Source: Branchiostoma lanceolatum (lineage: Eukaryota > Chordata > Leptocardii > Amphioxiformes > Branchiostomatidae). From it: a stretch of DNA of 64,000 nt. Positions within the stretch are counted from its first letter, which is position 1; each line of letters starts with the position of its first letter. A program made the position numbers and the translations under genes. This document shows positions 1-64,000 of this stretch, one piece after another. Location of the stretch: the NCBI RefSeq assembly GCF_035083965.1, contig NC_089726.1:18667501-18731500 (forward strand). Direction: 5' to 3'. Under the pieces are notes generated by a model. The model did not search any database. It worked only from the letters and a program-made list of their open reading frames with translations, and was not told the DNA's origin.

Positions 1-1481
1 GCCCCCCGATATCTCTACGGCACTGGGAGTGACCCCCGCCCGCCCAGACAGCTTAGCCCGCTCGGGGTGTTGGTTTACGGCCTTGGATTAGTCACCCTGG
101 GCGGCGGCGAAAGTAGGGTGCTAGCGGAAGTAGGGTGGCAGCCGAAGTAGAAAGGCTATCAGAAACGGTTCAATAAAGCAGACTGGGCCCGGTAAAACAC
201 CCCTAAGCCGACCCCTAGAGACTGGGACGAGGCTAGAGAGGGACCACCAAATAAACTTTCCATTACAACACATGGTTAAGCCATGGAAAATAAACTCTTA
301 AAAACCAATTTACCTGCATCAAGTCTTTACCCCAGGCCAAGTCTAACTACAAAGCTAGATTTGTCAGGTTCGTTTTGTTACAAAAAGTGGCAAAGTTTTC
401 ATTGGTGATATCTTCATTAAAAAGACTTCTTTAATAACAGAAAATAAGAAAAACCTACGGCATTCTAAAGATCTAGAAGATTATGAGTTAGGGGTCAATT
501 ACAGAACTCAGCATGGCAAAGGTCACAAATTTTGGTCAGATTTTAATAGAACACACACTCTCGCAGAAATCTGGACCTTCCTCAGCAAAACTCACCCAGG
601 AAAAAATAATTTCACAAAATAAGTCATACATTTAAACGACTATATTGTATGGTGGGCTCCACTGCGCAACGCAAAGACTTATCCCCCCCCCCCCAGCACA
701 GGTTGAATCATGCCTTGAAATAAACTTTAACATCATTGAGCCAATTGCAATGCAAATATGGAGCCATCCTTTAAATTGATATTACTGCAACTAAAAACTT
801 GTAGAAATAGCTGCGTTAATGAAATATAATAAAGATAACATAAAAGCGTTGACAAAGCAGAAACTAGTCATATATTCGTCAAATTACCTTTTCCATGTTA
901 GGGATGACACAAGTTATCAAAAGCTAATCTTACATACATCTATTCTGCGTTCTGTGCTTTGGTATGAAAAGGGCCTTAGCTGAAATTTGTACAGAGAAGT
1001 ATTTTCAGAAGACTTATATTAATTACAAGTTGTACATTAATACGAAATTACATGAATTTGAACAGAGTTTGGCACAATAGTTTCAAATGGAATGGGGGAG
1101 ACAAATCCCGCATTAAGTGTAAAATGTATGCTCTTCAATTTCAAAATTTCAATAATATGAATATCTTTTTAAGCGATCTTATGTTAATAAAATCAATGGA
1201 CATCTCAACCATCCGCTTTGCAATGCGAGACATGCTTGTAACACCCTCTCATTCCAGGAAGGGGCCAGAAATATACATACATGTACGTGTAAACAAATAT
1301 ACAGAAGTTGTACGCAGTAGAAAATGTTTTCTGCAGAATTATCGAAACAGCATATGGTTTTAGATACAGGTCCATTTTAAATACAGTTCTAGGCTGCATG
1401 TACAAACATTTGTTGTGTTTACGACCAGCGTCTTTTTTGGATAACAAATCGGATTTCTGGGATTCACAACAGTCCCACAGG
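1..1481. other. 3' flank of zinc-finger unit, no gene
   Basis: No gene is supported here. From about 240 onward the sequence resembles 24,260-25,460 and 29,560-31,450, which lie downstream of other zinc-finger copies. Shared landmarks are the string around 650-690 (also at 29,565 and 62,518) and the block around 900-1,050 that is tandemly repeated next to other copies. Between about 1,390 and 1,481 the minus strand still reads like worn zinc-finger sequence (CDLWDCCESQKSDL), an out-of-frame remnant of the finger array of the gene that follows. Confidence 0.6.
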
Positions 1482-2534
1482 TCACACCTGTGGAGTTTCT
1501 CGCCAATATAAGGTCTCACATGTCTGCATATATGGAGCTATGAGCTGTCCTGTACCCGCACTCCCCACACATGTAGGTTTCTCACCGGTGTGTTTTACTA
1601 CTCGATGCTGGTCCAAACTGTATTTCTGTGCAGCAGAATAGTCACACAGGTCACACTTGTAGGGTTTCTCTCCAGTATGACTTCTCATGTGTTGGGATAA
1701 ATTAGACTTCTGGCCTGTCCTGAACCCACTCTCACCAGTATGTGTTCTAGTGTGTCGAGCCAAGTGAGACTTCTTATAAGTTCTGTACCCACACTCCCGA
1801 CACAAGAAGGGTTTCTCTCCTGTATGAGATTTCATATGGTCGGATAAGTGCGACTTTCTAGCTGTCCTGTACCCACACTCCCCACACATGAAGGGTTTTT
1901 CTCCCGTGTGAGACTTCATATGGACAAACAAGGAATACTTTCTAGCTGTCCTGTACCCACACTCCCCACACATGTAGGGTTTCTCTCCTGTGTGTTTTAC
2001 TCGATGGTTGTCCAAGATGGATTTCTGGGCAGCAGAAAAGTCACACTGATCACACTTGTAGGGTTTTTCTCCAGTATGAGTTTTCATGTGTTGGGATAAG
2101 GCGGACCTATGAGCTGTCCTGTACTCACACGCTCCGCACTTGTAGGGTTTCTCTCCTGTATGAGTTCTCATATGTTGGGATAAGTGAGACTTCCTAGCGG
2201 TTCTGTACCCACACTCCCCACATATGAAGCGTTTCTCTCCTGTGTGACATTTCATGTGGTCAGATAAGTGAGACTTATGTGCTGTCCTGTACCCACACTC
2301 CCCACACATGAAGGGTTTCTCACCAGTGTGTTTTACAACATGCCACTTCAAGGTAGATTTTTTACTGGCAGAATAGTCACACTGGTCACACTTGTAGGGT
2401 TTTTCTCCAACATGAGTTCTCAAATGTTGGGATAACTGAGACCTCTGAGCTGTCCTGTACCCACACTCCCCACATATGAAGGGTTTCTCACTGATGTGTT
2501 CTTGTTCATGGCATCCAATGTTGGAATCAGCCAT
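1482..2534 (-). CDS. C2H2 zinc-finger protein, copy 1
   Basis: Likely a nuclear DNA-binding protein; no target can be assigned. The 350 residues begin with a short leader (MADSNIGCHEQEH) and then carry ten complete C2H2 fingers joined by TGEKP linkers, alternating CGECGYRTA and CDQCDYSAA types. One further unit near residue 265 (GFRTGQKSNLSQH) has lost its cysteine pair through an in-frame deletion, a lesion shared with the copies at 31,497 and 63,341. The last 30 residues (GTGQLIAPYMQ and onward) are an old finger read in a shifted frame. The ATG matches the MADS start of the paralogs and follows a splice-acceptor-like TCTTTCAG at about 2,551-2,558. The usual upstream leader-intron region is deleted in this copy, so its transcription is uncertain. 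Confidence 0.85.
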   Translation of the reverse strand: MADSNIGCHEQEHISEKPFICGECGYRTAQRSQLSQHLRTHVGEKPYKCDQCDYSASKKSTLKWHVVKHTGEKPFMCGECGYRTAHKSHLSDHMKCHTGEKRFICGECGYRTARKSHLSQHMRTHTGEKPYKCGACEYRTAHRSALSQHMKTHTGEKPYKCDQCDFSAAQKSILDNHRVKHTGEKPYMCGECGYRTARKYSLFVHMKSHTGEKPFMCGECGYRTARKSHLSDHMKSHTGEKPFLCRECGYRTYKKSHLARHTRTHTGESGFRTGQKSNLSQHMRSHTGEKPYKCDLCDYSAAQKYSLDQHRVVKHTGEKPTCVGSAGTGQLIAPYMQTCETLYWRETPQV

Positions 2535-2706
2535 AGCTTTGATCTCCTGGCTGAAAGATTAAAGCACCTTTGTCACATTGCGCACATTAACACCGTTTTT
2601 TAAACATGGAACACACTGTTATCCTCCATGCGGCTATGCCGCAAGTCTAGATCTAGCCTATAGAGAGCAAGGTGGATCTGTATCCAGCACAAGCAACAGT
2701 ATACAT

Positions 2707-2790
2707 TGTACACACACACACAGACCCTGTACAGGAACACACACACACACACACACATACACACACACACACATATTGTACAAACACAAA
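2707..2790. repeat. (CA)n microsatellite
   Basis: Imperfect ACACAC tract broken by short ATTGTACAA words, the same pattern as the larger array near 33,283-33,600 in the duplicated block. It holds no gene. Confidence 0.9.
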
Positions 2791-2795
2791 CACAC

Positions 2796-4421
2796 ATCGC
2801 TCGTTCTCATTTGAATGTACAAATTGCTGTCGCCAGCCTTTACGACTTGATATGAGCCAAATTAAGGGCACCATCGATGCTTTCTTCACTTTCCCACAAC
2901 AGATATCATGTTTCACGATGAATGCACCTCAAAATTACTTATGGATTTTGACTTCGAAAAAGTTATGACAATGAGTGGCCTAAAGAGTCATAAAAAACGT
3001 CTGTCGCCTGCGGAGACATGTAAAATTTAAAAAGCAGCCGAGAATGTAACAATTCAGTTCAGAGAGTGACCGGTTAACTGGTGAATCCAGCTACTGAGGC
3101 CCTCCGACAAATCACGTCAGATCGCTTCTGTCACTATTCTTGTACGCTGTGCAAGGCGGTTTATGCCTGTCGCCCAAAACGGTATGTTCCGTTACCGTTT
3201 GAAGTAAGACGTTCCTAACATTAAGATATGCCACATATAAGGTGCCAACCTGTCGTTTTTATGACGACTTAAAGCTTTTGTGGCTTTTAAAAGGAACAAA
3301 TGAGAAATGTTTGCTATCAGTTGTGGACCACCTCCTCGAACAAATGACAGTACAGTAATGAATGTAATCTCCGTTACCATTGTTTGATGCTCTCTGTGTT
3401 GTTATCAAGGCATGGTGTAGGAACGGTGCCCATTTTCTAAATGCCCGTACATACGTCCTTTTAATAATAAAAGATGGAACGCAAAAACGGAAATCCCTTT
3501 GAAGGAAAAGCCGAAGTTTTACTGAAGTAAGCTCCGTTACCGGTAACGGAGATTACACCTGTTGCGGAAAATACATAACCTGGCGCAGAACTTCTTGTAG
3601 TTGTACACAGTAAGGCAAAAGCGTTTGAACTAGAATAGAAAAGTATAGATTCAACTGAGAGAAACCCCCTGTAGGGTTATCATATTCCAATTTTCTACTC
3701 TTTTTTCCAGATTTTGTTTCCGAAGTTGAATTCTTTTTAAACAAGACAATAAGTAATCTATAGCCTTTGATATGTCTGAAGAAGAAAAGAAATCAGAAGT
3801 CGATCAATTGCAACTTGGCGACTTACGTCTGGTGAACACGCCTTTTGGCGACAGTATGTAATCTCCGTTACCGTTTTTCCGCGATTCCCCCTCCGTTCCA
3901 AATGCTTTACTACTCCTAAGCAGTATTAGTTCGCAACATTGAATATTTTATAGATGTTGCAAGAGTTAAATTATTCGGATCAACGGAGGATCGAACGTTT
4001 TGCAAGAACTATCAGATTCCGTCTCTGTTAGATATCTCAAACAAGTCGAAATGCAAAGACAAATCCAGACAATATTAATCCTGAATGAAACAGTTATACA
4101 GCAATCGTCAGCACGGCACTAAATTTAACAGACGTTTTACCAGAGATACTGACTCCTCAACTGATATAGGTTTTGAAGGCGATGTCACGACATGAAAGCT
4201 CCAAACATTTTTTCCGCAAAAATATGGGTAAACTCCAAGGACATCTAATCAAAGCTCAGAAATTTTCCGCAACTTCCCGTGATAAATTAGCTGTAATATT
4301 TTGGGGATCATAAAAGGAGATGTTCAGCTAAAAAATGAGGTAGGTTTGCTTGGAAAATGAGCTGATCAATTTTTCGACCCTAAAAATCGCTATTTTGCAC
4401 ATTTCATTGAGAACGAGCGAT
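2796..4421. mobile_element. Non-autonomous DNA transposon with 14-bp perfect TIRs
   Basis: The left end reads ATCGCTCGTTCTCA and the right end is its exact reverse complement at 4,408-4,421, with weaker similarity for about 15 more bases inward. The paralogous stretch in the 31-38 kb block passes directly through the CA array without these 1.6 kb, so this is an insertion. The interior has no convincing transposase. It contains a repeated word TCCGTTACC at about 3,188, 3,370, 3,533 (there a perfect palindrome with the following bases) and 3,864, which could be protein-binding sites. Flanks are CA-rich, so the target duplication cannot be called and the superfamily stays open. Confidence 0.75.
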
Positions 4422-4560
4422 ATACACATTGTACAAACACACACACATTGTACAGACACACACATTGTAAAAACACACACACATTGTACATACAAACACA
4501 CATTGTTTAAACACACACACAATATGAAATACAATCATATGCACATATACACACTGACAG
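4422..4560. repeat. CA-rich minisatellite with ATTGTACA core
   Basis: About 14 to 19-bp units of the form ACACACATTGTACA repeat here. This is the continuation of the microsatellite at 2,707-2,790 after the inserted transposon and matches 33,283-33,600. Open frames across it are low-complexity artefacts. Confidence 0.8.
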
Positions 4561-4915
4561 AACAAGAACAGAGACAGACACACAAATACAAGTTATGCAG
4601 TTACACGCACATACACACATGCACAGTTTGCACACGCACTCTATGTGAGAGACATCTGTTTTGAATTAGATGTTGTAGCATATGGAGGCCAGCCACCACC
4701 CCTACCCCAAGCAATATGATCGCCCCAAAAGACATTTAAAAGGGGGCGTGAGAAGCCGATACGCATACACATGGTCTTTGAAGCATTTAAGTTATAGGTT
4801 GTACTCTAAACTCAAACATATTATCAGTAGTCCACCCTACTATAATTTTTACCGTGCGGCGTCAAAGACAGTCACCTTTTGATCCTATCAATAGAAAATC
4901 CCATCGTCCGAAAGC
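4561..4915. other. Zinc-finger unit 5' flank, no gene
   Basis: The sequence from about 4,660 to 4,915 matches 33,740-34,030 (shared landmarks include the run of bases around 4,680-4,700 and around 4,895-4,915). No coding region is supported. It ends exactly where the CACTA-like element begins. Confidence 0.6.
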
Positions 4916-5671
4916 CACAGTGCTGGGGGAGGTCGGGTATACACGGGAAACATGTCGGGAATACATAGTCACAATTCTCTGGGAATGTATCGGTAAACGT
5001 TAACAGTTGTCCCCCGCATTTTAGGCTAGTCGGAGCACCATCGGTGTTCCATCGGTCGATGTACATTTCCCGACATACACACGGTAATTTTTCGATGGTC
5101 TCAAAATTCCTGATAAGAAACCCATGTTTTCCCGACAAATTTGTCGGTAATACGTCGTTTCTTTTTCCCACAGACTTCCGATGCCGGTCGTCAAGGCAAC
5201 AAGTTACAAACACGGCGGAGGGGACTCCCCGGCTTGGATGAAACCATGGCAACGGCGTTGATTGACGTGTAGCCGCTGTACTGGTTACCATGGACACTGC
5301 ATGATTGACAGCAGAAAGACAAGCACGTGGTCGTCGCGGCATGCAGCTTAATAAAAAGGAAACTTCAGACGATAATCGATCAGCTGTTCTCCAGCACCAT
5401 ATTTGACATTTACGGATGTTAACTTTTATTGTTTAGTTACAAGACTTAGTTTGTACGTAGTTTGTAGTAGAACGTGCGGAACTCGCTGTACTGTTTGTTG
5501 TGTCAATAAAACTTTTATTACAACCGGCAAAAAATAAAATATTGAAAGGAACGATATTTCCGTAGAAGTCTGTAATCGGCAAGTATGGGAAGCATAGTTA
5601 AGATATTATAATCGAGGAAACATCGATAAATTCTTAATAACCAAGGAAATTCATGTCAAAGGACGCGGAAG

Positions 5672-5762
5672 CATAAACCCGGGATCGAACCTGCAACTCG
5701 CGGCGCCGTACGGCAGCCATTTGTTCGCAAACGCAAGCGGCGTATCGCGGTGAGCTAAATAT
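5672..5762 (-). other. tRNA-like / SINE head, minus strand
   Basis: Read on the minus strand there is an A-box-like TTTAGCTCACC near 5,750-5,759 and a good B-box GGTTCGATCCC at 5,681-5,691. The spacing is longer than in a normal tRNA and no closed acceptor stem is visible, so this looks like a tRNA-derived SINE promoter and not a functional tRNA. Confidence 0.5.
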
Positions 5763-6057
5763 TGCGGCGGGGTAACAATACCCTCAAACCACTTTAGTAC
5801 AAACGGCCCATCACGTGGGGTTCCGCAGCTGCAGTCCGTAATGAATATACTTGCATTGTTCTACGGTCGAACGTTACGTGTTTCTGTTTGTTTTCTTCAA
5901 TTCTATTTTAACATGTCACTCATTTCGTTTCATTAATAAATATTAGTTGGTCGTCGTTCGCTAACAAAGTGATAATATAAAGAATTGACGCGATTTCATT
6001 TTAACAGACGACAAGTGCCCATATCATATACGTAAAATAACGAGCATGATTGTAACC

Positions 6058-6137
6058 AGCGCTGATAGCTCACCTGGTAGTGTTATTGTCCATCATTCCG
6101 ACGCAGGCAATTTGTGCAGGTTCGAGCCCAACGATCC
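6058..6137 (+). other. tRNA-like sequence, plus strand
   Basis: A-box-like TAGCTCACCTGG at 6,066-6,077 and B-box GGTTCGAGCCC at 6,119-6,129, spaced as in a tRNA. The predicted 5' and 3' acceptor strands do not pair, so I read it as tRNA-derived. It faces away from the minus-strand tRNA-like sequence 300 bp to its left, inside the same CACTA-like element. Confidence 0.5.
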
Positions 6138-7079
6138 ATTTTTATGTTTTATTTTTCTGTTACAGTCAACATTACTTTAATTTATTCTTTATCTTTCATC
6201 ATCTTATGTTTATATTATCATGTTTAAATTTTTGTTATTCTTTATTTTTTTAAATCAACCTCTGCTCCTTGATGAAGGTCTCTGGGTGTTGTCTTTGCAC
6301 TTCTACTAGTTGACACGTCGTTTTGTTCTGACGGCGTCTTTGCCAACGCTAACAAAGCACGTGAGCCATCATCAGATATCTTTCCTAGCCTGGTTGGGAC
6401 ACTGGAAAAGAAAACAAAAATTGGTTGTTACTTACAATTGGAAACAATGGCGATGCATTTTTATTGAAACTAGAAAACATCCCAACAGTTTGTGAACAAA
6501 CGTTCTTTTTTAATTGTTCGTGGAGCCGTCAACTCCTAATGGCCCAAATCGCTGTACTTTTGATTTTTGCGCTACGTAGTGTTTGGTTGAACTGTGGCAA
6601 GAATCAGCAGTAAAACTGGGAGGAATATTTCAATATTCCATAATCATATTCGTTACATGAAAATAAATTGACAATATAATTCCGAATCCCGTAGTCACTA
6701 GTCAAGTCGCAGCATGTTTTGAACGTTACAAATAAAGTCGCTTATCCAGTGCGAGATTCAGTAAAAGTAATGGAATGTTTGATAAAACCTCATTGATATG
6801 ACCATCATACCACCCCGGTTACCATCTAGGAGTACTAATACTTTTCTTCTCAGTAGTCATTCGTTTCTCAGTAGTCCTTCGTTTGCCGTCGGTGACAAGA
6901 AATTTATACGGGCAAGACGAAAGTTACGGATGCTGGACAACTGAGTTGCATCGACAAAGTTCGTTATCCCTCTTAATGTTTGCAACTTTCATTTCGTAGT
7001 TTGATTGTATTTCCTGATTTATTTCAGCAATTTACATTATCATATTATTTCAGTATTTCTTCTGTTGTTCACATACAGT

Positions 7080-7560
7080 GTACTAAATTACCGTGGTCCG
7101 GAAAAATGCAGCCGATGGTGGTTAATCCGTCTCGATGCTTGAACTGATGTGGACCAACTTCAAGTTCCTTCAGATCTACACAACATTAATTCGACCTGTG
7201 TTAGAGTACGGCTCACCGGTGTGGGGAGGACTGCCTCGTGGGCTGTCTGACGAGGTCGAGAAGTTACAGAAAACCTGCTGCAGGATTATTGGAATCCCCT
7301 CCGACCAGCTGCCAACCCTGGAGAAGCGGAGACGCGAGGCATCCGTGCGTGAGTTTGGTAGGGTGGTGGCGGACGAAACACACCCCTGCCGGCACTTCCT
7401 TGTGAAATCCGGAGACACTAAGTACGATCTAAGACAAACTTCAGCCAACAAAGTACCGTTGAGCCGTACGAAGAGGCACGAACAGATCTTCTTCCCCAGA
7501 ACTCTAAAATTGATGCAACAATGAGCCAAAAGGTTACATTGATTGCCATGATCTCTATAT
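7080..7560 (+). mobile_element. LINE reverse-transcriptase C-terminal fragment
   Basis: The frame at 7,135-7,524 (129 residues, open further upstream only briefly) reads IYTTLIRPVLEYGSPVWGG followed by VEKLQKTCCRIIG, the hallmark end of the reverse-transcriptase/thumb region of CR1- or RTE-like non-LTR retrotransposons. It is followed by a basic tail (TKRHEQIFFPRTLKLMQQ). The catalytic YADD part and the endonuclease are absent, so this is a 5'-truncated copy. It lies within the CACTA-like element; its 3' untranslated part may run on to the CAAA-rich stretch near 7,850. Confidence 0.8.
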
Positions 7561-8509
7561 CTGTTAATGTTTTAGCTTAGTATTTGCACGATGATCGCCA
7601 ACAAGATTATATATATCTAATGTGACTATGGTAAGCGTGCTTTTAACAGATTTTACATATCTATTGTGACCGTGTCAAGTGTGATTACTGTTATTTTGTT
7701 AATAGAATATAATTTGTGAAAATTTTATGTGAGTTCATGTTAGCTTTCCGAACTTGTTAGTTCCGGGGAACGTCAGGTGTTAGTGTTAGTGACATGAAAC
7801 AAACAGTTGGAAAAAAACCAACACCGAAGCAAACAAACAAACAAACAAACAGATCAATACGAAAGCAAACTGAACGGGAACAAAACGAATAAATTAATGA
7901 ACAATTGTCTTTTTATTAAAATGAATCGATGTGTCCGGAAAGTCCGTCCCCATCCTCAAGCATGGCCGGTATAACTGGCCCGCCGGTTGTCACGAATCTG
8001 AAAAGACGAATATGGAATACATGAGATGTAGCTATAAACAGCATAATGTAGTGGTCAACTATCCACGAATAACAATAGCGGCGGAGTTTTAAAAAAAGGA
8101 CCCCAAACAAACAAACAAACAAAATTATCTACCAACACGGTAATAATTCAATGACCTGGTTTGCCTTTTGACGAAAATATATCAATGAAAATTTACGGTA
8201 ATTAGAAAACAATGGAAAAAAATGTCTAACTCGTCCGACGAGATATTGCTACAATATCGTAATAATCGGGACCTGACACCCATCATGACCGCGAGTGACC
8301 TTTTGCGTGAAAACCGATACATGCCCGACATTCGTCGGTAATGTATAGGAAGGCTATCGGGAAAGCAAGGGGCGAACTCCATTGATTTAGCCTGATTTCT
8401 GGATCTGTATCGGGTTCAACATCGGTAAAAGCTGCAGGGAAAAACCGACACAAATCTGGTATTATTCCGTTACCAACACGACATACATCCGACCTCCCCG
8501 AGCACAGTG

Positions 8510-9016
8510 AGCTGTGTTCTGCTATTACATTTCTGTCAACATTTTGCCCCCCTCCCCATGAGCTAGTCAGTAGGGCTATAGTACTGTTTAGGACAGAATC
8601 AAGCCAGATATCAAATTGATATGTTTTACCTTACTTTATCCCGCCCTTCAAAACTCACCAAAACACGACAGGTAGATAAAATCAATTGAAAGACGTGGCC
8701 TGGCCGATGCTTTTTCTCCCAGAGACGCAGATAGCTCGAGTGCTCGGAATCAGTGACCCGTGTGGAGGTCAGTTGGGGTCAACAAAGGTGCCAAATTATA
8801 CCTGATTATCCACTGAAGATAACATATGTTCGCCATGCCAATTCAGTCATGCCAAGTCTGGTCCTACTGTCATCACTTTGACGAACACACACGAATATAA
8901 ATTTGTATTTGCCTTTCAAGCATACATTCTGCAAAATTGAGGTTCCTCCTTAAATGATGTTAAGAGCTTTGATCAACAGATTATTTTGTCGGCAAAAGCG
9001 AATAGGTATATTAATA
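8510..9016. other. Zinc-finger unit spacer
   Basis: Matches 34,026-34,531 nearly base for base and more loosely 21,060-21,430 and 48,600-49,200. No coding region is supported. Confidence 0.6.
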
Positions 9017-9361
9017 AGCCCATTCACGGTTCCGACTACGCATGTGCAGTGTCAAAGGTAAAGGCCCCTGAGACGTAAACAAAACCTGTCTCGACATTGG
9101 TATGCAAATCTAGACAATGTCGAGACGAGAACTGGTTACGAGCCAGGGGCTTTCACCTTTGACACTGCACATGCGTATAAGCCCATTCCCGGTTGCCACT
9201 ACGCATGTGCAGTGTCAAAGGTGAAAGCCCCTGGCTCGTAACCAGTTCTCGTCTCGACATTGTCTAGATTTGCATACCAATGTCGAGACAGGTTTTGTTT
9301 ACGTCTCAAGGGTCTTTACCTTTGACACTGCACATGCGTAGTGGCAACCGGGAATGGGCTT
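9017..9361. mobile_element. Head-to-head MITE pair forming a 345-bp palindrome
   Basis: Two copies of an approximately 145-bp unit stand in opposite orientation. Each unit is itself bounded by inverted TACGCATGTGCAGTGTCAAA ends, so the whole can fold as one long hairpin with arms of about 160 bp and a very short loop near 9,181. The same structure is present at 34,532-34,875, so it predates the block duplication. No coding capacity. Confidence 0.8.
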
Positions 9362-9769
9362 ATACGAATGGGCTGATTATTGCCGAAGGCAGTCCGATCA
9401 GATCTTGGGCCCAGTCAGAAACAGTCTCGATTTTGCACCGAAAGATCTGTTGAAAGATTACTGATTTTTTTAAATACAAATTTCAGTACAGTCAAACCTG
9501 CCTAGGCGACCACCTTTTCAAGACGACCACCTGGCCATGACGACCTCGACCGCCACGAATAGAGAGCGCAATCCCTGCACAAGACGACCGCATCATTTTC
9601 AAGCATGTGGCGACATCGATCTATCCATAACATGTTTTAATATGAAACGTTTACAAAGATTTTTCAACTACATGTATTGACAAATTTTAACATCATTGAG
9701 ACACGGCCAATGTGAAGGCAAAGCGTAAAAAGTACTGAAATTGAAAACGTGCAGAAAAAGCTGCTTTAA

Positions 9770-11757
9770 CCCTCATACACCCGAACCTATTTTTGCGACC
9801 AAAATGACTGAACGGGGTCAAAGATGACCCCAAAATGTTTTGTGCAGTAAAATCTCCCTTTTCACTTTTTTCGCTAATTGTTATCCATACATTGCTTCAT
9901 CAATGTAAGAGGAATGTTTTGGCATCTTAAGATATGAATAATTCCCGTTCATTTTCATAATTTATGCAAAAATATCAGAAGGACCACGTCTTGAACTATT
10001 CCTATTTAGACCGGGAGGGGATTTTTGAGGCCCATGCCAAATTTCATGTTGCATAACTAATGAACAGCTTACGCGAGAGCCACCAAACTTGATGGCTATC
10101 ATAAAATGTCCTTAACAAATTTTTCAAATTGTTAAAGTGAGTTCATCGTTTTTCGTGTTGCCATAGCAACGGGTTTTTGACAGACATATTTTACAAAATC
10201 TGCTAATTTCAGTTCAAACAAGAGTTCCACGACCTCATATCTCCATGAACAATTCTATTCATGCAAATGACTTACACATTTGCATAATATATGCTTGGTC
10301 ATAAATACCTTTATCTAACTTACACATCTTGCAATATTGACAGTCCTATAATTTTCCAATTAGATGAATTATGGTGTTTTTGCATTAATTATGCAAATTA
10401 GGAATTCATTTGTATAATTGGTATCTGTTGATGCTCCATTTTCCATACATATGTTACATGTACTTGAGTCTGAAAATGAAAAACACAAATATAGATTTTC
10501 CTCATTAGCTATGCAAATTTAGTCACAAATAGCATAATTTGCACTACATTATGTATATCTCTATCTAAGCTACCTGCATACTAAGTATCATATTGACAGT
10601 ACTATAATTTTCCAATTGGATGAGATATGGTGTTTTGCATTAATTATGCAAATTAGGAATTTATTTGCATAATTGGTATCTGTTCATGATCCACTTTCCA
10701 TAAACTACATACGTTACATGTATTTGAGTCTGATAATGGAAAACACTGCAAATATAGATTTTCCTCATTAGCTATGCAAATTAAGTCCCAATTAGCTTAA
10801 TTTGCACTTCATTGTTTATATCTCTATCTAAGCTACCTGCATACTAAATATCATGGAAATCCGTTGTTCCTTTGTTCAGTTGTTCTCCTTAGAAGATTTT
10901 CCACAAAAACGCCCCTGCAGTTCCAGAGGAAGCTGCTAGGGGGCCTAAACCTACACCACTTCTTTATTATATCACAAGCTATCTGCCACCCAAAAATCAA
11001 GACCATAGCACGTCCAGGTGAAAAGATACAAAAATTGAAGTTCTGCTGCAGTACCAAGGTCACATACCAGGGGGCCCAAAATCGACCTTGAACTTTGGCT
11101 TCACAACACCTGCACACATACCAAATATCATCGTAATCCATCAAGAGGTTCTTGAGTTATGCTGACTACAGTAGTGCGGAAACACAAACAGACAGACAAA
11201 CAAACACACACACAGACACACCCAAAACTATATCTCCATTTTTCATGGAGATAACAATGACGTTTCGAGGCTTTGTTGTTACGCTAAATGTATTTTCTTA
11301 CATTGTTATCATCTTATGTAATCCAATGTAACTCTTATGATTCAACATTGATATTTCATGCTGATTTGATGACGTCATCCGTCATAATCCAAGATGGCGG
11401 ATAGAATCCCATAAAATTGCGTCATAATGACGTCATATTACGTCATATCAATTCAGATGTCATCATCCTCTGACAATTTAGTGGTCATACAATAAGTTGT
11501 TCAGGACTTACAGAGGGCAGGTCTCAAAAACAGCACATTATTTTTGCTGGGGCAAAAAATGACCCCAGTAGACTCATCAAAGACTTTCCTATATAACGTC
11601 AACAGTATTGTGCCCATCTCCCTAGAAAATTACGAGAGGTTAGAGAAGATGTCTACTGACAAAGTCACGGAAGGATTTTTTTTCAGATGAAACATGTTAA
11701 AAAGCAGGCAAAATCCACGCCTGGGGTCAAAAATGACCCCACTCGGGTGTATGCGGG
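9770..11757. mobile_element. piggyBac-like element, copy A
   Basis: The ends CCCTCATACACCCGA and (minus strand) CCCGCATACACCCGA are 15-bp TIRs beginning CCC, and the left flank is TTAA with TCAA on the right. The paralog at 13,263-13,279 shows the empty site with a single TTAA. TTAA targets and CCC ends are the piggyBac signature. Just inside both ends is the inverted word GGGGTCAAARATGACCCC. No transposase frame remains. It carries a 1.1-kb insertion (about 10,181-11,266) that copy B lacks. Confidence 0.8.
10181..11266. mobile_element. Interspersed repeat inside piggyBac-like copy A
   Basis: Compared with copy B (which runs straight through at 36,420) this copy has about 1.09 kb extra. It contains two diverged tandem units of about 240 bp (roughly 10,320-10,560 and 10,560-10,845, AT-rich with repeated TTAATTATGCAAATTAG), then a unique tail ending in a short hairpin (ATCTCC...GGAGAT near 11,231-11,252). 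Core tandem repeats plus a 3' hairpin fit a Helentron/HINE-like non-autonomous element. A deletion in copy B instead of an insertion here is possible. Confidence 0.55.
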
Positions 11758-11974
11758 TCAATAAAATCCATCAAATGATAATGAATATAGTAAAAACATA
11801 ACATGTCGACCGTTGACGAAGCATAACATTCATGGTAAAATTCCTTAAATTATCCATAGGCAGTAGTAGTGGGCAACCTAAAGCCAACCGTACACACTCA
11901 CGCCACATCTTCAGAAAAGACACTGGAGCCGCATATCCCTGTTTATGATTTTATTCGAGCCCACACCTTAAATT

Positions 11975-12190
11975 ATCCATGTTAGGGATGACACAAGTTA
12001 TCAAAAGCTTATCTTACATACATGCACATCTATTCTGCGTTCTGTGCTTCGGTATGAAAAGTGCCTTAGCTGAAATTTGTACAGAAAAGTATTTTCATAA
12101 GACTATAGTTACTAGTTATACATTGTACAGGGAATTACATAAATTTGAACACAAAACCATACATACATGCACATCTATTTCTTCTCCTAT
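11975..12190. repeat. Zinc-finger 3'-flank repeat unit
   Basis: One full and one partial copy of a roughly 144 to 150-bp unit (landmarks CATCTATTCTGCGTTCTGTG and GCCTTAGCTGAAATTTGTAC) that sits downstream of most zinc-finger copies. The downstream array at 37,130-37,600 has three copies. Confidence 0.7.
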
Positions 12191-12317
12191 GAGTTCTCTT
12201 GTGTTTTGATAAGTCAAGCTTCTTAACTGTCCTGTACCCACACTCCCTACACGTGGTTTCTCACCAATATGATTTCCTTGATGGCTGTCCAAGTCGGATT
12301 TCTGGGATTCACAACAG

Positions 12318-13077
12318 TCACACATGTGGAGTTTCTCGCCAGTATAAGGTCTCAGATGTCTGCATATATGGAGCTATGAGCTGTTCTGTACCCACACTAC
12401 CCACACATGTAGGTTTCTCATCGGTATGTTTTATTACTCGATGGTGATCCAACCGGGATTTCTGGGCAGCAGAATAGTCACACTGGTCACACTTGTAGGG
12501 TTTCTCTCCAGTATGAGTTCTCATATGTCGGGATAAGTGAGACCTCTGAGCTGCCCTGTACTCACACGCTCCGCACTTGTAGGGTTTCCCTCCAGTATGA
12601 GTTGTCATATGCTGGGATAAGTGAGACTTCCTAGCAGTTCTATACTCACATTCCCCACAGATGAAGGGTTTCTCTCCTGTGTGAGATTTCATGTGGTCCG
12701 ATAAGTTAGACTGTTTAGCTGTCCTGTACCCACACTCCCCACACATGTAGGGTTTTTCTCCTGTGTGACATTTCATATGGTCGGATAAGTGAGACTTATG
12801 AGCTGTCCTGTACTCACACTCCCCACATATGTAGGGTTTCTCGCCAGTGTGATTTACTCGATGTTGCTCCAAATTTGATTTCTGGGCTGCAGAATAGTCA
12901 CACAGATCACACTTGTAGGGTTTTTCTCCAGTATGAGTTCTCATATGTATGGATAAAGTAGAGCTCTGAGCTGTCCTGAACCCACACTCTCCACACATGT
13001 AGGGTTTGTCACCAGTATGCGTTCTAGAGTGTCGAGCCAAGTGAGACTTCTTAGCAGTTCTGTACCCACACTTCCGA
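12318..13077 (-). pseudogene. C2H2 zinc-finger copy 2, 5'-truncated
   Basis: Seven complete fingers and part of an eighth remain, followed by the family's frameshifted tail (GTGQLIAPYMQTSETLYWRE). The closest paralog is the gene at 38,139, matched finger for finger (for example GFRTAQSSTLSIH then YSAAQKSNLEQH). The match stops inside a finger at about 13,077, where the sequence jumps to unit spacer (GATCAGATCTTGGG, as at 9,398). The leader, start codon and first fingers are missing, so this is the edge of a block duplication and probably a pseudogene. A further worn finger remnant lies at 12,116-12,317. Confidence 0.85.
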
Positions 13078-13369
13078 CTGTGATCAGATCTTGGGCCCCG
13101 TCAGAAAAACGTCTCGGTTTTGCACCGGAAGATCTGTTGGGAGATTACTGTTTTTTTTTACGAATTTCATTTTTTCTTAAATTTTAACATCATTGAGGCA
13201 ATGCCAAAGTGGAGGCAAAGCTTAAAAAGTACTGAAACTGAAAACTTGTAGGAAAAAGCTGCTTTAATAAAATCAATCAAATGATGATGAATAGAATAGA
13301 ATAAAAACAGAACATGTCGAGCGTTGACGAAGCATAACATTCATTGAAAATTACTTAAATTATTCATGT

Positions 13370-13710
13370 TAGGGATGAGACAAGTTATCAAAAGCTTATC
13401 TTACATACATGCACATCTATTCTGCGGTCTGTGCTTCGGTATGAAAAGCGCCTCAGCTGAAATATGTACAGAGAAGTACTTTCATCAGACTTATAGTTAC
13501 TAGTTATACATTGTTCAGGAAATTTCATGGATTTGAACACAAAACCATACATACATGCACATCTATTCTGCATTCTGTGCTTGGGTATGAAAAGCGCCTT
13601 AGCTGAAATTTGTACAGAGAAGTACTTTCATAAGACTTATAGTTACTAGTTATACATTGTATTTGTACAGGAAATTACATAATTTGAACACAAAACCATA
13701 GAGTTTGGCA
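13370..13710. repeat. Two tandem zinc-finger 3'-flank repeat units
   Basis: Two copies of about 180 bp start near 13,375 and 13,550, each with the CATCTATTCTGC and TTAGCTGAAATTTGTACAGA landmarks. They lie just downstream of the next zinc-finger gene, as elsewhere in the window. Confidence 0.75.
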
Positions 13711-13857
13711 CAATCATTTTTAAACAATGGGAGAGACAAATCGGGTATTAACTGTCATGTACCCAAACTCCGCACATATCTAGGTTTCTCATCAGTATGT
13801 TTTACTACTCGATGCTGGTCCATACTGGATTTCTTGGCTGCAGAATAGTCACACTGG

Positions 13858-14754
13858 TCACACATGTGGAGTTTCTCGCCAATATAAGGTCTCAGATGTC
13901 TGCATATATGGAGCTATGAGCTGTCCTGTACCCACACTTGTAGGTTTCTCACCGGTGTGTTTTACTACTCGATGGTGATCCAACTGGGATTTCTGGGCTG
14001 CAGAATAGTCACACTGATCACACTTGTAGGGTTTCTCTCCAGTATGCGTTCTCATATGTTTTGATAAGGCGGACCTTTTAGCTGTCCTGTACCCACACTC
14101 CCCACACATGTAAGGTTTCTCACCAGTGTGATTTACTCGATGTTGCTCCAAATTTGATTTCTGGGCAGAAGAATAGTCACACTGGTCACACTTGTAGGGT
14201 TTTTCTCCTGTATGAGTTCTCATATGTTTGGATAAAGAAGACTTCTGAGCTGTCCTGAACCCACACTCCTCACACCTGTAGGGTTTGTCACCAGTATGTG
14301 TTCTAGTGTGTCGATCCAAGTGAGACTTCTTAGCAGTTCTGTACCCACACTTTCCACACAAGAAGAGTTTTTCTCCTGTATGAGATTTCATATGGTCGGA
14401 TAAGTCAGACTTTCTAGCTGTCCTGTACCCACACTCCCCACACATGAAGGGTTTCTCTCCTGTGTGACATTTCATATGGTCGGATAAGGTAGACTTATGA
14501 GCTGCCCTGTACCCACACTCCCCACACATGTATGGTTTTTCACCTGTGTGTTTTAGGACATGCCGGTTCAAGTTATATTTGTTACTTGCTGAATAGTCAC
14601 ACTGATCACACTTGTAGGGTTTGTGTCCTGTATGAGTTCTCATATGTTGGGATAAGTGGCCCCTATTAGCTGTCCTGTACCCACACTCCTCACAGATGAA
14701 AGGTTTCTCTCCTGTGTGTTCTTGCTCTTGGAATCCATATTTGGAGTCTGCCAT
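13858..14754 (-). CDS. C2H2 zinc-finger protein, copy 3
   Basis: Predicted nuclear DNA-binding protein of 298 residues: leader MADSKYGFQEQEH, then nine intact C2H2 fingers with TGEKP linkers, then the shared frameshift-derived tail. I place the start at ATG 14,754 because the extra residues upstream would need a GTG and because MADS is the start shared by the family. A splice-acceptor-like tract lies just upstream (about 14,765-14,775). A donor-like GAAG/GTAAAT at 14,959-14,961 would give an untranslated first exon and a 200-bp intron. The closest paralog is the copy at 26,374, sharing the first four fingers almost exactly. Confidence 0.85.
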   Translation of the reverse strand: MADSKYGFQEQEHTGEKPFICEECGYRTANRGHLSQHMRTHTGHKPYKCDQCDYSASNKYNLNRHVLKHTGEKPYMCGECGYRAAHKSTLSDHMKCHTGEKPFMCGECGYRTARKSDLSDHMKSHTGEKLFLCGKCGYRTAKKSHLDRHTRTHTGDKPYRCEECGFRTAQKSSLSKHMRTHTGEKPYKCDQCDYSSAQKSNLEQHRVNHTGEKPYMCGECGYRTAKRSALSKHMRTHTGEKPYKCDQCDYSAAQKSQLDHHRVVKHTGEKPTSVGTGQLIAPYMQTSETLYWRETPHV

Positions 14755-14766
14755 ATCTTTGATCAC

Positions 14767-15950
14767 TTATATGAAAGATCAGCATTTGAAAAAATTAGTC
14801 ACAATCAGTAATATGTAATAACTTACATGTACTTATCATACCTGCGTTATCGTAATAATACATCAATGTTACAACAATGTGCTTGCTAGCTGTCAGTATG
14901 AACAAAACACATCTACAGTCTACCCGCAGGGTGGAACCACCATATATGGAGAAAATTTACCTTCTAGTTTATTGAGCTGCAATATCATGCATAATTTGAA
15001 GGTGATCTGAATATTTTGTGAAAACGGTCACAGTGCCCTACTGCAACTTAACATCTATAAGAGACTCAGAGTGGAGGTTTGTCACACACACACACACCCT
15101 CCCCAATGACTGTCAGGCTTCAAACACCTTTGTCACATTGCGTACGGTAACCCCGTTTTTTAAACATGGAAGACACTGTTATCCAACAGGCGGCTATGCT
15201 GCAAGTCTAGCCTATAGAGAGCAAGGTGGCTGTGTATCCAGCACAAGCAACAGTATGCGTTGTACGTCGTTCTTGTCTGGCAAAAAGCGAAGTAAAACAA
15301 AAAAAAGATTGATGATGGCCACCATTAGCCTAGCCCTGGCACCTTTTCCGGAAAGCCCCCCAAAAATTACATGGCGGCCATATCAAATTTTCATATATAA
15401 AACATAATAATTTAAGTTAAACGAACATCAGGTATAACTATGATGCGTTTTTTTAAAATCTGAAGTTGCACCCCTTCCCCCTCCAAGCCAGCCATCCCAG
15501 CCATGTTTTACTGCAACTCTTCTACCATACTGTGAATGTTGTCAAACTTTCGCCCCCCTCCCCCCTGAGGTGGCAAACCTTTGTAGTCACAGTACACTAC
15601 GACTCGAGATCGGAAGATAGCATTATTTGGGACGAAAACAAGCTAGACAAAGAGGAATATTTTCTCCCTAACTGTTCCCTCGTTTTTTTTACTCACCAAA
15701 ATGCAGCAAGTAGATCACATCTGTGGAAATCGTGAAGAGACGCCGATAGCTCTGCGTGACCCGTTTGGAGGTCAGTTGGGGTCAACAGGGGTCAACAACC
15801 GTGCCTGATTATCCACTTAAGATAACAACTGTTGGTCTTGTCAATTCAGCTCAATTGATCGTCCAATTAACTTTGACAAACAAATCCATTATGTTAACAG
15901 AATTCCTTTATGCAAAATTACGTTGTCCACCTTATAATTGTTTATCTAAA
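14767..15950. other. 5' flank of zinc-finger copy 3
   Basis: Leader intron, putative untranslated exon and upstream spacer. It matches 27,280-28,450 throughout. Candidate first exon: minus strand from roughly 15,070 down to the donor at 14,961. Nothing coding is supported; the 129-residue frame at 15,018-15,407 is preserved in the paralog at 27,543 but has repetitive, non-protein-like content. Confidence 0.55.
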
Positions 15951-15954
15951 TGAG

Positions 15955-16812
15955 GTTAGATAGATGTCCGTCTCATAAAGTACTGGTTACGCTTGACGCA
16001 ATTGGATATCGCTAAAAAAACATTACAGATAGACGCACTCCTACTACAGCATAGCTCTGTTACGCATACTAATAGCCGTAGAAAAACATTGTTACAGTTA
16101 GTTAAAGAAATCCTTCATTGTAGCGGTTACTCATATCTCTTATACTCTGATAACTCACTCTGTGACCCCAAATATGTATGTACCCAGAATTTCTAATATG
16201 TATATCCAGACATTCCTTCATAATCTAAGTACCGATACAGGTAAACTGAGATTTTATAAAACTTGTAAATCTGTATACACTAGAGAGAGGTACCTAGAAC
16301 TTGCTGATTTCGAGTCGCGCTCGGCCATCAGCAAATAAAGAATTAGTGCTCACTCCCTAGAAGTAGAGAGAGGACGATATAAGAGTTTACCAGTGTGCCA
16401 AAGAATTTGTAAATACTGTAAGTCCAAGGCGGTCGAAGACGAAGCACATTTTATTTCCAAGTGTCCAAGTATCTAACAGTGACGAAAGAACCGAATTATT
16501 CAAACAAGTTACCACGAAATACCCCTAATTTTACACACTCACGGATGAACAAAAAGCTACCTTTCTCTTGAAATCACAGAACCCACAAATACTAGAAAAA
16601 GTGGGACTTTTCGTCTTCCACTGCCTCCAAAAAAGAAGTCAAACCCAGCTAGTTTAGATATAGCCAACAATTGTATTTAGTACCAATAGCCTATTGTTAC
16701 AACAAAGTCAGACAGTTTACTGACGCATGTATGTTTCTCCCTATGTTTGTACCATGTATTTGCAATTAGCCCACGGCCATGAACTTGCAATAAACTTCTT
16801 TATTATTTAACC
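15955..16812 (+). mobile_element. LINE 3'-end fragment, degenerate
   Basis: The plus strand still shows the C-terminal region of a LINE ORF2, in several broken pieces: RFYKTCKSVYTRERYLELA and then RICKYCKSKAVEDEAHFIS, with the C-x2-C, H-x4-C knuckle typical of LINE tails. Stops and frame changes show it is dead. The paralog at 28,430-28,460 reads straight across from TTACAATTGGTTATTTAG, so the piece is an insertion. It ends after an AATAAACTTC-like signal near 16,790. Confidence 0.7.
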
Positions 16813-17139
16813 CCCTTGGTTATTTAGGACTTTCTTTATTGACAAGGGGATTACATTTTACTTATAGGCAAAAGTGACTGAGAATTGCCGGACACCAGTC
16901 AGACACCGTCTCGATTTTGCACCGGAAGATTGGGAGATTTCCACGAATTTCCTTTTCTTTTACAAATTTTAACATCATTCAGGCAATGCCAAAGTGGAGG
17001 CAAAGTGTAAAAAGTACTGAAACTAAAAGTGGCAGAAACAGCTCCTTTAATATAATCCATCAGATATGGTGATAAATAAAATAACAACATATGCCAAGCA
17101 TTGACAAAGCATAACATATACTGTAAATTCGTTAAATTA

Positions 17140-17610
17140 TCCATGTTAGGGATGACACAAGTTGTCAAAAGCCAATCTTACATACATGCACATCTATTCT
17201 GCGGTCTGTGCTTCGATATGAAAAGTGCCTTAGCTGAAATTTGTACAGAAAAGTATTTTCATAACACTTACACTTACTTGTTTTACATTGTACAGGAAAT
17301 TACATGAATTTGAACACAAAATTATACATACATGCACATCTATTCTGCGTTCTGTGCTTCGGTATGAAACGTGCCTTAGCTGAAATTTGTACAGAAAAGT
17401 ATTTTCATAACACTTATACTTACTTGTTATACATTGTACAGGAAATTACATGAATTTGAACACAAAACCATACATACATGCACATCTATTCTGCGTTCTG
17501 TGCTTAGGTATAAAATGTGCCTTAGCTGAAATTTGTACAGAGAAGAATTTTCTTTAGACTTATAGTTACTAGTTATACATTGTACAGGTAATTACATGAA
17601 TCCATGAACT
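17140..17610. repeat. Tandem zinc-finger 3'-flank repeats, three copies
   Basis: Units of about 145 bp begin near 17,180, 17,325 and 17,475 and are more than 90 percent alike by eye. The array lies downstream of the zinc-finger pseudogene at 18,070-19,444. No protein is supported despite partly open frames. Confidence 0.8.
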
Positions 17611-17680
17611 TCTCAACAATCCACTTTGCAATATGTTACATGTTCGTTAAGTGCTCTCGTTCCCATAGAAAAGGCCAGAA

Positions 17681-17806
<126 letters not shown>

Positions 17807-18069
17807 TTAATTCTATGATCTTATCCTAATCCATGGACTTCCCAACAATCCACATGTTACATGTAGGAGTGTAGGAGTAGGAGAATAGCCATGTATATTA
17901 TATGCAAGTTTTCATATATTGAAATAAGCCAGGCCTCATAGTTGTCCCATACCAACACTCCTCGAGTGGTACTCGATTTTTTCTTCTCCTTTTCTCCATG
18001 GAAGCCAATAGTCGATTTCTGCAGAACAGAATAGACACAAAGGTCACAACTGTTAGGTTTTTTCTCCAA

Positions 18070-19444
18070 TGAGTTCTCTTGTGTTTGGATAAGTCAAGCT
18101 TCTTAACTGTCCTGTACCCACACTCCCCACACGTGGTTTCTCAACGGTATGATTTCTCAGATGGCAGTCGGATTTCTGGGATTCAGAACAGTCACACAGG
18201 TCACACATGTGGAGTTTTTCGCCAATATGAGGTCTCAGATGTCTGCATATATGGAGCTATGAGCTGTCCTGTACCCACACTCCCTACACATGTAGGTTTC
18301 TCACCGGTGTTTTTTTACTTCTTGATGCTGGTCCAAACTGTCATTTCTGGGCTGCAGAATACTCACACTTGTCACACTTATAGGGTTTCTCTCCAGTATG
18401 AGTTCCCATATGTTGGGATAAGTGAGACTTTTTAGCTGTCTTGTACCCACACTCGTCACACATTTAGGGTTTCTCACAAGTGTGAGTTACTCGATGTTGC
18501 TCCAAATTTTATTTCTCGGAAGCAGAATAGTCACACTGGTCACAGTTGTAGGATTTTGCTCCAGTATGAGTTTTCATGTGTTGGGTTAAGGCGGACCTAT
18601 GAGCTGTCCTGTAATCACACGATCCGCACTTGTAGGGTTTCTCTCCAGTATGAATTCTCATATGCTGGGATAAGTGAGACATCTTAGCGGTTCTGTAGCC
18701 ACACTCCTCACACACAAAGGGTTTTTCTCCTGTGTGAGATTTCATATGGTCGGATAAGTGAGACCTTCGAGCTGTCCTGTACCCACACTCCCCACACATG
18801 TAGGGTTTCTCACCAGTGTGTTTTACTCGATGGTTGTCCAAACTGGCTTTTTCGACTGCAGAATAGTCACACTGGTCACACTTGTAGGGTTTCTCTCCAG
18901 TATGAGTTCTCATATGCCTGGATAAGTGAGACTTCTTGGCAGCTCTATACCCGCACTCCTCACACATGAAGGGTTTTTCTCCTGTGTGAGATTTCATGTG
19001 TATGGATAAGTGAGACTCACGAGCTGTCCTGTACCCACACTCCTCACACATGTATGGTTTCTCACCAGTGTGATTTACTTGATGTTTGTTCAAATTTGAT
19101 TTCTTGGCAGCAGAATAGTCACACTGGTCACACTTGTAGGGTTTCTCTTAAGTATGAGTTCTCATGTGTTCGGATAAGCGAGATTTGCGCGATGTCCTGT
19201 ACCCACACTCCCCACATATATAGGGTTTCTCTCCAGTGTGAGTTCTCATGTGTCGGGATAAGGTACACCTCTGAGCTGCCCTGTACCCACACTCCCCACA
19301 CATGAAGGGTTTCTCACCAGTATGAGTTTTCATATGGTCGGATAAGTAAGACCTTTTAGCTGTCCTGTGCCCACACTCCTCACACATGTAGGGTTTCACA
19401 CTGCTATGCTCTTGCTCTTGGCATCCAAAGTCCGAATCAGCCAT
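18070..19444 (-). pseudogene. C2H2 zinc-finger copy 4, pseudogene
   Basis: The array starts with the family leader (MADSDFGCQEQEH, ATG at 19,444) and contains about eleven fingers in one continuous frame, but that frame is cut by two nonsense codons. The first replaces the Gly codon of a TGEKP linker at about 19,149. The second follows YSASEK at 18,509, where paralogs have QKSNLEQH. Downstream of the second stop the finger sequence continues in worn form to about 18,070. The first three fingers alone could be translated as a 98-residue peptide. The surviving fingers keep all their cysteines and histidines, so inactivation looks recent. Confidence 0.85.
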
Positions 19445-19679
19445 GTCTTTGATCACTTATCTGAAAGGTCAGCATTTGATAAATTGGTCAAAACAAGTGT
19501 TGTGGCAATTACTTGTCCATGTAGTTGTCCTATTGTACTTGTTTTTTCTTATTACTATGCAATGTTACAACATAGGTAGGGATAACCGACAAGGATGCAC
19601 TACTTGCTAACTGTAAGGGTGAATGAACATAGAAAGCTCATGAAGTTTAGAAAGTTTGCGGGGCAAAATAACCCCACTT

Positions 19680-19812
19680 AAGTTTATCTATGTCCTACAA
19701 CATACTCTCATCTCCCAAATAAACATACCCCCCGGAATAAACATACCCCCTGGACAAATCTTCAAAATCTAATAAACGTACCCCCCGGAATAAACATACC
19801 CCCTGGAAATTG
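19680..19812. repeat. Short minisatellite, AATAAACATACCCCC unit
   Basis: Four imperfect copies of a unit close to GGAATAAACATACCCCC alternate with short spacers. No gene is associated. Confidence 0.7.
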
Positions 19813-21470
19813 ACCAAATTTACAGATAAACTGTGTCCATACTACTTCTGTCCGAAGGAAAGAAGATGATTAACCGGTTCTCTTTATTCATTTATTGACT
19901 ATTTATGCCTGTCTGAGGACCATACTAATTAAGTGTATAACTATTGAACAGAATAACTGTACACATCTTGTTCAAATTATAATATTCCTTGCCGCTTCAA
20001 AAAGATATACTGTAGTAGCAATGTTGAAAAAATTGGGCATAGGTTCCCCGCTATGACCCCTAACCGGGGGCCAACGGTGCTTCAAATTCAACAAGTTAAA
20101 ATGTACATGATCATTGATACATGCATTTTCTGCTTGGAATTTGAAGCAAGTAAACCCAATTTCATAATTGTATTCTCCTCTCGTGGGATAAGATAGGAGT
20201 GTTTGAAAAGAAGATAAAGTTCATGACATTTGCTGTTATCTAGGTAGAATGGAGTGTTATCCCACCACATTCGGGACCTGCCAGTGTACAGTATGTTTTA
20301 TTCAACGGTAGTATGGTCTAGTTTAAGATGGTTTCAAAAACTCAGCAGATATGTACCACAGTTCAAAAACACCAAATATACGCAATAATTATTTAAAAAA
20401 AACATACTGAAAAGTGGCTGTACACGTCAAGGTTTTGTTCGCGAGACTATATAAATTTTGGCCAAAATCTTACATAGCGCATCTTTAAGATTAAAGGGGA
20501 TGGGACAAGGAGAATTAAAGCTGCTAGTAGGATTTTGTCTTACCTTAACATCAAATTAAAGGTAGTAGGTGGGCCAAAAAAAATCGCGTTGGGTTTAACT
20601 TCGCGGTGAGAACATACGACCACAGCGAACATTTTGCAAAGCATGGGACCCTGTAAACAGTATGGCGGGCATCTTTGATCCCTTTGTTATTATCGAGCGG
20701 CAATAACACGCATAACTACTAGTAGAATTAAGTATTTGTGCTACATTACTTCAGGTTTGCTATGTTTGTTTAGTGATTACGGGGCCTTTTTATAAATATG
20801 AATTGAATTTTCTTTTTATATGAGTTAAATGTGTGATAGTTATCTGCCGATTTGTTAAAAATAGAGAACCTCAAAACACCCCTCCCAATAAAATAATATC
20901 GCATCCCTGCGACGTCACAATTCAAGATGACGGCCACCACACATGCCTGTCTTGTCTTGTCTTCTTGTCTTGCCGTTACTGCGCACACTCTTGTTGATGC
21001 CAACCGATGCAACAAAGGTTTGCTACGCAAACCTGTAATTTGTAGGAGCAAGAGTATTTTGCTTGTCAAGCTGCACCCCCCTCCCCAAACCTGACATTCC
21101 CATCCATGTCTGTCAGGCAGGGAAGGTTAAATGTGACCATTTGGCCCCCTCCCCGATAGCACGAAGTGGTCATTAAGTGACATATTCTACCTTACTCTCC
21201 CTTGCCTTTATCACTCACCAAAACACGACAAGTAGATTAAATCGCTGGAAATAAGTCGCGATGGTTCCCTTCCGGCGGCGCAGACGCGGATAGCTTAGAG
21301 TCCCGTTTGGAGGTCACTTTAGGTCAATAGTGGGCCTGATTACCCACTGCAGATATCATATGTTCGCCATGCCAATTCAGTCATGCCAAGTCTGGTCTTA
21401 CAGACTTTGACGAACACACGCAAATTTATTAATAATCCCCTTCCAGTGGGAAGGGAATATACTGTTTTTT
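19813..21470. other. Spacer, no gene seen
   Basis: The sequence up to about 21,050 has no recognisable coding region, tRNA or TIR pair that I could support. From about 21,070 it resembles the unit spacer at 8,540-8,900 and 34,060-34,400. Confidence 0.5.
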
Positions 21471-21479
21471 GCTTGCCTG

Positions 21480-21622
21480 TTCTTCTTCTTCTTTCTTCTT
21501 CTTCTTCTTCTTCTTCTTCTTCTTCTTCTTCTTCTTCTTCTTCTTCTTCTTCTTCTTCTTCTTCTTCTTCTTCTTCTTCTTCTTCTTCTTCTTCTTCTTC
21601 TTCTTCTTCTTCTTCTTCTTCT
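21480..21622. repeat. (TTC)n microsatellite
   Basis: Almost pure TTC repeated about 46 times. Predicted poly-Glu, poly-Ser, poly-Arg and poly-Phe frames are artefacts. It forms one end of the Helentron-like element and corresponds to the shorter GAA tract at 31,151-31,178. Confidence 0.97.
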
Positions 21623-22861
21623 GCCAAAAACCAAGTAGATGTGCGGTGGTAGCCCTACTAATGGTATTGCAGAAAGTTATACGTACCTTATGTTACATGG
21701 TTCGGATGCTATATTTAAGATGTAGGAACCTATAGGAAAGGCGAATACACCTGACAATAAATCATGCTAATGAGGACCTAATTTGCATAATCTATGCATA
21801 AACTTGTATTTCCCTTACCGTAAAAGCTGCTGATGTCATATTTGAGATGTAGGTACCTTTAGGAAAGGTGAACACACCTGGCCATGAATTTTGCTAATGA
21901 GTACCACATTTGCATAATTTATGCATAAACTTGTATTTTCCTTACCGTAAAAGCTACGGATGTCATATCTGAGATGTAGGTACCATTAGGAAAGGTGAAC
22001 GCACCTGGCCATAAATTATGCTAACGAGGGCCTCGTTTGCATAATTTATGCATAAACTTAAATTTTCCTTAACGTAAAAGCTATGGATGTCATATTTGAG
22101 TTGTAGGTACCTTTAGGAAAGGTGAATACACCTGGCCATAAATTATGCTAATGTGGACCTCATTTGCAGAATTTAGACATAAAATTGTATTTCCCTTACC
22201 GTGAAAGCTATGGATGTCATATTTGAGTTGTAGGTACCTTTAGGAAAGGTGAATACACCTGGCCATAAATTATGCTAATGTGGACCTCATTTGCAGAATT
22301 TAGACATAAAATTGTATTTCCCTTACCGTGAAAGCTAGGGGTGTCATATTTGAGATGTAGGTACCATTAGGAAAGGTCAGAAAACCTGGCCATAAATTAT
22401 GCTAATAAGGGCCCCGTTTGCATAATTTATGCATATTACTGACCGTAAAGGCTACGGATGTCATATTTAAGATGCAGGTACCTTTAGGAAAGGTGAACAC
22501 ACATGTCTATAAATTATGCTAATGCGGAACTCATTTGCATAATTTATGCAAAAAATTGTATTTCCCTTACCGTAGAGGCTACGGATGTCATATTTGAGAT
22601 GTAGGTACCCTTAAAAAAGGTGAATAAACCTGGCTGTAAATTATGGTAACGAGGACCTCATTTTCATGATTTAGGCATGTACTTGTATTTCCCTTACTGT
22701 GAAGGCTACGGATGTCATATTTGAGATGTAGGTACCTTTAGGAAAGGTAAAAAAACCTGGTCATAAATTAATAATGAGTGCCTTAGGCATAATTTATGCA
22801 TCCCTTACCATAAAAGCGGATATCATATTTCAGATGCAGGTACCTTTACGAAAGGTGAACA

Positions 22862-23055
22862 CATCATCATATCGGGCAGCTTGCCCGGACTAAGGCTGCT
22901 CTCTCCCTCCAGGCGTCACGGTCCGCCGTTAGTTGGTCTAGATCTTCATACCTCACCCCTACATCCCCAGCAAGTTGGTCTATGTAGGTCCGTCAGGGTC
23001 GCCCGATACACCGGAGTGCCCATGAGTTGGTGCCCAGAGCAGGTGTTCGCTCTGA
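22862..23055. mobile_element. Nested insertion within the 126-bp array
   Basis: The core repeat is interrupted after GGTGAACACATC and resumes at ACACACCTGACTATAAATT. The about 190 bp between are GC-richer and unrelated to the array. No TIRs are evident; a CATCAT start on the left suggests a LINE tail, but family is unknown. Confidence 0.5.
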
Positions 23056-23109
23056 CACACCTGACTATAAATTATGCTAATGCAGACCTCGTTTGCATAA
23101 TCTGCCATT

Positions 23110-25800
23110 GAGGGTAATTTCTGACCAATAAAAACCAAAACATACATTTTGCAAACTTATTAAAGCTTCCTCCGTAAAATATGATGTCTAGAACTGTCTA
23201 GAACCAATTAGATCATAATGTTGGCAAAAGCGACTAGGTATACTTATTTATTTAGACATTTATTTGATACCAATATATAATGCGAATGCCCGGTAATCAG
23301 ATCTTTGGCCCAGTCAGAAACCGTCATGATTTTGCTTAAGAATTAGCAGTTGACTTACATTCATCACACAATTGTTTATGGAGACAATACAACAGTGTTT
23401 AAACTGAAAATTGACAGATATAGCCACTTTTAATGAAATGTTAACAAGTGTTGACAAAACATACATCGAAATAATCCGCTATCTATGCTATAAATGAAGA
23501 CAGGATTTATTATTGATAATTAATCCTACAAACAAAAAAGCTACTAAGTATTTTAGGTACAGTGCTTTGATACAAAGAGTGTCTTAGTTGCAATTTGGTC
23601 AGCGAAGTATTTTTATAAGATTTATACAGTAGTGCACTAGTACAAACACAAGTAGACAATTACATGTACATATATATTAATTTGAGGACAAAGCTATAAC
23701 ATTAGAGTTTGGAGCAATAGTTCTAAAGAAAATGGAGAGGGAAGGACATTATTCTGCGTTTGGTGTAAATGCGGGCATTCAATTTAACTTTTTGTCGTAC
23801 ATATAACATTAAGATATTTTCACCGTACTGTCCTAAATTTCAACGGCAACAAATCAACAGACATCTCGACAACCATCCACTTTCCAATGAAATGGCCAGT
23901 GAAAACTTATAACACTTGTAAGTTGTAAGGACTACAAGTTTACATACACCTTGCAGAAACAAGTGAGGCCAACTCGAACGTGAATCCCACTACAATGACA
24001 TACTATTATGTAATATCAGGGATACCTGAAAAACAGGCTTCACAGCCTGAGTTGTATTTGCCTGTATAAATAAAATGAAATTAAGTCTGTGGTTTTAGAT
24101 ACATGTCTAACCCAGCATTGGTCAACGTCATTTCTCCGTTGCAAAAATCACATCTGCCAAGTTTCTCCTCTAGTTTTTTTTCCTCGGTGAGTTGATACAA
24201 AGTCTATTTCTCCAAAGCCGCCAGGCAGTCTCAGAAGTCATTCTGCTTGCAGATAACTTACATATTGGAGAGGGACCACCAAATGAACATTGCAACACAT
24301 GGTTAAACCATGAAAAACACACACTTAAAAAACAGTTTACCTATACCCAAGTCCAACTGAAAAGCTAAAATTGCTAGGTTTGTTTGGTTGCAAACAGTGC
24401 GAGGTCCGGCAAATTATATATTGTTTATCTTCATTAGAAACATTTTTAAACAACAAAAAGTCAAAAGGAAAACCCCCAGCACTCCAAAGAGCTACTGCCA
24501 GACGATCATGGCCCGGGTTAGGGGTCAATTACAAAGCTCAACATAGCAAAGGTCACAAATTTCGGCCAGATTTTAAAAGAAAACACATTCTTGTCTTCTC
24601 TCGCTGAAAACTGGACTTTACTTAGCAAAATTTATCCAGGACATATTAATGTCACAAAACACGTCATACATTAAAACGATAATAATGCACGATGGGCTCT
24701 ACTGTGCAACGCAAAAACTGATCCACCTTAATTCCCCTTACAGGACGAATGATGCCTTGCAACAGACGTTAAACATAATTGAGGCAGTGCCAATGTGAAG
24801 GCAAAGCTTTAAAAGTACTAAAACTAAAAACTGGCAGAAACAGATCCTATAATAAAATCCACCAGATGAGGATAATTAAATATAAACACATGCCAAGGTT
24901 GGACAAATAAGCATAGCATACATTGTAAATTCGATAATTAAAAATTATCCATGTTAGGGGTGATACAAGTTATCAAAAGCAAATCTTACATAAATGCACA
25001 TCTATTCTGCGTTCTGTGCTTCGGTATGAACAGTGCCTCAGCTGTACAGAGAAGTATTTCCATAAGATCTATAATAGTTACATTTTATACAATGATAGGA
25101 AATAACATACACTTTAACACAAAACTATAGAGTTTGGCACAATAGTTTCTAACGGAATAGGGGATACGAATCCTGCATTTCGTATAATACATTGTATAAT
25201 TTTTTTAAACAATCCTATCCTAAATGTTACTGAAATAAATGGACCTCTCAACCACCCACTATGCAATGAGATACATACTCGTCAATTTCTCTCGTTCTAA
25301 TAGAAGGGGCCATAAATATACATATACAAATATATACAGAAGTTTTACACATTACAAACTGTTTTCTGCAGAATTATCAAAACGGTATTACTATATGGTT
25401 TTAGATACAGGTCCATCTAACATACAGCTTGAGGCTCAACATACAAAGATTTGTTGAGTTTTCCACTAGTGTCTATTTTTGGATGACATTGATTCAATGC
25501 TAATTTCAGATATGCCTTGCAGAAAAAAAGTAGGACCGACTTGTCCTGACGACCCTAACAAATGTAGGATTATCAACAGTATGTCTTGCCAGATGGCAGT
25601 CCAAAGCCCACATTGTGCGGGAGAATACCCTTGTATGGTTTCTGTTCTGTATGAGCTCTCATATATTGAGATAAGCCAGGCATCACTGCTGTCCCGAACC
25701 AACACGGCTCCTTACCAAAAGTGGGTGTTTTACTCGATGGAAGTCAATAGCCAATCTTTGCAGAGCAGAATAATCACACAGGTCACAATTGTAGGGGTTC
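23110..25800. other. Zinc-finger unit spacer, no gene
   Basis: Positions 23,290-24,130 match 49,310-50,170, and 24,260-25,460 match the first 1.4 kb of the window. Nothing coding is supported. At 25,470-25,800 the minus strand carries worn finger remnants. Confidence 0.55.
24014..24082 (+). mobile_element. Short LINE/SINE 3' tail
   Basis: A small hairpin (CCTG...CAGG) followed by TGTATTTGCCTGTATAAATAAAAT looks like the 3' end of an L2/CR1-type element. The paralog near 50,050 lacks these bases. Too short for confident naming. Confidence 0.4.
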
Positions 25801-26107
25801 TCTCACGTGTTTAGATCAGTTCAGTTCAGTTCATCCTCTTTTTGGAGGTGACACAAGTGTTTCTACAAGTGTTTCCACGTGTTTGGATAAGTCAAGCTTC
25901 TGAACTCTCCTGTGTCCACACTCCCCGCACGTGGTTTCTCACCAGTATGAATTCCTTGATGGCTGTTCAAGTCGGATTTCTGGGATTCACAACAGTCACA
26001 CAGGTCACACATGTGGAGTTTCTCGCAAGTATATGGTCTCACAAGTCTGCATAAATGGAGCTATAAGCTGTCCGGTACCCACACTCCCCACACATGTAGG
26101 TTTCTCA

Positions 26108-26377
26108 TCAATGTTTTACTACTCGATGGTGGTCCAACTGGGATTTTTTGGCAGCAGAACAGCCACAGAGGTCACATTTGAAGGGTTTATCTCCTGTGTG
26201 AGATTTCATATGGTCGGATAAGTGAGACTTCTGAGCTGTCCTGTACCCACACTCCTCACACATGTAGGGTTTCTCACCAGTGTGTTTTACCTGATGGTAG
26301 TCCAAACTGGATTTCAGGACTGCAGAATAGTCACACTGGTCACACTTGTAGAATTTCTCTCCTGTATGAATTCTCAT
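26108..26377 (-). pseudogene. Out-of-frame 3' fingers of copy 5
   Basis: Three good fingers (YSAVLKSSLDYH, YRTAQKSHLSDH, CSAAKKSQLDHH) follow the stop of the upstream frame but in another frame. They are the former 3' part of the array and could only be expressed if the frameshift were absent or bypassed. The segment ends at a stop in place of the usual TGEKP linker. Confidence 0.75.
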
Positions 26378-27267
26378 GTGTTGGGATGTTGTGTTCTGAT
26401 GTGTTGGGCCAAGTTAGACTTCTTAGTAGCTGTGTACCCACACTCCCCACACATGTAGGGTTTCTCACTAGTGTGTTTTACTCGATGGTTGTCTAAAGTG
26501 GATTTCAGTGCTGCAGAATAGTCACACAGGTCACACTTGTAGGGTTTTTCTCCAGTATGAGTTCTCATATGTTGGGATAGGGTATTCTTCCGAGCTGCCC
26601 TGTACCCACACTCCCCACACATGTAGGGTTTCTCACCAGTGTGTTTTACTCGATGGTTGTCCAAGTTGGATTTCTGGGTTGCAGAATAGTCACACAGGTC
26701 ACACTTATAGGGTTTCTCTCCAGTATGAGTTCTCATATGTTTGGATAAGGTAGACTTCTTAGCAGTTCTGTACCAACACTCCCCACACATGTAGGGTTTC
26801 TCTCCAGTATGAGTTCTCACATGCTGGGCTAAGTGAGATTTCTTGGCAGTTCGATACCCACACTTCCCACACATGAAGGGTTTCTCTCCTGTGTGAGATT
26901 TCATGTGGTCGGATAAGTTTGACTTTCTAGCTGTCCTATACCCACACTCCTCACACATGAAGGGTTTCTCTCCTGTGTGACATTTCATATGGTCGGATAA
27001 GGTAGACTTATGAGCTGCCCTGTACCCACACTCCCCACACATGTATGGTTTTTCACCTGTGTGTTTTAGGACATGCCGGTTCAAGTTATATTTGTTACTT
27101 GCTGAATAGTCACACTGATCACACTTGTAGGGTTTGTCTCCTGTATGAGTTCTCATATGTTGGGATAAGTGGCCCCTATTAGCTGTCCTGTACCCACACT
27201 CCTCACACATGAAAGGTTTCTCTTCGGTGTGTTCTTGCTCTTGGCATCCATATTTGGAGTCTGTCAT
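26374..27267 (-). CDS. C2H2 zinc-finger protein, copy 5, truncated by frameshift
   Basis: Leader MTDSKYGCQEQEH (ATG at 27,267; the further upstream start would need GTG), then ten fingers, ending LAQHIRTQHPNT. The ending arises where two finger repeats are joined by a deletion within the repeat ACACATYAGAACACA, which shifts frame. The product of 297 residues could still bind DNA. A conserved TCTTTCAG acceptor lies about 20 nt upstream and a donor-like GAAG/GTAAAT near 27,485, as in copy 3. Confidence 0.75.
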   Translation of the reverse strand: MTDSKYGCQEQEHTEEKPFMCEECGYRTANRGHLSQHMRTHTGDKPYKCDQCDYSASNKYNLNRHVLKHTGEKPYMCGECGYRAAHKSTLSDHMKCHTGEKPFMCEECGYRTARKSNLSDHMKSHTGEKPFMCGKCGYRTAKKSHLAQHVRTHTGEKPYMCGECWYRTAKKSTLSKHMRTHTGEKPYKCDLCDYSATQKSNLDNHRVKHTGEKPYMCGECGYRAARKNTLSQHMRTHTGEKPYKCDLCDYSAALKSTLDNHRVKHTSEKPYMCGECGYTATKKSNLAQHIRTQHPNT

Positions 27268-27279
27268 TACTTTGATCAC

Positions 27280-28522
27280 TTATCTGAAAGATCAGCATTT
27301 GAAAAAAAATTAGTCACAATCAGTATTATGTAATAACTTACATGTACGTATCATACCTGCGTTATCGTAATAATACATCAATGTTACAACATAGAGTAAC
27401 GATGTACTTGCTAGCTGTCAGTATGAACAAAGCACATCTACAGTCCACCCGTTGGGTTGAACCATCATATATGGAGAAAATTTACCTTCTAGTTTAATGA
27501 GCTGCAATATCATGCACTATTTGAAGGTGATCTAAATATTTTGTGAAAACGGTCACAGTGCCCTACTGCAACTTAACATCTATAAGAGACTCAGAATGGA
27601 GGTTTGTCACACACACACACACCCTCCCCAATGCCTGTCAGGCTTCAAACACCTTTGTCACATTGCGTACGGTAACCCCGTTTTTTCAACATGGAAGACA
27701 CTGTTATCCAACACGCGGCTATGCAGCAAGTCTAGCCTATAGAGAGCAAGGTGGCTGTGTATCCAGCACAAGGAACAGTATACATTGTACGTCGTTCTTG
27801 TCTGGCAAAAAGCGAAGTAAAACAAAAAAAAGATTGATGATCGCCACCATTAGCCTAGCCCTGGCACCTTTTCCGGAAAGCCCACCAAAAATTACATGCC
27901 GGCCATATCAAATTTTCATATATGAAACATAATAATTTAAGTTAAACGAACATCAGGTATAACTATGATGCGTTTTTTTTAAATCTGAAGTTGCACCCCT
28001 TCCCCCTCCAAGCCAGCCATCCCAGCCATGTTTTACTGCAACTCTTCTACCATACTGTGAAGGTTGTCAAACTTTCGCCCCCCTCCCCCCTGAGGTGGCA
28101 AACCTTTGTAGTCATAGTACACTGCGAGATCGGAAGATAGCATTATTTGGGACGAAAACAAGCTAGACAAAGAGAAATATTTTCTCCCTAACTGTTCCCT
28201 CGTCTTTAGTACTCACCAAAATGCTGCAAGTAGATCAAATCGCTGGAGAGTTGTGTCAGTCGATCTTTCCTGGGAAAGCGTGTGACCCGGTCGGAGGTCA
28301 GTAGGGGTCAACAGGGTTAAACTTGTTCCTGATTACCCACTGAAGGCAGCAAAGGTTATTCTTGTCAATTCAGTCAAGCCGGGTCCTAACTTTGACAAAC
28401 AAAGCCATAATGTTTACAGAAAATAAATTTTCCACCTTACAATTGGTTATTTAGAGCTTTGACAAGGGGGTCAATTATGTTCTAGGCAAAAACGACTGAA
28501 TATTGCCGAAGCCTGTGTGATC
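27280..28522. other. 5' flank of zinc-finger copy 5
   Basis: Leader intron, putative untranslated exon and spacer matching 14,767-15,950 and, from 28,110, also 61,050 onward. No coding region is supported. Confidence 0.55.
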
Positions 28523-28531
28523 AGATCTTGG

Positions 28532-28722
28532 CGCTTTCTATTATCTATGATTTGATTGCTTTCATACTGGTCCACTTTTGTGTATATATGCATATGATTG
28601 CTCAATTATTTTCTTTTCTTTTCCGATGACCGCGTTGATATAATTTGTATTAACTTGAGTGCACCGCCATCTTGTCAGTATTTTTTATTTATGTTGTTTG
28701 ATAAAAAATAAAATTAAAAAAA
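28532..28722 (+). mobile_element. LINE 3' tail with AGATCTTGG target duplication
   Basis: About 190 bp ending in an A-rich tail (ATAAAAAATAAAATTAAAA) are flanked on both sides by AGATCTTGG (28,523-28,531 and 28,722-28,730). The same sequence without insert is seen at 9,400 and 13,083. The identical insertion is present at 61,500-61,679, so it occurred before that block was duplicated. Confidence 0.8.
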
Positions 28723-29089
28723 GATCTTGGGTCCAAATCAGCCTGAACCAGTCTCGATTTTTCCCCCGAATATCTGCTTGGAGATGACTTACATTCCCCG
28801 CACAGGTTGGGTGATGCCTTGCAACAAACTTTAAAATATGTAAAATGGCCTGCATATATTTATGGAGCCAGTGCCTATGGGGGATGCAAAAAAAAGATTA
28901 TCCACTGAAAATAACCAAGAAGGATTGAAATCATTTTAAACCTCCTTGTCTCACAAGTCTCTGTTATCTTCAAAAAATCGTTTTAGCAAACTAAGGTTTC
29001 CTTCTCATATTTTCGGCAAAAGCAAAGTTCTGCCAGCAGATGTAATACATATTGGAGACATACCGAAAATTTAGTTACGTAGACACATG

Positions 29090-29562
29090 TGCCACCTTGC
29101 TGGATTATATTTCTTCAAAACGTGAATCTTATCAACATAATGTCTTTCCCTTGCCTTCGCACACTAACGTTTTACACTGTTTCTTAGCTTTCTATACAAT
29201 GTGATAAGAGATTTAATTTTGGGAGTAATCTTTGTTCTTTGTCAGTCTTGTGTTTAACCACAGATTTGGTCGGAAAATGAAGGTCAATTCCTGTTTGGAG
29301 AGTTTGGTAGAAAATATTAACTTTACTCTGAATGTCGTGAACACCACAAACTTCTGTCCACGAGTGGGAGGAAATCCACTGTCCGAAAGAGCGGACCTCA
29401 GAGTCTTTTAAAGGGCGACCTTGTTTTAGTATTGATAGATCTGTGATCATGGGGATGCCAAAGTATAGTATTATGATCACTCATTCCCAAAGGTTCTTCA
29501 ACGAGTGGATTTTGATAATAAGATTTTAAATTTGAGATTATGAGGTCAAGAACAAGACAAAA
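29090..29562 (-). mobile_element. LINE endonuclease-region fragment
   Basis: On the minus strand the frames at 29,398-29,664 and 29,184-29,480 together show LDLIISNLKSYYQ, then LGMSDHNTILW with the endonuclease SDH motif, then a stretch typical of the linker between endonuclease and reverse transcriptase of CR1-like LINEs. The two frames overlap and disagree, so it is inactive. Host unit sequence resumes at about 29,563. A second copy is at 62,040-62,515. Confidence 0.7.
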
Positions 29563-30112
29563 TGTATGGTGGGCTCTACTGCGCAACGCAAAGACTGATA
29601 CCCCCTCCCCCCCCCCCACACACACACCAACCACCAACACAGGTTGAATTATGCCTTGCAACAAACTTGAACATTATTAAGGCAAATTGCAATGCAAATA
29701 TGGAGCCATCGTTTAAATATTACTGGAACTGAAAACTGGTAGAAATAGCTACTTTAATGAAATATAAAGATAACATCAAAGCGTTGACAAAGCATAACAC
29801 ATACATCTTATATTCGTCAAATTACCTTTTCCATGTTAGGGATGACACAAGTTATAAGAAGCTTATCTTACATACATGCACATCTATTCTGCATTCTGTG
29901 CTTCTGTATGAAAAGTGCCTTAGCTGAAAGTTGTACAGAGAAGTGTTTTCACAAGACTTATATTAACTACAAGTTATACATTGATAGGAAATTACATGAA
30001 TTTGAACATGAATTCCAATACTTTCAAATGGAATGGGGGAGACAAATGCCGCATTAAGTGTAAAACACATGCCCTTCAATTTTAGATTTTCATACAATAT
30101 CTTAAATGTTAA

Positions 30113-31214
30113 CTAGACTGGCCGTCATTTGCTTTAAGAGCAAATTCAGGATGTTTCGCCCATACTCCTCATGCAAGAAGTGGGAGGTCCAAAAATAACT
30201 CCTGGGCAAATCCAAGTTTCTGCATAATTTATGCAAATGAGGTCCTCATGAGCATAAGTTATGTCCAGGTGCTTTCACCTTTCCTACATGTACCTACATG
30301 TAGAAGATGACATCCACAGCTTTTACAGTAAGGGGAATACAACATCATGCATAAATTATGCAAGTGAGGTCCCCATTAGCATATGTCATGGCCAGGCGTG
30401 TGCACCTTTCCTAAAGCTACCTACATCTCAAATATGACATCTGCAGCTTGTACGGTAAGGGAAATACAAGTTTCAGCATAAATTATGTAAACGAGGTCCT
30501 TATTAGCATAATTTTTGGCCAGGTGCATTCACCTTTCCTAAAGGTACCTACATCTCAAAGATGACATCCGCAGCATTTACGGTAAGGGACATACAACTCT
30601 ATGCATACATTATGCGAATTAGGTCCTCATTAGCATAAGTAATTGTCAGGTGTAGTCACCTTTCCTATAGGTACCTACATCTCAAATATAACATCCGTAC
30701 CATGTAACATAAGGTACATATACCTTTCTGTAATACCATTAGTAGAGGTACCCCCTGACATCTGCTTGGTTTTAAGTCCCAGACATGTAGGAGGGCTTAT
30801 GTTACAGTATGACCTAGTTCTTGCTGGCCCCGACAGAAAATAACCAAAAATTGCATCAAAAAATTGCAAAATAAATCATTTTGAAGTAGTGTATGCCAAA
30901 AACAATAATGGGGTCCTTTGGGTAAATATCCAATGCACAACTAAACCAAATTCCAGGTCCTCAGGTTTCAACACGACGGCACTGGAGGCCATCATGTGCG
31001 ACTTTTGTCTGAAAATGACCAAAAAACCTCCATAAAATCATTTTAAATTTTTAAAGGGTCTAGGGGTATACACGTACTCTATCTGCATACCAAATTTCAG
31101 CTAATTTGGTCGACGGACGACCGAGAAGAAGCGATTTGAAGGTTGGACAGGAGAAGAAGAAGAAGAAGAAGGAGAAGAAACCTTACAAAAACAATATGTT
31201 TTGTTGGCGAAACA
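30113..31214 (+). mobile_element. Helentron/HINE-like element, plus orientation
   Basis: The duplicate block at 63,050-63,065 goes directly from TTAAATGTTAA to AAAAATCAATGAACATCTCG, whereas here 1.1 kb intervenes. The insert has four 126-128-bp core repeats (starting near 30,221, 30,349, 30,477 and 30,603), a GAA-rich tract at 31,151-31,178, and ends with a small hairpin (ATGTTT...AAACAT, 31,195-31,214). No target duplication is visible, consistent with Helentron-type insertion. It inserted after the 28-32 kb and 61-64 kb blocks separated, or was lost from the latter. Confidence 0.65.
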
Positions 31215-31496
31215 TAAAAAAATCAATGAACATCTCGACCATCCACTTTGCGATACATGCTTGTAACTCCCTCTTATTCCAAGAAGGGGCCAGAAATACA
31301 CATACGTGCATACAAATATATACAGAAGTTGTATACAGTAGAAAGTTATCTGTGGAATCATCGAAACAGTATATGGTTTTAGATACAGGTCCGTTTAACA
31401 GTTCTAGGCTGCATGTATAAACATTTGCTAAGTTTTCAACCAGCATCTTGTTTGGATAACAGATCGGATTTCTGGGATTCACAACAGTCACACAGG

Positions 31497-32675
31497 TCAC
31501 ACATGTGGAGTTTCTCGCCAATATAAGGTCTCAGATGTCTGCATATATGGAGCTATGAGCTGTCCTGTAACACTCCCCACACATGTAGGTTTCTCAGCAG
31601 TGTGTTTTACTACTCGATGCTGGTCGAAACTGTATTTCTGTGCAGCAGAATAGTCACACGGGTCACACTTGTAGGGTTTCTCTCCAGTATGACTTCTCAT
31701 GTGTTGGGACAAATTAGACTTCTGGCCTGTCCTGAACCCACTCTCACCAGTATGTGTTCTAGTGTGTCGGACCAAGTGAGACTTCTTAGTAGTTCTGTAC
31801 CCACACTCCCGACACAAAAAGGGTTTCTCTCCTGTATGAGATTTCATATGGTCGGATAAGTGAGACTTTCTAGCTGTCCTGTGAGACCTCATATGGACAG
31901 ACAAGGAATACTTTTTTGCTGTCCAGTACCCACACTCCCCACACATGTAGGGTTTCTCACCAGTGTGTTTTACTCGATGGTTGTCCAAGCTGGATTTCTG
32001 GGCAGCAGAATAGTCACACTGGTCACACTTGTAGGATTTTTCTCCAGTATGAGATTTCATATGTTGGGATAAGTGAGACTTCTGAGCTGCCCTGTACTCA
32101 CACGCTCCGCACTTGTAGGGTTTCTCTCCAGTATGAGTTCTCATATGCTGGGATAAGTGAGACTTCCTAGCGGTTCTGTACCCACACTCTCCACACACGA
32201 AAGGTTTTTCTCCTGTGTGAGATTTTATGTGGTCAGATAAGTGAGACTTATGTGCTGTCCTGTACCCACACTCCCCACACATGTAGGGTTTTTCTCCAGT
32301 GTGAGATTTCATATGGTCGGATAAGTGAGACCTCTGAGCTGCCCTGTACCCACACTCCCCACACATGTAGGGTTTTTCACCAGTGTGAGATTTCATATGT
32401 TCAGATAAGGCAGACTTCTGAGCTGCCCTGTATCCACACTCCCCACACATGTAGGGTTTTTCACCTGTGTGTTTTAGGACATGCCGTTTCAAGTTAGATT
32501 TGATACTGGCAGAATAGTCACACTGATCACACTTGTAGGGTTTGTCTCCTGTATGCGTTCTCATGTGTTGGGATAAGTTAGACTTCCAAGGTGCCGTGTA
32601 CCCACACTCCTCACACATGTAAGGTTTCTCACTGGTGTGTTCTTGCTCTTGGCATCGATATTTGGAATCGGCCAT
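31497..32675 (-). CDS. C2H2 zinc-finger protein, copy 6
   Basis: Predicted nuclear DNA-binding protein of 392 residues starting at ATG 32,675 (MADSKYRCQEQEH). It has eleven complete C2H2 fingers plus two units that have lost their cysteine pair (HRTARKSHLSDH and ESGFRTGQKSNLSQH). The second lesion is shared with copies 1 and 9. The frame ends in the family's frameshift-derived tail. A TCTTTCAG acceptor lies just upstream, and a donor-like GAAG/GTAAAT at about 32,996 would define a 300-bp leader intron that here contains a small MITE. Confidence 0.87.
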   Translation of the reverse strand: MADSKYRCQEQEHTSEKPYMCEECGYTAPWKSNLSQHMRTHTGDKPYKCDQCDYSASIKSNLKRHVLKHTGEKPYMCGECGYRAAQKSALSEHMKSHTGEKPYMCGECGYRAAQRSHLSDHMKSHTGEKPYMCGECGYRTAHKSHLSDHIKSHTGEKPFVCGECGYRTARKSHLSQHMRTHTGEKPYKCGACEYRAAQKSHLSQHMKSHTGEKSYKCDQCDYSAAQKSSLDNHRVKHTGEKPYMCGECGYWTAKKYSLSVHMRSHRTARKSHLSDHMKSHTGEKPFLCRECGYRTTKKSHLVRHTRTHTGESGFRTGQKSNLSQHMRSHTGEKPYKCDPCDYSAAQKYSFDQHRVVKHTAEKPTCVGSVTGQLIAPYMQTSETLYWRETPHV

Positions 32676-32864
32676 AGCCTTGATCACCTGTCTGAAAGAT
32701 TAGCGTTTGACAAATTAGTCACAATCAGTATTTTTAAAATAGCTTATGTGTACTTATCATATCTGCGTTATCATAATAATATATTAATATTACAAAAAAG
32801 AATAAGGCTGTGCTTTCTAGCTGTCAATATTAACAGCTCTACAGTCTACTCGCTGGGTTGAACC

Positions 32865-32968
32865 TAGCCTGAGTACCAGCCAACGTAGTGACCGCTGGCT
32901 CACAAAAAATGTTAGCAAGCGATTTTTTTTAGCCAGCGGTCACTTCAGAGGATGGTACACAGGGTAGG
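32865..32968. mobile_element. 104-bp palindromic MITE, hAT-like target
   Basis: Ends TAGCCTGAGTACC and (minus strand) CTACCCTGTGTACC with an inner inverted AGTGACCGCTGGCT. Flanks TTGAACC and TTCAACC are a 7-8-bp target duplication with one mismatch. The paralog at 27,455 has the single uninterrupted site. It lies in the putative leader intron of zinc-finger copy 6. Confidence 0.75.
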
Positions 32969-33282
32969 TTCAACCAACATATATGGAGAAAATTTACCTT
33001 CAAGTTTCATGAGCTGCAGCATCATGCTTAGTTTGAAGCTTATTGAGTATTTTGTAAAAACGTTCACAGTGCACTACTGCAACTTAACATCTATAAGAGA
33101 CTCAGAGTGGAGGTTTGTCACAGACACCCTCCCCAATGACTGTCAGGCTTCAAACACATTGCGTACAGTAACCCCGTTTTTTCAAACATGGAAGACACTG
33201 TTATCCTCCACGCGGTTTTGCTGAAATCTAGCCTACAGATAGCAAGGTGGCTCTGTATCCATCACAAGCAACAGTATACATT

Positions 33283-33600
33283 GTACACACACAGAGACAC
33301 AAACACACTGTACACGAACAAACACACACACATTGTACAAACATACACATTGTGCAGATGCACACACATTGTACAGACACACACACATTGTACAAACACA
33401 CACACATTGTACAAACACACACACATTGTACAAACACACACACACATTGCACAGACACACACATTGTACAAAAACACACACATTGTACAAACACATACAC
33501 ATTGTACAAACACACACACATTGTACATACACATACACATGGTACACACATACACACACACACACATTGTTCAAACACACACACACAATATGAAATACAC
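33283..33600. repeat. Minisatellite of ACACACATTGTACAA units
   Basis: About eighteen 15 to 19-bp units. It is open in several frames on both strands and so yields long apparent ORFs of Thr/His or Cys/Val composition that I do not regard as genes. Confidence 0.9.
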
Positions 33601-34531
33601 ACAATCATATAATCATATGCACATATACACACTGATAGAACAAGAGATAGGCACACAAATACAATTGTATGACAGTATGTAATTACTAAAACATACATAC
33701 AATATGATACATGCAAACTCACTCTAGTCTAAGTGAGAGACATCTGTTTTGAATGAGATGTTGTAGCATATGGAGGCCAGCCACCACCCCTACCCCAAGC
33801 AATATAATCAGCCCAGAAGACCTTTCAAAGAAGGCGTGAGAAGCCGATACGCAAGACAGATTTCTTTTGGTCTTTGAAGTATTTTTATAATATGGGTTGT
33901 ACTCTAAACTCAAACATATTGGATTTTCTTATTTCAGTAGGCGACCCTACTTTAATTTTTATCGCGTGGCGCGTCATAGCCAGTCACCTTTTGCACCTGA
34001 CAATAGAAATTCCCATCGTCCGAAAGCTGTGTTCTGCTATTACATTTCTGTCAACTTTTTGCCCCCCTCCCCATGAGCTAGTCAGTATAGTCACTGTGCG
34101 TCGTGAGGTCGGGCTATAGTACTGTTTAGGACGGAATCAAGCCAGAAATTGAATTGATATGTTCTACCTTACTTTACCTCAACCTTTAAAACTCACCAAA
34201 ACACGACAGGTAGATTCAATTGATGGAAAGACGTGGCCGATCTTTTTTCTCCCAGAGACGCCCAGAGTCAGTGACCCTTGTGGAGGTCAGTTGGGGTCAA
34301 CATTTGGTCCCAAATTGCGCCTGATTACCCACTAAAGATAACATATGTACGCCATGCCAATTCAGTCATGCCAGGTCTGGTCCTACTGACTTTGACGAAC
34401 ACACACGAATCTAAATTCGTATTTGCCTTTAAGGCACACATTCTGCAAAATTAAGCTTCCTCCTTAAATGATGTTTAGAGCTTTGACCAACGAGATTATT
34501 TTGTCGGCAAAAGCTACTATGTATATTAATA

Positions 34532-34875
34532 CGCCCATTCACGGTTGCCACTGCGCATGTGCAGTGTCAAAGGTAAAGGCCCTTGAGACGTAAATAAAAC
34601 CTGTCTCGACATTGGTATGCAAATCTAGACAATGTCGAGACGAGAACTGTTTACGAGACAGGGGCTTTCATCTTTGACACTGCACATGCGTATAAGCCCA
34701 TTCCCGGTTGCCACTACGCATGTGCAGTGTCAAAGGTGAAAGCCCCTGGCTCGTAAACAGTTCTCGTCTCGACATTGTCTAGATTTGCATACCAATGTCG
34801 AGACAGGTTTTGTTGACGTCTCAAGGGCCTTTACCTTTGACACTGCACATGCGTAGTGGCAACCGGGAATGGGCT
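34532..34875. mobile_element. Head-to-head MITE palindrome, duplicate copy
   Basis: Same 345-bp inverted structure as at 9,017-9,361, with few differences, brought here by block duplication. Arms can pair along most of their length. Confidence 0.8.
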
Positions 34876-35287
34876 CATACGAATGGGCTGATTATTGCCG
34901 AAGGCAGTCCGATCAGATCTTGGGCCCAGTCAGAAACAGTCTCGATTTTGCACCGAAAAATCTGTTGAAAGATTACTGATTTTTTAAATACAAATTTCAG
35001 TACAGTCAAACCTGCCTAGGTGACCACCTTTTCAAGACGACCACATGGCCATGACGACCTCGACCGCCACGAATCGAGAGCGCAATCCCTGCACAAGACG
35101 ACCGCATCATTTTCAAGCATGTGGCGACATCGATCTATCCATAACATGTTTTGATATAAAACGTTTACAAAGATTTTTCAACTACGTACATGTATTGACA
35201 AATTTTAACATCATTGAGACACGGCCAATGTGAAGGCAAAGCGCAAAAAGTACTAAAATTAAAAACGTGCAGAAAAAGCTGCTTTAA

Positions 35288-36908
35288 CCCTCATAGAGTC
35301 AATTCCATGTCACCGAGAGGGTTTTCAGGTAATATTGCTAGTGAGTTCAAACAATTTTAGATAAAAGACTATTCAAGTCAAAATAGTTCTAAATTGTTCA
35401 AACAATCAAGAATGAAAGTTTGAACATGTTTGAACTTATTTATATATGTTGGAACTATTTGGAAAGTAATTGCACAAATATCTCTTTATTTAGAACAATT
35501 TTCAAACATCTATGTGATTGTTTCACTGTTCAAACATGTTGGAACAATTTGCATCATTTTTCAAATGGTAGATTTGGGTTATTGCCCCCATAAAAGTAGG
35601 TGCTAATCACACTCTATTGTCTGCCTCTGTATATTTTTAGATTTCACGTCTGGACTTTTGTCTTCAGGTGTCTATGCATGGCACCCAGGCCTAATCCCCT
35701 ATACTTTGAAGGGATGTGTGAATTGCCCTGTTCCCATCCCACTGACCCAGTTATACCATGTTGTTATGATGTTGGAACATGTAGGAACAAATGATCAACC
35801 TATTTTCCAACAGTTTCGAAAATAATACAAATAACATGTGCAATGTTAGAAATTTGTCTAACATGTTGGAACACAGCAGAAACTATTTAGAACATCAAAT
35901 GAATGTTGGAAATTGTTCTAAACAGTCACTTATCTCCCTTAGATTGTTACAAAGGTTTTGCAAATGTTAGAACAAAAGGCAACAAACACCCTCTCGGTAA
36001 TGTGGAATCGACTCTACACCCGAACCTATTTTTGCGACCAAAATGACTGAACGGGGTCAAAGATGACCCCAAAATGTTTTGTTCAGTAAAATCTCGCTTT
36101 TCACTTTTTTCACTGATTGTTATCCATACATTGCTTCATCAATGTAAGAGAAATGTTTTGGCATCTTAAGATATGAATAATTCCCGTTCATTTTCATAAT
36201 TTATGCAAAAACATCAGAAGGACCACGTCTTGAACTATTCCTATTTAGACCGGGAGGGGATTTTTGAGGCCCATGCCAAATTTCATGTTGCATAACTAAT
36301 GAACAGCTTACGCGAGAGCCACCAATCTTGATGGCTATCATAAAATGTCCTTAACAAAAATTTCAAATTGTTAAAGTGAGTTCATCGTTTTTCGTGTTGC
36401 CATAGCAACGGGTTTTTGACAAACTTTGTTGTTACGCTAAATGTATTTTCTTACATTGTTATCATCTTATGTAATCCAATGTAACTCTTATGATTCAACA
36501 TTGATATTTCATGCTGATTTGAAGACGTCATCCGTCATAATCCGATGGCGGATAGAATCCCATAAAATTACGTCATAATGACGTCATATTACGTCATATC
36601 AATTCAGATGTCATCATCCTCTGACAATTTAGTGGTCATACAATAAGTTGTTCAGGACTTACAGAGGGCAGGTCTCAAAAACAGCACATTATTTTTGCTG
36701 GGGCAAAAAATGACCCCAGTGGACTCATCAAAGACTTTCCTATACAACGTCAACAGTATTGTGCCCATCTCCCTAGAAAATTACGAGAGGTTAGAAAAGA
36801 TGTCTACTGACAAAGTCACGGAAGGATTTTTTTTCAGATGAAACATGTTAAAAAGCAGTCAAAATCCACGCCTGGGGTCAAAAATGACCCCACTCGGGTG
36901 TATGAGGG
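35288..36908. mobile_element. piggyBac-like element, copy B
   Basis: Same TTAA-type site, ends and inverted GGGGTCAAARATGACCCC words as copy A. It lacks the 1.09-kb internal segment of copy A but carries a mariner-like insertion eight bases inside its left terminus. No transposase frame is seen. Confidence 0.78.
35296..36014. mobile_element. TA-flanked Tc1/mariner-like MITE
   Basis: TIRs of about 27 bp, GAGTCAATTCCATGTCACCG on the left and GAGTCGATTCCACATTACCG on the right (minus strand), flanked by TA on both sides. The empty site CCCTCATACACCCG is intact in piggyBac-like copy A at 9,770. The 719-bp interior is rich in GTTGGAACAATTT-like words and has no transposase. Confidence 0.85.
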
Positions 36909-37129
36909 TCAATAAAATCCATCAAACGATAATGAATATAGTAAAAACATAACATGTCGACCGTTGACGAAGCATAACATTCATGGTAAAATTCCTTAAA
37001 TTATCCATAGGCAGTAGTAGTGGGCAACCTCAAGCCAACCGTACACACTCACGCCACATCTTCAGAAAAGACACTGGAGCCGCATATCCCTGTTTATGAT
37101 TTTATTCGAGCCCACACCTTAAATTATCC

Positions 37130-37600
37130 ATGTTAGGGATGACACAAGTTATCAGAAGCTAATCTTACATACATGCACATCTATTCTGCATTCTGTGCTT
37201 CGGTATGAAAAGTGCCTTAGCTGAAATTTGTACAGAAAAGTATTTTCATAAGACTATAGTTACTAGTTATATATTGTACAGGGAATTACATGAATTTGAA
37301 CAAAAACTATACATACATGCACATCTATTCTGCGTTCTGTGCTTCGGTATGAAAAGTGCCTTAGCTGAAATTTGTACAGAAAAGTATTTTCATAAGACTC
37401 TAGTTACTAGTTATATATTGTACAGGGAATTACATGAATTTAAACAAAAATTATACATACATGCACATCTATTCTGCGTTCTGTGCATCAGTATGAAAAG
37501 TGCCTTAGCTGAAATCTATACAGAGAACAATTTTCATAAGACTCATAGTTACTTATTATACATTGTACAGGAAAATACATGATTTTGAACACAAAACCAT
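37130..37600. repeat. Tandem zinc-finger 3'-flank repeats, three copies
   Basis: Three units with a period close to 144 bp begin near 37,170, 37,315 and 37,460. Because 144 is divisible by three, a frame stays open for 125 codons (37,205-37,582) with internal repeats, but the equivalent arrays at 17,140 and 13,370 do not keep it. I read it as non-coding 3' flank or 3' UTR. Confidence 0.75.
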
Positions 37601-38138
37601 ACAGTTTGGCACAATCATTGCAAACAGAATGGGGGAGACAAATCCTGCATTAAGTGTAAAATGAAGGCCCTCCAATTTTATGTTTTTGTTAAATACGATA
37701 TTTCTAATGATCTTATCCTAATCCATGGACTTCCCAACAATCCACTTGTTACATGCTCGTTAAGTTCTCTCGTTCCGATAGAAGAGGCACAAAATATATA
37801 TATATACAAGTAAATACAAAAGTTGTGCGGCAGGCTAATAGCCATGTATGCCTCTTCTATATGAGTTCTCATATATTGAAATAAGTCTGACCTCAATGTT
37901 GTCCCATACCAACACTCCTCACACATGCAGAGTTTGTTACCAAAAGTGGGTGTTTTACTCGATAGAAGTCAATAGCCGATTTCTGTGGGTTTTTTCTCTT
38001 ATAAGTTCTCCTGTGTTTAGATAAGAGAAGCTTCATGACTGTCCTGTACCTACACTCCCCACACGTGGTTTCTCAACGGTATGATTTCCTCGATGGCTGT
38101 CCAAGTCGGATTTCTGGAATTCAGAACAGTCACACAGG

Positions 38139-39287
38139 TCACACATGTGGAGTTTCTCGCCAATATAAGGTCTCAGATGTCTGCATATATGGAGCTATGA
38201 GCTGTCCTGTACCCACACTCTCAACACATGTAGGTTTCACACCCGTGTGTTTTACTACTCGATGGTGGTCCAACTGGGATTTATGGGCAGCAGAATAGTC
38301 ACACTGGTCACACTTGTAGGGTTTTGTTCCAGTATGAGTTCCCATATGTTGGGATAAAGTAGACTTCTGAGCTGCCCTGTACCCACACTCACCACACACG
38401 AAGGGTTTTTCTCCTGTGTGGGATCTCATATGGTCGGATAAGTGAGACCTTTTAGCCGTCCTGTACCCACACTCCCCACACATGTAGGGTTTCTCGCCAG
38501 TGTGATTTGCTCGATGTTGCTCCAAATTTGATTTCTGGGCAGAAGAATAGTCACATTGGTCACACTTGTAGGGTTTTTCTCCAGTATGTGTTCTCATATG
38601 TATGGATAAAGTAGAGCTCTGAGCTGTCCTGAACCCACACTTTCCACACATGTAGGGTTTGTCACCAGTATGCGTTCTCATGTGTCGGGCCAAGTGAGAC
38701 TTCTTGGCAGTTCTGTACCCACACTTCCGACACAACAAGGGTTTCTCTCCTGTGTGAGATTTCATATGGTTGGTTAAGTTAGACTTTCTAGTTGCCCTGA
38801 ACCCACACTCCTCACACATGAAGGGTTTCTCACCAGTGTGTTTCAATCGATGGTTGTCCAAACTAGATCTGTCGCCTGCAGCATAGTAACATTGGTCACA
38901 CTTGTAGGGTTTCTCTCCGGTATGAGTCCTCATATGTATCGATAAGGCAGACCTGTGAGCTGTCCTGTACTCACACACTCCACACATGTAGGGTTTCTCG
39001 CCAGTATGAGTTCTCATGTGTCGGGATAATTGATACCTCTGAGCTGCCCTGTACCCACACTCCTCACACATGTATGGTTTTTCACCCGTGTGTTTTAGGA
39101 CATGCTTGTTCAAAGCAGATTTGTTACTGGCCGAATAGTCACACTTGTAGGGTTTGTCTCCTGTATGATTTCTCATATGTTGGGATAAGTGGTCGCTATT
39201 AGCTGTCCTGTACCCAAACTCCTCACACATGAAGGGTTTCTCACTGGTATGTTCTTGTTCATGGCATCCATTGTTGGAATCAGCCAT
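38139..39287 (-). CDS. C2H2 zinc-finger protein, copy 7
   Basis: 382 residues from ATG 39,287 (MADSNNGCHEQEH); an alternative in-frame ATG lies three codons upstream, and the longer open frame beyond it is intron read-through past a TCTTTCAG acceptor near 39,300. Twelve finger units follow; the first two have each lost the second cysteine (CEEFGYRT, and a two-residue loss giving KCDYSASNK), leaving ten intact. It ends in the shared frameshift tail. Its upstream region is split by the PolB element, whose left end lies about 45 bp beyond the donor-like GAAG/GTAAAT at 39,444-39,447, so normal transcription may be altered. Confidence 0.85.
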   Translation of the reverse strand: MADSNNGCHEQEHTSEKPFMCEEFGYRTANSDHLSQHMRNHTGDKPYKCDYSASNKSALNKHVLKHTGEKPYMCEECGYRAAQRYQLSRHMRTHTGEKPYMCGVCEYRTAHRSALSIHMRTHTGEKPYKCDQCYYAAGDRSSLDNHRLKHTGEKPFMCEECGFRATRKSNLTNHMKSHTGEKPLLCRKCGYRTAKKSHLARHMRTHTGDKPYMCGKCGFRTAQSSTLSIHMRTHTGEKPYKCDQCDYSSAQKSNLEQHRANHTGEKPYMCGECGYRTAKRSHLSDHMRSHTGEKPFVCGECGYRAAQKSTLSQHMGTHTGTKPYKCDQCDYSAAHKSQLDHHRVVKHTGVKPTCVESVGTGQLIAPYMQTSETLYWRETPHV

Positions 39288-39490
39288 AGCTGTCATGTCT
39301 GAAAGATTAGCATTTGATAAATTAGCCACAATCAGTATTATGGGAATCACTTGATTGTTCTTATCACACCTGTATTATCGTAATACAACAATGTTACAAC
39401 AGAGAATAACAATATGCTTGCTAGCTGTCAGTATGGCATGAATTTACCTTCTAGTTTCATAATAAACTGCAACATCGTGCACAATTTGAA

Positions 39491-40333
39491 GGTACAACTG
39501 AAGGGTGGCTGAGGAGTTTTGGGATGTTATTGAAAAAAACCTTTATAAACCTTCCTTAACCTTAATTTTTTTTCAGGTAGTTATTTAAAGCAAGGTGATA
39601 ATTTATGCAAATTGGTATGACGTCATGATTACGTCATTAAGAGTAATAAGGCAACGCCCATTTTTAGAAAAAAAGTCTCTCCTTAGCTTGTACTTCGATG
39701 TTTATCAATATTACTTTGCAGGAATGTAAGTAGTATAGTATGCGGAGAAAGTTGCGCATTTCGGGCGGCGCCATCGGGCGGTGCAGGTCAGGGGTCACCT
39801 GGAGCGGAGAGCACCGCCCTAGTATATTTGTAGACATACGGATATGATTGCTTTAGTGTCTGACGTGTTTTTTTTATGGTCATGAAAGTGTATACGTATA
39901 CAGTAAATAAGAATTCCAGGGGTGTGTATATGTCTAAGAACTATGTATATGTCCTCCTCCCTTTATTTGAAGAGGGATGTATTCATATATCTATATCATG
40001 TGTGATATAGATGTATGAGTGCTCCCACCATCTGACAAGATGGAATGATGCCTACATATCATGTATGCATGTTTTCTTCTCCCTATTTCCTCCCCCTTTC
40101 TCGCCCTCCCTCCCCCTCCCTCCTCCAACGTCCATAGTCAATAAAGGCATTGTGTCAGTGGTAGTGGGCACATGTCATATCTAGTGTATACCGTTAGTAG
40201 TGTGTATGTCTTCCATATGTATAAATTCCCTCCTCCTCCAACGCCCATAGTCAATGAAGGTATTGTGTCAGTGGTAGTGGGCACATGTCATATCTAGTGT
40301 ATACCGTTAGTGGTGTGTATATGTCTTTCATGT
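39491..40333. repeat. Left terminal inverted repeat of PolB element
   Basis: Pairs with 46,937-47,826. The outer 55 bp and the inner 600 bp match well; the subterminal 39,545-39,720 differs from the other arm. The inner part contains a direct repeat of about 95 bp with a 113-bp period (starting near 40,123 and 40,236, landmark ATTGTGTCAGTGGTAGTGGG). Confidence 0.85.
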
Positions 40334-40393
40334 GTATACATGGCCTCCTCAAGGTAGGTATTGACCAAGGATTGATATATCTGTATTCTGTAT

Positions 40394-40708
40394 ATGTCAC
40401 ATTGTATACCTCTCCGGAAACGAAGTTATCGAACAAGTTTCGAACTCCTACACACGTATATTGAAAACACAGACTTCAACGAGAATGTTCGCTCCATCAT
40501 TTTAATGAATTCAGACACGGTTAACAATTGCTGTACAACATCTTCTTGTCTGCAGAAATGTATCAGTATTGCGCATTCCCTCTGCCCATTATACAAAGAT
40601 AGGATTATAATATACACAAAGCGATCGACATCTAGATCATTAGGTCCAGAAAGTATCAGAGACATCATCACGGGTACAGTACAGTACACATCAGATATTG
40701 AGTGGTAG
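40394..40708 (+). CDS. Small ORF of PolB element, unknown function
   Basis: A 104-residue frame begins just inside the left TIR and runs convergently into the polymerase gene, overlapping its 3' end by 18 bp. Composition is protein-like, with a cysteine cluster (NCCTTSSCLQKC) and a C-terminus GPESIRDIITGTVQYTSDIE. No domain is recognised and no membrane segment or signal peptide is apparent. Support comes only from its length, composition and compact tail-to-tail position. Confidence 0.45.
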   Translation: MSHCIPLRKRSYRTSFELLHTYIENTDFNENVRSIILMNSDTVNNCCTTSSCLQKCISIAHSLCPLYKDRIIIYTKRSTSRSLGPESIRDIITGTVQYTSDIEW

Positions 40709-43700
40709 GGTCGTGACACCGTCATTCAGCACTTGTCTTTTGGGATAGAAATAAGAAAAGGCATCCCTCGCTTGAGAGTACGTGAACATCTGATTATCTC
40801 TTACGCGGAATCCCCTGTTCATACCCTGGCCACTTTTCTGCGTTTCCAAGACGTTGAGATACGTTTGGAAATTAATCTCGTTGCCTTTCTTGCTGACTCC
40901 CTTACAGCTGAATTTGTCTTCATCATTTTCGTCTCCGCCGAAACAGTAATAGGTTTTGCTACACAAGCCCACAATACCATCCCCGGACCACTCTTCTTTG
41001 AACAGCCCGGGTTTGCGTTTGTCGAAGGCAGCATTCTCATGGGTGTCAGTGCGGGGAAACCAGAGATGTTTCTCTTTTCTGTACTCGTCAAGCATGTTTG
41101 GTTTGATGACGTCCTCAAACCTATCCGCCGAGATGGCGATGTAGGCCGAGTCCGTGTCCATCTCGCAATACTGGAAGTCCGAGCGGTCCACGAATTTGAT
41201 CATGAAATCATAGTAGAACTCCAGCATGCGGAGCTTCGCATATTGGTAGACAAAGAACCCAATCTGAAGAGGTAAGTTGAATTTGATCACTTTTTTCGTT
41301 AGCTGCATCTCGTAGAAGTCGTCAGTCACTTCGTCTGCGTGACGGAAGCGCGGAGTGTTGATTTTGCGCGTGGCAGTGACAGCATCCCTGCAAAACTCGA
41401 CATCCAGTTGTTTTTCTTTATTGGTGACGGTCTTACCGTAGGCCGAATTGCCAATAAGTTTCATCGTATCGGCAATGATCTTTTTGGTTTTGTCCCTGTC
41501 TCCGTCGCGACGAGCGTCGCTGACGCGGTCACCGAAAGCTCTGAAACACGCCTTTGGTACGTACTCGAGCACTTGGTAAACATGAGACACTACCAGACCC
41601 TTCTCCAAGTACCATTTCAGTAAGGGTGTAGCCAGAAGAATCTTTTCGCCAAACATACTGCCAATGAGAGATCGCCTGGGTTTGGTCATGATATTATTCG
41701 TCTCGGCATACTGTTTCATGAAGGGGCCAATGTCGTCGATAGAGATGTCGACGTTTTTGAAAATAGGTGGCATCTCTGCAAAGGCATTTTTGTGCGCTGC
41801 GGGGACGCTGATGTCGCACTCGACCACCCCAAACAATTTATCTGTACAGACAGCATGGAGAATTTGGTCTTCTGACATTTTGTACTTATTTTCAGTAGGT
41901 GTTTTGTACTGAGCCAAAAAGGTGGACACACTGGGATCACACCTTTGCAACCGGTGCCACTGACACTCCCACATTTCTGTCACCTTGTACCCCAACCCTC
42001 GCAAGTACTCTGTCGTCTGGATAGTTTTCTCGAATTTCTCTGACATGCTTTTGGCCGTAAGAACGTTGGATCGGTGTTTTGCCGTCAGTGGACAATTTTC
42101 GTGACCATGGAAGTAACACCCGTGAAACTGAAAGATTTCGCCCGTGTCCGAACAGAAGCCGTCCACGGGAATTTGCCGTGGACCGATGCGTTTCTCGGTA
42201 TTGTTGAATTTGTGCCGAATGACTTTGCCGTGCTGATCCCCTACCCACTCTAACCATTGTGTGGCCATGCGCCCGACACGTTGTGAGTATTCTCTCTTGA
42301 ATCCTTCCTCTGCCCTGCGGCGTATATAGCAACCAGTAGGCATGTCCTGCATCAGGGACCAGAGATATAGAGCGTTGGCGTCGTAACCAATCACTTTCTG
42401 ACATGTTTTGGGTTCCTTACCGCTTTCTCTCATCTCACGTTCCCGGATGCAAGTCACCCCTTCCTGGTGGTATCGGTGAAAAATGATACTAGGCCCACCT
42501 ACTATATTGTTCTTAAAGAGTTTGTACACGTCCTCGTTGTCCATGCACGTGAAATATGTGTCACCTAAGTCCATGAACAAGTATTTCATCGTGAGTCCCG
42601 GTACGCTAATGCCGTCTTTAAACATGTCGATCTGTCGGTCCTTGTAAAAGTCGGACATTCTCTGCACAGCGTCCAACATCGGCACCACGTCCTTATTGTT
42701 GTACCACGTCAGAAAGTCTTTCATTGTTTGCATGTTGTGGTCTTTCCACACTTCCTGGCAATAGGTGTAGTCCTCTTCGGAGATGTGTGTCATCTTCAAC
42801 TTGCTGTAGAAGGCTGAGGCTGGAGGTAGTTCCGTTCTTTCCAGTTTTTCGAGTGAATCCATCCATTCGTAGGGGAAGAAGCCTTTGGTCTCCGTACACC
42901 CGTACGCAGCCAGAACGGCTGCATAGCTAAAACCGGGGGCGACGTAATTGATCAGGTCTAGAAACTTTAAGTCTTCGGTTTCTATGGACATGAAGTCGTT
43001 ATTCCTCTTGATGGGACGAAGGCGGCTCTGCTGGTCGAAGAGGAGAGGGAAGAACACCTTCTTCATAGCATTTAGGTCATATTTGCCAGTATTGAAGCCG
43101 ATAACGACTAGTTGTCTCAGGTACCGGTCGTACTCATCCATCAGTTTAGTCAGGTAGTGCTTTTTGCGTTTTGTGTCTTGATCGGCGCCATCTACACTTT
43201 CATCTGATTCCTTCTCTCCCTCCACCACCTGTTCAAGGTCCCGTTGTCTTCTGCGTTCCATCTCTTCAAAGACCCATGCAACCCTTTGTCTTAGCACACC
43301 GTAGGCCGTACGGCTGATCTGCAGTAGATACTCAATCATGTCTTTTACGACCACGGAGGGATCGCCGTCAGAGACGAAGCACCGAGGTTTGGTGTACTCT
43401 GGGACGTTAGAGCAAGCACTCACGCTCAACAGCTCGTGGACCGCCTCCCACTGAAGTTTCGGTGTCTTATCGTCCTCCAGGGGTTTTAGGAGACATTCGA
43501 TGTCGTAGGTTGCACGGAAAGGATAGTACCGATCTTCTTGCGGTACGACGATTCCCTCGTCCTTGAGTTTCTCAAAGATGGTTGGTGGTAGATGGTAGGC
43601 TCCCCCAGGATACTCGTACCTTATTGCGCCGTCACATGTCAATTCGTGACGGTTGAGCTTATACGAATCCACCCACTTCTTTCCGCACTTAGGACAGGCG

Positions 43701-45064
43701 TAAGACTTTGCATATTTCTTGAAATCTTTGATGTAGCTGAAATGCGTTTGATACAGGTTCAGGTACATTGTGTCCTTATGCCTTGAGAGAGGGCGTCTTA
43801 TGAGCTCGGCAAAGTAATCATTCTCTTTGTTCGTCTCTTCGTCGTTGAGCTGAAGAGAGTACACATAAATGTTCAGTTGAAACAGCCTTTCCAACTCGTC
43901 AAGCATATTCAACGTCACGCCCTGAAACTTGTCCTTTGTCTTCCCCGTCTCTGTCAGGAATTTCTGAAAGTGTATCTTGGTGGCAGCCTCCAGATCTTTA
44001 GAACTACCGCCTATGTGCGTCACAAGACAGCGGAAAAAGCACAAGTTGTCGTGGTATGGCCCATGTGATCCACGGTGTAAGGGATCAACAGCTTTACTGT
44101 TCACGAGGTATGCAGGAAGGTTGGTGGCCGTGCCGATAGGATGTCCGTTCAGTTTGGCCACGAAAAACGTTGCGTTTGGAACTGCCTCAACAGTCCACTT
44201 GGAGTCTGGCCGCTGCTGACGAGCACATTCTAGAATGTCAATGGTAGTCACTTTGTCCAAGAAGTCTTTTATGCCACCTTCGTTTTCCACCAATACCGGT
44301 TTCTCAAGGAAACAATGGTTGTTCTTGCAAGCGTAATAGTACCGGAGTTCACCCGTTTCGCTGTTTCTCAGGATGAAACCAAACGACACACTTAGTTTAA
44401 ACGCTGTGTCTTGGTCGCGAAAGACGGCCCATACTTTGCTGGCCATTTCGTCGACGCTGGTGGAGTGTAGACGGAAGTTGTATTCGTCTTGGACTTTCCT
44501 ACCCCTCTTGAAGTGGGTGCGTATAGCATACCACTTTTCTCTGTACAGTTGCATTATGGCTGCGTTGTCCTGCTCGCCTTCTTCGTCTGGAGTAACCAGG
44601 TCGTCCCGTATTTCCAACGGGTCCTCTTGCAGAAGGACGGGGCTTTCCCTCCCCGATGCCGCATGATGTCGCGTTTGTTTTGAAGGGTTTTCATTTTCGT
44701 CGTCATTTTCGTGATTTCTTTTCACACTTTGTGACTGTAATGTTGAAGAGGTTGTTCGAATGTCGTGTTTTTGTAGATCACCTGTAGCTGACAGACTTTG
44801 GGGGTGATTCTTGTGAACACTTTGATGTTCTGTTAATTTGTCACTCCTAGCAAAAATCTTACCGCAGGTGTTACAAACATGTTGAAAACTGTTGAGAGTA
44901 CCGTGCTTCTTTTCGTGCCGTTTCAAGTTATCGCGGCGAGTAAAAGGGTCTCCACACACACCACAGCGGTAGGCGGGTGATCCACTGTGGGCCGATTGTT
45001 TGTGTCGGTTGAGCGAACGCTTTTGTTGGAACACTTTGTCACACTGGTCGCAAGGGAATGCCAT
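40691..45064 (-). CDS. Family-B DNA polymerase with zinc fingers and OTU-like motif
   Basis: 1,457 residues, one uninterrupted frame. Order: three C2H2 fingers (about 4-84), acidic linker, an OTU-like segment with DNLCFFRCL near 339-347 and a possible partner His in QTHFSY near 441, a fourth finger (about 457-477), 3'-5' exonuclease motifs ATYDIE near 521, GFNTGKYDLN near 657 and WYNNKDV near 790, then polymerase motifs GYDANALYLWSL near 894, KLIGNSAYGK near 1,202 and MDTDS near 1,304. An inserted FHGCYFHGHENC segment near 985 resembles one seen in Polinton-type enzymes. These are hallmarks of a protein-primed-type PolB, expected to copy the element's own DNA. All expected catalytic motifs are present. 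OTU assignment is inference. Confidence 0.9.
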   Translation of the reverse strand: MAFPCDQCDKVFQQKRSLNRHKQSAHSGSPAYRCGVCGDPFTRRDNLKRHEKKHGTLNSFQHVCNTCGKIFARSDKLTEHQSVHKNHPQSLSATGDLQKHDIRTTSSTLQSQSVKRNHENDDENENPSKQTRHHAASGRESPVLLQEDPLEIRDDLVTPDEEGEQDNAAIMQLYREKWYAIRTHFKRGRKVQDEYNFRLHSTSVDEMASKVWAVFRDQDTAFKLSVSFGFILRNSETGELRYYYACKNNHCFLEKPVLVENEGGIKDFLDKVTTIDILECARQQRPDSKWTVEAVPNATFFVAKLNGHPIGTATNLPAYLVNSKAVDPLHRGSHGPYHDNLCFFRCLVTHIGGSSKDLEAATKIHFQKFLTETGKTKDKFQGVTLNMLDELERLFQLNIYVYSLQLNDEETNKENDYFAELIRRPLSRHKDTMYLNLYQTHFSYIKDFKKYAKSYACPKCGKKWVDSYKLNRHELTCDGAIRYEYPGGAYHLPPTIFEKLKDEGIVVPQEDRYYPFRATYDIECLLKPLEDDKTPKLQWEAVHELLSVSACSNVPEYTKPRCFVSDGDPSVVVKDMIEYLLQISRTAYGVLRQRVAWVFEEMERRRQRDLEQVVEGEKESDESVDGADQDTKRKKHYLTKLMDEYDRYLRQLVVIGFNTGKYDLNAMKKVFFPLLFDQQSRLRPIKRNNDFMSIETEDLKFLDLINYVAPGFSYAAVLAAYGCTETKGFFPYEWMDSLEKLERTELPPASAFYSKLKMTHISEEDYTYCQEVWKDHNMQTMKDFLTWYNNKDVVPMLDAVQRMSDFYKDRQIDMFKDGISVPGLTMKYLFMDLGDTYFTCMDNEDVYKLFKNNIVGGPSIIFHRYHQEGVTCIREREMRESGKEPKTCQKVIGYDANALYLWSLMQDMPTGCYIRRRAEEGFKREYSQRVGRMATQWLEWVGDQHGKVIRHKFNNTEKRIGPRQIPVDGFCSDTGEIFQFHGCYFHGHENCPLTAKHRSNVLTAKSMSEKFEKTIQTTEYLRGLGYKVTEMWECQWHRLQRCDPSVSTFLAQYKTPTENKYKMSEDQILHAVCTDKLFGVVECDISVPAAHKNAFAEMPPIFKNVDISIDDIGPFMKQYAETNNIMTKPRRSLIGSMFGEKILLATPLLKWYLEKGLVVSHVYQVLEYVPKACFRAFGDRVSDARRDGDRDKTKKIIADTMKLIGNSAYGKTVTNKEKQLDVEFCRDAVTATRKINTPRFRHADEVTDDFYEMQLTKKVIKFNLPLQIGFFVYQYAKLRMLEFYYDFMIKFVDRSDFQYCEMDTDSAYIAISADRFEDVIKPNMLDEYRKEKHLWFPRTDTHENAAFDKRKPGLFKEEWSGDGIVGLCSKTYYCFGGDENDEDKFSCKGVSKKGNEINFQTYLNVLETQKSGQGMNRGFRVRDNQMFTYSQARDAFSYFYPKRQVLNDGVTTLPLNI

Positions 45065-45073
45065 GGTTCAACT

Positions 45074-45720
45074 GTGAAAATACAGAAGACATACCCTTAA
45101 GTTTTGTAATGAATTAATCTACGGGTTACTACGAGCATTGCAGGAAGATCGGGATAGAAATTCCGCACGTTTAGCTTCAATTGGGGCAAAACCGCTTGCA
45201 ATGTAAAATGTTTCGAATGATGGAATGCGTTACCTCGAAAGCCGTTGACTTACGCACAACTATATCTTGCTTTTCAAGGTTTGCCACAGAACCGAACACC
45301 TTGCTATTATCAGTTGTCTATACCGAAGGTTACCACAGACATTTGGCGACATTTTCCCCGCGTGCGAATCTGATTATCACAAAATGCGTATCAGATGGCC
45401 AAAGAAACTTTACGGACACGACAAGACAAAGGGGCTTATGTCCTCTACCGTTCGAAGGAAACTCGGCAACGCATGCACCTTCAGAACAAAATCGACGTAT
45501 ACATCTATGTTGGGTCGAGGAGAACCCAACATGATCAGATACAAAGAAACAGTGAAAAAAGACAGAAACAGGTTGCAGGCTTACCTCTTCGTAAATTTGT
45601 CGAAGTGTGATTTGCCTTTTCAACGCACTGATACGGACGTCCTTTCGCCGCAAGAGTCAATCAGCAACTGCCTGTCGTTGTTGTCCGGCTTCGTGGCTGT
45701 AGCCAAATTTATATAGTACC
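45074..45720 (-). promoter_or_regulatory. Presumed leader region of the polymerase transcript
   Basis: A minus-strand TATATAAAT at about 45,709-45,717 could serve the polymerase gene. A donor-like GAG/GTAAGC near 45,583 and an acceptor-like TATTTTCACAG ending at 45,072 suggest an untranslated leader with an intron of about 510 bp ending just before the ATG. This is a sequence-pattern inference. Confidence 0.4.
45383..45716 (+). CDS. Possible basic ORF of PolB element
   Basis: A lysine/arginine-rich reading frame (starting MRIRWPKKLYGHDKTKG) lies opposite the presumed leader of the polymerase transcript. Overlapping frames on both strands are about as long, so coding status is doubtful. No domain recognised. 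Confidence 0.2.
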
Positions 45721-46090
45721 GGGCTGACAGAGGACTTGTCCGGGCACGTTTGAGAAGGACAAAGGGATTACGTCACGAGGATGAGTAGTCTGTGCGACGC
45801 TGACAGTGCTGTCCGCGGCTTCAATAGGGCGAAGTTGGGCGTGTCGCAACAAGAGTAATTAAATGAGACTACAAGAATTACAACTACATAGCCGTCTGTC
45901 TTACCTGGCGGCCCAAGAACTAATCTACAATGTCCATTCCTATATCATGGAATGCCTGTAATATTACGATATTTACCTTTCTCGGTGGGAATTCTGTCTT
46001 TTTCAAACGAGCTGAAAATGTGTATTTGTGTCTATATCCAGTATGCGAGTTCTGCACATACAGTAAACATAAGCGGGCCATTATGTGAGG

Positions 46091-46098
46091 TATAAATA
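46091..46098 (+). promoter_or_regulatory. TATA box of acidic zinc-finger gene
   Basis: TATAAATA lies 50 nt before the ATG at 46,146, a normal distance for a short 5' UTR. With the opposite-strand TATA-like motif near 45,713 it makes 45,720-46,090 a shared divergent promoter. Confidence 0.6.
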
Positions 46099-46145
46099 CA
46101 GCTGTCGGGTAGAGAAAGAAATCATTTTCTCAGAGACCAGCGAAC

Positions 46146-46733
46146 ATGCCACACGTGTGTGACGACTGTGCTAGAGAATTTACTCGCATGGACAACTTGA
46201 GGCGCCATCAGCGAGAGCAGCACGCCGAGGAGTCAAGCGGTGGAACAAAGGACCGTGTCATGGACCCAGACATTTTTGATGACGACTCCAATATGTCATT
46301 TGAGTCCAATACAGAAATTCTCAGTTCATCGGAGGGGGAGGACAACGACGACGATGAAGAGATTGAGTCAATCACATCGGAAGATGATGAAGAAGAAACA
46401 GAAGATGATTCAGAAGAAACCGATTCTGAATCGGACGGGTCTGTGACAAGTTGTGAAGAGGGAGAGGAGAATGAAGAAGAAGAAGATGACGATGAAGGCG
46501 ATATGGAAGGCGAAGAAGAGTGGGCGCTTTACCGGGATTCGACCATTCTTCGACCTCTCAATGAAGGAGAAGTTCCTCAGCAAGTCCTCAAAGAGACCAG
46601 ACGATTTGGCAGAACGTTCTATCTAGTAGAATTCGCTTGGTTGCCCTACAACGGTACCACCATCATGTACGAGAAAAAATGGGTCTCAGAACAAAGTCTA
46701 CATAGGGATCATGGATACCTTGTACTGTACTGA
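46146..46733 (+). CDS. Acidic C2H2 protein of PolB element
   Basis: 195 residues. One C2H2 finger at the N-terminus (CDDCAREFTRMDNLRRHQREQH), a strongly acidic Asp/Glu/Ser middle (about 50-130), and a more hydrophobic C-terminal segment (RFGRTFYLVEFAWLPYNG, then KKWVSEQSL) that weakly recalls a chromo-type fold. The finger resembles the second finger of the element's polymerase (RRDNLKRHEKKH) more than the host cluster fingers. It could bind element ends or act as a regulator; function unknown. It has its own TATA box and polyA signal. Confidence 0.75.
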   Translation: MPHVCDDCAREFTRMDNLRRHQREQHAEESSGGTKDRVMDPDIFDDDSNMSFESNTEILSSSEGEDNDDDEEIESITSEDDEEETEDDSEETDSESDGSVTSCEEGEENEEEEDDDEGDMEGEEEWALYRDSTILRPLNEGEVPQQVLKETRRFGRTFYLVEFAWLPYNGTTIMYEKKWVSEQSLHRDHGYLVLY

Positions 46734-46772
46734 TATGACATAAACTCGTCTTGTCAAAGAAACATTGATAGA

Positions 46773-46780
46773 ACAATAAA
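46773..46780 (+). terminator. Polyadenylation signal
   Basis: AATAAA about 40 nt after the stop codon of the acidic zinc-finger ORF, in a compact arrangement typical of small elements. Confidence 0.6.
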
Positions 46781-46936
46781 GATAGCGTTAAAGATAAAAA
46801 AATTATTGTTGCCATGTTATCTTGACCGACATAAAGCGAATAAAAAAATTATGAGAACGTGTTTTCGTGTCCGGGAGTTTGAATGCGTTACTTGTGCTCT
46901 ATCAATAAGAAAAGGGACGGAGGAGGACATAAACAA

Positions 46937-47826
46937 ACATGAAAAAAACATATACACACCCCTAACGGTATACACTAGATATGACATGTGCCCACTACCA
47001 CTGACACAATACCTTCATTGACTATGGGCGTTGGAGGAGGAGGGAATTTATACATATGGAAGACATACACACTACTCATGATTAGATATGACATGTGCCC
47101 ACTGCCCACTGACACAATGCCTTCATTGACTATGGACGTTGGAGGAGGGAGCAAGGGAGGCATAACCTATGGAGGAGGGAGGGAAGAGGAAACATGCATA
47201 CATGATATGTAGGCATCATTCCATCTTGTCAGATGGTGGGAGCACTCATATTATATATCTATATCACACATGATAAAGATATATGAATACATCCCTCTTC
47301 AAATAAAGGGAGGAGGACATATACATAGTTCTTAGACATATACACACCCCTGATGAATAGGTATAATAGATGCATACATACTTATTTATTTACTATATAC
47401 TTATAAACATCAACAACCATAAACATACGTCACACATAAAAATAATCATATCCATATGTCTCCCAATATACCAGGGAGGTGCCACCCACTCCTGGTGACC
47501 CCTGACATGCACCTCCCGATGGCGCCTCCCGAAATGCGCCACTTTCTCCCCCTACTATACTACTAATGTACATGATAGTAATACATCAAGGATTTAGCGT
47601 GCCTATGTTTATATTTTGAAATGACGATTTTGGGCGAATTTTTATTTATTTATCAAAAATAAAAATAAAATATCGCCAAAAATTGTCATTTCAAAATATA
47701 TACATAGGCACGTATAATCCTTGATGTATTACTACCATGTACATTCCTGCAATGTTGAAAAATGTTTATAAAGGGTTTTTTCAATAACATCCCAAAACTC
47801 CCCAGCCACCCTTCAGTTGTACCTTA
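46937..47826. repeat. Right terminal inverted repeat of PolB element
   Basis: Inverted copy of 39,491-40,333, including the two 113-bp-spaced direct repeats (here near 46,975-47,035 and 47,085-47,150). It is interrupted by a 181-bp palindrome absent from the left arm. Scattered substitutions between arms show some time has passed since insertion. Confidence 0.85.
47565..47745. mobile_element. 181-bp palindrome within right TIR
   Basis: From AATGTACATG to its complement CATGTACATT the sequence is a nearly perfect inverted repeat with arms of about 80 bp around an A/T-rich centre near 47,655. The left TIR has simply GCAGGAATGTAAGTAGTATAG at this place (39,720), so this looks like a foldback MITE that entered one arm. 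Confidence 0.75.
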
Positions 47827-47834
47827 AGACAGTT

Positions 47835-50273
47835 AGTGTCTTACTGCAACGTGATGTCTTGAAGACAGTGGAGGTTTGTCACACACACAAATACATTGTA
47901 TACAATTACAAGCACATACATACATGCACACTCTCTCAGACAACTTAGGCCACGCCAATTCAATTTGTTGCTTCTCGGACTAGCCTGTCCTGTTTTTCCC
48001 ATTTGAAAAAAAAATGGGGCACTATTCCCATTCACAAATTTTAATATTTATTCTGTTGTAAAACTCAATAGCCACCAAAATGGATTATAAAGGCCTGCAC
48101 ATATCTAAAAAGTGTGGTCATATTGATCATAAGTCATATTTATTTATCAAAACTATCTCTTAATATCAATCCATATATTACATGACAAAAGGTTATTTTG
48201 TTACTGAAATTATAGTACTAGATCAAAGAAAGGGGTGCTTTGCATAAAATGTGCCATACAAAGCTGAAATTGGAATAATCCTCTTATGTTATGTAAACCC
48301 TTATCTTCACCCGACTACTTGCAAAAAATTGTACCGTTTTTCCCTGTCGCTCCGATTCTTTTCTGAAAAAAATCCGAGAAGCAACAAATTTTCCGGAAAG
48401 CCTTTCAAAGAGGGCGTGAAAAGCCGATACGCAGATTCTTTTGGCCTTTGAATCATTTATAGGTTGTATCCTATATATAACTCTCTATCCAAACAGATTC
48501 GATTTTCTTATTTCAGTAGTCCACTCTACTATACTTTTCACCGCGCGACGTCAAATCCAGTCACCTTTTGACCCTAACACATTACAAAATCCCATCGGCC
48601 GAAAGCTGTGTTCTGCTAACATTTCTGTGTTACATTTTTTGGGGGTCAACATTTTGCCCCCCCCCCCACCTCCCCATGAGCTAGTCAGTAGGGCTCATGT
48701 GCGTCGTGAGGTCGGGCTATAGTACTGTTTAGGACGGAATCAAGTCAGAAATTAAAATAATAAATTCTACCTTACTTTTCAACGTCTTTCGTACTCGTCA
48801 AAACACGACAAGTAGATCAAACTGCTGGAAAGACGTGGCCGCTCCTTTCCTCCCGCCCAGCGACGCAGATAGCTCAGAGTCAGTGACCCGTGTGAAGGTC
48901 AGTTGGGGTGAAATTGCGCCTGATTACCCACTGCAGATAACATAGTCAAGTCAAGTCAAAGTTGATTGCACAACGATTGTAACAGGTACAATGTAAGGCA
49001 AAAATAGAATACTACTGGCTACGTATACATATATCAAACTACTAAAAACTATAGGTAGGTTCTGTGCTATACAATGGTTAGCATATGTTCGCCGTGACAA
49101 TTTAGTCATGTCAGGTCTGGTCTTACCGACTTTGACGAACACACGCAAATCTATTTGCCTTTAAAGCATACATTTTGCAAAATTCAGCTTCGTCCTTCAA
49201 ATATGATGTTTAGAACTTCGAGCAAAGAGATTATTTTGTCGCCAAAAGCGACTAGGTATATTTATTCATTTATCTATTAGTATATCAATTCGAAGGCCCG
49301 GTGATCAGATCTTGGGTCAGGCAGAAACCGTCATGATTTTGCCCGAAGAATCTGCTTGCAGATGACTTAGTCTACAGTCCCCACACATTTTTTTATGTAG
49401 ACAATGCAGAAGTGTCGAAACTGAAAATTGACAGAAATAGTCACTTTTAATGAAATGTTAACAAGTGTTGACAAAACACGTATAGGAATATTCCGTTTAT
49501 ATATAGGCTATAAAGGAAGACAGAATTTATTATCGGTAACTTATCCTACAAACATGTAAAGTATTTTAGGTTGAATGCTTTGATACATACAGAGAGTGTC
49601 TTAGTTGCAATTTGGTCAGCGAAGTATTTTTATAAGATTTATACAGTAGTACACTAGTGCCATCACTAGTAGACAATTACATGACTGTACATGTATATCA
49701 ATTTGAGGACAAAGCTATAACATTAGAGCAGTAGTTCGAAATAAAATGGAGAGTTAGAAATTAATGGGACATATTCGGCCTCTGGTGTTAATATGAGCAC
49801 TCAAACTTCAATTTAACCGTTTTAGTACATATCATATTAAGACAGCCAAGCTAGTCACACATGTAATAACGATTGCAAGTTTACATACACTTTGCAGAAA
49901 CAAGTGAGACCAACTTAAACTTGAGCTTAAACGTGAAACATACTACATGTACAAAAGAATCTCATTGATAGTTTCCTTTTAGAGCCCAGAAATCTACATA
50001 CTAGTATGCATATGTATGCATAATGACCTATTTTATGTACAATTGTCCAAACGTTATCACACACATACTATAAAGTCTGTGGTATTAGATACAGGTCCAA
50101 CCAAGCTTTGGTCAACAATATTCCTCTCCTGCAAACAAATCACATTTGTCAAGTTTCCCCAACAGTGTCTTTTTCTGGATAACATTCATCCAAACCTAAT
50201 TTCTCTAAAGCTGCCAGACAGTCACATTTATTGGCAATGTACCTTCACATACACCTTAGAGATACATGATAGA
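47835..50273. other. Zinc-finger unit spacer, no gene
   Basis: Resumes the host unit interrupted by the PolB element, with similarity to 33,100-33,300 at first, then to 8,510-8,960 and 34,020-34,400 (48,600-49,200), and to 23,290-24,130 (49,310-50,170). A weak, worn finger remnant (minus strand, near 50,180-50,230) precedes the next gene. No complete gene seen. Confidence 0.55.
48945..49081 (-). mobile_element. LINE/SINE 3' end with (TTGAC)n tail
   Basis: About 137 bp flanked by CATA on both sides. Read on the minus strand it ends TTGCACAATCAACTTTGACTTGACTTGACT-like, a pentamer tail as in some CR1/RTE LINEs. The uninterrupted site is present at 34,345 (AACATATGTACGCC). Confidence 0.6.
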
Positions 50274-51209
50274 CTAACTTATCCTGAGAACTTGTCCTGA
50301 GAATGTCACATTTGTTGTTTTTTCTTCTGTATGAGTTCTCATGTGTTGGGATAAGTGAGATTTTTGTGTTGTCCCGTACTCACACTCTCCGCAAATGTAG
50401 GGTTTCTTATCAGTGTGTTTTACACGATGGTTGTCCAAGTTGGATTTCTGGGCTGCAGAATAGTCACACAGGTCGCACTTATATGGTTTTTCTCCAGTAT
50501 GAGTTCTCATATGTTTGGATAAGTGGGACTTTCTAGCTGCCCTGTGCCCACACTCCCCGCACATGTAGGGTTTCTCACCAGTGTGGTTCACACGATGGTT
50601 GTCCAAGTTGGATTTCTGGGCAGAAGAATAGTCACATTGGTCACACTTGTAGGGTTTCTCTCCAGTATGAGTTCTCATATGTTGGGATAAGTTAGACCTT
50701 TGAGCCGCCCTGTACCCACACTCCCCACACATGTAGGGTTTCTCACCAGTATGACTTAATAGATGGCTGTCCAAGTTGGATTTCTGGGCTGCAGAATAGT
50801 CACACAGGTCACATTTGTATGGTTTTTCTCCAGTATGAGTCCTCATATGTCGGGATAAAGCAGACCTTGTAGCTGCCCTGTACCCACACTCCCCACACAT
50901 GAAGGGCTTTTCTCCTGTGTGAGATTTCATATGGGCAGGTAAGTAAGACCTTTGAGCTGTCCTGTACCCACACTCCCCACACATGTAGGGTTTCTCACCA
51001 GTGTGTTTTAGTTGATGGCTGTCTAAGGTGGATTTCTGGATTGCAGAATAGTCACACAGGTCACACTTGTAGGGTTTTTCTCCTGTATGAGTTCTCATAT
51101 GCGATGAAAAGTGAGACCTTTTAGCTGTCCTGTACCCACACTTCTCACACAAGTAGGGTTTCTCACCAGTGTTCTTTGTCAGATGATGTCCACAGCTGGA
51201 ATCAGCCAT
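50274..51209 (-). CDS. C2H2 zinc-finger protein, copy 8
   Basis: 311 residues from ATG 51,209 (MADSSCGHHLTKNTGEKPY). I reject the longer start at 51,281 because a strong acceptor (CTTCTCATATTACAG) ends one base before ATG 51,209. Ten intact fingers strictly alternate GYRTA and DYSAA types, so this is the cleanest member. The end (TNVTFSGQVLRIS) comes from a one-base loss in the next linker. A donor CTAG/GTAAGG at 52,231-52,233 would give an untranslated first exon and a 1-kb intron. Flanks differ from the other copies, suggesting an older or separate branch. Confidence 0.88.
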   Translation of the reverse strand: MADSSCGHHLTKNTGEKPYLCEKCGYRTAKRSHFSSHMRTHTGEKPYKCDLCDYSAIQKSTLDSHQLKHTGEKPYMCGECGYRTAQRSYLPAHMKSHTGEKPFMCGECGYRAATRSALSRHMRTHTGEKPYKCDLCDYSAAQKSNLDSHLLSHTGEKPYMCGECGYRAAQRSNLSQHMRTHTGEKPYKCDQCDYSSAQKSNLDNHRVNHTGEKPYMCGECGHRAARKSHLSKHMRTHTGEKPYKCDLCDYSAAQKSNLDNHRVKHTDKKPYICGECEYGTTQKSHLSQHMRTHTEEKTTNVTFSGQVLRIS

Positions 51210-51727
51210 TCTGTAATATGAGAAGACAAAACTTTCAAAAGGTAAAAAAAGGACTTCTTTCAATGATTCATTTCCATACACAACAGCAGGAAGACTAAGT
51301 TCATTCTAAAACAAATTGAAGGTGGAGGGGGGGGGGGGTGGTCTGGGAAGTCAGGCTTCCCTTACTGGGCCTTAAGGCTATGCATGGGAGTTTGGTTTCT
51401 AATGAAACTCGGTCAAATTGTGGGTGGGATTGAGGTGAGGCAACAGGTTATCATACTTAGGGGGTGGGGGGTTGCAGCAAGGAAGAGCTCCACAGAGACT
51501 GGTAGAAAATCCATCAATTATAAACAAAATCGCAAAGTTTTACAATATGATTTAAGGGGAGGGGTACAATAAAATTCATGGGGAGGGGTACAGGGGGAAA
51601 TAAAAAAAAACTGGAAATTGGAAGGGTCATGCACTGATCATGGTAGGGTCTAAAATTTTATGCCACAACATCAAAGTCACAGCAGCTGTCTCACACATAG
51701 TGGATGCATGACTGTGCTTGTATTTGT

Positions 51728-51812
51728 GTGTGTGTGTATTTGTGAGTCCGTGTGCATGCAGATATATTTGCATGTGTGTTTGAGTGTGTGTATGTAATGG
51801 TGTGTGTGTGTC

Positions 51813-51870
<58 letters not shown>
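51728..51870. repeat. (GT)n microsatellite
   Basis: Interrupted, then pure GTGTGT tract, lying in the putative first intron of zinc-finger copy 8. Confidence 0.95.
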
Positions 51871-51872
<2 letters not shown>

Positions 51873-52232
51873 TTTGTACTAGTGTGTGCTAGTGTTCTAT
51901 ATCTGTATCTATATAGCTGGTTTAACGCTCATTGGTATAACACACCAGCTTTGTAGGCACGCGGCACGACAGCAGCTGGTTATATTACACGAACGATCTG
52001 TCATGTCTAACTTTCGCAAATCTAACTGCATGCATCGTTTAAAGCTATCAAATAAGTTAGCTGCAGGGACTCTGGCGGGAGAACATATCTGCTTACACAG
52101 CATATTGCATATAGTGTCCTCCTCCCCCCAAAAGGCGAAAACCTACATTAGCAATAACTCTTTAACATTCCGTTTCTGCTGCATGAGGATCCCTTTTTCC
52201 TCCAGGTTTTTTTTGTGGCCCTGAGGCCTTAC

Positions 52233-52420
52233 CTAGTGCGCCGGCGGGTTGCCGGTCTTCATTTCCACCGAAGTACTAGTCTCCACAACACAACATTTGT
52301 TAACAATTCTACAGTATAACAACAAGTCCCGCGGCCATGTTGTTTACTCATGTAACTGCAGCTGAGCCTGGCCAATTACATCGAAAAAAACGCCCAGTGT
52401 CCATCATGGCTGCAGATCTT
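52233..52420 (-). promoter_or_regulatory. Putative first exon/promoter of zinc-finger copy 8
   Basis: Ends at a good donor (CACTAG/GTAAGG). The presumed exon contains a nine-codon upstream ORF (MKTGNPPAH) terminating exactly at the donor. An ATTGGCC (inverted CCAAT) lies at about 52,370. GC content is higher than its surroundings. Expression evidence is lacking. Confidence 0.4.
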
Positions 52421-52547
52421 CATGCAGCAGAAACAAAATGTTTAATTTTTTTATAGTTAATGTAGCTTTCTGCGTCTTTGGAGGAGGACACTATATATAA
52501 GCAAATACATGAGGATGCCTCGTGTTGTTCCTTTCTTTTGTGCAGGA

Positions 52548-52753
52548 TACTGTAAACGCAAAACTGTTTGCGATGGTTTTATGTTCACGCTGAAAGTTCA
52601 CCGCGAACATAAATCCACCGTGAAACCTTTTGCCCACCTACATATGACTGAAGAGCTACTATTGTTTCAAGCGCGAACTTAAAACCTCCGGGAAAGTCTA
52701 TTTCCTCCCTAATGCGATATAAAAACCACGCAAACTTAGATGCATTAACAGTA
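52548..52753. mobile_element. 206-bp MITE with TACTGTWAA ends
   Basis: Left TACTGTAAACGCAAAACTG and right (minus strand) TACTGTTAATGCATCTAAG ends, each followed by TTTGCGNTGG. A short element with this terminal pattern and CGCGAA-type interior is common in animal genomes. Superfamily not assigned. Confidence 0.6.
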
Positions 52754-52989
52754 CTGTACCTGACCAACAGCCACCATAGGCATCTTCCAGCATCACGCAA
52801 GCGCGTCACCAAGAGTTTAATACCTACTAAGGTTTGTCAAACTTTCGCCCCCCTCCCCTCTTATGTGGCAAACCGAGTGGGGAATGTCTCCGAGTGGCGA
52901 GTATGGCCATGACAGGCGGGCCATGACAGGCGGGCCACGACAGACGGAATGTACCATTTCATGTGTGTAGGGGTGTACAGCTACAGAAA

Positions 52990-53035
52990 GTGCGAAATCG
53001 TACGAAATGGAACAAAATCGAACGAAATGGAATTA
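52990..53035. repeat. Minisatellite, GAACGAAATGGAAT units, left part
   Basis: Short tandem array that continues at 53,588-53,725 after an interrupting LINE tail. Units are about 14-17 bp. Confidence 0.7.
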
Positions 53036-53580
53036 ACTGGATGGATGAACTTTATTCCTCGACAGTTGTACATGGTACAATGTATGGCAAGAATGACAAA
53101 GCAATCAATAAGATGATATTTATAAGCATAGTCTGTTCTAGAAACTATGACTATAGGGATATGGACGTAAAAGGCGTAATGACATATTGTGTGTTAAACG
53201 TTTCTGTCTGTTACAATACATTCTCTCTTTTGTAAAGCGCTACAAATGCATTGGCTTAAGTACGTAGATATATATAAGTAGCTTGAAAATGTCTGTGTTT
53301 GTCTTTGGCAATTTTTTTTTGATACTAGATTTACAGGTGATCATATTCATTAATTTTCGCCTATCTACACATTCTGCAGTACTAGTATAGGCTGGACATT
53401 AGAAAATGATATTCATCTTCAACGCTATCTTGACATAAGGGGCATCGTCTCTGGTTGGCTGGTATAATTACATTATAATACCGACCTTTTTCTATTTCTA
53501 GGCTTGGCAGTGTGCACTGATTCTTAATTTTTCTATATCAACTAGAAAAGATTTATTATGAATTGATGAAAGATTATTTA
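53036..53580 (-). mobile_element. LINE 3' tail, minus strand
   Basis: Starts with AACTGGATGGATGAACTTTA, which on the minus strand is a 3' end with AATAAAGTTCATCCATCCA, as in RTE/CR1-like LINEs. About 540 bp, non-coding, splitting the GAACGAAATGG minisatellite. Confidence 0.55.
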
Positions 53581-53739
53581 TTTTCCATTGTGAAATTGAA
53601 CGAAGTGGAATGAATTTGAACGAAATTTCACGAAATGGAATTAAATAAAACGAAATGGATTAAAATTGACCGAAATCGAACGAAGTGGAATTAAATGGAT
53701 CCTGAATGAAATTGAACGAATTGGAATTTCGGCGGGGAG

Positions 53740-55165
53740 ACTGTCCAAATCACCTGGCCAAGTCGGACCACCGCGGGCGGCTTCGTGGCTCTGCCAGGCG
53801 ACCGATCAGGGTGCGTGGGGTGTCAGGCGGTCCCGGTGGTAGCGGGGGTGGCGGCGTGACGGGCTCGGGCGGGGACCGGCTAGGGTGTGGGTGGGCGGCC
53901 GGCGGGAGAGGTCGCCTCTGGCCTCCGATGTCCACCCTGTGACCAAGTTGCGGTGGTTTTACAAAAAAATGTAGGATGCTCAACCTACCTTGAGAGAGTG
54001 GTCATTTTTTTTACTGGGTCGGGAAATGACGCGGCGAGCAATCGCACACTCTCGCCAGTCGTTTTGTTACCCCGCCGACAAGGCTGCCACTCCCCGCGAG
54101 GGCAGCCAGATGTCGACAACCGGCTTGGAAGGCGACAGCTCCTCCACTCTTGCGGGTGAAGACGACCGTGCCGAGGGCGACCGGAACGAGCGCCGGGGCA
54201 AGCCTCCATGGAGGTGAAGCCCGGGTCCGTCTTTCTCCTCGGAGAAGCGACCCGGCCCAACGGCAACGGCTTGCCCCTTCCGTCTTCGAGCGTGTACGCC
54301 TTGCGGACTCGGTGGTCGGAGACCCGGCCGTCCGCCTCCTCGGTGAACAGTCGGTTATGAGAGTGTGGGACCGTTCCTGCATGACTGGACGGCTCGGGCG
54401 TTGAAGGGAAGCAACGGTCAGGTGTGGCCGGGAATTGTGCGTTCAGGCTCCCGAAGGTTCGCGGCCACCTTTATGGCGCGTTCCCACCTTACGGCAGCGT
54501 CGGACTCGGCAGCAGCAGCGGCAGTTGCACCGGTCGACTAGACTCGGCGGTCTGCCGGTGTCTCTCTCGCGTGTCCTCTCCCCCTTGTGGGATTTAGAGT
54601 GCACGGCGTGAGCAGCGCGGCGTGGCGGGGCATACGGTGCCCGCCGGCTGTCCTCTCGATCGGTCCGGCAACGGTTTAGAGGAGCGCCACCGTCCCCGTA
54701 CTTTATACCGCATCAGTACATCCTACGGCCTGCACGGGCCTGCCGCCCCTTAACTGCACATCGGACCGGGTCGGCCACCGTCCCCGCACTTACACTGCAT
54801 CGGTACGGCCTGCACGGGCCTGCCGCCCCTTAACTGCACATCGGACCAGGTCGGCCACCGTCCCCGCACTTACACCGCATCGGTACGGCCTGCACGGGCC
54901 TGCCGCCCCTTAACTGCACATCGGAACGGGGTCGGCCACCGTCCACGCACCGATACTACTTCGGACGGCAGCGGACAGGGCAGCCCAGCGCACGCAGGCA
55001 CGGACTCTGACATCGGCACGGCGTTCCTCTCTCAGGACAGGCCTGAGCACCAAGGACATGCATCGCCGGCGGACTAGACTTTTTTCCCCGCGGGAGAGCG
55101 GTATCGCCTCGGGAGCTATGATAGCTGTTTGAATACCAGGCTACTCCGAAGGAGGCGCCAAGCGT
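53740..55165 (-). other. rDNA intergenic spacer-like sequence
   Basis: Very GC-rich, unlike the rest of the window, and immediately beyond the 28S 3' end on the minus strand. It holds four subrepeats with a period near 80 bp (landmark GCCACCGTCCCCGCACTTAC at about 54,774 and 54,855, less perfect at 54,683 and 54,935). Long open frames on both strands are GC artefacts. Confidence 0.6.
54683..54965. repeat. ~80-bp rDNA spacer subrepeats
   Basis: Four tandem copies containing CGGCCTGCACGGGCCTGCCG and TTAACTGCACATCGGA. Subrepeats of this size are usual in ribosomal intergenic spacers. Confidence 0.8.
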
Positions 55166-55169
55166 ATCG

Positions 55170-56100
55170 TTGCTTTCTGAACTGGATTCTGGTTCAGTCA
55201 TAATCCCTTAGATGGTAGCCTCGCACCACCGGCTCATCAACCGAGCGCCTGAACCAAATGACTGAACCTGCGGTTCCTTTCGTACTGAGCAGGATTGCCA
55301 TCGCAACAACACTTCATCAATAGGTTCTGTCTTACGACGGTCTAAGCCAGGGCCAAGACCGACGTCTCCGGGTTCGCTTGCCTGGCCACACTGGACAACC
55401 CGGTGCGAGGCCGGGCGCCCATCTCCGCGTTCGCGAATTAAATGTGCCTTTCGATAAACCCGCGGGCGGCCCGCGCCCTAGGTTTCGGCGCTCACTGCGG
55501 CGGCCCTTCCATTCGTCGCGGCCTGGCTCGGCCGGAGCAGACTGCCGCGACGCCCGGGCATGGGCTCGACGCTCCGGCGCATCCATTTTCAGGGCTAGTT
55601 GATTCGGCAGGTGAGTTGTTCCAGCTGATTCTGACTTCCATGGCCACCGTCCTGCTGTCTGTATCGACCAATGCCTTTTCTGGGGCCTGATGAGCGTCCA
55701 CATCGGGCGCTCCCTTAACCCGGCGTTCGGTTCATCCCGCAACGCCAGTACTGCTTACCACTCGCATTCCAGGTCCGGCTCCACTCGAGCGGCGGCGGCA
55801 GGGATCCCACCTCGGACCGACGGACTCGACTCCGATTTCGTTCCACATCCAATGACTCGCGCACGCGTTAGACTCCTTAGTCCGTGTCGGGTGGGAGACC
55901 GGACGTCACCGCTGACTCCGGCCGCCCTGCGTGTCGTACCCGTCGCCGGTGACGTGCGGGCCGTTGTAACGCACTGGGAACAGTCCTTCGCGGTGGAAAC
56001 AACACGTGAAGGGGACAGTGCCCGGCCCCTGTCCCGAAAGGCGTGGGGCAGCGTGGCGGTCGATTGCCTGCCCTCGGTCCGACAGCGGGCGCAGCGAGAC
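55170..56100 (-). pseudogene. 28S rRNA pseudogene fragment
   Basis: The minus strand matches conserved 28S stretches in order: AGGAGTCTAACGCGTGCGCG near 55,885, GGGATGAACCGAACGCCGGG near 55,740, CAGCAGGACGGTGGCCATGG near 55,650, CTGCCGAATCAACTAGCCCT near 55,600, and the 3'-terminal TGCGATGGCAATCCTGCTCA near 55,300 with GGGATTATGACTGA near 55,200. Large conserved segments between them are missing, for example everything expected between the GCCTAGGGCGCGGGCC region and the CAGTACGA region apart from short pieces. It is a deleted, non-functional copy; the 5' limit is uncertain. Confidence 0.85.
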
Positions 56101-56199
56101 CCGAAGGCACCAGGCACATTCCGCGGGGACGTGGCTGCCGTCGAACTGGTCGCAGCGCTCCGCACGGAAAAAGTTTGGTGAGTCTTCACACCTCGACGC

Positions 56200-56932
56200 C
56201 GGCCGATCGGTCTTGCCATCTATGCTCGGTCGGCGGGGCGCGGACAGACATCCTGGACAGTGCAGGCCAGGATCGCCCATGCCGACCCGTTTGGCGTCCC
56301 TTGGAGCTTTGTCGGGCGCCTCGAGTTCCCGTCGTTTCCTACCCTGCTAAACCATCGAGCCGCCCCGAGTAGCCTCGTCGAGGACGGAGTCAGGTCCTCC
56401 CGGTGAAAAGTTTGGGCGGGCGAGCGCAACTGAGGCGCCAACATCCTGGCGGAGGGGCGTCGCGTCGTGAGTCTGCGTGGTATGGTTGAGTCTCACGGCG
56501 GGGCCGAGGTAAGACGGCTTTTCTCTGGCACCCGTACCCCGGCACGGCATTGTGGTCTGTGCCTCGATGCAATCGGTTTAGCGGCCGAATGACCTATCCT
56601 TAAGCGTCGGACTTCGAGCGGGTGTCCCGCGGTCCAAGGCCTCCTTTGGGCATGCAGAGGGCGAGAAATGCTCTCGGTAGCCCAGCCACCGGCGACGACT
56701 GGTTGTCACACTCACCGAGGTCTTCAAGAGAAGGGCGGCCGCAATTGACCCCGTCATTCCTGGCCCGGGCCGGCCGGAGTCTAGGGGGCGCAGCGGTCTT
56801 CCCGACGGGTCCCGGTTCGCGGTGCGACCCCCAGCCCTTCCACTTGTTCGCCGTCCTTTACCTGGAAGGACGACTTTCCTGTCTCTGAAACGACGGTGCC
56901 AGGAGGCTTTTGATGAAAAATCAAAGAAAAAC
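56200..56932 (+). other. GC-rich ITS1-like spacer
   Basis: Lies directly upstream of the plus-strand 5.8S piece and has spacer-like composition, ending in an A-rich run before 5.8S. Identification as ITS1 rests on position only. The join to the minus-strand 28S is somewhere near 56,100-56,200. Confidence 0.4.
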
Positions 56933-57078
56933 GACAACATTTAGCGGTTGGTCACTTGGCTCTTGTGTCGATGAAGAACACAACCAGCTGCAAGAAGTAA
57001 TGTGAATTGCATGACTCTTCGAAGGCACTCTGCGGCCCAGGGTCCGTCCCGGGGCAACGTCTCGCTGAGGGTCGGTTT
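56933..57078 (+). pseudogene. 5.8S rRNA pseudogene
   Basis: Plus-strand match to 5.8S rRNA: TTAGCGGTTGGTCACTTGGC, then GTCGATGAAGAACACAACCA and AATGTGAATTGCATGACTC. About 17 conserved bases after GAATTGCA are missing and many substitutions are present. It is on the strand opposite to the neighbouring 28S, which cannot occur in a working rDNA unit. Confidence 0.85.
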
Positions 57079-58424
57079 AACCTTCAATCGCGTCATGCCG
57101 CTCTCGCTCTCTCTCTCTCTCGAAAGTTTCAGTTCCGCTCTAATATGTGATTACTACTGTCTATGAAGCCCACATTTTATGGGGAGATGTCGAAGATATT
57201 TCCCAATAAGTACACAAAGCATACAATACTAAGACGACCACCCTGGGACCGAAGAAAAGCAGTATTCTTGGACAGGTGGTCTTCGTTACACTTCACACTC
57301 CTCTTCATGACAGAGCTCGAGACATAACGCTTTCCAAATTAATGGTGAACTGTATACAGTATTTTTCATACATACATGTAGTCAGTCTATAACTAGACTT
57401 TTTAGACTCTACACTACCTATGTACTATTACAGTATTCCCAGTATCATTCTATATTTACACCGATGTGCTTGTTTAGCCACGCTCCCAGGGCTAGCCTCC
57501 TTCGCAGACTTCCTAGAACGGCGGCATATACAGTATATTGGGGAGGGGGGGACACACACAAGGGCGTTATGTAGCCGAGGGAGTTGCGTAGCCGAGGGGT
57601 GACCTGGCAAGTCAGGCTGCCAGGATTAGATGAAATTGAACTTATCTCACAAAGAGCCACGCCCCCAGGGCATTGTTAGAGTGCCTGGAGAGGCTTAAAT
57701 TCAAAATGCTGACTCTTTACTGTGAAAGAGCATTTATAACTGGACTTTTCGGTCTCTGTCATTTTCATAACACTCATTCTATTATTTCAATATCCATCAC
57801 CAGGGTGCTGTAAATGTAATGGGTGTGAAAAATCCTTTTGAATTTCACCTATTACTAGTATCAGTATTATAAAATGTCATGTGCTTCACATGCATCAAGG
57901 ATGTAATCATAAAAAAACATCTATAGTGATTGACATGCAGGGTGGAAAGGTCTTAGAACTTTATTTCAGGATAGGAACACAGACTTTCTTGCCTGTAGCT
58001 GACTTAAAAAAGGCACAATGATGCAATTAACAGTATACCTATACTTATTATAGAAAAGCAGACTGTGAAAAGTCATATCAAAGATGTTTTTCCGACCACA
58101 AAATAAAATAAACATACACACTGATTTGGGTCACTTTCTCCAAAAGCATATACGACCGGCTATCATGCTCCTGATATCAATGATGCAATCAACTTTATAT
58201 AAGAAAAGCAAACTGTGAAGATGTTTTCCATACATATGATAAATATTCACATTGATTTGTTGTCACTTCTTCCGTATGCAACCAGCTACCATGCTCCTGA
58301 TATCAATGATACATTAATCTCGATTAGAAAATGACATGGCATTGACAGCACACTGTCTGTAGCTTGTTCTGTAAAAATTTGTCACATTTACATAATGGTC
58401 ACTAATATAAGTGGACTGCTGCTA
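57079..58424. other. Non-coding sequence after 5.8S
   Basis: Starts with a short CT-rich tract that may be ITS2 (57,079-57,130). Beyond that I see no coding region, rRNA or TIR pair. Confidence 0.5.
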
Positions 58425-59921
58425 TTATAACAACTTGGTGTTCAGGATCTCCTATACCATGCTCCTTCTGAAGTAAGGCATGTGTGTCTGTAAGGAGAAA
58501 TACAGTACTTGTTTGTCAATCATGGATGGGAGACAATGAAAAAACGCTGAAATGTACTCAAATTGAACTGTTATAATGGATTCACAGTGCTACAACTGGC
58601 CAAGAGTGGGAATATGGTATGAATCCAGCGTATTACCAAATTTTCCTCAAACCCTCAAACATGGATTGCAAACACTATTCTAGTAAGGTCTAGATACCAA
58701 CTTACATAGCCCTTTTTATCATAAGCCAATGCGAACATATTCATAGAATCATAGAGCAGAATGATGCCTACCTGGTCAAAGATTATGCTTGTGTCCCGAC
58801 TGGCGTACTCAGCAAATTTACAGGCAAACACTCAACAGTCGCTAGCATTCATCTGCTGTGGGATGTTCTGCAGAAGAAACAGAGATCCCAACAGTATCAG
58901 ATAGACGAACAGACTCTTACCTAAAGAACATCCTAAAATAACAAGCAAACTGACAGTTTTACCTCAGGATACTGTGATGTCCAATCAGACAAGTCCAAGT
59001 TGCTTTCCTTCTTGTCCTTGTGCTCTGCTTGTTGGTAATCGCTAGTGATAAAGTAAAAACAAAGCAAAGGTTTAGACAGCGGGACGTTAATGTTCTCAGT
59101 CCAAATGTTTTCTGGATAGTGAAGCTACATGTATGGTGAACAATACCATTGCATGGTAAAAGACAAAATAAATCAACCCATAACTAAACTGTTCTCACTC
59201 ACCGAAGAGCATTGATGCCTTTGCTGTTCTTCCCACCCATGGAGTCATAATACTTGATGCATTTGCTTCTCATGTCCAATACCTGAACACAACACATAAA
59301 TCACAAAGTAAACACAGAATACCAAAACATAGGTCTATGGAGACTTAACATCTGTTTACGAAGTAAAATACTAATTGTACCAAGGTATACACCCACCTGA
59401 ATATTACCACTGTCCATAATCATATTCATGTAAACATTGATAATTGTTGAAGATAAAGAAAAACAATCTTTAAATAATGCAAATTGAAACCTTCATTGTA
59501 CATTTATATGTTAAACAAATGGATTTAACTTCTGTTTTATGTTTGTGAGGAATTATTTTCAGGTTAGGAGGGTTCATGGTTGAAAGTCATGTCTCATGTG
59601 TACTGTAATACTATGACTAGTATGAGTTTGCAGTTAAAATGATGAACATAGCACAACTGCTGATAAATCAAAATTTACAACATATGCGACAAACACACAC
59701 ATATAATACATAGGCCCCCTACCATATAGCACAAACACTGTGTATCATTCAAGTGTTGTTGGTATTTGAATGTCAACACAAATGGACTTCCACCCTAGTC
59801 TCTATATTTTCTTACTCACTGTGTGTAAAAAGATTTTCTACAAGGTACATGAACACATAAGCATGCTTACTTTGTTGTTAAGCCAGTTGAGTTCAGCTAG
59901 AGTGTGCATGTCCTTGCAATT
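58425..59921 (-). pseudogene. SENP/Ulp1 SUMO-protease pseudogene with introns
   Basis: Five exons of the catalytic domain of a SENP1/2-like cysteine protease are recognisable, in order, with splice sites: 59,871-59,921 (KDMHTLAELNWLNNK), about 59,397-59,446 (IINVYMNMIMDSGNIQ), 59,213-59,282 (VLDMRSKCIKYYDSMGG, with the catalytic Asp), 58,973-59,041 (HKDKKESNLDLSDWT), 58,772-58,867 (IPQQMNASDC, catalytic Cys) and the last, 58,425-58,487 (HMPYFRRSMV...EILNTKLL). The exon carrying the catalytic His-Trp is missing. The Gly codon after the catalytic Cys is TGA and a conserved Trp in the last exon is TAG. Introns show it is a DNA-level copy, not a retrocopy. The N-terminal half of the gene was not found. 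Confidence 0.85.
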
Positions 59922-61041
59922 CTGGGTGCACAAAAGTGCACATGGACCCAGTATTTCAAGCCCAGAAAGTACAAGTATAATAGTTGGTAAAGTACAAGTA
60001 TAAAAGCAAGAGGCCTTTATTAAACTTTCTCAGTGAAAAGATTCTACAGGCAAAATTACCTCATTACACAGCTTGTTTTTCCAGCCAGCCGGATGTGTCT
60101 TGCAGAGCCATAGTTATACCCTAGGAGCACAAAAGTAAATAAAACACATTTAATTATCAGGAAATGCTCAATACTCTGTTACCTGGGACTAAGACCATAG
60201 GTACTTGGAGATCAGAGAAGTACAAAGAACATTTTTACAGTAGAACACATTGTGAACCAGTGCTAAACCTTAAATAGTATAGTAATACAGTTACCAGTAT
60301 ACAACTTACGGTACATAATCTTGAAATTCCCAAACTTCTGTTTTGTGACTTAAACTCACCAAATTTTACGAAGCCGGAAGAGCAAATGAAACATGCATGT
60401 GATCTGTATATTTTACTACAAACTATTATATAACTTATATGATAAAAGTTATAATATACAATATAAGTTATAATAATTCATAGTAAATTATACAGATCAC
60501 AACATGATCAGAATCATAGGACTAGAAAAATAAGTTGTTAATTAATGAATATGAATTGTGGATGGCTCCTAGATTAGTGCATTGCACACAATTATATAAT
60601 CTTACCTTGGTGAACTGCAAGATGGATCTTTTACATAATTTGCTGTTCATAGCTTTGTTGTTGTTGTTTTGCTATAGACGTGCTCTCTATGTGCTGGGTT
60701 ACACTTGATCGTAGTACGATCTTCTGCTCCAAAATGAGTAATAGTACAGTCATATTATGGCAAACTAGGCTATGAAACATGCCATCGTAATGCTGAAGAA
60801 TCATAAAACCTCACGTACTACACAAAACGACATGGACTTCCAGCAGAATTAGGGTTATCACGTCAAATTCCGTCCTCGCCACTCTGTTCTCGCCATCCGA
60901 AGCCGCCATCTTGGTCTGTGAAGTTGCAGTGACGTAATATGGCCACCACAGGCGATTTGGCCGCCACAGACGATGTCCCGGATGTAGGGCCACGACAGAC
61001 GAAATTTAGTGTATACTCTTGCTCTGAGTAGTTCTCAGATG
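59922..61041. other. Right part of inserted block, no gene confirmed
   Basis: A possible further exon (minus strand, about 60,061-60,115, ending AATGAG/GTAATT) could belong upstream of the SENP fragment but is not recognised. From 60,900 to 61,005 lie three loose copies of GGCCRCNACAGRCG matching those at the left block end. Confidence 0.45.
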
Positions 61042-61499
61042 GGCAAACCTTTGTATTCACAGTACACTGCGAGGTCGGAAAATTATTATTATTTGGGACG
61101 AAAACAAGCTAGACATAGAGTAATCCTTTTCTCCCTAACTGTCCCCCTGTCTTTAGTACTCACCAAAATGCAGCAAGTAGATCAAATCTGTGGAGAGTCG
61201 TGACAGTTTTTTCCTTGGAAGAGACGCCGACAGCTCAGCGTGTGATCCGGTCGGAGGTCAGTATGGGTCAACAGGGGTCGCAAATCGTGCCTGATTACCC
61301 ACTGAAGGTAGCAAACGTTATTCTTGTCAATTCAGTCAGGCCGGGTCCTAACTTTGACAAACAAATCCATAATGTTTACAGAAAACACATTTTCCACCTT
61401 ACAATTATTTAGAACTTTGAGAGGGGGGTTAATTATGTTCTAGACAAAAACGACTGAATATCGCCGAAGCCTGTGTGACCAGATCTTGGCGCTTTCTAT

Positions 61500-61679
61500 T
61501 ATCTATGATGTGATTGCTTTCATTTGCTGGTCCACTTTTGTGTATTTATTCATATGATTGTTCAATTATTTTCTTTTCTTTTCCGATGACCGCGTTGATA
61601 TAATTTGTATTAACTTGAGTGCATCGCCATCTTGTCTGTATTTGTTATTTATGTTGTTTGATAAAAATAAAAATAAAAA
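61500..61679 (+). mobile_element. LINE 3' tail, duplicate copy
   Basis: Same insertion as at 28,532-28,722 with the same AGATCTTGG flanks (61,491-61,499 and 61,680-61,688). Confidence 0.8.
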
Positions 61680-62039
61680 AGATCTTGGGTCCAAATCAGC
61701 CTGAACCAGTCTCGATTTTGCCCCCGAATATCTGCTTGGAGATGACTTACATTCCCCACACAGGTTGGGTGATGCCTTGCAACAAACTTTAGAATATATA
61801 AATGGCCTGCATATTTATGGGGCCAGTGCCTATGGGGGATGAAAAAAAAATATTATCCACTGAAAATAACCAAGAAGGATTGAAATCATTTTAAACCTCC
61901 TTGTCTCACAAGTCTCTGTTATCTTAAAAAAATCGTTTTGGCAAACTAAGGTTTCCTTCTCATATTTTCGGCAAAAGCAAAGTTCTGCCAGCAGATGCAA
62001 TACATATCGGAGACATACCTAAAATTTAGTTACGTAGAC

Positions 62040-62515
62040 ACATGTGCCACCTTGCTGGATTATATTTCTTCAAAACGTGAATCTTATCAACATAATGTCT
62101 TTCCCTTGCCTTCGCACACAAACGTTTTACACTGTTTCTTAGCTTTCTATACAATGTGATAAGAGATTTAATTTTGGGAGTAATCTCTGTTCTTTGTCAG
62201 TCTTTTGTTTAACCACAAATTGGTTGGAAAATGAAGGTCAATTCCTGTTTGGAGAGTTTGGTAGAAAATGTTAACTTTACTCTGAATGTCGTGAACACCA
62301 CAAACTTCTGTCCACGAGTGGGAGGAAATCCACTGTCCGAAAGAGCGGACCTCAGAGTCTTTCAAAGGGCGACCTTGTTTTAGTATTGATAGATCTGTGA
62401 TCATGGGGATGCCAAAGTATAGTATTATGATCACTCATTCCCAAAGGTTCTTCAACAAGTGGATTTTGATAATAAGATTTTAAATTTGAGATTATGAGGT
62501 CAAGAACAAGACAAA
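62040..62515 (-). mobile_element. LINE endonuclease-region fragment, duplicate
   Basis: Copy of the fragment at 29,090-29,562, again with LGMSDHNTILW and LDLIISNLKSYYQ and broken frames. Confidence 0.7.
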
Positions 62516-63340
62516 ATGTATGGTGGGCTCTACTGCGCAACGCAAAGACTGATACCCCCCCCCCCACCACCACCACCAACCACCAACACAGGTTGAATTA
62601 TGCCTTGCAACAAACTTGAATATTATTAAGGCAATTGCAATGCAAATATGGAGCCATCGTTTAAATACTACTGGAACTGAAAACTGGTAGAAATAGCTAC
62701 TTTAATGAAATATAAAGATAACATCAAAGCGTTGACAAAGCATAACATAGACATCGTATATTCGTCAAATTACCTTTTCCATGTTAGGGATGACACAAGT
62801 TATAAGAAGCTTATCTTACATACATGCACATCTATTCTGCATTCTGTGCTTCTGTATGAAAAGTGCCTTAGCTGAAAGTTGTACAGACAAGTGTTTTCAC
62901 AAGACTTATATTAACTACAAGTTATACATTGATAGGAAATTACATGAATTTGAACATGAATTCCAATACTTTCAAATGGAATGGGGGAGACAAATGCCAC
63001 ATTAAGTGTAAAACACATGCCCTTCAATTTTAGATTTTCATACAATATCTTAAATGTTAAAAAAAATCAATGAACATCTCGACCATCCACTTTGCGATAC
63101 ATGCTTGTAACTCCCTCTTATTCCAAGAAGGGGCCAGAAATACACATACGTGCATACAAATATATACAGAAGTTGTATACAGTAGAAAGTTATCTGTGGA
63201 ATCATCGAAACAGTATATGGTTTTAGATACAGGTCCGTTTAACAGTTCTAGGCTGCATGTATAAACATTTGCTAAGTTTTCAACCAGCATCTTTTTTGGA
63301 TAACAGATCGGATTTCTGGGATTCACAACAGTCACACAGG

Positions 63341-64000
63341 TCACACATGTGGAGTTTCTCGCCAATATAAGGTCTCAGATGTCTGCATATATGGAGCTAT
63401 GAGCTGTCCTGTAACACTCCCCACACATGTAGGTTTCTCAGCAGTGTGTTTTTCTACTCGATGCTGGTCGAAACTGTATTTCTGTGCAGCAGAATAGTCA
63501 CACGGGTCACACTTGTAGGGTTTCTCTCCAGTATGACTTTTCATGTGTTGGGACAAATTAGACTTCTGGCCTGTCCTGAACCCACTCTCACCAGTATGTG
63601 TTCTAGTGTGTCGGACCAAGTGAGACTTCTTAGTAGTTCTGTACCCACACTCCCGACACAAAAAGGGTTGCTCTCCTGTATGAGATTTCATATGGTCGGA
63701 TAAGTGAGACTTTCTAGCTGTCCTGTGAGACTTCATATGGACAGACAAGGAATACTTTTTTGCTGTCCAGTACCCACACTCCCCACACATGTAGGGTTTC
63801 TCACCAGTGTGTTTTACTCGATGGTTGTCCAAGCTGGATTTCTGGGCAGCAGAATAGTCACACTGGTCACACTTGTAGGATTTTTCTCCAGTATGAGTTT
63901 TCATATGTTGGGATAAGTGAGACTTCTGAGCTGCCCTGTACTCACACGCTCCGCACTTGTAGGGTTTCTCTCCAGTATGAGTTCTCATATGCTGGGATAA
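63341..64000 (-). CDS. C2H2 zinc-finger protein, copy 9 (partial)
   Basis: The 3' part of a gene that continues beyond the right edge. It is almost identical to copy 6 (31,497): same finger order, same two units without cysteine pair, same tail ending ETLYWRETPHV. Differences are a handful of residues (for example KTH for KSH and EQP for EKP in linkers). Its start lies outside the window. Confidence 0.85.
   Translation of the reverse strand, partial: LSQHMRTHTGEKPYKCGACEYRAAQKSHLSQHMKTHTGEKSYKCDQCDYSAAQKSSLDNHRVKHTGEKPYMCGECGYWTAKKYSLSVHMKSHRTARKSHLSDHMKSHTGEQPFLCRECGYRTTKKSHLVRHTRTHTGESGFRTGQKSNLSQHMKSHTGEKPYKCDPCDYSAAQKYSFDQHRVEKHTAEKPTCVGSVTGQLIAPYMQTSETLYWRETPHV

Follow-up and report, generated by a model that had tools for sequence, protein, structure and literature searches.

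A compact lancelet element that probably represents a Polinton reduced to its polymerase and inverted ends

An 8,337 bp element (39489–47825, no strand) in the window, the 64,000-nucleotide stretch of Branchiostoma lanceolatum DNA analysed here, is probably a Polinton derivative reduced to a replication module of terminal inverted repeats, a protein-primed polymerase and a small zinc-finger ORF. Polintons are usually 15–20 kb in size and encode integrase, ATPase, protease and capsid proteins as well as a protein-primed PolB. The element is a discrete insertion with an intact polymerase gene of characteristic domain plan, a homologue of which has a Polinton context, and it lacks recognizable integrase, ATPase, capsid and protease genes. 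A preliminary description had offered two alternatives: either a Polinton had been stripped down with its polymerase retained, or the element belongs to a separate class. The former is supported by a relative with 45 % identity in a tubeworm Polinton gene set and by a domain plan of the polinton/adintovirus type. Loss of the integrase and virion block is the best reading, and nothing in the analysis needs a separate class.

The insertion is considered discrete because three paralogous host sites in the same window (14935–15075, 27460–27600 and 32972–33111) lack the element across the insertion point. The inverted ends, and the resumption of host homology on both sides at these empty sites, define its boundaries to within a few bp; the earlier limits of 39491 and 47826 required correction, but the view of a discrete element stands. 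On realignment of the right flank, two paralogs match from 47835 on and the third only from 47867 on, and approximately 20 bp of host sequence is missing at the insertion point. Polinton/Maverick insertion generates a 6-bp target-site duplication. Comparison of the junctions with the paralogous sites revealed no duplication of at least 5 bp; one may have eroded, the flanks being 17–25 % different from the paralogs. The sequence is ACC-TTAA at the right junction and TTGAA at the left, and the element ends begin GG. The flanks are zinc-finger gene arrays, and no Rfam match at gathering scores was obtained in 36000–51000.

The terminal inverted repeats, delimited by repeat arms and alignment, lie at 39489–40328 (plus strand) and 46944–47825 (minus strand). 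At 0.84–0.88 kb they agree with the previous estimate of about 0.85 kb. Of the 841 ungapped columns in the full alignment, which also has 86 gap columns, 674 are identical, and the likeness is a mosaic that changes block by block: identity is 93 % in the outer 68 columns, 81 % in columns 260–447, 90 % in 475–700, 92 % in 700–760 and 98 % in 760–880. Columns 68–260 are unalignable (47 %), and here the right repeat contains a 181-bp inverted-repeat insert (47565–47745, no strand; 83-nt arms, 89 % complementary). The blocks are too unequal in divergence for the insertion to be dated from its ends. Two subterminal direct repeats (40119–40320, plus strand), each of 89 bp, 113 bp apart and 96 % alike, have partial counterparts at 46998–47040 and 47106–47148, and are candidate binding sites of the zinc fingers.

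The polymerase gene (40691–45064, minus strand) fills half of the 8.34-kb element and, as first described, is an uninterrupted family-B frame of 1,457 aa with conserved Exo and polymerase motifs. The product belongs to the polinton/adintovirus type of protein-primed family-B polymerases, with three C2H2 fingers, terminal-protein-like, OTU protease-like, exonuclease and phi29-like polymerase domains. The zinc-finger/PolB core had been recognized correctly, but the terminal-protein-like and OTU-like domains, and a Vsr-like domain, had been missed. On the minus strand, the N-terminal C2H2 fingers occupy residues 5–84 (44813–45052), followed by the terminal-protein-like domain (residues about 189–308; 44141–44500), the fold of which resembles the little-finger domain of Y-family polymerases and by itself makes this a candidate priming domain. 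The OTU protease-like domain (residues about 318–450; 43715–44113) carries D339, C342 and H441. Next is a fourth zinc finger, of C2HC type (residues 457–477; 43634–43696), with ligands kept in all 69 rows of an alignment of the window protein and 68 database relatives. The 3'-5' exonuclease domain (residues about 515–795; 42680–43522) was assigned from Exo motifs and fold, and motifs A, B and C and a KTY motif span residues about 893–1376 (40937–42388); structure searches and the alignment show the phi29-like fold and Exo I–III, A, B and C motifs to be present and conserved. Upstream of the gene is a TATATAAA box (45708–45715, minus strand), a consensus match only.

Changes private to the window polymerase number 18 (residues 500–1457), none of them at columns at least 80 % conserved, against 6.9 expected. 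Purifying selection has acted on its own branch, and there is no stop, frameshift or other sign of gradual decay. The preliminary description had argued that an intact polymerase is not the expected outcome of random decay, and the avoidance of conserved columns agrees with this. However, the same layout would result from a single contiguous deletion of what lies behind the polymerase gene, and therefore intactness alone is no proof of a separate lineage.

Between polymerase motifs A and B is the Vsr-like endonuclease insert (residues about 960–1063; 41876–42187, minus strand). The window polymerase matches phrog_13076 (endonuclease; E 1e-5). Among 28 relatives, the Vsr model PF03852 matches 10 at E up to 1 (best 4e-4) and TIGR00632, also Vsr, matches nine at E up to 0.01 (best 1e-4); neither matched the window protein itself at these limits. 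D968, C983, C991 and C1034 are kept in 69/69 rows and H986 in 68/69, and position 988 is H in 40 rows, C in 28 and D in one. The aspartate, histidine and zinc-ligand positions presumably correspond to those of Vsr, and we take position 981 (H in 50/69 rows, Q in 17, G in 2) to be its second catalytic histidine. Among phage records, the one match was weak and partial, to Salicola phage SCTP-2 (E 9e-3, 31.6 % identity, residues 963–1038), which coincides with the insert. Judged from the aligned sequences, this polymerase family carries the predicted nuclease as a constant component. The literature searched, including the papers listed in two broader searches (15 of 193 and 10 of 140), gave no printed record of a Vsr-like nuclease in polintons. 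The available text of PMC11071308 mentions homing endonucleases inserted in polinton polymerases, citing a nematode study, and a Vsr-type insert may already be in print there.

The relative with 45 % identity lies on tubeworm contig L001, where it adjoins genes for a packaging-type ATPase, an integrase with a chromodomain and an adenovirus-type protease. Genomic context was considered at length for this contig and over a short piece for L002. Although filed as a bacterial MAG, the tubeworm record is probably host DNA, as suggested by Lamellibrachia and Ridgeia matches of its capsid-like gene. The capsid label is our assumption from gene position and likeness, and Pfam and PDB profiles gave no confirmation of it; the best 120 of 3,500 matches of the capsid-like protein are from tubeworms and one snail (Littorina), with no lancelet among them. 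Among the matches listed, the proteins closest to the window polymerase are from Branchiostoma and group together in the tree. These are proteins only, with 93–94 % identity in B. lanceolatum (a cluster of five members) and 80–88 % in B. belcheri. The family is multi-copy, the largest cluster among the 120 matches listed having 499 members, and annotated animal genes are among the relatives. Comparison with adintovirus and linear-plasmid polymerases was based on structure searches, in which adintovirus polymerases are among the best viral matches. No relative was found in viral_contigs with the polymerase, two polymerase alignments, the capsid-like alignment or the L001 integrase as queries; the two polymerase alignments gave the same peptide patterns in this search.

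The sole other credible ORF of the element encodes 195 aa (46146–46733, plus strand), with one C2H2 finger, an acidic central part and an unassigned C-terminus. Matches to promoter and polyadenylation consensus sequences surround it (TATAAATA at 46091 and AATAAA at 46775), and no ORF as long was found in 300 mononucleotide shuffles of 45068–47825. No homologue was detected at E up to 1 among 1,291 word-sharing candidates. The C-terminus of the ORF product had seemed to resemble the integrase chromodomain, but comparison did not support this. Eight further short ORFs have no Pfam match, and, polymerase aside, no stop-to-stop frame overlapping the element exceeds 206 aa, a figure that leaves room for spliced genes. 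The accessory ORFs are small, as had been reported.

The reported lack of integrase and capsid genes was confirmed by tblastn, Pfam and frame lengths. With 11 proteins or protein pieces from the two tubeworm contigs as tblastn queries, the polymerase being left out, the window gave no match, the best E being 0.087 at a site outside the element. The L001 integrase reached E 0.45 outside and 2.0 inside the element, Pfam scans of ORFs gave no rve match, and no frame beside the polymerase is near 360 aa. The packaging ATPase gave E 0.087 in the window and nothing inside the element, the protease genes only 0.63 and 1.4, and the capsid-like genes 0.11–0.66 in the window and 0.66 or weaker inside the element. 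For an adintovirus hexon, the L001 capsid-like gene was the only query and gave no match, and no frame in the element is long enough. Pfam scans of 11 ORF queries gave no transposase match.

Replication of such a reduced Polinton can be envisaged as follows. The zinc fingers would bind the subterminal repeats, the terminal-protein domain would prime synthesis at each tip and the phi29-like polymerase would copy the whole unit by strand displacement, with the OTU domain releasing the priming domain. The Vsr-like nuclease may nick or cut DNA in initiation, resolution or integration, and is a concrete candidate for the activity by which such elements cut or integrate DNA. For an element without an integrase, entry into the chromosome was probably through end-joining by the host or through help in trans from a full-length relative; end-joining fits because there is no target duplication and host bases have been lost. 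The simplest origin would be one contiguous deletion of the genes behind the polymerase, as placed in the tubeworm relative. Several points count against this explanation: the inverted ends differ strongly in their middle, unlike freshly copied ends; position 981 is not histidine throughout the alignment, and the window protein matches neither Vsr model; the element tips lack short reiterations of the type known from protein-primed genomes; and the comparison draws on the context of one relative at length and one short piece, on a record filed as bacterial, on a capsid label that profiles did not confirm and on a single lancelet copy in DNA form.

A narrower form of this explanation, to which we give an even chance, is that a full-length lancelet Polinton gave rise, by internal deletion, to this one copy, which is immobile by itself and owes its intactness only to its youth. 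Relative to L001, the layout is accounted for by one deletion behind the polymerase gene, and the lack of gradual decay in the polymerase is in keeping with this form. Set against its youth, the gene is free of stops and frameshifts while the ends differ by 2–19 % in alignable blocks; the copy is therefore not young, provided that the ends were alike at insertion, and they may have differed before. It is possible, but rather doubtful, that the element instead belongs to a propagating lineage of capsid-free, integrase-free elements with a linear-plasmid-like life style and several lancelet copies, also a narrower form of the preferred explanation. The grouping of the Branchiostoma relatives at the identities given above, the purifying selection and the consensus matches around the 195-aa ORF favour such a lineage, but the lancelet relatives are known as proteins alone and the ORF found no homologue. 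Its fullest version, a lasting lancelet lineage of linear replicons in which one zinc-finger polymerase would recognize the origin, prime itself, free the primer by its own protease and cut by its own Vsr-type nuclease, with integration by host end-joining, seems unlikely.

Two readings outside the Polinton-remnant explanation are far less probable. Domestication of the polymerase for the host, with the ends as fossils, could account for an intact gene under purifying selection and for relatives annotated as animal genes; the multi-copy family and its place in the L001 gene set speak against it, and the empty paralogous sites show a mobile origin, so that we hold it to be very improbable. It is equally hard to credit that the ends derive from another cut-and-paste transposon, of TTAA type, by which a Polinton polymerase gene was captured. 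Elements of the piggyBac and Kolobok groups target TTAA, and the right junction and the GG at the element ends are suggestive, but the left junction shows no TTAA duplication, the Pfam scans gave no transposase, and ends of this length are Polinton-like.

Polintons are regarded as a pool from which eukaryotic viruses, transposons and plasmids arose. An intact polymerase between inverted ends, without integrase or capsid, would, if the reading is true, represent an extant intermediate on the way from virus to linear plasmid within an animal nucleus. With Polintons/Mavericks (Polintoviricetes) the element shares long terminal inverted repeats, a protein-primed polymerase with terminal-protein and OTU domains, and the polymerase family of the L001 gene set; it differs in its size (8.3 kb versus 15–20 kb), in having no recognizable integrase, ATPase, protease or capsid genes and in showing no target-site duplication. 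Linear mitochondrial and cytoplasmic plasmids have terminal repeats and a protein-primed polymerase but no capsid, as here. In contrast to them, the element is integrated in a nuclear chromosome, and has zinc fingers and a Vsr-like domain. According to the available text of PMC11071308, cytoplasmic plasmid polymerases also carry an OTU domain and mitochondrial ones do not; the OTU-like domain and the flanking zinc-finger gene arrays thus set the element apart from mitochondrial plasmids.

Loss of the virion block is already known. In the portion of their survey available, Krupovic et al. (2014; PMC4028283) found that nine of the Polintons without capsid genes had lost the capsid, protease and ATPase genes in concert, a loss that the present element has in common with them; it also lacks an integrase, the state of which is not given there for those nine. 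The survey excluded elements below 10 kb as incomplete (PMC4028283, same portion), and the element thus falls in a size range dropped by at least one survey. Adintoviruses (PMC11071296, as far as available) likewise have an OTU-bearing polymerase, but the present element has neither an integrase with a chromodomain nor a capsid-sized frame. Family B2 polymerases of Entamoeba are Polinton-derived genes, as here, and one is active in vitro with strand displacement; they are treated as genes, and the abstract of PMC3511435 names no terminal repeats and no nuclease insert. The likeness to Vsr mismatch endonucleases consists of profile matches in the relatives and of the conserved aspartate and zinc cysteines, and the difference is that the insert here belongs to a polymerase, lying between its motifs A and B.

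The inverted arms at 39489-40328 and 46944-47825 match one another, as expected from the preliminary description of an element bounded by terminal inverted repeats, and the single large open frame also described there is confirmed on the minus strand (40691-45064, 1,457 codons without a stop). Alignment of the arms gives 93% agreement in the outer 68 columns and 98% in columns 760-880; the interior includes one block that is just 81% alike and another, of 192 columns, that is unalignable. Within this latter block, the right arm holds an inverted repeat (47565-47745; arms of 83 nt, spacer of 15 nt) that looks like a small nested transposon. The element ends (39489-40350 and 46930-47825) are mosaic, near-identical blocks adjoining blocks of about 81% identity, a pattern that would not be the expected outcome of copying one end from the other. 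A blastn search of the element against the window (E up to 1e-5) gave no further copy, whole or partial, beyond the element's own limits.

The product of a second ORF (46146-46733, plus strand) has a single C2H2 finger and is acidic in its middle part; the ORF is preceded by a TATAAATA box at 46091 and followed by AATAAA at 46775. It exceeds every ORF obtained from 300 mononucleotide shuffles of its region, and a database search that scored 1,291 candidates gave no homologue. An ORF of 104 aa (40394-40708), for which a Pfam search gave no match, runs in the opposite direction into the polymerase gene's end.

Zinc-finger gene arrays flank the element, and paralogues of the flanks are present elsewhere in the window. 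Three of these paralogous sites (14935-15075, 27460-27600 and 32972-33111) cross the insertion point without the element, which is a discrete insertion. On the left, host likeness ends at 39493, the last bases, AAGGT, being assignable to host or element; on the right it restarts at 47835 for two paralogues and at 47867 for the third. In the paralogue at 14935, the left and right limits (15003 and 15032) are 28 bases apart; the window retains at most nine of these, unaligned, so about 20 bp have been lost relative to this paralogue. No direct duplication of at least 5 bp was found at the element ends. Loss of host bases together with microhomology would be the expected trace of end-joining of linear DNA; an eroded target duplication is also possible, since the flanks diverge from their paralogues by 17-25%.

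Arrays of C2H2 zinc-finger genes, repeating every 84 bp, recur across the window (1762-2489, 12488-13072, 18027-19397, 26066-27231, 31837-32641, 38139-39350 and 50274-51281), several with related flanks. The same queries matched both 31480-32140 and 63330-64000, and both 29827-30008 and 62775-62956, with equal or nearly equal scores, which suggests duplication within the window at a spacing of about 32-33 kb.

A scan of prokaryote species genomes matched two contigs of one tubeworm-symbiont MAG, L001 (QGON01000029.1) and L002 (QGON01000009.1). In L001 (11.8 kb) the polymerase gene comes first, with 45% identity to the window protein over residues 64-1401, and is followed on the same strand by genes for a packaging-type ATPase, an integrase with a chromodomain, capsid-positioned ORFs and an adenovirus-type protease. 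The capsid label is based on gene placement, profile searches having given no confirmation. In L002, the polymerase end faces the same kinds of genes on the opposite strand. Both contigs are filed under the bacterial symbiont genome of Escarpia laminata, yet carry Polinton genes, and are probably host or virus contamination; L001 appears to be tubeworm host DNA, because its capsid-like gene matches Lamellibrachia and Ridgeia proteins.

No recognizable integrase or capsid gene was detected in the window element, in line with the preliminary description. Eleven further proteins or pieces from L001 and L002 gave no tblastn match within the 64-kb window, the best E value being 0.087 (ATPase, 18391-18561, outside the element) and the best inside the element 0.45, over nine residues. 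Apart from the polymerase, no frame overlapping the element exceeds 206 aa from stop to stop, a count that spliced genes could escape; the L001 integrase and capsid-like gene are 360 and 437 aa, respectively. In the window, 363 bp separate the polymerase stop codon from the nearer repeat's inner edge; L001 has its other genes in this position. One deletion behind the polymerase would produce such a layout.

The polymerase protein search gave 1,300 matches, and the named species among the 120 listed are lancelets, sea stars, sea cucumbers, a sea urchin, a brittle star and a sea anemone. In a quick 70-row tree, the nearest to the window protein is a B. lanceolatum protein (93-94% identity), then two B. 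belcheri proteins, all within a nine-member lancelet group (SH-aLRT 98-100). The B. belcheri polymerase genes Bbelb_373570 and Bbelb_373300 (database relatives P0002 and P0003) each lie on a contig of 867,499 bp; they probably share one contig and are possibly neighbouring copies. Between the window and B. lanceolatum proteins, 60 of 957 aligned positions differ in residues 500-1457. When seven lancelet proteins are used to polarize these differences, 18 are assigned to the window protein alone and 24 to the other B. lanceolatum protein alone, with 18 left ambiguous. No window-private change falls in a conserved column (at least 80% in the other 60 rows), where 6.9 would be expected; the other protein has six such changes, against 9.2 expected. 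The window copy has therefore been under purifying selection until recently, as would be expected of an active or young element, whether the selection acted in compact elements or in full-length ancestors.

Polymerase residues 980-1063 match the endonuclease family phrog_13076 (profile search, E 1e-5), as do 19 of 28 family members tested. Ten of the 28 match Pfam Vsr (E up to 1, best 4e-4) and nine TIGR00632 vsr (E up to 0.01, best 1e-4); the window protein matches neither at these limits. A structure search against viral models matched a Fadolivirus 'restriction endonuclease type II-like' protein and an unnamed protein (117 and 122 columns, 29-30% identity, rmsd 2.4-2.8); from its length, the matched stretch is predicted to be the Vsr-like insert. 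In a tblastn search, residues 963-1038 weakly matched a phage protein. In 69 aligned rows, D968, C983, C991 and C1034 are invariant and H986 is present in 68; position 988 holds histidine in 40 rows and cysteine in 28, either a possible zinc ligand, and position 981 is histidine in just 50. These positions would correspond to the catalytic and zinc-binding residues of bacterial Vsr. Within the polymerase, the insert sits between motifs A (895-900) and B (1202-1210), an interval that contains the TPR1 subdomain in phi29 polymerase. The L001 polymerase has VDG, GCYYHGC and WEC motifs in unchanged order; since this tubeworm Polinton also carries the insert, the insert predates reduction of the window element.

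Judged from its domains, the protein would most likely recognize the subterminal repeats with its N-terminal zinc fingers and prime at the element tip with its terminal-protein domain, and its polymerase would copy the element by strand displacement. Release of the primer would fall to the OTU domain, and the Vsr-like nuclease would cut during initiation, resolution or integration. The junctions and the absent gene suggest integration via host end-joining or an integrase acting in trans.

The literature searched (best-ranked matches, with few subscription papers) gave no report of compact polymerase-only Polintons or of a Vsr-like domain in a Polinton polymerase. The element may be an isolated deleted copy or may represent a lineage. 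Polintons are already known to lose their capsid genes. In one survey (PMC4028283), full-length capsid genes are given for 46 of 72 Polintons and split ones for 13, and nine elements free of capsid genes also have neither protease nor ATPase; the survey left out elements below 10 kb. Capsid-less Polintons are placed among capsidless elements in PMC4981718.
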